NCBI RefSeq assembly: GCF_012940005.1
Contig: NZ_SPMX01000080.1
Coordinates: 54 to 39,513 of the forward strand
Length of the DNA stretch: 39,460 bases
DNA from: Candidatus Accumulibacter contiguus
Lineage (GTDB): Bacteria > Pseudomonadota > Gammaproteobacteria > Burkholderiales > Rhodocyclaceae
Direction of reading: 5' to 3'
Made by a program: the position numbers and the translations under genes. The notes beneath the pieces were generated by a model that did no database searches, was not told the origin of the DNA, and saw only the letters and a list, made by a program, of their open reading frames with translations. Shown here one piece after another: positions 1-39,460 of this stretch. The stretch's first letter is position 1. Every line of letters starts with the position of its first letter.

Positions 1-2
1 TG

Positions 3-302
3 GAAATTCGGATCGCCCACTTCCCGCCGTATTGCTCCAAGCACAATCCGATTGAGCACCGCGTCTTCCCCCATGTCACGCGCGCTTGCGAAGGCGTCGT
101 ATTTGAAAGCGTGCCTCTGGTCAAACAACTGATCGAGCGTACCCAGACTCGAACTGGACTTCAGGTCACCGTCGATATTATCGATCGCGTCTACGAAACC
201 GGACGGAAAGCGGCGCTTGATCTCAAGGCATCCCTGCGCATCGTCGCCGATGCACTACTGCCCCCATGGAATTACACCATCCTGCCAAATTCAACAGCAT
301 AA
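3..302 (+). CDS. ISAzo13-type transposase, C-terminal part (5' end outside window)
   Basis: The frame is open from the first bases of the window to a TAA at 300-302, giving about 99 residues with no start, so this is the 3' end of a gene that begins upstream of the window. The peptide contains the segments HFPPYCSKHNPIEHR and HVTRACEGVVF followed by IIDRVYETGRK, which I recognise as the C-terminal catalytic part of ISAzo13-family (DDE, rhodopirellula-type) transposases. The NPIEHR segment probably supplies the last acidic catalytic residue (E in IEH). About 20 bp after the stop the sequence changes into the iclR gene on the other strand, so the IS terminus must lie near 310-325. Family assignment is from remembered motifs; subfamily is unknown. 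Confidence 0.8.
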   Translation, partial: EIRIAHFPPYCSKHNPIEHRVFPHVTRACEGVVFESVPLVKQLIERTQTRTGLQVTVDIIDRVYETGRKAALDLKASLRIVADALLPPWNYTILPNSTA

Positions 303-312
303 AACCGGGAAG

Positions 313-1050
313 TTATTTCGTGGGCGTTCCGAAGTTCCCCATGATGCCCAGCGAGGTGATCGCGGCGACCATGTGTCCGCTGTGATCGAAGACTGGGGCG
401 CTGAAGCCATTGATCCCCGGTGTGACGCTGCCCGAAGCGCGCGAGATGCCGTGGCTGCGGATTTCGTCGAGTTGCCCGGTGAGCGCTTCGAATACCGCTG
501 CCGGCTGCGCATTGCTTGCCTCGGCAGTCGCCCGCACTTCGGCGTCGAGCATTTTCCTGAGATACGGCGAACGATAGAAAGCCGCGAAAGCCAGACCAGT
601 GGCCGACGAAGTCAGCGGCAGCACGACGCCGGTTCGCAGGGTGATCGTCACCGGGCCGCCGGCTTCGACCCAGCGCACACAGGTAGCGCCGTGATTGCCC
701 CACATGGCGAGCGCCACTGTTTCACCACTACGTTCGCAGAGGTCGTCGAGCACTGGCCCTGCCAGTCGCACGGGATCGAGCCGCGCCAGACTTGCGAGCC
801 CGAGTTCGAGCGCAAACTCTCCGAGATCGTAGCGGCCGGTATTCGCGTCCTGTTCGACCAGCCCCATGCGCATGAAGCTCACCAGGTAGCGGTGCGCCTT
901 GGCCGCCGGCATGCCGGCGTTACGGGCGACGTCGCGCAGCATCATCGACCGCCTGCCGGCCGCCAGCGCCCGCAGCAAGCGCGTGCCGACTTCGATCGAC
1001 TGGATACCTTGTCGTTGTTTGGTCGGTTCAGTGCTGATGGTCTCGGACAT
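313..1050 (-). CDS. IclR-family transcriptional regulator, C-terminus truncated by an IS
   Basis: A 245-residue DNA-binding regulator. An N-terminal winged helix (about residues 12-75; IEVGTRLLRAL, then LRDVARNAGMPAAKAHRYL) is followed by an IclR effector-binding domain (about 90-240; LALAMWGNHGATCVRW-like core, GISRASGSVTPGINGFSAPV). The start at 1050 gives MSETIS; a longer frame begins at 1155 but would run back into tpx. The effector domain normally continues about 20-25 residues past the final glycine-rich strand. Here it stops abruptly after NFGTPTK, and the last codons and the stop lie in what looks like the inverted-repeat end of the neighbouring ISAzo13 element. The gene follows tpx with a 16-bp gap on the same strand, so co-transcription is likely. 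Whether the shortened protein still binds an effector is unknown. Confidence 0.85.
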   Translation of the reverse strand: MSETISTEPTKQRQGIQSIEVGTRLLRALAAGRRSMMLRDVARNAGMPAAKAHRYLVSFMRMGLVEQDANTGRYDLGEFALELGLASLARLDPVRLAGPVLDDLCERSGETVALAMWGNHGATCVRWVEAGGPVTITLRTGVVLPLTSSATGLAFAAFYRSPYLRKMLDAEVRATAEASNAQPAAVFEALTGQLDEIRSHGISRASGSVTPGINGFSAPVFDHSGHMVAAITSLGIMGNFGTPTK

Positions 1051-1066
1051 TGGCCTGTTGCAGGGA

Positions 1067-1570
1067 TCAGGCCAGCGCCTGCAGCGCGGCGGCGTAGTCG
1101 GGTTCGTCCTTGATTTCGGCAACCAACTGGCTGTGCAGCACGTGGTCGTCGGCATCGAGAACTAGCACCGCACGCGCCGCCAGCCCCGCCAGCGGACCAT
1201 TGCTCAAGGCCACGCCGTAGGCTTCGAGAAAATCGCGACCGCGCATGCAGGACAAAGTCAATACCTGGTCCAGTCCTTCGGCACCGCAAAAGCGGCTCTG
1301 CGCGAAGGGCAGGTCGGCAGAAATGCAGAGTACCACCGTATTGCTCAACCTCCCTGCCATTTCGTTGAACTTGCGCACCGAGGTGGCGCAGGTCGGCGTG
1401 TCGATGCTGGGAAAAATGTTGAGAACCTTGCGCTGGCCGGCAAAACGGCTTAGCGAAACGTCGGCCAGATCCTTGCCGACCAGCGTAAAGGCCGGTGCTG
1501 TCTCGCCCTTTTGCGGGAAGCTGCCATGGACCTGAAACGGTTTGCCGCCTAGCGTTACTGTGCTTGTCAT
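1067..1570 (-). CDS. tpx: thiol peroxidase (atypical 2-Cys peroxiredoxin)
   Basis: A 167-residue peroxiredoxin that reduces hydroperoxides with thioredoxin as electron donor. The peroxidatic cysteine lies in [15 protein letters not shown] (Cys61) and the resolving cysteine in SRFCGAEGL (Cys95), the same positions as in Escherichia coli Tpx. Length and the start [12 protein letters not shown] fit the family. An AAGGAA ribosome-binding site sits about 6 bp upstream of the ATG. It is the first gene of a probable two-gene unit with the IclR regulator downstream. All catalytic features are present, so it should be active even though its partner gene is damaged. Confidence 0.96.
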
Positions 1571-1686
1571 GTGGATTCCTTATCGGGAGTGAAGTGTAAA
1601 GGGGACTGCCGTCGACCATGCTGGCAGCGTTGCTTGGGCATTCGTTTGCGTCCGGAGTTCAGCTGCTGTCGGCTGTCCATGCCGGC

Positions 1687-3792
1687 TTACTTGACGCGCA
1701 TGCCGGGCTTTGCACCGGCATCGGGTGAGAGCAGAAAGATACCCGGTGTCTGACCGTCTGGGTCGGAGGCGGCCAGGAGCATGCCCTCAGACAGGCCGAA
1801 CTTCATCTTGCGCGGCGCCAGGTTGGCCACCATCATCGTCAGCCGGCCGACCAGCGTGGCCGGATCGTAGGTGGCCTGGATGCCGGCAAAGACCTGCCGG
1901 GTGCCGAGCGTGCCTACGTCGAGCAGCAGGCGAACGAGTTTGTCGGAGCCTTCCACTGGTGTGGCTTCGCTGATGCGTGCAATGCGCAGGTCGACGCTCA
2001 TGAAATCGTCGATACTGATGTGCGGCCCGGTGCTGGCACCGACGGCAGCCTGCGCGACGGCGACGGTGGCCGCCTTCTCCTGCCGCTCGGCGTGCTTCTG
2101 CGGGGCGGCTTGTGGGGGTGACGCCAGAGATTCACGGTTGGCCAGAAGCAGTGCATCGACCTGTCTCTTGTCGACGCGTGTCAGCAGGTGCCGATAAGCG
2201 TTGATCGCATGCCCGGCAGCGAGGACCGTGTTGCTGTCCTCCCAGACCAAGGGGGCGACATTGAGGAAGGCTTCTGCCTTGGCGCCGAGCGCCGGCAATA
2301 CCGGCTTCAATAGAATCGCGAACAGCCGGAAGAGGTTCAGGGCGTTGCTGCAAGCGACCTGCAAATCGCTTTCGCGACCCGCATGCCGGGCCAGTTCCCA
2401 GGGCTTGACGCTGTCGATGTACTGATTGGCAAGGTCGGTCAGGGCCATGATCTCACGGATCGCCTTGCCGAATTCGCGCGCTTCATAATGGTCGGCGATC
2501 GCCGTCCGACGTTCGCGGATGGCCTGGATCGCCGGCAGCGATTCGTCACAGGTGCACAGCTGGCCGGCGAAGTGTTTGACGATGAAGCCGGCCGAGCGGC
2601 TGGCGATGTTGACGAACTTGCCGACCAGGTCGGAATTGACACGGGCGATGAAATCGTCGAGGTTGAGGTCGATGTCTTCCATCGAACCCGAAAGTTTGGC
2701 TGCATAGTAGTAGCGCAGCCACTCCGGGTCGAGGCCTTGCACCAGATAGCTTTCGGCGGTGATGAAGGTGCCTCGCGACTTGGACATCTTGGCGCCATCG
2801 ACGGTCAGGAAACCATGTGCGAAGACCTTGCTTGGCGTACGGTAGCCGGCATTTTCGAGTTCCGCCGGCCAGAACAGCGCATGAAAGTAGAGGATGTCCT
2901 TGCCGATGAAGTGATATAGTTCGGCGGTCGAATCCGGCCGCCAGTACTCGTCGAAATCGAGGCCTTCCCTGGTGCAGAGATTCCGGAAAGAGCCCATGTA
3001 GCCGATCGGCGCGTCGAGCCAGACGTAGAAGTACTTGCCGGGAGCGTCGGGGATTTCGAAGCCGAAGTACGGTGAATCGCGCGAGATGTCCCAGTCGGTG
3101 AGCCTGTTCTCGCCTTCGCTTCCGAGCCATTCCTGCAGCTTGTTGGCCGCTTCGTTCTGCAGTCGACCCTCGCCCTGCGTCCAGCGCCGTAGAAAAGCCT
3201 GGCAGCGTGGATCCGACAGCCGGAAAAAGAAATGTTCCGATTGCCGCAGCTCCGGCCTGGCGCCGGAAACCGCTGAATAGGGGTTTTTCAGCTCGTTGGC
3301 GGTATACGCCGAGCCACAGCTCTCGCAGTTGTCACCGTACTGGTCGTGCGCACCGCATTTCGGGCATTCGCCCTTGATGAAACGATCTGGCAGAAACATC
3401 TGCTTGAGTGGGTCGTAATACTGCTCGATGGTGCGTGTCTCGATCAGGCCGGCCGCCTGCAGACGCGCGTAGATTTCGTTGGCGCAGGCACGGGTTTCCT
3501 CGGAATGTGTCGTATCGTAGTTGTCGAAACCGACGTGGAAGCCAGCAAAGTCGCGCGTATGCTCGCCATGTACGCGTTCGATCAGCGCCTCCGGAGTAAT
3601 TCCCTCTTTCTCGGCACGCAGCATGATCGGCGTGCCATGTGTATCGTCGGCGCAGACGTACCAGCATTCCTGTCCGCACATTTTCTGGAAACGTACCCAG
3701 ATGTCGGTCTGAATGTACTCGACCAGATGACCAAGGTGGATTGCGCCGTTCGCATACGGCAGGGCGGAGGTGACGAGAATCTTGCGGGTCAT
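1687..3792 (-). CDS. metG: methionyl-tRNA synthetase
   Basis: A 701-residue class I aminoacyl-tRNA synthetase that charges tRNA-Met. The HIGH-type motif is HLGH (residues 19-22) and the KMSKS loop begins at Lys335. A knuckle with four cysteines (Cys143, 146, 156, 159; CPKCG and CESCG) matches the zinc-binding insert of the long E. coli-type enzyme. The C-terminal 100 residues form an OB-fold tRNA-binding domain ([30 protein letters not shown]), which drives dimerisation in this family. The start at 3792 ([16 protein letters not shown]) matches family N-termini; the upstream in-frame ATG at 3870 would add 26 residues with no homology and overlap the neighbour. The gene lies 46 bp downstream of the PilZ-like gene. 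Confidence 0.97.
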
Positions 3793-3838
3793 TGGCTTTG
3801 GCGCAACCGGGTCAAAGGCGCATTCTACCAAAGCGGAG

Positions 3839-5362
3839 TCAGGCAGGTGACTGATCGTTATACCGAGCAATCTCGTAGTCGCTGCCAGTTGACTCTACCT
3901 CCATCGGAGTCAGCAGATGGAGACGGCCATCCTGGCTGAAATCCAGGGTCTCGCGCACACTGAAGCTCCCCAGGGGCAGCACGATGCGTACGATGCCAGG
4001 CACTTCGCCATCGTGCAACCAGATGCCGGGAATGGCGACGGCTGCCGAGAAACCACTGCGGCGTGGTCGCAGCTCAATGCTCTGTGCCTGCCGCGCGAGC
4101 AGTTGCACACCCAGGTTGGCGCGTCCACCGGCCAGTCGGTTGAAGCGCCTGGCCATTCCCAGCAGCCAGTTATCGCCACCTTCCACTTGCATGCAGAGCA
4201 GCGAGCCCAGCGTGATCCGGTCGGTCGATGAATCGTCGAAGCAGGTGCGCAGCCCTCCGAGGCTGACGTTTTCGACGACCCAGCTTTGCGCCTCCGCTTG
4301 CAGACTCGCCGCTGCGCCAGAAAAGACCGTATAGCTGTGGTCGAAACCCGGCAACACGGCCATTCGCGTCGCTACCGTATGGCGCTGATGGCGTCGCTGT
4401 GGCGGTTGCAGTGCCCAGCAAACGCGCAAATGGCGCAATACCGGCAGCAAGGCTTTCTGCGTAAATTCACCACCGAGATTGAGGCTGGCCGGAACCTCGT
4501 CGCGTTCGACCACATGGATCAATTCTTCGAGTCCAGCGAGCGCCTGCCCCGGCGAGAAGAAGCGCAGGCCGGGTCTTGCCGCGCCGGGTTGACGAGCCAG
4601 CCGCGCCGGTGCCGAGCCCCTTGTCGCGTCGACCCAATATATGCTCCCTGCTCGGCAATCCGGCGAACACACAAAGGCGGGCAGGAAATGTGCGATCAGT
4701 CGATCAGCCAGTTCGATCTGTTGCGGTACCAAGCTATCCATCGAAGAGGTAGAGAACACCAGGGCGTGCAGATATTGCTGGGCGACACTGCTCGAGCTCA
4801 TGGGGCCGGGATACAGCGGTACCGGCTTCTGTGCGTGGCCAGCCGCTTCGGCCGCCAGAACGGTTCTCCCGAGGCCTTTCCAGAGATCTTTCTCAATCGG
4901 CTCGTAGCGATACGTTAGCCACTTGATGCATGTCCGAAGGGCGGCCTGCAAGCGCGCGTCGGCCAGAGGCAGCGAGATTTTGAAGGCATCCGTTCCTCTG
5001 TCCTTGGATTCGAGTCGAGCGCGTGTGGTGCACAGGTCGTAGAGCGCAGCGACCGCCGCCCAATAACCGTAACTCCGCTCCCATAGCCGTTGCTGTTCGC
5101 GCCTCGACAGGTATGACGAGTACAGGTAGTCGCGCGCCAGGCGCCGCAGATGTGGCTGCCCGGCATCATCGAGCTGGCGAAGCACGTCAAAGTAGTGGTC
5201 AAGGCGAAAGTTCCTGGCGTGCTTCAAGGAATCAAACCAGCTCGTCAGTTCATCCACGGCATTGGCTGCCTTATCGACGTGCAGCTCGGCGAGGATCCGC
5301 TTCAACTCCTTGGCGTCAGCGAGGGGATGGTCAGGACGTTGCGGGAACAGATGGATGCGCAT
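3839..5362 (-). CDS. PilZ-like domain protein of unknown function
   Basis: A 507-residue soluble protein without signal peptide or clear membrane segments. The first 250 residues are mostly helical and unrecognised. The second half has a PilZ-like signature: an arginine cluster RRHQR (about residues 323-327) followed by NVSLGG (365-370), which fits the R-x-x-x-R and (D/N)-x-S-x-x-G pattern that binds cyclic di-GMP. A second beta-rich segment follows ([21 protein letters not shown]), possibly a duplicated barrel. The start at 5362 ([12 protein letters not shown]) is preferred to an ATG 60 bp upstream because family-like sequence starts there. It is upstream of metG on the same strand, 46 bp apart. 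c-di-GMP binding is inferred from the motif only. Confidence 0.7.
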
Positions 5363-5520
5363 TGAGATCCAGACTTGGAACGGATTACCGGGTTGAGACG
5401 GGGAATTGTAAACCAGGAGCACAATCCCTGCCGATCAATAGTGGCTGCCCTGCGAAAGGCGACGCCGCAGTACCGATTACCGATTTACAATGCGCTCTGG
5501 CAGATCGACAGGCACACAGC

Positions 5521-6342
5521 ATGCAGCAGTATCTCGACCTGATGCGGCACGTCCTCGAACGGGGTACCCTCAAGGCAGACCGCACCGGTATCGGCACGCG
5601 CTCGGTATTCGGCTGGCAGATGCGTTTCGACCTTGGTGCCGGTTTTCCCTTGTTGACCACCAAGAAGTTGCACTTGCGATCGATCATCCACGAGTTATTG
5701 TGGTTCCTGCAGGGCGACACCAACGTGCGCTACCTGCAGGACAACGGCGTCCGCATCTGGGATGAATGGGCCGACCGGAACGGTGATCTCGGTCCCATCT
5801 ATGGCCAGCAGTGGCGTCACTGGCAGACTGCGCAGGGAAGCGAAATCGACCAGATCGCGCAACTCGTTGACGGCCTGAAGAACAACCCTGATTCGCGCCG
5901 CCACCTGGTCACCGCCTGGAATCCGGGTGACATCGAGCGCATGGCGCTGCCACCGTGTCACGCGCTCTTCCAGTTGTACGTCGCACCGGCTGCCGCATCC
6001 GATGCGGATCACCGGGCGAAGCTTTCCTGCCAGCTCTACCAGCGCAGCGCCGACATTTTTCTCGGCGTACCCTTCAACATCGCTTCCTACGCGCTGCTGA
6101 CCTTGATGCTGGCGCAGGTCTGCGGCTACCGGCCGGGCGATTTCGTGCATACACTTGGGGATGCACACCTGTACAGCAATCATTTCGAACAGGCGCGCCT
6201 GCAGCTGACGCGTACTCCGCGTGCCTTGCCGACGATGCGACTGCAAACAGCGGTAAGCGATCTGTTCAGCTTCCGCATCGAGGATTTCGTGCTCGAAGGC
6301 TACGATCCTCATCCGCACATCGCTGCTGCGGTTGCTGTCTAG
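5521..6342 (+). CDS. thyA: thymidylate synthase
   Basis: A 273-residue enzyme that converts dUMP to dTMP with methylene-tetrahydrofolate. The start [15 protein letters not shown] and the motif [12 protein letters not shown] are typical. The catalytic cysteine is in LPPCHALFQ (Cys146, the same number as in E. coli ThyA), followed by [23 protein letters not shown] and the dUMP-binding [12 protein letters not shown]. Between YVAP and KLSCQ there is an insert of about nine residues ([10 protein letters not shown]) compared with the short enterobacterial form; this loop varies in length in the family. folA follows after 12 bp, so the two form a folate/dTMP pair: ThyA makes dihydrofolate and FolA recycles it. 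Confidence 0.97.
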
Positions 6343-6354
6343 GCCTGCAGGCCG

Positions 6355-6903
6355 ATGCGTGTGCAGGCGCCGGCAGTAGCAGGACTGCTCCCCAGGATCT
6401 CGCTGATTGCTGTCGTTGCCAGCAACCGTGCGATTGGCAAGGACCAGCAATTACTCTGGCATTTGCCGGAAGACCTGCGGAATTTTCGCGAAACGACTCG
6501 CGGCAAGCCGGTGATCATGGGCAGAAAGACCTGGGAATCGTTGCCGACAGCCTTTCGCCCATTGCCCGGACGGCACAACATCGTCGTCAGCCGCAACCCC
6601 GGTTACTTGCCCAGCGGAGCAACGCCGGCCCGTTCGCTGGAAGAGGCGATTGCTCTGGCAGGCGAAGTCGCTGAGGTCTTCATCATTGGTGGTGAAGAAC
6701 TGTATCGTCAGACCCTGCCGCTGGCCAAACGTCTGTACCTGACCGAAGTCGCCGAGAATGCGCCGGGTGACCGATTTTTCCCCGAAGTTTCGCTTGCCGA
6801 GTGGCGGGAAGTCTCCCGTCGCACCGGAAACGTCCAAGCGCCGGCCGCTGCCACTCCCGGGAGTATCCCTGCTTTCGATTTCGTGATTTACGAGCATCGC
6901 TAA
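6355..6903 (+). CDS. folA: dihydrofolate reductase
   Basis: A 182-residue NADPH-dependent reductase that regenerates tetrahydrofolate. Family motifs are in order: ISLIAVVASNRAIGKDQQLLWHLPEDL at the N-terminus with the substrate-binding acid in LPED, then VIMGRKTWESLP, then the NADPH-binding FIIGGEELYRQTLP and the C-terminal FDFVIYEHR. The ATG at 6355 adds about 13 residues before the usual start of the fold; a nearby GTG would give a slightly shorter protein. It is 12 bp downstream of thyA and surely co-transcribed. The downstream DNA to 7126 holds no recognisable gene. Confidence 0.96.
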   Translation: MRVQAPAVAGLLPRISLIAVVASNRAIGKDQQLLWHLPEDLRNFRETTRGKPVIMGRKTWESLPTAFRPLPGRHNIVVSRNPGYLPSGATPARSLEEAIALAGEVAEVFIIGGEELYRQTLPLAKRLYLTEVAENAPGDRFFPEVSLAEWREVSRRTGNVQAPAAATPGSIPAFDFVIYEHR

Positions 6904-7071
6904 TCACCCGTCACGGCGAGGTTGCGGCCAGCGTCAGAATCGGCGCATCTTGCGGTTTCCCCGGATGGCCAGATGGCGATACATCATTCCCGCGACCAGC
7001 GTGATTGCCCCGCAAGCGGCCAAGGCCTTGTTGAAGCGCCTCCGGCGGATCTTCCCCCCTCGCTCTAATAA

Positions 7072-7129
7072 TTTCAAGCACTTAGCTCATTTGTAGGCAT
7101 GTAACGGTACTAATGTTTTCAAGCACTTA
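7072..7129. repeat. 13-bp direct repeat flanking a short AT-rich spacer
   Basis: TTTCAAGCACTTA occurs at 7072-7084 and again at 7117-7129, 45 bp apart. Both copies are preceded by TAAT. The second copy supplies the stop codon of the truncated MFS gene. The repeat sits exactly where recognisable homology of that gene ends, so it may mark a recombination or insertion scar. Confidence 0.7.
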
Positions 7130-7777
7130 AACAGCTACGGGGGAAGACCCGTCCGGGGTGGGCATCGACCGATTGGGCAGGACGGTAATCCGGATTGCTC
7201 CCAGCGCGATGAGCACGGCCAAGTAGGACAGGGCATGGAGCAGGAAACAGATGGCCTCGCCAACGGCGGCGACGACGAATCCGGCGAGTGCCGGACCGAC
7301 GAAGCGAGCGCTGTTCATCAGCAGCGAATTGAGTGCGATCGCATTCGGCAGGTCATCCGGATCGTCCACCAATTGAATCGCAATCGCCTGTCGAGCCGGA
7401 ACGTCCAGGGCATTGATGCAGCCCAAGAATAACGCAAGACCCATCAGCAGTCCGGGCGAAACCCATTCTTGCCAGGCCAGGGCAGCCAGTACGATGGCCT
7501 GCAGCATCGACAGCGCTTGTGTCCACATCAGCAGCCGCCGCCGGTCGAGGCGGTCGGTCCATACCCCTCCGATCGAGGCAAAAATCAGGATCGGGATTTG
7601 GCTGGCGAAGCCAATCGTTCCCAGCACGAAGGCCGAGTTGGAAAGGCGATAGGCCAACCAGATCATGGCGATCTGCTGCATCCAGGTGCCAGCCAGCGAG
7701 ACCAGTTGGCCAAAGAAATGATGCGCTCGGCAACGTCGGCGCAACCGACAATCCTGACATGGCTGCGATGTCCTCAC
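7127..7777 (-). pseudogene. MFS transporter, N-terminal half only
   Basis: The 216-residue frame encodes about six membrane helices typical of the first half of MFS_3-type (EntS-like) exporters: GQLVSLAGTWMQQIAMIWLA, then GFASQIPILIFASIGGVWTDRLDRRRLL with the loop motif DRLDRR between helices 2 and 3, then INALDVPARQAIAIQLV. Members of this family have about 400-540 residues and twelve helices. Here the frame ends soon after the sixth helix with a short unrelated tail (GSSPVAV) inside a direct repeat. The extreme N-terminus (RLRRRCRAHH where a LRHRNFRLFF-type segment is expected) also looks degenerate. A half transporter is unlikely to work, so I call it a pseudogene; the product of the intact ancestor cannot be named more precisely. 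Confidence 0.75.
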
Positions 7778-7866
7778 ATTCTAGAGACAAATGTTGGGAC
7801 AGCCGGGTTGTGTGTAAATGTTCCAGGCGGTACATTGCCCGTACTGCTGCCCGCTTGCCCACCTAG

Positions 7867-8028
7867 CAACAGACGACCCTACCTCTGGCGTTTCAGACTG
7901 CACCGGCAGCAGCCCCGCAGACGAACTATTGGTACTATTGCCTGGCTGCCAAGAGCTACTATCCGTACCTCAGGGAGTGTCCCAGCGGCTGGCAGGCGGT
8001 GCCATCGCAGCCTCCGGGCCAACCCTGA
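7867..8028 (+). pseudogene. remnant tail of a WYYC-motif envelope protein
   Basis: After an in-frame TAG at 7864-7866 a 53-codon frame without any ATG ends at TGA 8026-8028. Its last part reads QTNYWYYCLAAKSYYPYL followed by RECPSGWQAVPSQPPG. This WYYC...YYPYV..CP.GW pattern is the C-terminal tail of a group of small proteobacterial lipoprotein-like proteins. The N-terminal signal and body are missing, so this is the end of a decayed gene. It lies 21 bp upstream of a glycine-zipper lipoprotein, in line with the two having once been neighbours in one operon. The family recognition rests on memory of the motif. Confidence 0.55.
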
Positions 8029-8049
8029 CCCCGACCAGAAGGGATCGAC

Positions 8050-8604
8050 ATGAAATCATTATTGGCCACTGCGGTCGCCCTATCGGGTCTGACGCTGATC
8101 GGCGGTTGTGTCAGCTTACCGACCGGTCCAAGCGTCATGGCCCTTCCAGGCACGGGCAAGACCTTCGACGAGTTTCGCCTGGATGATGCCCAATGCAGGC
8201 AATATGCGCTCAGCCAGGTGGGTGGTGCCACAGCGGAACAGGCAGCCAGCGACGCCGGCGTACGCAGCGCCGTGTTGGGTACCCTGCTCGGTGCCATTGT
8301 CGGTGCGGCAATCGGTGGACGTGACGGGGCAGGCGTAGGCGCCGGTACCGGGCTCCTCATCGGCAGCCTGGCCGGCACGGATACCGCCCGGACCTCTGCC
8401 TACGGCAACCAGCGACGCTACGACCACGCCTACGTCCAGTGCATGTACGCCAGGGGTGAGAATGTTCCCGTCTCCGGCACATTCACGCAGCCTCGGTCAT
8501 CTGCACCGATGCTTCTCCAGCAGCCACCGGTTGACAACTACCCGCCGCCACCGCCACCGCCACCGGGCAATCCGCCTCCGCCGCCTCCAGAGTATGGGAG
8601 ATGA
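8050..8604 (+). CDS. glycine-zipper lipoprotein with proline-rich tail
   Basis: A 184-residue predicted lipoprotein. The signal peptide MKSLLATAVALSGLTLIGGC carries a lipobox with Cys20. The middle has an aspartate/cysteine segment (FRLDDAQCRQYAL) and then a glycine-zipper hairpin of two membrane-like segments (about residues 75-115: GTLLGAIVGAAIGG, GAGVGAGTGLLIGSLAG), as in YMGG-like glycine-zipper proteins of the outer membrane. The conserved RRYDHAYVQCMYARGE follows, then a low-complexity tail with runs of prolines. The stop overlaps the start of the next gene by four bases (ATGA at 8601-8604), so the two are translationally coupled. Precise function is unknown. Confidence 0.88.
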   Translation: MKSLLATAVALSGLTLIGGCVSLPTGPSVMALPGTGKTFDEFRLDDAQCRQYALSQVGGATAEQAASDAGVRSAVLGTLLGAIVGAAIGGRDGAGVGAGTGLLIGSLAGTDTARTSAYGNQRRYDHAYVQCMYARGENVPVSGTFTQPRSSAPMLLQQPPVDNYPPPPPPPPGNPPPPPPEYGR

Positions 8605-10757
8605 ACAGGCGCATGCCGCGCGCCCTGCGATGCCTGGACAGGATCCAAAAAAGATATGCCAGGCTGTCCAGCCTCCTCCTGGCGGCGCTCGTGTTGTGGA
8701 TCGACATCGTCACCGGCACCGAGATCCAATTCCCACTCATCTATGTCCTTCCGGTGGGCCTGGCAGCATGGCGTAGCCAGCGATATCTGGCATATGGTCT
8801 GGCGATGACGCTGCCCGTACTGAGGATCGGTCTTGAATTTCCCTGGGGGACCGACGCATCGCTTGTCATTGCCGACATCAACGCCGTGATCGAGATCGCC
8901 GCCATGCTGCTGTACGCGTATCTGGTCGGTGAAGCCACGGCACGGACCAGAGGTTTGACGAAGACGGCTACGGCAAGGGAACGCGAGGTGAGCCAACTGC
9001 GCGCCTTTGCCCGGATGACGAGTGCAACCCTGCAAGGGCGGGGAATTTCCCCTGGCATGGCGGACGGAGTGGCGTGGATCTACCTGCCATCGGAAGGCGA
9101 ATCGACCTTCGAGCAGCAGCCGATCACACAGGACGATGTGGAGGCTGAGATCGACCGGCTCGACAGCGCATTGGCGGCTGCGATCCGGGAGCTGGAAAAC
9201 AGACAGCAGCATCTCATCGGCGATATGGCCGCGGCGGAGAGCGCCCTGCTGGACGTACACCTGGCCATGCTCAACGACACCGAGTTCTGGAAGGTGTGCA
9301 AGCAGCGCGTACGTGCGGATCTGATCCAGGTCGAACAGGCTGTTGCGGAAGAAGTTCGGGAAATGGCCGAGAGCCTGGACGGGTCGACCCAGGACGCCAT
9401 TCGGGAGCGCAGTGCCGACATCCGTGACATTGGTCGTCGGGTTCTGCGCAATCTCGGGGTCTCCGGCGAGCCACCAGCCAACCATCTGGCTTCACTTCCG
9501 CCATGCACGATACTCGTCGTCACCGAACTCCTGCCGTCCGACATATTCCAGCTCGATCGCGTCAATCTGGTGGCCCTGGTCACCGAGCGTAACAGTGCCG
9601 CGTCACATGTCGCAATTCTTGCCCGCACCAGAAACATCCCGGCGATCAGCGACATCAAGGATGCCACGGCGCTGCTGGCAACGGGCGACCACCTGCTGGT
9701 GGATGCAGAAGCCGGCACGGTCACCGTCGCACCGTCCAGGATTCAATCCGAGCTTTTCGCGGAGCGCCGGAGCCAACATGCCACGCACGAGTCCGCGGCG
9801 GCAGCCGACCCAGAGCAGGAGCCCACTACCAGGGACGGCATCCGCATCGGACTGTATGCGAACATCAGCAGACCGGATGAAGCGCATCTGGTGTCGGAGT
9901 ATCGGCTGGATGGCGTGGGCCTTTTCCGGTCCGAGTTTCTCTTTCTCGATGTCGCCGAGCCGCCCACTCTCGACGAGCAGCTTGCGGCCTATTCCGCGGT
10001 GGCTGCGACGCTTGATCCATCTGTCGTCGTCATCCGCACGATGGATTTTGGCGGGGATAAAATCCCGCAATTCAAGCGCACCGAGAGTGATTTTGTTTTC
10101 CGGACGGGCGGACGTGGCCTGGCACTTTCCCTAGCCGAGAAAACCCTGTTCCGCACCCAGCTTCAGGCCATCCTCCGCACCGCGCGGTTGGGTGATGTGC
10201 GGATCATGTTTCCCATGGTCACTGGGGTGGCCGATCTGAGGGAAGCACGCCATCGGGTCGCCGAGTTGATCGAAGTCGAGCAGTTGGCCAGGCGGGTAGC
10301 CATCGGTGCCATGATCGAAACCCCGGCGGCAGTGATCTATATCCGTGAGATCGTGAAGATGGTCGATTTCGTATCCATCGGGACCAATGATCTCGCCCAT
10401 TTCATCCTGGCCACGGACCGCCAGTCACAGGAATCTCCTGGCGCACTGGCGTTCCTGCATCCCAGTGTGCTGCGGGCGACAGACCATGTGGTGCGGACTG
10501 CCCTGAATCAGGGGATTGACCTCTCGGTGTGTGGAGAAGCAGCAGGAATTCCGGCGGCCGTCTGCCTGTTGGTGGGAATGGGGGTCCGGAACTTCAGCAT
10601 GAACCCTTTCCAGGCGTCGGGTATCCGCCGCTTCCTGCGACAGATGACCATCGAACAGATGGAAACGGTCGCCAGGGATGCCCTGGCCGTTACCACCCTG
10701 GAAGAAGTCCAGCAGATCACCGAAACTGCACTTCGTGAAACTCCCGTGCTCAACTAA
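8601..10757 (+). CDS. membrane-anchored PTS Enzyme I-like phosphotransferase
   Basis: A 718-residue protein. Residues about 20-120 are hydrophobic with three to four membrane helices (LLLAALVLWIDIV, FPLIYVLPVGLAAW, AMLLYAYLVGEA), like the sensor regions of some histidine kinases and diguanylate cyclases. From about residue 148 (GISPGMADGVAW) to the end it matches Enzyme I of the phosphoenolpyruvate:sugar phosphotransferase system. The phosphohistidine segment is SAASHVAILAR with His336. The PEP-binding barrel shows TMDFGGDK, GTNDLAHFILATDR and SVCGEAAG with the catalytic Cys644. Enzyme I is normally soluble, or carries an N-terminal GAF domain (PtsP). No HPr or EIIA gene is nearby. The start at 8601 overlaps the lipoprotein stop. 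The likely role is regulatory phosphotransfer rather than sugar uptake, which is an inference. Confidence 0.88.
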   Translation: MNRRMPRALRCLDRIQKRYARLSSLLLAALVLWIDIVTGTEIQFPLIYVLPVGLAAWRSQRYLAYGLAMTLPVLRIGLEFPWGTDASLVIADINAVIEIAAMLLYAYLVGEATARTRGLTKTATAREREVSQLRAFARMTSATLQGRGISPGMADGVAWIYLPSEGESTFEQQPITQDDVEAEIDRLDSALAAAIRELENRQQHLIGDMAAAESALLDVHLAMLNDTEFWKVCKQRVRADLIQVEQAVAEEVREMAESLDGSTQDAIRERSADIRDIGRRVLRNLGVSGEPPANHLASLPPCTILVVTELLPSDIFQLDRVNLVALVTERNSAASHVAILARTRNIPAISDIKDATALLATGDHLLVDAEAGTVTVAPSRIQSELFAERRSQHATHESAAAADPEQEPTTRDGIRIGLYANISRPDEAHLVSEYRLDGVGLFRSEFLFLDVAEPPTLDEQLAAYSAVAATLDPSVVVIRTMDFGGDKIPQFKRTESDFVFRTGGRGLALSLAEKTLFRTQLQAILRTARLGDVRIMFPMVTGVADLREARHRVAELIEVEQLARRVAIGAMIETPAAVIYIREIVKMVDFVSIGTNDLAHFILATDRQSQESPGALAFLHPSVLRATDHVVRTALNQGIDLSVCGEAAGIPAAVCLLVGMGVRNFSMNPFQASGIRRFLRQMTIEQMETVARDALAVTTLEEVQQITETALRETPVLN

Positions 10758-10885
10758 GTGGGCGAAATGATGAACAGGTGGTGGATTCTTCTTTCCGGCC
10801 ATCCGCATGGCCAATGGCGTGGCGCCAGGATGACGTTACACCTGCCTACTCTTGCCTGCCCGCCCGGTTCGGCTCGCTGCACGTA

Positions 10886-10891
10886 TATAAT
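10886..10891 (+). promoter_or_regulatory. possible -10 box of the prfB promoter
   Basis: A perfect TATAAT lies 35 bp upstream of the prfB start in an otherwise GC-rich gap. I see no good -35 hexamer at the usual distance, so this is only a candidate. Confidence 0.35.
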
Positions 10892-10925
10892 GCACAGTCC
10901 ATTCATCAAGCAAGCAGGGTCCAGT

Positions 10926-12030
10926 ATGGAAGCCGAACAGCTCAACCTCATCGAAAACCGGCTCGCCGACCTCGGTCAGCGTACCACCGAACTGCGGAGG
11001 TATCTTTGACTACGATCAGAAAGCCGATCAGTTAAAGGCCGTCGCACGCGAATTCGAGGATCCGAAGGTCTGGGACAACGCCGAGCGCGCGCAGGAACTC
11101 GGGCGCGAGAAGCGCTTGCTGGAAAACGTCGTGCTGACGCTGAACCGTGTCGGCGATGGCCTGCGCGACGCCACTGATCTCTTCGAGATGGCGCGCGAGG
11201 AGAATGACGACGACACGCTGAACGCGGTCATCGCCGATGTCGACGCCATCGAGAAGGAAGTTTCCGGCCTCGAATTCCGGCGCATGTTCAACAACCCGGC
11301 CGACCCGCTCAATTGCTTCGTCGACATCCAGGCCGGCGCCGGCGGCACCGAAGCACAGGACTGGGCGGCGATGCTGCTGCGCATGTACATCCGTTACGGC
11401 GAACGCAAGGGCTACGCGGTCGAAGTGCTCGAGGAATCGGAAGGCGAAGTCGCCGGCATCAAGACGGCCAGCATCAAGCTCACCGGCGACTACGCTTACG
11501 GCATGCTGCGTTCGGAATCCGGCATCCATCGACTGGTCCGCAAGTCGCCCTTCGATTCGAATGCACGCCGCCACACCAGTTTTTGCTCGGTGACAGCCTA
11601 CCCCGAAATCGACGATTCATTCGAAGTCGACATCAACCCGGCCGAGCTGCGCATCGATACCTACCGCGCTTCCGGCGCCGGTGGTCAGCACATCAACAAG
11701 ACCGACTCGGCGGTGCGCATCACGCATCTGCCGACCAACATCGTCGTGCAGTGCCAGAATGACCGTTCGCAGCACCGCAACCGTGCCGAGGCAATGGCGA
11801 TGTTGAAATCGCGTATCTACGAAGCCGAGATGCGCAAGCGCCAGGCCGAGCAGCAGAAGCTCGAAGACGCCAAATCCGACATCGGCTGGGGTCACCAGAT
11901 CCGTTCCTATGTGCTCGACCAGTCGCGGATCAAGGACTTGCGCACCAACGTCGAAGTCGGCAATACCCAGGGCGTGCTCGACGGCGACCTCGACCAGTTC
12001 ATCGAAGCCAGCCTGAAACAGGGTGTCTGA
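10926..12030 (+). CDS. prfB: peptide chain release factor 2 (with programmed +1 frameshift)
   Basis: RF2 releases peptides at UGA and UAA. The gene is read in two frames: 10926-11006 encodes 27 residues ([13 protein letters not shown] to RRYL) and ends at an in-frame TGA (11007-11009). Skipping the T at 11007 continues as [10 protein letters not shown] to the stop at 12030, a 367-residue product. The frameshift site has the classic parts: a Shine-Dalgarno-like CGGAGG, a 3-nt spacer and CTT TGA C. The anticodon-like SPF motif ([11 protein letters not shown]) and the catalytic GGQ ([16 protein letters not shown]) are both present. When RF2 is scarce the ribosome slips past the UGA, so the protein regulates itself. 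lysS follows, as in many proteobacteria. Confidence 0.97.
11004..11010 (+). promoter_or_regulatory. prfB programmed frameshift site
   Basis: CTTTGAC, preceded by CGGAGG at 10995-11000. CUU slips to UUU over the UGA stop with the internal Shine-Dalgarno sequence as stimulator. This is the same architecture as the E. coli prfB autoregulatory site. Confidence 0.95.
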
Positions 12031-12121
12031 GCCGCATGCCCAACCCGACCAACGGTCATGGCGAAGAATGCCACTCCGAATGATGCAAGCCGACGCCATG
12101 CCTGTTTCCCTCACCCCCCAA

Positions 12122-12147
12122 CCCCTCTCCCGCTGGCGGGAGAGGGG
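12122..12147. terminator. strong GC hairpin between prfB and lysS (REP-like repeat or terminator)
   Basis: CCCCTCTCCCGC and GCGGGAGAGGGG form a perfect 12-bp stem around a 2-nt loop. There is no T-tract after it, so it may be a dispersed palindromic repeat of the CTCTCCCGC type that is common in proteobacterial intergenic DNA rather than a true intrinsic terminator. Confidence 0.6.
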
Positions 12148-12151
12148 GGGC

Positions 12152-12180
12152 GTCGTGAGTCGCTCAGCGACTTTCACGAC
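12152..12180. repeat. second hairpin directly after the first
   Basis: GTCGTGA-GTCGC pairs with GCGAC-TT-TCACGAC around a TCA loop (two stems separated by a TT bulge). It stands four bases after the GC hairpin and 24 bp before the lysS start, so it may influence lysS leader structure. Confidence 0.5.
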
Positions 12181-12204
12181 AAGTACTGATCGCGAAACCC
12201 CATC

Positions 12205-13719
12205 ATGTCCCCGACCGAAAACCTCCCCGACCCTGCGCTGCAGCCGGACGAAAACCACCTCATCGCTGATCGTCGTGCCAAGCTCGCCGAATGGCGGCAG
12301 AGCGGCCAGGCCTTCCCGAACGACTTTGCGCGCGAAAATACTGCCGGCAAGATCAACGATCTCTACGACAGCAAAACGCTTGAGGAACTCGCCGCGGCGC
12401 CGGTCGCCGTCCGGGTCGCCGGGCGCATCATGCTCAAACGGGTGATGGGCAAGGCCTCGTTCATCACCGTTCAGGACCTCTCCGGCCGCATCCAGGCCTA
12501 TGTCAGCCGTGACCAGGTTGGCGATGAAACCTATGCAGCATTCAAGCGCTGGGACATGGGGGACATTGTCGGTGCCGTCGGCACGTTGTTCCGCACCCGT
12601 ACGGGTGAGCTGACCGTGCAGTGCATGGAGATCCGACTGCTCTCGAAGTCACTGCGACCGCTGCCGGAAAAGTTCCACGGCCTGACCGACCAGGAACAGA
12701 AGTACCGCATGCGCTACGTCGACCTGATCACCAACGAGCAATCCCGCTTCACCTTCGTGGTCCGCAGCCGCATCGTGCAATCGATCCGCAACTTCATGAT
12801 CCATCACGGCTTCCTCGAAGTCGAGACGCCGATGATGCACCCGATCCCTGGCGGTGCGACGGCGCGCCCCTTCGCGACACACCATAACGCGCTCGACATG
12901 CAATTGTTCCTGCGCATCGCGCCGGAGTTGTATCTCAAGCGCCTCGTCGTCGGCGGCCTCGAAAAGGTGTTCGAGGTCAACCGCAACTTCCGCAACGAAG
13001 GGCTCAGCCCGCGCCACAACCCCGAATTCACGATGATGGAATTCTACGAGGCATACTCCGAGTACCGCCAGTTGATGGACTTCACCGAAGGACTGCTGCG
13101 CCACAGCGCACGCGAGGCGCTGGCCAGCGAAGTGTTCGAATACCAGGGCCGCAGCATCGACTTCGCCAAGCCCTTTGCCCGTCTGACGATCATCGAAGCG
13201 ATCCGTCAGTTCCATCCCGGCTACAGCATCGCACAACTCGGCGACGCCGCCTGGTTGCGTGCAAAACTGACGGCGATGAAGGTCGAGGTCGCTGCAGAAT
13301 CCGGGCTCGGTGCGCTGCAACTGAAGCTCTTCGAGGAGACTGCCGAAGCCGATCTCTGGGATCCGACCTTCATCATCGATTACCCGGCCGAGGTCAGCCC
13401 GCTGGCGCGCCGTAGCGACAGCAACCCCGAGGTCGCCGAGCGTTTCGAGTTGTTCATCGCCGGCCGCGAGATCGCCAATGGCTTCTCCGAGTTGAACGAC
13501 CCCGAAGATCAGGCGGCACGCTTCCTCGAACAGGCGCAAGCCAAGGAAGCCGGCGACGAGGAAGCGATGTACTACGACGCCGACTACATCCGCGCCCTCG
13601 AATACGGCCTGCCGCCGACCGCTGGCTGCGGTGTCGGCATCGACCGGCTGGTGATGCTGCTGACCGACTCGGCAAACATCCGTGACGTGATCCTCTTTCC
13701 GCAGATGCGGCCGGAGTAG
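12205..13719 (+). CDS. lysS: lysyl-tRNA synthetase, class II
   Basis: A 504-residue class II synthetase that charges tRNA-Lys. The N-terminal OB-fold anticodon-binding domain (about residues 60-165; [21 protein letters not shown]) leads into the catalytic core. Motif 1 is around [21 protein letters not shown], motif 2 is [26 protein letters not shown] and motif 3 is [16 protein letters not shown] with the ATP-binding arginine. Length and domain order are those of the standard bacterial enzyme. The gene follows prfB after a 174-bp gap with two hairpins. The start at 12205 ([19 protein letters not shown]) fits family N-termini. Confidence 0.97.
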
Positions 13720-13765
13720 GCAACTGCAGCTAGCCAGAGTGCTCATCGACCGGCACTCCCGGCGC

Positions 13766-14965
13766 ATGCCACAGCACGCGATCGTCATCGGTGCCGGTCT
13801 GGCCGGCAGCAGTGCCGCCGAGCGGCTGGCGGCACGCGGCTGGACGATCGATCTGATCGAGCGCGCCGACGCGCCCGGCGAGGGCGCTTCGGGTAATCTC
13901 GCCGGCGTTCTGCGCCCGCTGCCCTCGCTCGATCACAACCGCCTGGCACGACTGACGCGGGCCGGTTTCGTCCACGCCCATGCGCATCTCCAGTCGCTGA
14001 CCGCCGCCGGCTTGCCGCTGCGCTGGGGTCGTACTGGTGTGCTGCATCTGGCGCGCGACGACAAACACGCCGCGACGCAGCAGCGGGTGGTCGAAATCCA
14101 GCAGCCTGCAGCCGATGAGTTGCGCTTCGTCGACCGTGACGAAGCCAGCCAGCTGGCCGGCTGGCCGGTCGCCAAGGGCGGCTGGTGGTTCCCCACTGGC
14201 GGCTGGGTCGATCCCGCTTCGCTTTGCCGGGCCAACCTGGCTCGTCACGCGACGGCGATCCGGCCGCACTATCGATGCCAGGTCGCAGAAATCAGGCAGC
14301 AGGCGGATCTCTGGCAGGCCTGCGACGCCGCTGGCAAGCTCATCGCCGCAGCACCGGTGCTGATTCTGGCGAACGCAGCGGCTGCCCGATGCTTTGCCCC
14401 CGCCGCGCATCTGCCGCTGCGCGCTGCGCGCGGGCAGGTTTCGCATCTGCCGGCCGCGACGGCTTCGCCGCCGGCCATTGTCGTCTGCCGCCTCGGCTAC
14501 GTGACGCCGGCAATCGACGGCCTGCGCTGCGCCGGCGCGACCTTCTGTGTCGACGACCAGGAAAGCGCGCTGCGCCAGGCCGATCATGCCGAAAACCTGG
14601 CCAAACTCGATTTCATCCTGCCAGGCTACAGCCATGGCATCGACCCGGCGCAACTCGGCGGCCGCGTCGGCTTCCGCCCGCTGTCGCCGGATCGTCTGCC
14701 GATGATCGGCGCACTGGCCGACGCCACCGCCATCGATCCGGCGTATCCGTCGCGGCTGCTCGCTGCCATGCCGCGCCTGCCAGGTCTCTACCTGATCAAC
14801 GGCTTTGGCGCCCGCGGCATCGTCTGGTCGGCGCTCGCCGGTGAACTGCTGGCCTGCCTGATCACCGGTGCGCCACTGCCGCTCGCCGACGACCTGGTCA
14901 ACGCCGTCGATCCCGGCCGCTTCCTGCTGCGTGGCCGCAGCCAGCGGTGGCGCAGCGACAGGTGA
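13766..14965 (+). CDS. stand-alone MnmC2-like FAD-dependent oxidoreductase
   Basis: About 399 residues. The N-terminal dinucleotide-binding motif VIGAGLAGSSAAERLAARGW marks a DAO-type FAD fold. The segments ASGNLAGVLRPLPS, GGWWFPTGGWVDPASLC and GLYLINGFGARGIVWS with the C-terminal LPLADDLVNAVDPGRFLLR are those of the C-terminal half of MnmC. That domain oxidatively removes the carboxymethyl group from cmnm5(s2)U34 in the tRNA wobble position. In E. coli the domain is fused behind a methyltransferase (MnmC1); here that part is absent and a GTG (13739) or ATG (13766) start follows the lysS stop by 19-46 bp. I prefer the ATG. The lysS neighbourhood fits a tRNA role. Confidence 0.85.
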   Translation: MPQHAIVIGAGLAGSSAAERLAARGWTIDLIERADAPGEGASGNLAGVLRPLPSLDHNRLARLTRAGFVHAHAHLQSLTAAGLPLRWGRTGVLHLARDDKHAATQQRVVEIQQPAADELRFVDRDEASQLAGWPVAKGGWWFPTGGWVDPASLCRANLARHATAIRPHYRCQVAEIRQQADLWQACDAAGKLIAAAPVLILANAAAARCFAPAAHLPLRAARGQVSHLPAATASPPAIVVCRLGYVTPAIDGLRCAGATFCVDDQESALRQADHAENLAKLDFILPGYSHGIDPAQLGGRVGFRPLSPDRLPMIGALADATAIDPAYPSRLLAAMPRLPGLYLINGFGARGIVWSALAGELLACLITGAPLPLADDLVNAVDPGRFLLRGRSQRWRSDR

Positions 14966-15064
14966 ATCCTCCGTCAAGCCTGAGCGTGAAAATTGCGCAG
15001 TGGTCGCCCTCCACGGCTGCCCGCAAAGCGTTACACTGCGATTTTTTTCCAGGAAATCCAGGGT

Positions 15065-15664
15065 ATGGAAAACCAGTCCCCAAGCACCCACCCGATGATT
15101 CTCGTTGCCGCAGCCTCGGTCACCCTGCTCAGCCTCACCAGTGTCGCGGCGCTGCTGGGCTGGCTGCCGAGCCCCATGATGGCACCGCAAGTGACCAGCG
15201 CGCCCACGCCGACCGCCAGCGCTACGCCCGCGGAAAAGTCCGCGACGCTGAACATCCCTGCCGGTTCGAGGGTCACGGTGCATACCGTCAGCGAAGCTCC
15301 CGCAAGCCAGGCAAGCAAGAGTGTCGCCACTCGACCGACCGCAGCAGTCGCCGGCAAGGGGCGATCCATTGCGACTTCCAGCTCCTACCACACTAACCGT
15401 GGCACCAGGCCGATAGCGAAAGACTCGCAACAGGAGAACACGCTTTACGTCAACCACAGCCGACCTGCTGTTGGCGCTTGCCGGGACTGCGGTACCGTAG
15501 TCGACGTGCGCGAGTTGACGAAAAAGGGGAGCGGCAGTCCACTGTACCAGGTCACCGTTCGCCTCCACGATGGCAGCATGCGCACCGTCAACGAATCGCA
15601 AGCACCGCTGTGGCGCAGCGGCGATCGCGTGCGCATCGGCAATGGAGAGTTCCCCGGCATCTAA
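15065..15664 (+). CDS. envelope protein related to the glycine-zipper 2TM family, zipper missing
   Basis: A 199-residue protein with one N-terminal membrane segment (about residues 11-35; MILVAAASVTLLSLTSVAAL), then a low-complexity Ala/Thr/Pro linker. The C-terminal part begins at CRDCGTVVDVREL and ends with YQVTVRLHDGSMRTV...WRSGDRVRIGNGEF. These two pieces are the flanks of SlyB/PcP-type glycine-zipper 2TM proteins, where a GlyGly-rich membrane hairpin normally sits between them. In this protein the flanks are joined by only KKGSGSPL. The start MENQSPSTHP is preceded by a GGAAATCCAGGG stretch that may hold a weak ribosome-binding site. Function unknown; probably anchored in the inner membrane. 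Confidence 0.7.
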   Translation: MENQSPSTHPMILVAAASVTLLSLTSVAALLGWLPSPMMAPQVTSAPTPTASATPAEKSATLNIPAGSRVTVHTVSEAPASQASKSVATRPTAAVAGKGRSIATSSSYHTNRGTRPIAKDSQQENTLYVNHSRPAVGACRDCGTVVDVRELTKKGSGSPLYQVTVRLHDGSMRTVNESQAPLWRSGDRVRIGNGEFPGI

Positions 15665-15727
15665 GTGGGCCATCCGAGATGCTAAGATCGATCCTTGCCC
15701 AAGCGCCAACCCCCAGGGAGAACCTGC

Positions 15728-17011
15728 ATGAAGCTAGAAACGCTCGCCGTCCACGCCGGCTACAGTCCCGAACCGACAACCAAGGCGGTCGCCGTACCGA
15801 TTTACCAGACCAGCTCGTATTCCTTCGACAGCACCCAGCATGGCGCCGACCTGTTCGACCTCAAGGTGGCCGGCAACATCTACACGCGCATCATGAATCC
15901 GACCCAGGATGTCCTCGAAAAGCGCGTTGCCGCGATGGAAGGCGGCATCGGCGGACTGGCGCTGGCCTCGGGCCAGGCGGCGATCACCTACGCGATCATG
16001 ACCATCGCCGAAGCGGGTGACAATATCGTCTCGGCGGCAACCCTGTATGGCGGTACCTACAACCTTTTCGCACACACCCTGCCACAGTACGGTATCGAGG
16101 TGCGCTTTGCCAACCAGGCCGAACCGCCCAGTTTCGAAAAACTGATCAACGGCAAGACCAAGGCCATATATTGCGAGTCGGTCGGCAACCCGCTTGGCAA
16201 CATTACCGACTTCGAACCACTCGCCGAGATTGCGCACCGCCATGGTCTGCCCCTGATTGTGGACAACACGGTCCCTTCGCCCTATCTGTGCCGTCCCTTC
16301 GAGCACGGCGCCGACATCGTCGTCCACTCGCTGACCAAGTATATCGGTGGCCATGGCAACTCGATCGGCGGCATGATCGTCGATAGCGGGCGCTTTCCCT
16401 GGGCGGAACACAAGGTGAAATTCCGGCGTCTCAACGAGCCGGACGTGTCCTACCACGGGGTCGTTTACACCGAAGCCCTGGGGCCGGCTGCCTTCATCGG
16501 TCGCGCGCGCGTCGTACCGCTACGCAATATGGGTGCCGCCATCTCGCCGTTCAACAGCTTCCTGATTCTGCAGGGCCTGGAGACGCTGCCGTTGCGCATG
16601 GACCGCATCTGCGCCAACACCGAAAAGATCGCCGCTTATCTGCAGGGCCACGCCAAGGTGGCATGGGTCAATTACGCCGGCCTTCCCGATCATCCAGACC
16701 ACGCGCTGGTGCAGAAGTACATGGACGGCAAGGCTTCCGGGATTCTCACCTTTGGCGTCCAGGGCACCGACTGCAGTGCTGCGGAGGCCGGCGCTCGCTT
16801 TCAGGATGCGCTGCAGTTGTTTACCCGGCTGGTCAACATCGGCGACGCCAAGTCACTCGCCTGCCACCCGGCATCGACCACGCACCGCCAACTGGCTCCG
16901 GCAGAACTGGCCAAAGCGGGCGTTTCCGAGGAAATGATTCGTCTCTCGGTCGGCATCGAACATATCGACGACCTGATCGACGATCTGGAGCAGGCGCTGG
17001 CTGCCGCCTGA
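15728..17011 (+). CDS. metY: O-acetylhomoserine sulfhydrylase (PLP enzyme)
   Basis: A 427-residue Cys/Met-metabolism PLP enzyme. The start MKLETLAVHAGYSPEPTTKAVAVPIYQT and the segment YTRIMNPTQDVLEKRVAAMEGG are those of O-acetyl-L-homoserine aminocarboxypropyltransferases, which make homocysteine from O-acetylhomoserine and sulfide. The PLP lysine is Lys204 in HSLTKYIGGHGNSIGG. The C-terminal IGDAKSLACHPASTTHRQL carries the substrate-binding arginine region and the final SVGIEHIDDLIDDLEQAL is typical. AGGGAGA precedes the ATG by 8 bp. No other sulfur genes are adjacent. Related enzymes (MetZ, MetB) share much of this sequence, but the 427-residue length favours MetY. Confidence 0.92.
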   Translation: MKLETLAVHAGYSPEPTTKAVAVPIYQTSSYSFDSTQHGADLFDLKVAGNIYTRIMNPTQDVLEKRVAAMEGGIGGLALASGQAAITYAIMTIAEAGDNIVSAATLYGGTYNLFAHTLPQYGIEVRFANQAEPPSFEKLINGKTKAIYCESVGNPLGNITDFEPLAEIAHRHGLPLIVDNTVPSPYLCRPFEHGADIVVHSLTKYIGGHGNSIGGMIVDSGRFPWAEHKVKFRRLNEPDVSYHGVVYTEALGPAAFIGRARVVPLRNMGAAISPFNSFLILQGLETLPLRMDRICANTEKIAAYLQGHAKVAWVNYAGLPDHPDHALVQKYMDGKASGILTFGVQGTDCSAAEAGARFQDALQLFTRLVNIGDAKSLACHPASTTHRQLAPAELAKAGVSEEMIRLSVGIEHIDDLIDDLEQALAAA

Positions 17012-17038
17012 AAAGATCCCCTGTACGCAGCCCTCTTA

Positions 17039-17136
17039 GGAACGTTCAAAAAACAACCTGCGGAAATTCATTGCTGGACTGGAAAAACGGTGGGATTCCA
17101 TTGATCAGCTTTCGCAAATTGTTTTTGAAACGTTCC
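17039..17136. mobile_element. 98-bp MITE-like palindromic element
   Basis: The ends are imperfect inverted repeats of about 29 bp: GGAACGTTCAAAAAACAACC at the left and, on the other strand, GGAACGTTTCAAAAACAATT at the right, related by one inserted and one deleted base in the A-tract region. The trinucleotide TTA flanks both sides (17036-17038 and 17137-17139), which fits a 3-bp target duplication. The interior has no coding capacity. This is the form of a non-autonomous MITE moved by a transposase elsewhere. Confidence 0.7.
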
Positions 17137-17239
17137 TTATCCGGTTGTAGCATCCTTGCCGGATGTGATTTCCAGCGTTAGCGGGACAAGCTCACACCCC
17201 TGCATGGGCGAGAAGAAGGCGCCCGGCTCGTGATTCCCT

Positions 17240-17818
17240 TCACGCCAGCACGTCCGCCAATGCAACCCAGACCCCCGGCACCCACAGCGGTGCTACTGTT
17301 TCGCAGTTCGTGGGCATGTGCATTAGGCGGTACTGCCCTTCGATGGGTTCGCGATAGACCGCCAATTTGCCGGCCTTGACATCACACAGCCAGACCTCGG
17401 GAATGCCCTGGCGCGCATAGAGCGCAAGCTTGACATCGCGGTCGTATTCGAGGGTTGTGTCGGAAACCTCGACGATCAACAGGACGTCAGCGGCTGTCGG
17501 GTGTCGGTCGGCATAGTTGGCGCGTTTGACGAGGGCAATGTCCGGCTGCGGTTCGCTCCGTTCGTCAAGGACGATGGGGTTCTGCGCCCGCACCATATAA
17601 CTGGCGGAAGGGCCGCTGCCGAGACACTCGGCAAAACGGTCGACGAGAAACGCATGCCTGCTGCCTATCGGCGCCATATCCACCAGTTCTCCATCGATCA
17701 ACTCAACGCGGTCGGTCTCATCCAGCAAACCGGACTGGGCCATGCGATGAAACTCCTCCACCGACCAGCGGTGATAAGGCACGGCAGCGCGTTCGCGGAT
17801 CTTCCGTAGGGTGGGCAT
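17240..17818 (-). CDS. Uma2-family (DUF820) putative endonuclease
   Basis: A 192-residue protein of the Uma2 family, which has a PD-(D/E)xK nuclease fold and is abundant in cyanobacteria and some proteobacteria. The typical segments are VPYHRWSVEEFHRMAQSGLL, VELIDGELVDMAPIGSRH, PQPDIALVKR with the catalytic aspartate, and VLLIVEVSDTTLEYDRDVK with the E-x-x... lysine site. The ending LWVPGVWVALADVL is normal. I start at 17818 (MPTLRKIRERAAVP); a longer frame to 17926 adds residues without similarity. Cellular role of the family is not established. It is a single gene here, between a MITE and the ABC transporter operon. Confidence 0.88.
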   Translation of the reverse strand: MPTLRKIRERAAVPYHRWSVEEFHRMAQSGLLDETDRVELIDGELVDMAPIGSRHAFLVDRFAECLGSGPSASYMVRAQNPIVLDERSEPQPDIALVKRANYADRHPTAADVLLIVEVSDTTLEYDRDVKLALYARQGIPEVWLCDVKAGKLAVYREPIEGQYRLMHMPTNCETVAPLWVPGVWVALADVLA

Positions 17819-18009
17819 GGCAGGTTCCCAGGCTCGATGACATACGAGATGATAGTCCGGCATTCGCCTGGCGGCAATCGCGTTTCGAGCCAGGCGTGTC
17901 GGTCGTGGACGGTGGTGCAATCGCACCCTGGATCACAACTCGTTATCGGGGCACGTGAGTACTGGTGGGGGGCAGTAGCGAACAGGGCAGGCTCGTCCGG
18001 CAACATCGC

Positions 18010-18825
18010 TCATGAAAACGCCTCCACCCCAGCCTCTGAGCCTGGAATGGCCGAAGCCCCCCAGTACGTTCGATTCGAGCCCATGTCTGGTCGATACAGT
18101 TCGACGAGTTTCTGCTCGCCGACCATGGCCGGCGGCAGATCGAAGGCGATCCGCCCCATCTTGAGGCCGATGACCCGATCGGCCAGCAGCGGCAGCAGCG
18201 ATGGGTTATGGACGACGGTGATCAGGGAGGCATTGGCGGCGGCGTTGACCAGCAGTCGACAGACGTCGCTCGCCGCGGACGGGTCGAGGGCTGCCGTCGG
18301 TTCGTCGGCGAGAATTAGCCGCGAACGCTGCATCAGTAGCCGGGCGATGGCTATCTTCTGCCGCTCGCCGCCAGACAGCCGGTCGGCTCGGGTATCGGCG
18401 CGCGCCAGAAGGCCGACGGCACGCAGTGCACCCTCCGCATTAGCCACTTCGTTGGCCGGAAAGCAGCGCGTCCAGCTACGCCAGCCGGTGATCCATCCGA
18501 GGCTACCGATGAGCACATTTTCCAGGGCCGACAGCCGGCCTACAAGATGAATGCCCTGCATCACCTGGCCGACTTCCACGCGCAGCGCGCGCAGCTCGCC
18601 TGGCGGCAATGGCCGGTCCAGGGTTCGGCCGAGTACTTCCACGCTGCCGTGAACCGGTTGCAGGAAGCCGCTCAAAAGGCGCAGCAGGGTCGATTTGCCA
18701 GCGCCATTGTGGCCAACGATGGCGACGCGTTCGCCCTCTGCGACGCTGAGATGGTCGATTTCCAGCAGCGCACGGCCGTGCACCGCGCACAGCACCGATT
18801 CAAGAGAAACGCAGGGTCGGCTCAT
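18010..18825 (-). CDS. phnC: phosphonate-type ABC transporter ATP-binding protein
   Basis: A 271-residue ABC ATPase. Walker A is GHNGAGKST (residues 38-46), the signature is RLSGGERQKIAIARLLM and Walker B is LILADEPTAALDP. The overall sequence is PhnC-like, with the long loop VLGRTLDRPLPPGELRALRVEVGQVMQ. The start codon overlaps the permease stop by four bases (ATGA), so the two genes are coupled. It is the last gene of a PhnD-PhnE-PhnC operon read on the minus strand. The substrate could be phosphonate, phosphite or a related oxyanion; the sequence alone cannot decide. Confidence 0.88.
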   Translation of the reverse strand: MSRPCVSLESVLCAVHGRALLEIDHLSVAEGERVAIVGHNGAGKSTLLRLLSGFLQPVHGSVEVLGRTLDRPLPPGELRALRVEVGQVMQGIHLVGRLSALENVLIGSLGWITGWRSWTRCFPANEVANAEGALRAVGLLARADTRADRLSGGERQKIAIARLLMQRSRLILADEPTAALDPSAASDVCRLLVNAAANASLITVVHNPSLLPLLADRVIGLKMGRIAFDLPPAMVGEQKLVELYRPDMGSNRTYWGASAIPGSEAGVEAFS

Positions 18826-19712
18826 AGCAGCGCCTTGCGGATTCGCCGGCTGAGGGCGTCGAATCCGGCGACCAGGACGATGATCACGAGCAGCACGGTC
18901 GATAACCGGCCCCACTGAAAGAGTGAAGTCGCTTCGCTGATCAGCAGGCCAAGGCCGCCAGCGCCGATGATTCCCAGGATGGTTGAGTCACGGATGTTGA
19001 ATTCCCAGAGGTAGAGGTGGCTGGAAACGAACTGTGGCAACACTGCCGGCCAGACGGCGTTGAAGAATACCTGCACCGGCCCGGCCCCGACGCTGCGCAC
19101 GGCATCTATGGCCGCCATGTCCAGCGACTCGATGGCTTCGGCGAACAACTTCCCGTAGCTGCCCATGGAATGCAGCGCGATGGCGAGAATGCCGGCAGTC
19201 GGCCCGAGGCCGACGATGCCAACCAGCACCAGCCCGAACACCAGCGTGTGTATCGAGCGTGCGACATCGAGGATCGCCTTGGCCAGCCAGAACAGCGGCC
19301 GCGACGCCGCCAGGTTGCGCGCGGTTAGCACCGCCAGCGGCAAGGCCAGCACGGCGCCGAGCAATGAGCCTAGCGTAGCAATGCGCACCGTCGTCCATGT
19401 CGCTCGCGCGAGCCCGGCGAGGTAACCGAGTTCGACCTCCTGGCGGTTTTCGATGCGCAACAGTGTGCCGTCGTCGCTGTGGTATTCGAGATTCGGCTTG
19501 CCGAACCAGACATCCAGGAAACTCGGCCGGGCAAACTCGCCGACGGTCTTGATCAGGTTGTGCAGGGGATTTCGCCCCAGCGTCAATTCGCCTTCGTCAG
19601 CGAGCGAACCCAGACAAGCGATCACCAGTATGGCATAAGCCAGGGCCAGTCCAAGAAAGCCGAGCCGGCCGCCGAATCGATCGGCAAAGCGCGAGACACG
19701 CACCATCCTCAT
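18822..19712 (-). CDS. phnE: phosphonate-type ABC transporter permease
   Basis: A 296-residue inner-membrane permease of the BPD type with about six helices (for example LGFLGLALAYAILVIACLGSL near the N-terminus, TLGSLLGAVLALPLAVLTARN, TLVFGLVLVGIVGLGPTAGILAIAL). The EAA-type coupling loop reads EAIESLDMAAIDAVRSVGAGPVQVFF, the form found in PhnE. A hydrophilic loop between the first and second helices (EFARPSFLDVW) is also PhnE-like. The start overlaps the stop of the binding protein by four bases and its own stop overlaps the ATPase start by four bases, giving a tightly coupled operon. Confidence 0.88.
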   Translation of the reverse strand: MRMVRVSRFADRFGGRLGFLGLALAYAILVIACLGSLADEGELTLGRNPLHNLIKTVGEFARPSFLDVWFGKPNLEYHSDDGTLLRIENRQEVELGYLAGLARATWTTVRIATLGSLLGAVLALPLAVLTARNLAASRPLFWLAKAILDVARSIHTLVFGLVLVGIVGLGPTAGILAIALHSMGSYGKLFAEAIESLDMAAIDAVRSVGAGPVQVFFNAVWPAVLPQFVSSHLYLWEFNIRDSTILGIIGAGGLGLLISEATSLFQWGRLSTVLLVIIVLVAGFDALSRRIRKALL

Positions 19713-20581
19713 TTCGCCTGCAGGATTCCTGTTGCCAGGCCGGCATCGCGAATCGGCTTGTAGAAATTGTTGTCGCGGCTGACAAAGCCGGTGTAATGCG
19801 GCGGCAGAAGCTTTGGCTCGGTCTTCAGGACATCACCGACCTCGCTGAGCGCCGCTTGCAAACGAATGACGAAGGCTCTGTCGGCGGCCAGGGCCTTGCT
19901 GACAGCAACAGCATCGTTCGGCAATGGCGCGGATTGCCAGATGATCCTCGATTGCTCGGCCTTGATCAGACCCTGCTCGATCATCGCATTGCGGTTACGG
20001 TTGTAGTCTGCGCCGGCGTCTAGTATCCCCTGGGTGACCTGAGTTTCGATCGCCTGATGCTTGGTGTATAGCACCTTGCTGAAATAGCGCTCGGGGTCGA
20101 TGCCCTGGGTCATGAAATAGTGCAGCGGAATCAGGTAACCGGAGGTAGAACCCTTGTCACCGAAGGCGAAAGTCTTGCCCTTGAGGTCGGCTGGCTGGTT
20201 GATGCCGGAGTTCGGGTGGGTCACCATGATGGCGAAATATTCAGGCTTGCCGTCGTAGAGGATCGTGGACACCACCTGCGCTCCTGCCTGGTGATTGGCC
20301 AGCACATAGCCCCATGGTCCCATCAGGGCAATGTCGGTCTCGCCGTTGGCCAGCGACTTGGCCAGGCCTTCCCAGCTATCGACCGTGCGTAGTTCTACCG
20401 GTCGGTTGAGCTTGTTCGAAAGATAAGTCGCCAGAGGGCGGTAGGTGGCATCGTTCTTTTCCTTGTCTGGTTGGAACAGCCCGACACCGAGTTTCAGAGC
20501 TGGCTCTGCGGCATTTGCATCAGTGTTGAGGAGGGCCGTGGTGACGACGATGAAGAAGCAAAGTCCGATAAGGCGTTTCAC
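19709..20581 (-). CDS. phnD: phosphonate/phosphite-type ABC transporter substrate-binding protein
   Basis: A 290-residue periplasmic binding protein. The signal peptide is VKRLIGLCFFIVVTTALLNT with cleavage probably after ANA (ANA-AEPALKLG). The PhnD pattern is clear: KNDATYRPLATYLSNKLNRP, then SLANGETDIALMGPWGYVLA, PADLKGKTFAFGDKGSTSGYL and the C-terminal HYTGFVSRDNNFYKPIRDAG. The start is a GTG at 20581 with AGGAGT 8 bp upstream; longer frames lack a signal peptide. It is the first gene of the operon. PhnD-fold proteins bind phosphonates, phosphite or other oxyanions. No C-P lyase or phosphite dehydrogenase genes are in the window, so the ligand is open. Confidence 0.85.
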   Translation of the reverse strand: MKRLIGLCFFIVVTTALLNTDANAAEPALKLGVGLFQPDKEKNDATYRPLATYLSNKLNRPVELRTVDSWEGLAKSLANGETDIALMGPWGYVLANHQAGAQVVSTILYDGKPEYFAIMVTHPNSGINQPADLKGKTFAFGDKGSTSGYLIPLHYFMTQGIDPERYFSKVLYTKHQAIETQVTQGILDAGADYNRNRNAMIEQGLIKAEQSRIIWQSAPLPNDAVAVSKALAADRAFVIRLQAALSEVGDVLKTEPKLLPPHYTGFVSRDNNFYKPIRDAGLATGILQAK

Positions 20582-20959
20582 GAGGGACTCCTGTAGCGAG
20601 TGAAGATGCGAAAAGCAACTCCGATTGTTCGGTGAGTTGAGCGAGATCGAAGTGCGTTCGGCCTGCTCAATCTCGAGCATGTGGTCTGCACCTGGACATC
20701 TCGCCCTAGGGCGAACGGTAGCAGATTGGCGCTCTCGGTGTTGAGTCGAAGAATCTGCCAATAGCTTTCAGACGAGATCAGCACGGCACGATGGAGGGGA
20801 TTTTCGTCACTGGGCGCCGACGAGCGAGAAACGACGTCTCAGCTGTCTGAAACAAGCGGCCTCTCCCCTTACATCCTGCTGTTTCGGCTGCCGCGCTCAG
20901 ATCCATTCCAATTTAAGTCGCGCGACGGCCTGTCTGCATCGGCAGAGAGTTTCCAGGTT
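20582..20959. other. noncoding leader region upstream of the PhnDEC operon
   Basis: No convincing gene is visible in this stretch. It contains a perfect 14-bp palindrome (20701-20714) and should hold the promoter of the phnD gene. Codon patterns are poor in all frames. Confidence 0.5.
20701..20714. promoter_or_regulatory. 14-bp perfect palindrome, possible operator
   Basis: TCGCCCTAGGGCGA lies 120 bp upstream of the phnD GTG in the only long gap before this operon. A regulator-binding site is possible; the regulator is not identified. Confidence 0.3.
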
Positions 20960-21037
20960 TTAGTCCGAGCTTTTCCCGAGCCTGGTAAACGCTTCCGAGA
21001 GAAAGTCGACGAACGACCGGATGCGCGTCAACAACTG
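20960..21037 (-). pseudogene. C-terminal remnant of a LysR-type regulator
   Basis: The last 25 codons of a minus-strand frame read QLLTRIRSFVDFLSEAFTRL and end KSSD before a TAA. The RIRSFVDFL segment is the standard C-terminal end of LysR-type regulators. Upstream of it the similarity stops and the next coding sequence is ttuC on the opposite strand, leaving no room for the remaining 270 residues. A LysR gene often lies beside tartrate dehydrogenase genes, so this is most simply the tail of a deleted regulator of the ttuC operon. Confidence 0.7.
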
Positions 21038-21112
21038 ACTCGAGGAGCCTGTGGAGTTCCTATAGTACGCACCGTGCCACCCCCCCACCACCTCATAGAC
21101 AGGAGACAAATG

Positions 21113-22201
21113 ATGAAGACCTATCGCATTGCCACGGTTCCCGGCGACGGCATCGGCAAGGAAGTCGTTCCCGCCGGTCAGCAGGTTCTCGAAGCGCTGG
21201 CCGCTTCGAACAGCACTTTCCGCTTCGAGTTCGAGAACTTCGACTGGGGCGGTGACTACTTTCGCGAGCACGGCGTGATGATGCCGGACAATGGACTGGA
21301 TGCACTGCGCAACCAGGATGCCATTCTCTTCGGCTCTGCCGGCGACCCCGACATCCCCGACCACATCACGCTCTGGGGACTGCGTCTGAAAATCTGCCAG
21401 GGCTTCGACCAGTACGCCAACGTGCGCCCGACCCGCATCCTGCCCGGCATCGACGCCCCGCTCAAGCGCTGCAAGCCAGAGGATCTCGACTGGGTGATCG
21501 TGCGCGAGAACTCCGAAGGCGAATACTCCGGCGTCGGCGGTCGCGTGCATCAGGGCCACCCGATCGAGGCCGCCACCGATGTTTCGATGATGACCCGCGT
21601 CGGCGTCGAGCGCATCATGCGCTTCGCTTTCCGCCTGGCCGAATCGCGGCCACGCAAGCTGCTGACGGTGATCACCAAGTCCAACGCCCAGCGCCACGCC
21701 ATGGTGATGTGGGACGAGATCGCGACCGAGATCTCCCGCGAGTTCCCGGACGTCACCTGGGACAAGGAACTCGTCGATGCGGCTACGGCGCGCATGGTCA
21801 ACCGTCCAGCGTCGCTCGACACCCTCGTCGCCACCAACCTGCACGCCGACATCCTCAGCGACCTCGCAGCGGCCCTGGCCGGCAGCCTGGGCATCGCGCC
21901 GACCGGCAACATCGACCCCGAGCGCCGTTATCCGTCGATGTTCGAACCGATCCACGGTTCGGCTTTCGACATCATGGGCCTGGGCCTCGCCAACCCGGTG
22001 GGGACTTTCTGGTCGGCCGTGATGCTGCTCGAACACCTCGGTGAAGCCGAGGCTGCCAAACGCCTGATGCAGGCCGTCGAGACCGTCACCGCCGATCCGG
22101 CGCTACATACCCGCGACCTCGGCGGCAAGGCAACTACTGCCGAAGTCACCCGGGCCGTGTGCGATCACCTGGCCGTCAGCGCCGAGCGCCAGGCCGCCTG
22201 A
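21113..22201 (+). CDS. ttuC: tartrate dehydrogenase / D-malate dehydrogenase
   Basis: A 362-residue member of the isocitrate/isopropylmalate dehydrogenase family. The N-terminus [20 protein letters not shown] and the segments [33 protein letters not shown] and [17 protein letters not shown] are characteristic of tartrate/D-malate dehydrogenases (TtuC/DmlA). The NAD-binding part shows [19 protein letters not shown]. The product oxidises tartrate or D-malate to oxaloglycolate or pyruvate plus CO2. Two ATGs lie in tandem at 21110 and 21113; the second has the better distance (7 bp) from AGGAG. It heads an operon with a dicarboxylate carrier and glycerate 2-kinase, which matches the tartrate-to-glycerate route. 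Confidence 0.93.
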
Positions 22202-22211
22202 CCGTCGTTCC

Positions 22212-22242
22212 AGCCCGGCGCGACCGCCTGACGCGCCGGGCT
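22212..22242 (+). terminator. GC-rich hairpin after ttuC
   Basis: AGCCCGGCGCG and CGCGCCGGGCT form a perfect 11-bp stem with a 9-nt loop 10 bp after the ttuC stop. Only TTGTCGTC follows, so termination may be partial and allow some read-through into the downstream genes. Confidence 0.6.
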
Positions 22243-22332
22243 TGTCGTCAAGGCGTCACCCATTCGGCTTCAACACAGCCATGCCAGAGCTGTGGGGCCA
22301 CTTATCGCCTCGGAAGAGGAAGGAGAGACATC

Positions 22333-23339
22333 ATGATTCGCCGCTTTTTCGGAAAACTCTATGTCCAGGTCTTGATCGGCGTGACTGCCGGCATCATTCT
22401 GGGCGTTGTCGCCCCGAACATCGGAACCGACCTGAGGCCGCTTGGTGACGTCTTCATCAAGCTGATCAAGATGGTGTTCGCACCGATCATCTTTGCCACC
22501 GTGGTACTGGGCATTGCCCGCATGGAAAACATGAAGGAACTCGGCCGCGTCGGTGTCCGGGCGCTGATCTACTTCGAGGTGCTGTCGACCTTTGCGCTGG
22601 CGCTTGGCCTGCTGGTCGTCAACTCGGATCGATCGTCTCGCTCGGCAAGTTGATGGCCACGATGTACCTGACCTGCTTTCTGTTCGTTGTCCTCGTGCTG
22701 GGAGGCATCTCCCGACTCTCCGGCTTCAGCCTCTGGAAGTTTCTGAAGTACATCAAGGACGAAATCTTCACCGTCCTCGGTACCAGTTCGTCCGAGTCGG
22801 TCGTCCCGCAGCTTATGCGGAAACTGGAGCATGCCGGCATCTCGAAGCCGGTGGTCGGCCTGGTCGTGCCTTCAGGATTGACCTTCAACCCCGATGGACA
22901 GTGTATCTATTACACTATGGCGGCGATCTTTATCGCTCAGGCCACCAACACGCCACTGACTCTGACCGACCAACTGCTGGTGCTGGGCGTGCTGCTGCTG
23001 ACTTCGAAGGGTTCGGCAGGCGTGACCGGTTCGGGCTTCATCACTCTGGCGGCGACACTGGCTTCGATGGGCAAGATACCCGTCGCCGGCATGGTGCTGC
23101 TGCTCGGCGTCGATCGCTTCATGTCTGAAGCCCGTGCGATCACCAACACCATCGGTAACGCGGTCGGCACGGTGGCGATCGCCCGCTGGGTTGGCTCGGT
23201 GGACCGGGAGCGTCTCAACCAGGTGCTCGACGGCAAGAGCGATCCCGAAGACCTGCAGGCCTTGTACGAGGGTGACGAGGCAGCCAGCAGCCTGGAAGAA
23301 ACGAATTTGCCCACGCAGCGCCCGCAACTGGCTGCCTGA
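22333..23339 (+). pseudogene. dctA: dicarboxylate/amino acid:cation symporter (DctA family) with internal deletion
   Basis: The N-terminal frame from ATG 22333 (AGGAGA 6 bp upstream) reads [20 protein letters not shown] through FVKLIKM-type [21 protein letters not shown] to [11 protein letters not shown], which is the start of DctA. At about 22625 it shifts frame; a second frame from 22626 reads [18 protein letters not shown] and continues with typical DctA sequence ([44 protein letters not shown]) to TGA 23339. The segment between VVN and GSIVSLGK, about 115 residues including several helices, is missing. Total DctA length is about 430-450 residues. The gene is therefore broken by a deletion of roughly 350 bp plus a frame change, while flanking operon genes are intact. 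Confidence 0.9.
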
Positions 23340-23353
23340 TCAGGAGACGAACG

Positions 23354-24631
23354 ATGAAGACCAATGAAGCCCGCAGACTGCTGCGCCACATGTTCGAAGC
23401 GGCAATCACCGCCGCGCAGCCGGCGCACTGCATCCCGCTGCATCTGCCGGAACCCTCTCGCGGCCGACTGATCGTGATCGGTGCCGGCAAGGCCTCTGCG
23501 GCGATGGCCAAGGCGCTGGAGGAGAACTGGCCGGGCGAGTTGTCGGGACTGGTGGTGACTCGCTACGGCTACGTCGTTCCCTGCCAGCGCATCGAAATCG
23601 TCGAGGCCGCTCACCCGGTACCGGACGCCGCCGGAGTCGCTGCAGCGCAGCGCATCCACGCCCTGGTGCAGGGACTCAGCGCCGACGATACCGTGCTGTG
23701 CCTGATCTCGGGCGGCGGCTCGTCGCTCCTCGCCCTGCCGTTCGAGGGCCTGAGCCTGGCGGACAAGCAGGGTGTAAACAAAGCCCTGCTCAAATCCGGC
23801 GCCTCGATCTCGGAGATGAACTGCGTTCGCCGCCACCTCTCGGCTGTCAAGGGCGGGCGCTTGGCGGCGGCCTGCCATCCGGCGCGCGTGGTGAACCTCA
23901 TGATCTCCGACGTGCCCGGCGACAACCCGATCGACATTGCCTCCGGTCCGACGGTTGCTGACCCCACCACCTGCGCCGACGCCCTGGCGATCATCCGCCG
24001 CTACGGCATCGCCGTACCGCCAGCAGTGCTCGACATCCTCGAAAATGGCCGCGGCGAGTCGATCAAACCTGGCGACGCGCGTCTGGACAGAGTCGAAACG
24101 CGCCTGATCGCGACACCGCAGATGGCACTCGAAGCCGCCGCTGCGGTGGCACGCCAAGCCGGCGTGGCGGCGCACATCCTGGGCGATGCCATTGAAGGGG
24201 AGGCGCGCGACGTGGGCAAGGTCATGGCCGGAATCGCGCTGCAGGTCGCTGGTCGCGGCCAGCCCTTCGCAGCGCCCTGCGTCCTGCTCTCCGGCGGGGA
24301 GACGACGGTGACGGTGCGCGGCAACGGGCGCGGCGGGCGCAACGTCGAGTTTCTGCTTGCCCTGGGCGTGGCGCTGAATGGGCATCGCGGCATCCACGCC
24401 ATCGCCGGCGACACCGACGGGGTGGACGGCCAGGAAGAGATCGCCGGCGCCTGGCTCGCACCGGACAGCCTGGCTCGCGCCTGGGGCAAGGGTATCAAGC
24501 CGCTCGTCAGCCTGGATGACAACGACGCCCACGGCTTCTTCGAAGCCTTGGGCGACTCGGTCATCACCGGGCCGACGCTGACCAACGTCAATGACTTCCG
24601 AGCGATTCTGATTACCCATGAGCTTCCCTGA
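23354..24631 (+). CDS. ttuD: glycerate 2-kinase (TtuD/MOFRL family)
   Basis: A 425-residue enzyme of the glycerate kinase class II/MOFRL family, which phosphorylates D-glycerate to 2-phosphoglycerate; older annotation calls it hydroxypyruvate reductase TtuD. The N-terminal nucleotide-binding part shows VIGAGKASAAMAKALE and LISGGGSSLLALP; later come NCVRRHLSAVKGGRLA and ISDVPGDNPIDIASGPTVADPT. The C-terminal MOFRL domain holds VLLSGGETTVTVRGNGRGGRN and AGDTDGVDGQEEIAG. AGGAGA precedes the ATG and the gene is 14 bp after the broken carrier. With ttuC it fits tartrate degradation through glycerate. Confidence 0.9.
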   Translation: MKTNEARRLLRHMFEAAITAAQPAHCIPLHLPEPSRGRLIVIGAGKASAAMAKALEENWPGELSGLVVTRYGYVVPCQRIEIVEAAHPVPDAAGVAAAQRIHALVQGLSADDTVLCLISGGGSSLLALPFEGLSLADKQGVNKALLKSGASISEMNCVRRHLSAVKGGRLAAACHPARVVNLMISDVPGDNPIDIASGPTVADPTTCADALAIIRRYGIAVPPAVLDILENGRGESIKPGDARLDRVETRLIATPQMALEAAAAVARQAGVAAHILGDAIEGEARDVGKVMAGIALQVAGRGQPFAAPCVLLSGGETTVTVRGNGRGGRNVEFLLALGVALNGHRGIHAIAGDTDGVDGQEEIAGAWLAPDSLARAWGKGIKPLVSLDDNDAHGFFEALGDSVITGPTLTNVNDFRAILITHELP

Positions 24632-25245
24632 TACAGCGTGCCGAATGCTTAGCAATTCTCCGGTTGTTCATCACATAGGCATTCAAGCAGGGAGCGATGG
24701 ACCATCGAGGTGAGGCCGCTTCACGGTGAAAAGGACCGCAAAAGGACAACCTGGGATCTCAAACCGCTCGACTCTTGCAAGCGCAAAGTGTCGAACTCGG
24801 GAATTCACAACTACAACCCATCGGCTGGAAACGACCGCCATTGCTGGCTTCGGGCTGGTGAAGGCGCAGCAGAAGTCGACGTTTTCGTGGAATTCTCTCC
24901 CTGCACCCGTGCCGAGCACGGTGTGGGGTACGGCATCGGTGTGAACTTGGTGGTTTGGGCCGGTGTCGTGCTCGTTCTTCTTGGCGGGTTCTTTTTACCG
25001 CGTCTCGAACACCCTTGTCATCCCCGTTTCACTGCCAATCGCCGATCGGGCATCGACCTGCCATGGCTCTGCCGCGCCATCGATCTCCGAGTCGCCCTAA
25101 ACAATTCGATTGGTTCGCCGACAGAAACTCGCCAAGCGCTAGGCCCGTCACACCTCTGCGCCAGGTTTACGCGGGTTTCCACCGCCATTGACACCTGATG
25201 ATCCAGAAGACCGTTCGCCGAGTGTAGCCTCCCTCAACTCCAGCT
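24632..25245. other. 614-bp region without a recognisable gene
   Basis: Several frames are open (for example 24710-25198 on the plus strand with a hydrophobic stretch GIGVNLVVWAGVVLVLLGG, and 24683-24919 on the minus strand). None has family similarity that I can recognise, a good ribosome-binding site or codon use like the neighbours. The region sits between the ends of two convergent operons and may contain decayed sequence. Confidence 0.5.
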
Positions 25246-26508
25246 TCAACGCTTGCCGCTGGGCTGTGTTGCCGAACCCAGCATGTCCCAGACCTGCTCA
25301 AGTGTCGCCCGCATGCCGGCGCTGTGATTCCTCGGATAGGCTGCAAAAATGGCAATCACCAGTCGGCGATCGAAATCGACGTAGAGGCTGTTGCCGTAGG
25401 GGCCGATAATAGCGATGCGGTTCGGTGCTCCACCAAGGTGCACAAAACCATAGCGGTACTCGCTTCCCTTTCTGAGGCCAGCAAGATCCGAAGAATTCGC
25501 TATGCGCAGCCCGGCGGAGGCTGTCAGCGTTTCGATGAACCAGTTCGGGACCTTGTTGCGTCGATTGCTGTTCCTGGCGTCGATCAGCAGTTGCCCCAAA
25601 CGAGCAAAATCGCGTAGCGAGAGCGCCAATCCAGCGGACAGTTCCGTTCCCTGCGAGTCGGTGAGCCAGAGGGCTGCGTTCTCGGGTCGGAGTTTTTCGA
25701 ACAGTTCCTGGCAAAAAGTCCGCGTGAGCGGAACCCGGTACGCTTCCGCAAGTGCCCAGACGAGCAGGTCGGTGTCAGGTCCGACTTCGCCGAGTTGCGG
25801 GTTCGGGGAAAAGTCCCTTTCCCAACGACCCGGTTGGTTGAGCCAAGCGCGAATCCCTCCGGCCGTGTTGCCGGAGTTCCATCCACCGGCCGCCAACCAG
25901 TCATTGACGTCGTGCGACGACCAATCGAAGCTGCTCTCTCCTTCGAGCAGGCGCCGAATCGACAGCTTTCGCAACCCCGTCTGCCCACTAAGGGCGGGTA
26001 TGTAGCGAATGATCGAGCGGTCCGGCGAGAGCTTGCCCTGGGCGACCGCCATGGCACCCATCAGGGAGAGCAGTGGTCGGGTTCCGCCAAGCAGCAGTCG
26101 CTGGTCCTGCGCTACCAGCCCATTCCAGTAGCGCTCGCTCGCCACCTTGCCGTCGCGCAGCACCAACAGCCCATCGGCATACAAGCGCGTGGCCAGCAGG
26201 AATCCGACATCGCGGAGCTGCTGATCGAGCGGGTCGCGGGCCTTGAGTTTGTCGAGCTCGAGCTGTCGAGGAGCAGGGCGGAACATCTGGGCTGTTCCTG
26301 TCGCCCTGATCTTCAGCGAAGGCGTGAAGCTGCCGAATGACTGCAAGCCGATGCGCAAATTTTCAGGTGCCAACCAGTTGTCCTGGTCGATCCACGGGCC
26401 AGGATCCTTGGCACTCCTGGGGACCGACTCGATGACACACTCCTCTGCCGCATGCAGTGGCCACGCCCAAGGTACCATCAACGCCAGCAATGTCAGCCAG
26501 TGCTTCAT
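25246..26508 (-). CDS. serine-hydrolase (beta-lactamase/class C) homologue, catalytic residues absent
   Basis: A 420-residue exported protein: the signal peptide MKHWLTLLALMVPWAWPLHA ends before AEECVIES. The fold matches class C beta-lactamase-related serine hydrolases (YADGLLVLRDGKVASERYW, GKLSPDRSIIRYIPAL, LSIRRLLEGESSFDW, LSLRDFARLGQLLID, YRYGFVHLGG). The nucleophile motif S-x-x-K should lie before LLSLMGAMAVAQGK, but the sequence there is GGTR (residues 141-144): serine is glycine and lysine is arginine. The tyrosine motif, normally before TDLL, reads GEVGPDTDLL. All three catalytic positions therefore appear lost. It is the last gene of the antiporter operon and its start overlaps the ligase stop by four bases. 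It may act as a periplasmic binding protein. Confidence 0.85.
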   Translation of the reverse strand: MKHWLTLLALMVPWAWPLHAAEECVIESVPRSAKDPGPWIDQDNWLAPENLRIGLQSFGSFTPSLKIRATGTAQMFRPAPRQLELDKLKARDPLDQQLRDVGFLLATRLYADGLLVLRDGKVASERYWNGLVAQDQRLLLGGTRPLLSLMGAMAVAQGKLSPDRSIIRYIPALSGQTGLRKLSIRRLLEGESSFDWSSHDVNDWLAAGGWNSGNTAGGIRAWLNQPGRWERDFSPNPQLGEVGPDTDLLVWALAEAYRVPLTRTFCQELFEKLRPENAALWLTDSQGTELSAGLALSLRDFARLGQLLIDARNSNRRNKVPNWFIETLTASAGLRIANSSDLAGLRKGSEYRYGFVHLGGAPNRIAIIGPYGNSLYVDFDRRLVIAIFAAYPRNHSAGMRATLEQVWDMLGSATQPSGKR

Positions 26509-27659
26509 CGTGGGCCCTCGGCAAGGTGCATGCTCCTTTTATTGCGAAAGCGCATTGTGGCCTCACGGACGACATCGTTCAGGTTTCTGTGGATGGCCTG
26601 ACGCCCGCGCAACCAGCTGGCGTCGGAGATCTCTCCGGCCAGGGAGGCGTCGAGCAGTTGCAGCCAGGCGGAACAGCCAAGTTCGTGGGCATCCTCGATC
26701 AACACGGCGAGCAGTTCACGGGCGATCTGCCGGAGAGGGACTTGCCGCAGGCCGATCGGATCCGAGATCTGCCCATCGAAACCATAGCGGCACGCCTGAA
26801 ACTTGTTATAGCGGGCAACATACAGATGCCGTTGGGTGTCAAGCGCGGGTCGAGTTCGCAAGAGATGGCGTACCAGGCTTTGCGCCAAGGCCGCCAGGGC
26901 TGCGGCGCGCTCGACCGTCAGTGGCGTATCGCAAACGCGGATTTCCACGGTGCCGAATTCGGGCTTGGGACGAATATCCCAGTAAAGGTCCTTGATGCTG
27001 CGAGCGATGCCACAGGCCTGCAGAAAGGAAAAATGTTCAATGAACTCTGCCCAGTCGCGCAAGGCCGGGCATTGCCCACTCAAGGGGAAGGCCGAGACGG
27101 CGTTCAGACGAGCGGACTGGAACAGTGTGTCTTCGCCATCGACGAACGGTGACGACGCCGACAGCGCAATGAAGATCGGCACATAGGGTCCCAGGGCCTG
27201 CGTCATCCAGATCGCTTCGTCACCGGATGTACAGCCGACGTGAATGTGCTGGCCAAAGACCGTGAACTGCTTGGCCAGGTAGCCATAACGGTGGTAGATC
27301 TCATCGAAGCGATCACCCGGACAAATCCGGCGCTCCGCCCAGCGATGGAAGGGGTGCGTGCCGCCGCCGCAGACGGCGATATGGTTGCGCGCGCACTGAC
27401 TGACGAGCGCTTGTCGGAGGCCGACCAGATCGGCAGCAATGCCATCGACGAATGTACGCGGCAGGGTGCTGACCTCGATCATGCTTTCGGTAATTTCAAG
27501 CTTGATTTCACCAAAGCGGCCATCGTAGTCCATGCTGCCGAGAAGATCCGTCGCTCCACGCGTCAAATCAAAATCGCGCACTGAAACCAGCTGCAACTCA
27601 AGCTCGACCCCCAGGGTCAGTGGCTGGCTCTGTTTGAATTCGGCGATTGGCTGGCTCAT
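26505..27659 (-). CDS. ybdK: YbdK-type carboxylate-amine ligase (GCS2 family)
   Basis: A 384-residue member of the glutamate-cysteine ligase 2 (GCS2) family. The N-terminal LTLGVELELQLV carries the family G-V-E-x-E metal-binding glutamates; further landmarks are EITESMIEVST, CGGGTHPFHRW, FGQHIHVGC and FGTVEIRVCDTPLT. YbdK enzymes ligate glutamate to an amine through the gamma-carboxyl group; E. coli YbdK has weak glutamate-cysteine ligase activity, and the natural substrate here is unknown. The start overlaps the antiporter stop by four bases and its stop overlaps the serine-hydrolase start by four. In this operon it stands opposite a class I glutaminase-type gamma-glutamyl hydrolase, so making and breaking of gamma-glutamyl bonds are encoded together. 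Confidence 0.9.
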   Translation of the reverse strand: MSQPIAEFKQSQPLTLGVELELQLVSVRDFDLTRGATDLLGSMDYDGRFGEIKLEITESMIEVSTLPRTFVDGIAADLVGLRQALVSQCARNHIAVCGGGTHPFHRWAERRICPGDRFDEIYHRYGYLAKQFTVFGQHIHVGCTSGDEAIWMTQALGPYVPIFIALSASSPFVDGEDTLFQSARLNAVSAFPLSGQCPALRDWAEFIEHFSFLQACGIARSIKDLYWDIRPKPEFGTVEIRVCDTPLTVERAAALAALAQSLVRHLLRTRPALDTQRHLYVARYNKFQACRYGFDGQISDPIGLRQVPLRQIARELLAVLIEDAHELGCSAWLQLLDASLAGEISDASWLRGRQAIHRNLNDVVREATMRFRNKRSMHLAEGPR

Positions 27660-28930
27660 GCCACTCCTTCCTTGCTGTTGTCGGTCGCCGCGGTCTCTCC
27701 GGCACGCACCACGGCGAAACGGCAGAGGGCAGGGCCGGCGAGTTCCATGATGGCGGCCGCAAACAGCGGCAATGACAGCGACGAACGGCCGATTTCCGGG
27801 TAGAGTCCGGCGATTTCATAGGCCATGAAAACGGCAGTGGCCGACAGCGGCTGAATGCCGATGCCAACCAGCACCCGCCTGGCAACGCCCAGGTCACCGC
27901 CGGCCCATGCCAGGGCAGCCACCTTGGCCACCGCCCGAACGATCAACAGGCCAATCGCCTGCAGTCCGATCAGCCAGGTGAAGTCTTGCCAGGGTAGCGA
28001 GGCGCCGACGACGACGAAGAGGATGATCGCCAGCAACCAGTGTCCTTCCGGCAGGTTGGTATAGCTGAGCGTCCTTTCCTGATCGCTGAACGACAGGATT
28101 ACCCCCATCAGGAAGAGGGTCAGAAAAACCGGCACCGCCAACATGCGGGCGGTGCCAACGGCGAGCAAGGCCGTGGCCACGAGGATGAAGACCTGTGCCA
28201 GAGAGCGTTTTGGCAACAGTGCCGCGACCAGACGAGCGAGAAGCGCCATCAGCCAGGCGATCATCACGGAACCGACCACCACCCACAGCGGATGGGCCAC
28301 GGCATTCAGCCAGTCGTCGCTGTATTGCGCATGTACCACGCCGACGACGACGGCGAACACGACGAATGACGCAGCCGCGCTCAGCGCCGTGTGCAGGATG
28401 ATCCGTTCGCTGACCTGCCCTTGCGCGTTCGATTCCTCGACGGTCAGCAGGACAACCGCCGGCGCCGAGGCCATGGTAACAGCCGCCGCCGCGGCCGCCC
28501 ATGCCGCCATCAGACCAACCACCCCCCAGGCGAAGAGAAAAATGGCCGTGAAGGACAGGGTGATCTCGCCAAGCGTGGCTCTCAGCAAGTCGCGGTTTTC
28601 ACCGAGCCAACGCAGATCGAGGCGTCGCCCGATCTCGAGCATCAGGAGTCCGAGCGCTGCATCGGCCATTGGCCGTATCTGGGCCAGTGCCTCAATGCTG
28701 ATCCAGCCGAGCAAGGAGGGGCCGAACAATGTTCCTGCCAGGACGTAGCCGATGACTTTCGGCCAGCCCAGTTTGGCGCGCAACCACTCGCCGACCAGCA
28801 AACCGACGACCAGCAGCATGCTGAACAAGGCCAGAGAATCGAGTTCATCGGGGAAGGGTGGCAGGAAGAAGAGGCGCTCCTGCAAGCCTTCCCAGGCGGT
28901 GCGTGCCGACGACAGAATCTCGTTCAGCAT
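27656..28930 (-). CDS. CPA2-type cation:proton antiporter, second of two, no RCK domain
   Basis: A 424-residue inner-membrane protein of the Na+/H+ exchanger (KefB/CPA2) family with about 12 helices. Landmarks are LGWPKVIGYVLAGTLFGPSLLG near the N-terminus, LGLLMLEIGRRLDLRWL (the conserved hydrophobic-acid helix), TMASAPAVVLLTVEESNAQG and FLMGVILSFSDQERTL. The frame ends at RFAVVRAGETAATDNSKEGVA. KefB and KefC carry a C-terminal TrkA-N/RCK ligand-gating domain of about 200 residues; here it is absent. The start at 28930 (MLNEILSSARTAWEG) lies 14 bp after the hydrolase stop; a longer frame to 29059 would run far into that gene. Only about 25% resemblance is visible to the first antiporter of the operon, by eye. 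Confidence 0.87.
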   Translation of the reverse strand: MLNEILSSARTAWEGLQERLFFLPPFPDELDSLALFSMLLVVGLLVGEWLRAKLGWPKVIGYVLAGTLFGPSLLGWISIEALAQIRPMADAALGLLMLEIGRRLDLRWLGENRDLLRATLGEITLSFTAIFLFAWGVVGLMAAWAAAAAAVTMASAPAVVLLTVEESNAQGQVSERIILHTALSAAASFVVFAVVVGVVHAQYSDDWLNAVAHPLWVVVGSVMIAWLMALLARLVAALLPKRSLAQVFILVATALLAVGTARMLAVPVFLTLFLMGVILSFSDQERTLSYTNLPEGHWLLAIILFVVVGASLPWQDFTWLIGLQAIGLLIVRAVAKVAALAWAGGDLGVARRVLVGIGIQPLSATAVFMAYEIAGLYPEIGRSSLSLPLFAAAIMELAGPALCRFAVVRAGETAATDNSKEGVA

Positions 28931-28943
28931 TGGTTCGTCCCGC

Positions 28944-29726
28944 TCACCAGAATCGGCCGCGCGCGGCAGCGAGAAACTCGTCGAGGATTGGCGTGCAGTC
29001 CAACAGTACCTCGCTGCCGGGGGGATGGAACTCCGGGTGCCACTGCAGGCCCAGCACATACGGCCTGCCTTGCAGGCGAATGGCTTCGATCAGGCCGTCC
29101 GCGGTGCTGCGCGCTTCGACCTGCAGGTCCCGACCCAATGCTCGGATCGCCTGATGATGTATCGAAACCACCCGCCCAGCGGTCTTGCCCGGGTAGAGCT
29201 TCGCCAAGCCGGACTTTGTGGCCCACTCGACCGCGTGACTGTGCTGGTCGTAATCGCTATGGACGTGCTCGCCCGCCGCTTCGATCTGTGTCGCGATGTC
29301 CTGATAGAGTGTCCCGCCAAGCGCCACGTTGATCAGTTGAGCTCCGCGACAGATGCCGAGGACCGCCTTGCCGGCTTCCATGAATTCGTGCAGAAGTTCC
29401 ATTTCGTAGGCGTCGCGCACCCGGTCGCCAGCCCAGTCGGGGTGCAACGGCTCCTCCCCGTAGCTTTGTGGGCTGAGGTCAGCTCCACCCTGGAGAATCA
29501 GGCCATCGAGATACTCCGGGTAGTCCGAGAGCCGGATGCTGCTGCGATGGACCATGGCGTCGCCACTGACCGCGGGGATCATGAACACCATCACTTCGCG
29601 GGACATCACCCAGTGCGCCACCGATTGCTCGAGGTACTGTAGGGACTTCGACTGCAAACCCGTGGCGCCGACCACTGGGTGGTAGATGCGTGCGGAGAGA
29701 CCGATACGTAAAGGGCGTCTGCTCAT
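28944..29726 (-). CDS. class I glutamine amidotransferase-like gamma-glutamyl hydrolase (peptidase C26)
   Basis: A 260-residue cytoplasmic enzyme of the PuuD type, which hydrolyses gamma-glutamyl amide bonds such as gamma-Glu-GABA. The nucleophile is Cys126 in VLGICRGAQLINVALGG and the other two triad members are His230 and Glu232 in GLQWHPEF; GLILQGGADLSP forms the oxyanion/N-terminal motif. Length matches the family. The start overlaps the upstream antiporter stop by four bases. Within the operon it is the natural opponent of the YbdK ligase: one forms and the other cleaves gamma-glutamyl bonds. The actual substrate is not known. Confidence 0.9.
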   Translation of the reverse strand: MSRRPLRIGLSARIYHPVVGATGLQSKSLQYLEQSVAHWVMSREVMVFMIPAVSGDAMVHRSSIRLSDYPEYLDGLILQGGADLSPQSYGEEPLHPDWAGDRVRDAYEMELLHEFMEAGKAVLGICRGAQLINVALGGTLYQDIATQIEAAGEHVHSDYDQHSHAVEWATKSGLAKLYPGKTAGRVVSIHHQAIRALGRDLQVEARSTADGLIEAIRLQGRPYVLGLQWHPEFHPPGSEVLLDCTPILDEFLAAARGRFW

Positions 29727-30952
29727 GATTTGTCTCCCCAGGAACCTTTGTTGGAGGCAGGCTTCTCTGCTGCCGGGTCGTCCGATTGCAGATAGGTTGC
29801 TTCGCCGAAGCCCTTGATCGCCGTCTGCGTGGCCAAGGGGCCAAACAACTGCATGAGAAGAATCGTCGCCAGCAAGGCGCCCGTCAGTCGTGGCTCAAGC
29901 CCGGAGTAGAGCGTCTGCATGTTGGCAAGAAGAACCAAAGCAATGCTTGACATCGGCTGTAAACCAATTGACAGGTAGATTGAAGATGCGGTTCCCAAGC
30001 AGAGGCGATTGCGATTCAAGAGAACGCCTGCGAGTTGCCCGGCGAAGCGCGCGATGATCACCAGGACAGCGTCCGGCCAGCTCTCCACGACAACTCCAAT
30101 GTCGAGCGCGGCACCGGCCAGAACGAACGTGGCGACGAGAAAAATCCGGGCGTCACTGGCAATCCGAATGGCAACGACCTGCTTGTTTCGATCCAGGGCG
30201 CGCGTCAGATAGCCGAAGAGCAACATGGGCAGCAATGCGGAAATGTCGAGGTGGATCGCAGTTCCAACGCCCAGGACGATGGTTCCCAGAATCAACAGGT
30301 GCTGGTGTTCCGAACGCCGTCCCAGGAGTTGAGCGCCGGTCAGGACGAGCGCAGTGCAGGCACCACCGAGCACCACGGCCCCACCGACTTCCTGCGTCGC
30401 TGTCCAGGCGCCGGCGAGGCTGTAAATCGCCCCATCCTCGACCAGAAGCGGCATTGACCAGGTAGAGACAACCAAGGCAACGCATCCATCGATTGCCACC
30501 ATGGTGAACAGCAAGCCGGTTTTTTCTCCTCTGGCGCCCACGTCGCTGCAGGTGGCAATCGTGATCGCTGGCGAAGTGGCCAGACAAAGGGCTGTCGCGA
30601 AAACTGCGGAACTGGCGGAGAAGTCCATTGCCAGGAGCGCCAGAACTACGGTCGCTCCGGTGGTCAGGGAGATCAGTATCCCCGCGCTCAGTCGGTTCCA
30701 TCCTTCACTGACTGCCACCAGCGGAACTTGATAGCCCAATTCGAACAGAATCAGGCCCAATGCCAGATCGATGAAAAGCTGGTTGGACTCGATGTGATAA
30801 GGCGCTATCCAACCCAGTCCGCTCTGGCCGACCAGCAATCCAAAAACGACGTAGCCGGTGGTTCGTGGTAAAGCCAGCGCACGACGCGAAAACTCGCCCG
30901 CACCCAGGCCGCCAAGAAGCGCCACGCCGAAAATCTGGATCGAATTGAACAT
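29723..30952 (-). CDS. CPA2-type cation:proton antiporter, first of two, no RCK domain
   Basis: A 409-residue inner-membrane protein with about 12 helices of the Na+/H+ exchanger type. Landmarks are LPRTTGYVVFGLLVGQSGLGW, DLALGLILFELGYQVPL, LCLATSPAITIATCSDVGARG and SIYLSIGLQPMSSIALVLL. After the last helix only a short polar tail follows (QSDDPAAEKPASNKGSWGDK), so the RCK/TrkA-N gating domain typical of Kef proteins is missing. The start at 30952 (MFNSIQIFGVALLGGLGAG) is chosen because the 63 upstream codons of the open frame show no family pattern and reach the MarR promoter. It is the first gene of a five-gene unit with 4-bp overlaps. Confidence 0.85.
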   Translation of the reverse strand: MFNSIQIFGVALLGGLGAGEFSRRALALPRTTGYVVFGLLVGQSGLGWIAPYHIESNQLFIDLALGLILFELGYQVPLVAVSEGWNRLSAGILISLTTGATVVLALLAMDFSASSAVFATALCLATSPAITIATCSDVGARGEKTGLLFTMVAIDGCVALVVSTWSMPLLVEDGAIYSLAGAWTATQEVGGAVVLGGACTALVLTGAQLLGRRSEHQHLLILGTIVLGVGTAIHLDISALLPMLLFGYLTRALDRNKQVVAIRIASDARIFLVATFVLAGAALDIGVVVESWPDAVLVIIARFAGQLAGVLLNRNRLCLGTASSIYLSIGLQPMSSIALVLLANMQTLYSGLEPRLTGALLATILLMQLFGPLATQTAIKGFGEATYLQSDDPAAEKPASNKGSWGDKS

Positions 30953-31039
30953 CGAGTCGCGAACCCTTACCGGTGCTCTGAGTGGCACAAAAACGTGACC
31001 AGCGGCCTTGGCACAATGCTGTCGCCAAAGGTGCAAGTA

Positions 31040-31080
31040 CAAAAAATCTATCGATATTACATTGATGGTGAATATAATAG
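31040..31080. promoter_or_regulatory. AT-rich divergent promoter/operator region
   Basis: The gap between the antiporter operon (-) and marR (+) contains a sudden AT-rich stretch. A -10 TATAAT (31073-31078) lies 16 bp after TCGATA (31051-31056), a four-of-six -35 match, reading toward marR. The imperfect inverted half sites CTATCGATATTA and TGAATATAATAG overlap them and would suit a MarR dimer. Confidence 0.45.
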
Positions 31081-31115
31081 TCTTTCTATCTCGATTAGAG
31101 CAATGCCTCACGCCG

Positions 31116-31619
31116 ATGACACATCCTTTGACGGCCGCCACACCGCCGGTCCACTTGGCGGTTCTACAACAGTTCCGTGTGATCTACGGCACGATGCGCC
31201 AGTATTTCCGTGAGGTGGAAGATCGTTGCGGACTCCCTGGTTCACAGATGTGGATTCTGCAGGAAGTGCATCGCTGCCCGGGGCTTGGCGTGACAGATCT
31301 CGCTGCACGCTTGGGTATACACCAGTCTACCTGTAGTCAACTTGTTGAAAAACTGGTCGCCCGAAGATGCCTCATCAAGACGCGCAAGCAGGAAGATCAG
31401 CGCCGGGTCGGTCTCCAGCTCGCACCAGACGGAGTGAAGGCCATCGCGGCGCTACCAGGGTCCGCAGAAGGCGTCCTTCCTGAAGCGCTTGCCGCCATGC
31501 CGGAAGTCGCCCTACAAACATTGTATATCAATCTATTTGAGTTGATACGGCATCTGCCCGGACGAGACGATGCCTTCGCCAGCATACCGCTGGCAGACAT
31601 GCTGCGGGATCCGGAATGA
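31116..31619 (+). CDS. MarR-family transcriptional regulator
   Basis: A 167-residue DNA-binding protein with the MarR winged helix: GLPGSQMWILQEVHRCPGLG, the recognition helices DLAARLGIHQSTCSQLVEKL, and the wing RKQEDQRRVGLQLAPDG with the conserved D-x-R-R. The start at 31116 (MTHPLTAATPPVHLAV) is preferred; a longer frame begins inside the promoter region. The ribosome-binding site is weak. It is divergent to the antiporter operon with about 160 bp between starts, which is the classic layout for a local regulator, and its stop overlaps the OmpA-like gene by four bases. The ligand is unknown; it may be the small molecule handled by the neighbouring operon. Confidence 0.88.
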   Translation: MTHPLTAATPPVHLAVLQQFRVIYGTMRQYFREVEDRCGLPGSQMWILQEVHRCPGLGVTDLAARLGIHQSTCSQLVEKLVARRCLIKTRKQEDQRRVGLQLAPDGVKAIAALPGSAEGVLPEALAAMPEVALQTLYINLFELIRHLPGRDDAFASIPLADMLRDPE

Positions 31620-32152
31620 GGCCTGCTCAGATCATGTCCAGGCTCTCCAGCCTGATACAGCTGTTCTATGGCGTAATGCTCATCGGATGCAGTACCTTGG
31701 CCATTTCACCTTCAGAGCCGATGCCGCAACAGTCGCTTGATTCTTCTTCAGCCCCAGATACCCCATTGGATGCGCCCTCAACCAAGGAAACGGATTCTGT
31801 AGCGCTGGAGGAAGCTAACAGCATCTACTTCGCCAAGGGCGCAACCCGTATCGATACGGCGGGGCAGGACAAACTGCGGCATCATGCAGTGCGCTTGAAG
31901 GCGAATCCGGCGCAGGTGGTGACCTTGGCCGGTTACACGGACGACCTGGGCAGTGACTCATATAATCTGGCGATAGCGGAGCGGCGTATCGAAGCCGTCG
32001 CCAAGCTCCTTCGCACCTACGGCGTTCCCAAGAAACAGATTCATCCGCTGCGTCGCTATAGCGTCGGTCGAGGGGAAGCAATGCCGGCCTGTAGAACAAC
32101 CGAATGCCGCCAGATCATGCGCCGGGTGGAAGTGATCTATGGTATTCGGTAA
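31616..32152 (+). CDS. OmpA-domain lipoprotein
   Basis: A 178-residue predicted lipoprotein. The lipobox is VMLIGC with Cys25 after a short signal. A Ser/Pro-rich linker (about residues 30-60) leads to an OmpA C-terminal domain: SIYFAKGATRIDTAGQDKL, VVTLAGYTDDLGSDSYNLAIAERR with the aspartate and arginine that bind diaminopimelate in peptidoglycan, and PLRRYSVGRGE. Two cysteines in MPACRTTECRQ may form a disulfide. The start overlaps the MarR stop (ATGA), so regulator and lipoprotein are translated together. Its link to the divergent antiporter operon is by position only. Confidence 0.88.
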   Translation: MRPAQIMSRLSSLIQLFYGVMLIGCSTLAISPSEPMPQQSLDSSSAPDTPLDAPSTKETDSVALEEANSIYFAKGATRIDTAGQDKLRHHAVRLKANPAQVVTLAGYTDDLGSDSYNLAIAERRIEAVAKLLRTYGVPKKQIHPLRRYSVGRGEAMPACRTTECRQIMRRVEVIYGIR

Positions 32153-32522
32153 AGCGGTTCGCGTCGTGTTCGGCAAGGATGGGAAATTAGGAGGATTCCG
32201 GTCGTCATCGCTCAGGGGCGAACGATGAGAAATCCAACTGCAGGAGTTACTCCGGGACCAGTAGTCAACAGCCGAAGCCTGTTCCCACTGTCAATGGGTC
32301 TTGGCGACTGTGGAGTTTCCGTCCCACCATGGGGCTGGACGAGAGGCTACCAGGAGAGGCGTTGTCCGAATTCGTATTCGGGCGCCAGTTCTCCAAGCGG
32401 GTTCTTCTGACCGACCGGCGTGTCGACCCTGTCCCAAGGCGGTGGCTCACACGCGGGCATCACATCCAGGCCGCGGGGTCATGTCCGGGTCAAGCTGCGG
32501 GGTCAAAAGCTGCAGTAACAGC
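32153..32522. other. 370-bp region without a recognisable gene
   Basis: No frame shows family similarity. GCGGGGTCA occurs twice about 24 bp apart near 32478-32508. The region ends at the left inverted repeat of the IS66 remnant. Confidence 0.5.
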
Positions 32523-33142
32523 GTAAGCGTTCAGCGCACCCACCCCTGGGTGCGCACAATTACACTGGTTTTTTGAGAGGTAACAGCTCGTCGATGCGGC
32601 TGTTTGGCCAGTCGGGGAGTTTCGCCAAGGTGTCGGTCAGCCAGGCCATGGGCTCGATACCGTTCGCACGCGCGGTTTCGAGCAGCGATTGAATCGCCGC
32701 GGCGCGTTGGCCGGCCGCCTCGGAACCAGCGAACAGCCAATTCTTCTTGCCGATGGCGATCGGGCGAATGGCATTCTCGACGGGGTTGTTGTCGATCGGA
32801 TAGAAACCGTTCGTGGCAGAACGGGCAAAGGCCGGCCAGCGCCGCAGACTGTAGTCGATCGCCTTGGCCAGTGCGCCGCCGTCGGCCACCGATCGGCGAG
32901 TGTTCTGGGGCCATAGGTGCAGGGCTTCGAGCAACAGCTGACTGGTTTCCTTTCGTCGTCGGGCCCGTTCCTCGACCGTCTTCCCTTTCGCAGCGTCCTC
33001 GATGGCATACAACTCGCCGATACGGCGCAGGGCCTCGGCCGCGACCGGGCTCCCATTCGCCTGATGGAGATCGAAGAACTTCCGCCGGGCATGGGCCATA
33101 CAGGCGAGTTCGATCACCTCGCCGCGAAACAGGGCTTCGATC
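32523..33142 (-). mobile_element. IS66-family remnant, left end
   Basis: The left boundary is marked by GTAAGCGTTCAGCGCACC at 32523, the typical IS66 terminal start GTAAGCG. Inside lies the C-terminal part of the tnpC transposase. The other half of the element is missing because a different transposable element begins at 33139. Confidence 0.75.
32560..33142 (-). pseudogene. IS66 transposase (TnpC), C-terminal half
   Basis: The minus-strand frame encodes the catalytic core and C-terminus of an IS66 DDE transposase: ELACMAHARRKFFDLHQANG, then LRRWPAFARSATNGFYPIDNNPVENAIRPIAIGKKNWLF, with the last acidic residue in NPVENA, and ends with PNSRIDELLPLKKPV. About the first half of the roughly 500-residue protein is gone. 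The similarity ends close to IEALF, at GATC 33139-33142, exactly where the terminal repeat of the next element starts, so this copy is dead. Confidence 0.85.
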
Positions 33143-33154
33143 ATCATTCCGGCC
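33139..33154. repeat. left terminal inverted repeat
   Basis: GATCATCATTCCGGCC, perfect inverse of 35017-35032. It lies 25 bp after the transposase stop in transcription direction. Confidence 0.8.
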
Positions 33155-33178
33155 GCTCCCGCTACGCCGCCACCTGCA

Positions 33179-34858
33179 TCAGATAGGGCGGCTTGGGTGG
33201 TCGAGGTCGTCGCGCGCCGGTCGTGGGGGTAGCGGCATGCGCTGGAGCACCTGCGCGAACAGCGTTTCGTGTGCACGGCCAAAGAAGCGCTCGGCGGCGG
33301 TTGTGCCGTCGGCGCGACGGATGTGGTAGTTGTGCACGGCGGTGAGCGCCGCGAGCTTGCGGTCGCTCAGGCGATGGCGGCCCTGGTGATGCAGGGCCAG
33401 TTGTCCGTTACGGCCCTCCACCCCGGAACTGCTGCGCTGGAAGCGATCGGCGCATTCGCCGGCCACCTGTTCCAGGCGCGCGATCTCGGTGGACGGTAAG
33501 GCCTGGATCGGATGCGCGCCGTGACGCAGCGGTTCGAGCAACTGGCGGCTCAGCGCGCGTAGTCGGTGACGCGGCTCGGCGAGGGTGCTGCGCTCGGCGA
33601 CGCGCTCCAGATACAGAGCGGGAATCAGTTCTTCGACGAGGGCGCGCTCCAGCTCGGGGGGCAGCGCGAGGGCCTCGACCTGCACCTGCAGGGTGGCGAA
33701 GAAAAAGGTGAGGGTGGCCAGCAGTTGGGTAGTCAGACGTTGCGCTTTGGCCAGGCGCTCACGGGCGCGCGTCGGCAGATCAGCGGCCTGGGCGATACGC
33801 CCGAGCCGCGCCCAGACGTCGTTGAAGCGCTGCGCGACGGGTTCGACGGGTTGTGCCTGTCCACACTCCAGGTCATACGGGTGATACCCGATGCCCAGCT
33901 CCCGCACCAGTTCGCGGGCTTCGCTCTGACGCGCCTGCGCCTGGGTGTGCGCGACTTCGGCCTGCACCACCTCGCTCACGGCGGCCTGGAGGCGGGCGGC
34001 GAACGCGGGTGGGCGACCGCGGGGACGAGGCGACTGGTTCTCGTACGCCTGCTGGGCCGCCCGCTCGACCGCCCAAGCCTGCTGAGCGGCCACCACCGTC
34101 GCGGCGGCCTGCCGGACCTGGCGGGCCAGGTGTAGGCTGGTGGCCTTCGATACCTCGTGCTGACCATGGAAGAGGTCCGGCGAATGATGCGCATCCAGGT
34201 CCACCTCGACCTGCCGATGCAACGCCGTGGCCTCGTCGCTGGTGCCTTGGATCACGGCAACATTCAACCCGACCAGGGCCGCCTGGAGCGCCTGCGTCCA
34301 GGTCGCCGCCTTGCGATCCGCCGCGTACTGCTCCAGAAGAAGAAAGCCCGACACCGGCTCCAGCGCCACCAAACCCATCTGCGGATGGAAGGTCTCATCC
34401 TCACATACCGTGAGATCTCGGTGCGGCATGCCCCGCGCCAGCGCCGCGCGCTGCTCATGTGCGACGGCGACCAGCGCCTCCTCCAGGGCCGCATTGAGGC
34501 CCTGGTGGGTGCCGTAGCTGGCACCGACGAATGCCGACAGCCCGCTCAACTCCAGAAATTGGCACACCACCCAAACTCCGGCACCACCCTGCAGGGTGAT
34601 GCTGAAGTGCGCCGCCAACACCAGTGGATGCAGCCACCGCACGCCCTCAGCGGTCTCCACCCACGCCGCCAAGGCCGCCGGGGCTGCGCCGACCGCCACC
34701 GGCTTGCACCATTCCTGCAAGGTACTGCGGGCCAGGCCGAGATCGGCGGCTACCTGCCGTTGCGGCTGTCCCGCCGCCAAGCGCGCGTTGACCGTCTCAA
34801 GCTGCTCCGCCCGCTCCAGGCGCGAGCGGCGCCTCACGACCCACCAACCATCGACCAC
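33179..34858 (-). CDS. DDE-type transposase of an uncommon family (DUF6399-like)
   Basis: A 559-residue protein. The N-terminus has a helix-turn-helix (about residues 18-50: LETVNARLAAGQPQRQVAADLGLARSTLQEW). Acidic catalytic candidates are Asp154 in TVCEDETFHPQ, Asp208 in IQGTSDEATAL and Glu481 in SSSGVEGRNGQL, with the spacing of an RNase H-fold transposase; a long helical insert (about 240-440) lies between the second and third. The end AVHNYHIRRADGTTAAERFFG is typical of proteins often annotated as DUF6399. It fills the element with 16-bp inverted repeats, and reading frame and catalytic residues look intact, so it may still be active. The family name is from memory. Confidence 0.75.
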   Translation of the reverse strand: MVDGWWVVRRRSRLERAEQLETVNARLAAGQPQRQVAADLGLARSTLQEWCKPVAVGAAPAALAAWVETAEGVRWLHPLVLAAHFSITLQGGAGVWVVCQFLELSGLSAFVGASYGTHQGLNAALEEALVAVAHEQRAALARGMPHRDLTVCEDETFHPQMGLVALEPVSGFLLLEQYAADRKAATWTQALQAALVGLNVAVIQGTSDEATALHRQVEVDLDAHHSPDLFHGQHEVSKATSLHLARQVRQAAATVVAAQQAWAVERAAQQAYENQSPRPRGRPPAFAARLQAAVSEVVQAEVAHTQAQARQSEARELVRELGIGYHPYDLECGQAQPVEPVAQRFNDVWARLGRIAQAADLPTRARERLAKAQRLTTQLLATLTFFFATLQVQVEALALPPELERALVEELIPALYLERVAERSTLAEPRHRLRALSRQLLEPLRHGAHPIQALPSTEIARLEQVAGECADRFQRSSSGVEGRNGQLALHHQGRHRLSDRKLAALTAVHNYHIRRADGTTAAERFFGRAHETLFAQVLQRMPLPPRPARDDLDHPSRPI

Positions 34859-35016
34859 CGTACAGTGCGCGGTGGCACCGGCCTCGTATCTGGGCTATAG
34901 TCAATCCCGGCAGGACCTTCGAGCATCTTCCTTCTCCCTCGGTGAGTTTGCACTTCCAAGGGTACGAGATTTCGAGGGTTCTGCCACTCCTTTCTCCAAG
35001 CGCCGCACTCGGCGTT

Positions 35017-35032
35017 GGCCGGAATGATGATC
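35017..35032. repeat. right terminal inverted repeat
   Basis: GGCCGGAATGATGATC, perfect inverse of 33139-33154, about 160 bp upstream of the transposase start. Confidence 0.8.
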
Positions 35033-35252
35033 AAGGCCACAGGCAAGCCATGCCGAAGACCGCGAAAAAGTAGAACGAATCAGAGCATGGTACCGCGATT
35101 GCGGACATAACCATAAAAGCATGGACGCTGCCGCTGAAGAAGCTGCCAAGATAATCGGCGTATCTTTCCGAACGGCGCGTAAGCATATCGGCGCTGAGGC
35201 GAAAAAACCTACGCTTTGCGCGCAAAGTGTAATGTTTGCCGGCAAAGTGTAA
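35031..35252 (+). pseudogene. 5'-truncated small HTH-type island protein
   Basis: A 73-codon open frame without start codon ends with TAA at 35250-35252. It reads VERIRAWYRDCGHNHKSMD, then AAAEEAAKIIGVSFRTARKH, then AKKPTLCAQSVMFAGKV. The AAKIIGVSFRTARKHI part looks like a helix-turn-helix. The frame begins exactly at the right terminal repeat of the insertion sequence, so the 5' part was cut off. The protein resembles small genes of integrated elements near excisionases, but I cannot name it. Confidence 0.5.
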
Positions 35253-35281
35253 TGTCAGAGCGCAGGGCTTACACCCTGCGC
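35214..35281. repeat. tandem palindromes with 20-bp period plus hairpin
   Basis: Two palindromes, CTTTGCGCGCAAAG (35214-35227) and TTTGCCGGCAAA (35235-35246), are each followed by GTGTAATGT; the direct repeat GCAAAGTGTAATGT stands at 35222-35235 and 35242-35255. An 8-bp stem hairpin (GCGCAGGG / CCCTGCGC, 35260-35281) follows. It lies upstream of the excisionase-like gene and may be its operator or part of a replication/recombination site. Confidence 0.55.
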
Positions 35282-35366
35282 GCTGACGGGCTTATCAACC
35301 CATTTCCCTTTCTCTAAAGTTCGCAACCATACGGCAGGCAAGCCGGATTTTTAGTGGAAGCGAACC

Positions 35367-35585
35367 ATGACCATTCAAAGCATTATCGACGCGGGCCGCG
35401 ATCTTCTCGACGAGAAGGCTGCGGCGCAGTTTCTCGACAATTCCCCCGGCACGCTGTCTGTGTGGCGCAGCACCGGGCGCTACAACCTTCCCTTCATCAA
35501 GATCGGCCGCAACGTGCGGTATCGGCGCGCGGACCTTATCGCCTGGCTGGAAAAGCGCACCCGCGAAACCGGCGCAACGGCATAG
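35367..35585 (+). CDS. AlpA/excisionase-like helix-turn-helix protein
   Basis: A 72-residue MerR-like DNA-binding protein. EKAAAQFLDNSPGTLSVWRS is the helix-turn-helix, followed by the wing LPFIKIGRNVRYRRADLIAW and a short charged tail (LEKRTRETGATA). This is the form of AlpA or excisionase-like activators that sit in phage and island modules. GGAAGCGA precedes the ATG. The position between two decayed island genes and 1.2 kb from tRNA-Asn supports an old integrated element. It is the only complete gene of that element. Confidence 0.8.
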   Translation: MTIQSIIDAGRDLLDEKAAAQFLDNSPGTLSVWRSTGRYNLPFIKIGRNVRYRRADLIAWLEKRTRETGATA

Positions 35586-35595
35586 GGGGTCGGCA

Positions 35596-35763
35596 ATGAT
35601 CCAACCCAACAAAAAGCCGCCCCGGCTGCTGCCGGAAGCGGCTGAAGGTACTGCGTTCGCTGCGCGCCATTCTACCGTACTCGACCCGCAGAAAGGTTGG
35701 CTTGGTCTCGCCAACCCCTCGCGGAAACCGAAACGCGGCTGGCGACGGGGGGCGCGGCGATGA
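35596..35763 (+). CDS. small island protein, unknown
   Basis: A 55-codon frame starting MIQPNKKPPRLLPEAAEG and ending with a basic tail (KPKRGWRRGARR). Its stop overlaps the start of the next gene by four bases (ATGA at 35760-35763) and it follows the excisionase-like gene by 10 bp with a GGGGGTCGG stretch upstream. The coupling suggests a real gene; no family is recognised. Confidence 0.45.
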   Translation: MIQPNKKPPRLLPEAAEGTAFAARHSTVLDPQKGWLGLANPSRKPKRGWRRGARR

Positions 35764-36343
35764 ACGCACCCTATCCCATTCCCCAGCCCGATACCGCGGC
35801 GATCCTCAACGCACTGGCGGCGCTTTACCCGCCTGACGCAGTGATAGAACTGCGATCCTTTGCCAAGGGCCGCAAGCGCACCGACTCGGGATACTTCGAT
35901 GGCGAGCACCGGCAAGCGCTGGCAGAGCACGCGGCGCTGCTGAACAGGACCGGCGCGACGGTCTATGTGACTCTCAACCCGATCGACCCGCAATTGCTGA
36001 GCCGCTACGCCAATCGGATCGAGAGCGGCGCAGCGGCGACGACGACTGACGGACAAGTGACCGGGCGGCGCTGGCTGCTGCTCGATTTCGACCCGACCCG
36101 ACCGACACAAGCGCGACCGATGCGCAACTGGAAGGCGCCAAGGCGGCGGCGCGGGCGTGCTGGCAGGCATTGCAGGCTGAGTGCTGGCCTGATCCTCTTG
36201 CGGCCGAATCCGGTAACGGCTTCCATCTGCTCTATGCGCTGGATCTGCCGAACGAGAGCTATTGCAGCGGCGAGTACGAGTGCATGCTGCAGAAGCTGCA
36301 GGAGGTCGAGATTCTTCCGCCAGATCGAAGGCCGATTGATTGA
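35760..36343 (+). pseudogene. primase/replication-type island gene, frameshifted and truncated
   Basis: The first frame (start ATG 35760) reads MNAPYPIPQPDTAAILNALA, then ALYPPDAVIELRSFAKGRKR, ATVYVTLNPIDPQLLSRYAN and RRWLLLDFDPTRP. Near 36100 the pattern jumps to another frame, which continues TDTSATDAQLEGAKAAARAC, then AAESGNGFHLLYALDLPNE, and stops at 36341-36343. The D-F-D-P segment and G-N-G-F-H-L-L-Y are typical of the N-terminal primase-like part of large phage and island proteins (usually more than 500 residues with a helicase part). Here only about 195 codons remain, so the gene is dead by a frameshift and by loss of its C-terminal part. Naming it primase is inferred from motif similarity. 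Confidence 0.7.
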
Positions 36344-36354
36344 GGCCAGAACAG

Positions 36355-36377
36355 ACCCGGCCAAGCGCCGGGTTTTT
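36355..36377 (+). terminator. intrinsic terminator after the primase remnant
   Basis: ACCCGGC and GCCGGGT form a 7-bp stem with a 5-nt loop followed by TTTT, 11 bp after the remnant stop on the plus strand. Confidence 0.75.
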
Positions 36378-36725
36378 CTTTGGTGCGGCGATGGTTCAGG
36401 GCAAGGTTCATGGTGTCCGCGGCGATGGTAGCCAACATTGGTAGCCAGCATGGTGGCCAGTGCTCAGGCGGTCGGACACGGCGGAAATGAAACCTGTTGC
36501 AGAAAAGCAACACTGCGTTGCCGGGAGCGTAACGGCGAGGCGGTGACCAAGTTCAACCCGCTGTTGCCGGCGACGGTGGCCAGATCGGGCTGCCTGCATT
36601 TTCTTGGCATCACAGAACTGCCGGCAAAAGGTGCGTTGTCTCACGACATGCCATGCAAGCGCATCAGATTTGATGGCCAAGAAACCGGCTTGATTACGGC
36701 AAATGTAACCCCGGCGTAACCCCGC
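36378..36725. other. region between island remnant and tRNA-Asn; no recognised gene
   Basis: A plus-strand frame of 93 codons (36438-36719; ends ETGLITANVTPA) and an opposing minus-strand frame are open, but neither has a recognisable family or good ribosome-binding site. Integrase genes often lie here in tRNA-linked islands; I find no tyrosine recombinase motif. Confidence 0.45.
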
Positions 36726-36753
36726 AAAAAAGCCCAACCTTGAAAGCTGGGCT
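36726..36753 (-). terminator. intrinsic terminator of the tRNA-Asn gene
   Basis: On the minus strand AGCCCA and TGGGCT form a stem around GCTTTCAAGGT, followed by TTTTTT. It lies 16 bp after the tRNA 3' end. Confidence 0.85.
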
Positions 36754-36768
36754 AAGTACTTGATTCTT

Positions 36769-36844
36769 TGGCTCCCCGACCTGGGCTCGAACCAGGGACC
36801 TGCGGATTAACAGTCCGACGCTCTACCGACTGAGCTATCGAGGA
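36769..36844 (-). tRNA. tRNA-Asn (GUU)
   Basis: A 76-nt tRNA on the minus strand. The acceptor stem is TCCTCGA with TCGGGGA, discriminator G and an encoded CCA end; the D-loop is AGCTCAGTCGGTAGAGC, the anticodon loop CTGTTAA gives anticodon GTT, and the T-loop GGTTCGAGCC is standard. The 3' end faces the decayed island to the left, which is the usual orientation for integration into a tRNA gene. No second copy of the 3' segment is seen in the window. Confidence 0.96.
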
Positions 36845-37104
36845 ACACGCGAGGCGCAAGTGTAGCCACTCGGGGTCCGTCCGTCAACATTCACTCCATC
36901 ATTCACTCTGTCTGAGACATTTTCGGCATGTCTCGATCGGCTTCGAAGCCCCGAAAGACGCGCTTATCGCAAGTCGTCTGCGCGACATTCGATTTTCGAG
37001 ACGCCTTGGGGCGCTTGCGGAAGATGGCGTGTCGGAAGGGTCACCGCGCTTGATCTATACTCACCGCTCCCCTTGAACCGCCTGCCCACCACGAGGAGCC
37101 AGCA
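36845..37104. other. intergenic region upstream of the yyaL-type gene
   Basis: No gene is visible. It holds a GAGACAT/ATGTCTC hairpin near 36920 and a possible -10 TATACT near 37056, and GAGGAG at 37093-37098, a strong ribosome-binding site placed 6 bp before the ATG at 37105. Confidence 0.45.
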
Positions 37105-39133
37105 ATGCCTGATGATACGCCCCCCCGGAGCCGACCCGTTTGCCGCCGAGCTACAAGCGCGGCTTGCCGGCGCGATTGCCCTGCGCGGGCCGGCTTATGT
37201 GCCGCGCACGCATCACCTCGACGCCGACGGCCGCCCGCTGTTTACCAACCGACTGGCGCTGGAGAGCAGCCCCTACCTGCTGCAGCACGCGCACAACCCG
37301 GTGAACTGGTTCCCCTGGGGTGACGAGGCGTTCGCCGAAGCGCGGCGGCTCGGCCGGCCCGTGTTCCTGTCGATCGGCTATTCGACCTGTCACTGGTGCC
37401 ACGTGATGGAGGCCGAGTCCTTCGAGGACGAGGCGATCGCCCGCTTCCTCAACCATCACTACGTCGCCATCAAGGTCGATCGCGAGGAGCGCCCCGACAT
37501 CGACGCCGTCTACATGAGCGCCGTGCAGCAACTGACCGGTGCCGGCGGCTGGCCGATGAGCGTCTGGCTGACCGCGGCGCGCGAACCCTTCTTCGGCGGC
37601 ACCTACTTCCCGCCGCGCGACGGCGATCGCGGTACCCGGCGTGGCTTCCTGTCGCTGCTCGGCGCCTTGTCCGACACCTTTCAGCGCGATCCCGATCGTG
37701 TTGGTCAGGCGTGCACCGCGCTGGTGCAGGCCGTTCGCCAACACATGCAGGGCGCATCCGGAGCAGGAGGCACCGACGCCGCCATCGGCCTGCCCGCCGC
37801 TGACGTCATCGACGCCACCGTCGAGCATTACCGGCAGTCTTTCGATGCCCGGCACGGCGGCCTGAGCCGGGCGCCGAAGTTCCCTTCGCACATCCCGGTG
37901 CGCCTGCTGCTGCGCCATCACCAGCGCACCGGCGATGCCGACGCACTGCGCATGGCGACCCTGACGCTGGAGAAGATGGCCGCCGGCGGTCTCTACGATC
38001 AGTTGGGCGGCGGCTTTCACCGCTACTCCACCGACAGCCGCTGGCTGCTGCCGCATTTCGAAAAGATGCTCTACGACAACGCCCTGCTGGTCGTGGCGTA
38101 CGCCGAGGCGTTTCAGGTCACCGGCCGCGCCGACTTCGCCCGCGTCGCACATGAGACCTGCGACTACGTCCTGCGCGAGATGACGGACGCCGGCGGCGGC
38201 TTCTATTCGGCAACCGACGCCGATTCGGAGGGCGAGGAAGGACGCTTCTTCGTCTGGCGCGAGGACGAGATCCGGCGCGAGCTGGACGCTCTCGACAACG
38301 GCGGCATGACCGAACGTTTCCTTGCCCACTATGACGTGCACCCGGGCGGCAACTGGGAAGGTTACACCATCCTCAACGTACCACGTCCCGACGAAGCCGC
38401 CTGGGAAGCGCTGGCCGCTGCGCGGGCCAGGCTCTACGCGGTACGCGCCAGACGCACGCCGCCCTTGCGCGACGAGAAGATCCTCGCCGCCTGGAACGGG
38501 CTGATGATCTCGGCCCTCGCTGTCGCCGGACGGATTCTCGACGCGCCGCGCTACGTCGCCGCGGCGGTGCGGGCGGCGGATTTCGTTCTCACCCACCTGC
38601 GCGGTGCCGACGGCGGACTCCGGCGCAGCTTCAAGGACGGCCAGGCACGGCAGGCGGCCTTCCTGGACGACCACGCCTGCCTCGCAGCGGGCCTCATCGA
38701 CCTCTACGAAGCCACCTTCGACCTGCGCCACCTGCGCGACGCTCTGGCGCTGGCCGAGACCACCGAGCGCCTGTTCGCCGATCCGGCGGGCGCCTGGTTC
38801 ATGAGCAGCCAGGAGCACGAGCGCTTGATCGCGCGTGAAAAGCCCGCCTACGACGGCGCCGAACCGTCCGGAACCTCGGTCGCCCTGCTGAATGCACTCC
38901 GCCTCGGCGTTCTCACCGACGACGACCGCTGGCGCCAGATCGCCGAACGCGGCCTGCGTGCCCATGCCGGGGTACTCGGCGAGCGGCCGATCGCCATGAC
39001 CGAGGCCTTGCTGGCCGTCGATTTCCTGGCCAGCACGCCGCGCCAGATCGCCATCGTCTGGCCGGATGGCGCGGCAACAGCAGCCGCGCCCTTGCTGGCC
39101 GTCCTGCGCCGGCATTTCCGGCTTCCCACTTAA
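37105..39133 (+). pseudogene. yyaL: YyaL/SSP411-type thioredoxin-domain protein, start frameshift and lost C-terminus
   Basis: A protein of about 675 residues: an N-terminal thioredoxin-like DUF255 domain ([20 protein letters not shown], then [20 protein letters not shown] with a Cxx[13 protein letters not shown]) and a six-hairpin-type C-terminal region ([37 protein letters not shown]). The ribosome-binding site GAGGAG is ideal for ATG 37105 (MPDDTPP), but that frame leaves the protein frame at a run of seven C (37119-37125); six C would restore [16 protein letters not shown]. The only in-frame ATG (37112) is badly spaced. The C-terminus ends at HFRLPT, roughly 50-60 residues before the normal end, where new DNA begins. 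The enzyme class has unknown activity; I mark it as damaged, though expression from 37112 is possible. Confidence 0.75.
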
Positions 39134-39460
39134 AGCGGGACAGTCATGCTACCGATAGAGTCTGAGGATGAAGGGAGCTGAGGAGATGGGAACTGGTTGC
39201 CGCATCTCCTGTATCATCAGTTTTATGACAAAAAAACTCTACGACTCAAGCCATACGGACAACCAGCCGCGTCATTTTTGCCGCACTTACAGACCAGGGA
39301 AAACGAAGCCTGCGTGCAGTGGGGGAATTAATTCATCGCCCGAAAAGCAGTGTTCATCGCCACCTGCAAGCGCAAGCCCGTAGGAACCGACATCCTGAAT
39401 CGGGGTTTTGGGAAACCGAAGAGGGGGAGGCATGGCTGAGATTGCTGGTATTTGCTGTGC
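39126..39460 (+). mobile_element. start of another transposable element (right end outside window)
   Basis: Family-like yyaL sequence stops near 39125, and the DNA after it codes for the N-terminus of a transposase-like protein. The first bases (CCCACTTAAAGCGGGACAG) may be its terminal repeat; the matching end is beyond the window. Confidence 0.55.
39229..39460 (+). CDS. transposase-like protein, N-terminal part (3' end outside window)
   Basis: A plus-strand frame open from 39229 to the window end reads IRTTSRVIFAALTDQGKRSL, then RAVGELIHRPKSSVHRHLQAQ and ESGFWETEEGEAWLRLLVFAV. The LRAVGELIHRPKSSVHRHL segment is a helix-turn-helix as at the N-terminus of DUF6399-type transposases. An ATG with a plausible start (MTKKLYDSS, 39225) lies in a different frame by one base and joins the good frame only if about five bases were lost or gained near 39245. 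The 5' end thus either is damaged or uses a rare start codon. Identity is a guess from motif style. Confidence 0.5.

Follow-up and report, generated by a model that had tools for sequence, protein, structure and literature searches.

Among the closest described systems are the ligase YbdK of E. coli and the antiporters KefB and KefC. To our knowledge, YbdK has no settled physiological role apart from a slow ligation of glutamate and cysteine. In KefB and KefC, K+/H+ antiport is gated by glutathione. The account of KefC in PMC11150392 places the AMP and GSH sites in the RCK domains, and the part of PMC6181914 that treats the CPA motif gives the TM5 aspartate at motif position 7 in 94% of CPAs.

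The window analysed here is a stretch of 39,460 nt from Candidatus Accumulibacter contiguus (contig NZ_SPMX01000080.1). It carries a compact locus with the following features (window positions):

25246..26508, minus strand: pseudo-hydrolase, predicted to be exported, of the beta-lactamase/6-aminohexanoate-dimer-hydrolase family (PF00144, E 1.3e-7; phmmer to 2zm2, E 4e-14)
26505..27659, minus strand: YbdK-type carboxylate-amine (gamma-glutamyl) ligase (NF010040, 469.1 bits; 1r8g, E 3e-90)
27656..28930, minus strand: CPA2b, NhaA-fold membrane protein matching PF00999 only (E 5e-26)
28944..29726, minus strand: C26 gamma-glutamyl hydrolase/GATase-like protein (PF07722, E 4e-51)
29723..30952, minus strand: CPA2a, second member of the aspartate-less family of CPA2b (PF00999, E 1.5e-20)
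31061..31078, plus strand: candidate operator for MarR, ATTGATGGTGAAT, which differs from ATTG-N5-CAAT at one position and overlaps the -10 box TATAAT in the divergent promoter region
31116..31619, plus strand: MarR-family regulator, ATG read at 31116 (PF12802, E 2e-11)
31616..32152, plus strand: OmpA-domain lipoprotein-like protein with a LIGC lipobox by sequence reading (PF00691, E 5e-13)

The open reading frames and their families are as an earlier note on this DNA had described them, with five minus-strand genes beside a divergent MarR-OmpA pair. Three of the four junctions within the minus-strand operon are 4-base overlaps, as that note had stated, and the remaining gap (27656-28930 / 28944-29726), which it gave as 14 bp, is 13 or 14 bases depending on the start chosen. 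The MarR and OmpA reading frames also overlap by 4 bases.

The YbdK protein (aligned in 14 rows) scores above the cut-off of its equivalog profile (469.1 against 425 bits) and probably has the function of that family. Across 299 genomes sampled evenly from the order there are 93 YbdK matches; 81 of these have an antiporter-like gene directly upstream and in the same orientation, and the other 12 are unpaired. The same pair is present at all of the 80 best-matching loci, a set that is not independent of the 299 genomes. A two-gene core, antiporter-like gene then YbdK, is conserved as the wider unit. The pairing has limits, as no such antiporter was found within up to 1.5 kb at 13 of 16 loci of a class sample, some of which end at contig edges. 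The E. coli protein belongs to the same enzyme family (1r8g), but there is neither an antiporter nor a C26 gene in the 8 kb around its gene. Relatives of YbdK are also carried on plasmids (17 records). Long open frames had raised the idea of an antiporter-YbdK fusion, of which there were none in 104 loci.

The other genes of the operon are less constant. In the surveyed loci, Accumulibacter and some of its near kin show the five-gene form, and the wider unit has two or three genes; CPA2a is absent or fragmentary in three loci (L031-L033), and some Accumulibacter strains (L026, L029) lack C26 or have it incomplete, so that C26 is dispensable. Within the 299-genome sample, 42 of the 46 genomes carrying the close C26 subfamily also have YbdK, often unlinked, a proportion of 46/63 when all genomes with a C26 match are taken. 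Fisher P values for such co-occurrence overstate the evidence because the genomes are related. At 40 loci with stand-alone antiporters, unlinked YbdK or unlinked C26, no neighbour was common to most. Since YbdK keeps its antiporter-like neighbour and tends to share genomes with C26, the grouping pointed out in the earlier note is not a chance one.

That the ligase is a spare source of gamma-glutamylcysteine for glutathione, with its neighbours incidental, is very improbable. According to a citation in PMC9563957, the E. coli enzyme does slowly ligate glutamate to cysteine, but the Accumulibacter genome has dedicated glutathione genes elsewhere, where gshA (617 bits) adjoins gshB (384.5 bits), and YbdK is strictly paired with one antiporter family.

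Both antiporter-like proteins belong to the CPA superfamily by PF00999 (91.9 and 73.9 bits; cut-off 26.2), which was their sole match in a profile scan, and a TrkA/RCK domain is absent from both (424 and 409 aa). The AlphaFold model of CPA2b (pLDDT 91) has an NhaA-type fold, with NHA2 and NapA as the best Foldseek matches and KefC also matched (8bxg, E 1.5e-7). A search of PDB sequences with CPA2a and CPA2b gave no antiporter match. The TM5 acidic pair is replaced by S-A in CPA2b, and the corresponding TM5 residues of CPA2a are D-G in the window and N-G in six other second copies on the tree. The family members compared at YbdK loci number 92, counting second copies and leaving out one short ORF. 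None of them has an aspartate in the column of KefC D156, the ion-binding TM5 aspartate, in alignments whose register against KefC moved by one column from one to another; an acidic residue anywhere in KefC 149-162 occurs in 1/92. This aspartate is kept in KefC, in all five other PF00999 proteins of the Accumulibacter genome and in 10 of 11 outgroup relatives, where the TM5 motif is AIDD versus AINN, AINC or ALSA in the family. Judged by this residue, the CPA2a/CPA2b family would not qualify as functional cation/proton antiporters.

On the tree, a single change is enough to account for the loss of the aspartate. This residue is also absent from all 20 stand-alone family members (in 20 genomes, of which 17 have no YbdK match) and from L307, and the loss is therefore not tied to YbdK alone. 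In a tree with KefC-type rows, the stand-alone clade falls among the linked rows; when these rows are left out the linked rows group together, with a support of only 57. Prolines in TM4 and TM11 had suggested organic-anion transport of the PIN type, from the proline-crossover idea presented in part of PMC9477730. Because these prolines also occur in the outgroup that keeps the aspartate, this argument was dropped.

These features bear on the model of the earlier note, in which K+/H+ antiport is gated by a gamma-glutamyl metabolite, in the manner of KefB and KefC with glutathione. It is favoured by the conservation of the antiporter-like gene together with those for ligase and hydrolase. In L284, L286 and L287, moreover, the C26 gene has larger genes nearby that fall into a single blast cluster, and the sole member checked (L284) is a PF00999 protein that keeps the TM5 acidic pair by eye. 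Against the model, the C-terminal RCK domains that the note had implied for the antiporters are missing, as is the TM5 aspartate, and the ligand sites of KefC sit in just those RCK domains. KefB/KefC gating of CPA2a and CPA2b was rejected on these grounds, and the model as a whole is now quite improbable.

With an antiporter-like protein that lacks the needed residue, the cargo of the pair may be a glutamate-tagged compound and not ions. We propose, with a probability of about 40%, that YbdK makes a gamma-glutamyl conjugate, that the aspartate-less NhaA-fold protein moves the conjugate or its precursor, and that C26 removes the tag. Going by family chemistry, YbdK would glutamylate a small amine or amino compound through the gamma-carboxyl group. 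With the ion-binding aspartate missing, the carrier would most likely move an organic solute and not exchange cations for protons; either a charged gamma-glutamyl conjugate might pass outward, or an amine might enter and be trapped by glutamylation. C26 would strip the glutamyl tag in the cytoplasm, with recovery of glutamate. In Accumulibacter and its kin, the module could be extended by another carrier and by the exported pseudo-hydrolase, with MarR as a regulator acting at the promoter site. Still more tentatively, an NhaA-fold subfamily may have lost its cation-binding aspartate once and then been recruited as a dedicated gamma-glutamyl-conjugate carrier for a co-transcribed YbdK, giving a synthesise-and-transport unit that is common in Burkholderiales-type bacteria and masked by the antiporter label.

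The loss of an ion-binding residue with retention of the fold, in a protein so tightly paired with YbdK, would also suit a protein that does not transport but serves as a membrane anchor or as a sensor, either regulating YbdK or reporting the state of the membrane. This is unlikely, as core residues are still conserved (77/92 family members at YbdK loci have a lysine at the KefC K307 column), which is expected of a working carrier, and the family has stand-alone members.

The C26 protein scores 174 bits as a Peptidase C26 member, and its Cys126, His230 and Glu232 are invariant in 10 alignment rows. It was rejected as PuuD, the gamma-Glu-GABA hydrolase equivalog (NF008471, 88.9 versus 266 bits needed), and among the five operon genes there is no Puu-type oxidase or dehydrogenase between ligase and hydrolase. 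In the pseudo-hydrolase, GGTR stands where 6-aminohexanoate-dimer hydrolase has SxxK (phmmer to 2zm2). None of the 25 sequences inspected has SxxK (the window protein, present in both an 11-row and a 15-row alignment, and 24 other homologs), and T143-R144 are invariant in the 11 rows; one homolog (L044) has a serine at the nucleophile column (SATR) without the lysine. The protein is thus predicted to lack the nucleophile of class C beta-lactamase-like enzymes, which bears out its description in the earlier note as dead. Its N-terminus resembles a signal peptide by eye, and its structure model was unusable (pLDDT 45).

The earlier note had guessed a regulatory site within 31040-31080, and alignment revealed a conserved near-palindrome there, at the -10 box, which is a candidate operator. 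Of 20 regions upstream of MarR genes, 10 contain ATTG-N5-CAAT exactly, against a background of 0.004 exact matches per region, and 17 contain it with at most one mismatch, although the motif was derived from a cross-species alignment and the counted regions include those same sequences. An inverted-repeat search at the MarR promoter found none, and a promoter scan gave 1 site versus 1.7 expected, so the scan alone is no evidence. Binding of MarR at this site, like a role for the pseudo-hydrolase, is something we infer.

A ligase, a hydrolase and a transporter-like protein with kinship to ion antiporters could also serve osmotic or ionic balance, with YbdK making a gamma-glutamyl compatible solute, C26 breaking it down after a downshift and the membrane protein releasing it. 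This is rather improbable, as no osmotic-stress gene was recognised among the recurrent neighbours of the 80 loci (clusters judged by eye) and the regulator is of the MarR family.

A strict genomic partner offers a direct handle on the role of YbdK, and the aspartate-less group is a natural test case for a change of cargo within one fold. Automatic annotation calls for caution, as a widespread group matched by PF00999 is unlikely to use the standard aspartate mechanism. No description of the YbdK-antiporter pair was recognised among the open-licence literature matches listed; a 2009 review of amidoligase neighbourhoods may have mentioned it.

Compared with known systems, the locus shares with KefC/KefB the NhaA-type fold, CPA2 kinship and the involvement of a gamma-glutamyl compound, but CPA2a and CPA2b have neither RCK domain nor TM5 aspartate and the partner here is a ligase; no KefF/KefG-type accessory (flavodoxin/quinone-reductase family) is among the seven scanned proteins of the locus. 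The GCS2-sized carboxylate-amine ligases of PMC2588565 also have a GAT-like thiol peptidase as neighbour, but are of another ligase family, and the main text of that source does not contain the word 'antiporter'. The GlnA4-type ethanolamine pathway combines a gamma-glutamyl ligase with genes for a hydrolase and a transporter, and the Streptomyces GlnA4 cluster also includes a glutamine amidotransferase gene (both as presented in PMC6529630). L294, in a genome without a YbdK match, combines the same C26 subfamily as in the window with a permease, a glutamine-synthetase-type ligase and alcohol and aldehyde dehydrogenases; genes of a gamma-glutamylation pathway are laid out in this way, which speaks for the proposed conjugate pathway. 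Both differ from the Accumulibacter locus in their glutamine-synthetase-type ligase, dehydrogenases and another kind of permease, and the relevant part of PMC6529630 assigns hydrolysis in the GlnA4 pathway to a member of the formylglutamate amidohydrolase family, unlike the C26 protein here. In AtdA1/AtdA2 and NpaA1/NpaA2, a gamma-glutamyl ligase likewise has a GAT-like neighbour that is said to undo its reaction, but as outlined in PMC11335346 that ligase is glutamine-synthetase-like and feeds an aromatic dioxygenase.

The gene set that the earlier note had described is present in the window as ORFs with profile matches:

25246-26508, minus strand, pseudo-hydrolase
26505-27659, minus strand, YbdK
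27656-28930, minus strand, CPA2b (antiporter-like)
28944-29726, minus strand, C26
29723-30952, minus strand, CPA2a (antiporter-like)
31116-31619, plus strand, MarR
31616-32152, plus strand, OmpA

The three 4-base overlaps reported between the minus-strand genes were found, and the single gap is 13 bases rather than 14. Nearby, a DctA-like dicarboxylate symporter gene (22159-23339) is apparently split over two frames and is flanked by tartrate-dehydrogenase-like and glycerate-kinase-like genes (all named by eye from translations); past MarR-OmpA lie transposase-like ORFs, IS66-type by eye (32531-34858).

YbdK, the antiporter family (homologues of CPA2a and CPA2b) and C26 were each searched at E 1e-30 in 299 genomes of the order, giving 93 matches in 87 genomes, 106 in 93 and 73 in 63, respectively. 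An antiporter gene lies within 1.5 kb of 81 of the 93 YbdK matches, every time upstream and on the same strand, with a median spacing of 31 bases between profile matches. Unpaired are 12 of the 93 YbdK and 24 of the 106 antiporter matches, part of the latter being second copies within the same cluster. A stricter C26 cut-off (E 1e-80), chosen after a gap was seen in the list, retains 47 close matches in 46 genomes and discards 26 weaker ones. YbdK and antiporter occur together in 76 genomes (YbdK alone 11, antiporter alone 17, neither 195; Fisher P 9e-42), and YbdK and close C26 in 42 (C26 alone 4, YbdK alone 45, neither 208; P 3e-22), both P values being inflated by shared descent of the genomes. 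With the weaker matches included, YbdK is present in 46 of 63 C26 genomes. Physical linkage of C26 is loose, 20 of the 47 close matches lying within 10 kb of YbdK. Across a class sample (232 genomes), 3 of 16 YbdK-type loci examined, some of them cut by contig ends, have an antiporter within 1.5 kb, two of the three belonging to genomes that the order sample includes as well. No antiporter-type neighbour was found for E. coli ybdK.

Closer to the window, YbdK matches, some of them weak fragments, were found in 25 of 41 genomes (its own and 40 relatives), and a PF00999-type gene flanks YbdK in all 19 regions read from YbdK-positive genomes and in 5/5 additional regions. A YbdK-alignment scan of genome contigs gave at least 565 relatives, and the best 80 were kept, a set therefore biased to near kin. 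In 80/80 the antiporter gene is immediately upstream on the same strand; C26 is present in 49 (25 same strand, 24 opposite) and the pseudo-hydrolase in 16. One Burkholderiales MAG carries two antiporter-YbdK pairs in tandem (L084, 6794-11541). The co-occurrence check proposed in the earlier note upholds this pairing; the full five-gene form is found in five of the 11 close loci L023-L033 (L023, L025, L027, L028 and L030, the hydrolase of L023 being cut by the contig end). Among the other close loci, L026 has no C26 and L029 a version of 82 residues; L031 lacks CPA2a, of which L032 and L033 carry a fragment; and the L024 contig stops inside CPA2b. Deletion or truncation of C26 between two antiporter genes is seen in the Accumulibacter loci L026, L029, L042 and L043 (L026 and L043 being one identical contig), so its loss is tolerated.

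The CPA2 proteins have an antiporter fold: PF00999 scores above cut-off in both, and the CPA2b AlphaFold model (pLDDT 91) matches NHA2 (E 6e-10), NapA and KefC by Foldseek. Position 7 of the TM5 motif is Asp in 94% of CPAs (PMC6181914), and its KefC counterpart is D156 (PMC11150392). This aspartate is found in none of 92 family members at YbdK loci (90 sequences from the 80 loci, counting second copies but not one short ORF, plus the window's two); within KefC columns 149-162 the only acidic residue is that of CPA2a, one column before. The aspartate is kept in KefC and in 5/5 other PF00999 proteins of the same genome, two of which are near-copies of each other. Stand-alone family members from 20 genomes, 17 without a YbdK match, have N-N at the site in 20/20 cases. 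A phylum sample of 199 genomes gave family matches (E 1e-40) in 24, and 12 of the 13 outside the order were fetched, with no YbdK or C26 within these stretches. One (L307) has N-N; among the other 11, taken as outgroup, ten have D-D or N-D and L311 lacks Asp. The register against the distant KefC shifts by one column between alignments, and is supported by the Asp of those ten relatives. On a tree of 78 rows (aspartate columns removed, quick method), the aspartate state changes once; support as a single clade is 100 for the outgroup, 90 for the stand-alone set and only 57 for the linked set.

The earlier note had proposed that a gamma-glutamyl metabolite could open or close the antiporters, with reference to KefB/KefC, which are gated through RCK domains. 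Profile matches place no RCK domain in CPA2a or CPA2b and, with the TM5 aspartate also gone, both Kef features are missing, making such gating improbable. We favour, at a probability of about 0.4, a ligase-carrier unit. YbdK, which scores above its equivalog cut-off, would by the known chemistry of its family attach glutamate to a small amine; the aspartate-less NhaA-fold protein may transport the tagged solute outward or the untagged one inward; C26, which retains its catalytic residues and falls below the PuuD cut-off, could remove the tag; and MarR would govern expression. Glutathione is unlikely to be the purpose of YbdK in this genome, since gshA and gshB lie side by side on another contig.

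The CPA2a-MarR intergenic region contains ATTG-N5-CAAT joined to a -10 box (ATAAT), the window copy, ATTGATGGTGAAT (31061-31073), having one mismatch. Twenty of 23 MarR-matching loci were scanned, window included and two being the same contig (L104, L107 and L111, with weaker MarR matches in a different setting, were left out). The motif is exact in 10/20 regions, against a background of 0.004 per region, and present with at most one mismatch in 17/20, L056, L057 and L060 lacking it. The candidate site is compatible with MarR autoregulation. The pseudo-hydrolase has a signal-peptide-like N-terminus and aligns to 6-aminohexanoate-dimer hydrolase; its structure prediction is of poor quality. The earlier description of it as dead is supported: the window protein, 10 further members of the genus-wide set and 14 wider homologs all lack SxxK, only L044 retaining the Ser, without the Lys. 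Conservation despite this loss suggests a retained non-catalytic role, perhaps binding.

In three genomes (L284 3275-6811, L286 3300-7010, L287 6096-9990) an unlinked C26-subfamily gene lies close to larger genes that group in a single blast cluster. The larger L284 gene (585 aa, PF00999 match) keeps an acidic pair in TM5 by eye, and the L284 C26 has a long N-terminal extension.

Each of the families is already known. Among the literature matches listed, we recognised no description of the strict YbdK-antiporter pairing or of the single loss of the ion-binding residue in the paired antiporters. Other ligase-hydrolase associations are on record: AtdA1/AtdA2 are a known pair (PMC11335346), and another carboxylate-amine ligase family adjoins a GAT-like peptidase (PMC2588565). 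Locus L294, from a genome with no YbdK match, carries in one row (1917-8117) a permease, a glutamine-synthetase-type ligase, an iron alcohol dehydrogenase, a C26 of the same subfamily and an aldehyde dehydrogenase. The arrangement suggests a pathway that handles an amino alcohol, e.g., ethanolamine, by gamma-glutamylation, and is similar to the gene layout put forward for ethanolamine utilisation by that route (PMC6529630), although the pathway as described there assigns hydrolysis to another family and its cluster also includes a glutamine amidotransferase. Together with the YbdK loci, the L294 row indicates that this C26 subfamily accompanies gamma-glutamyl ligases of either type.
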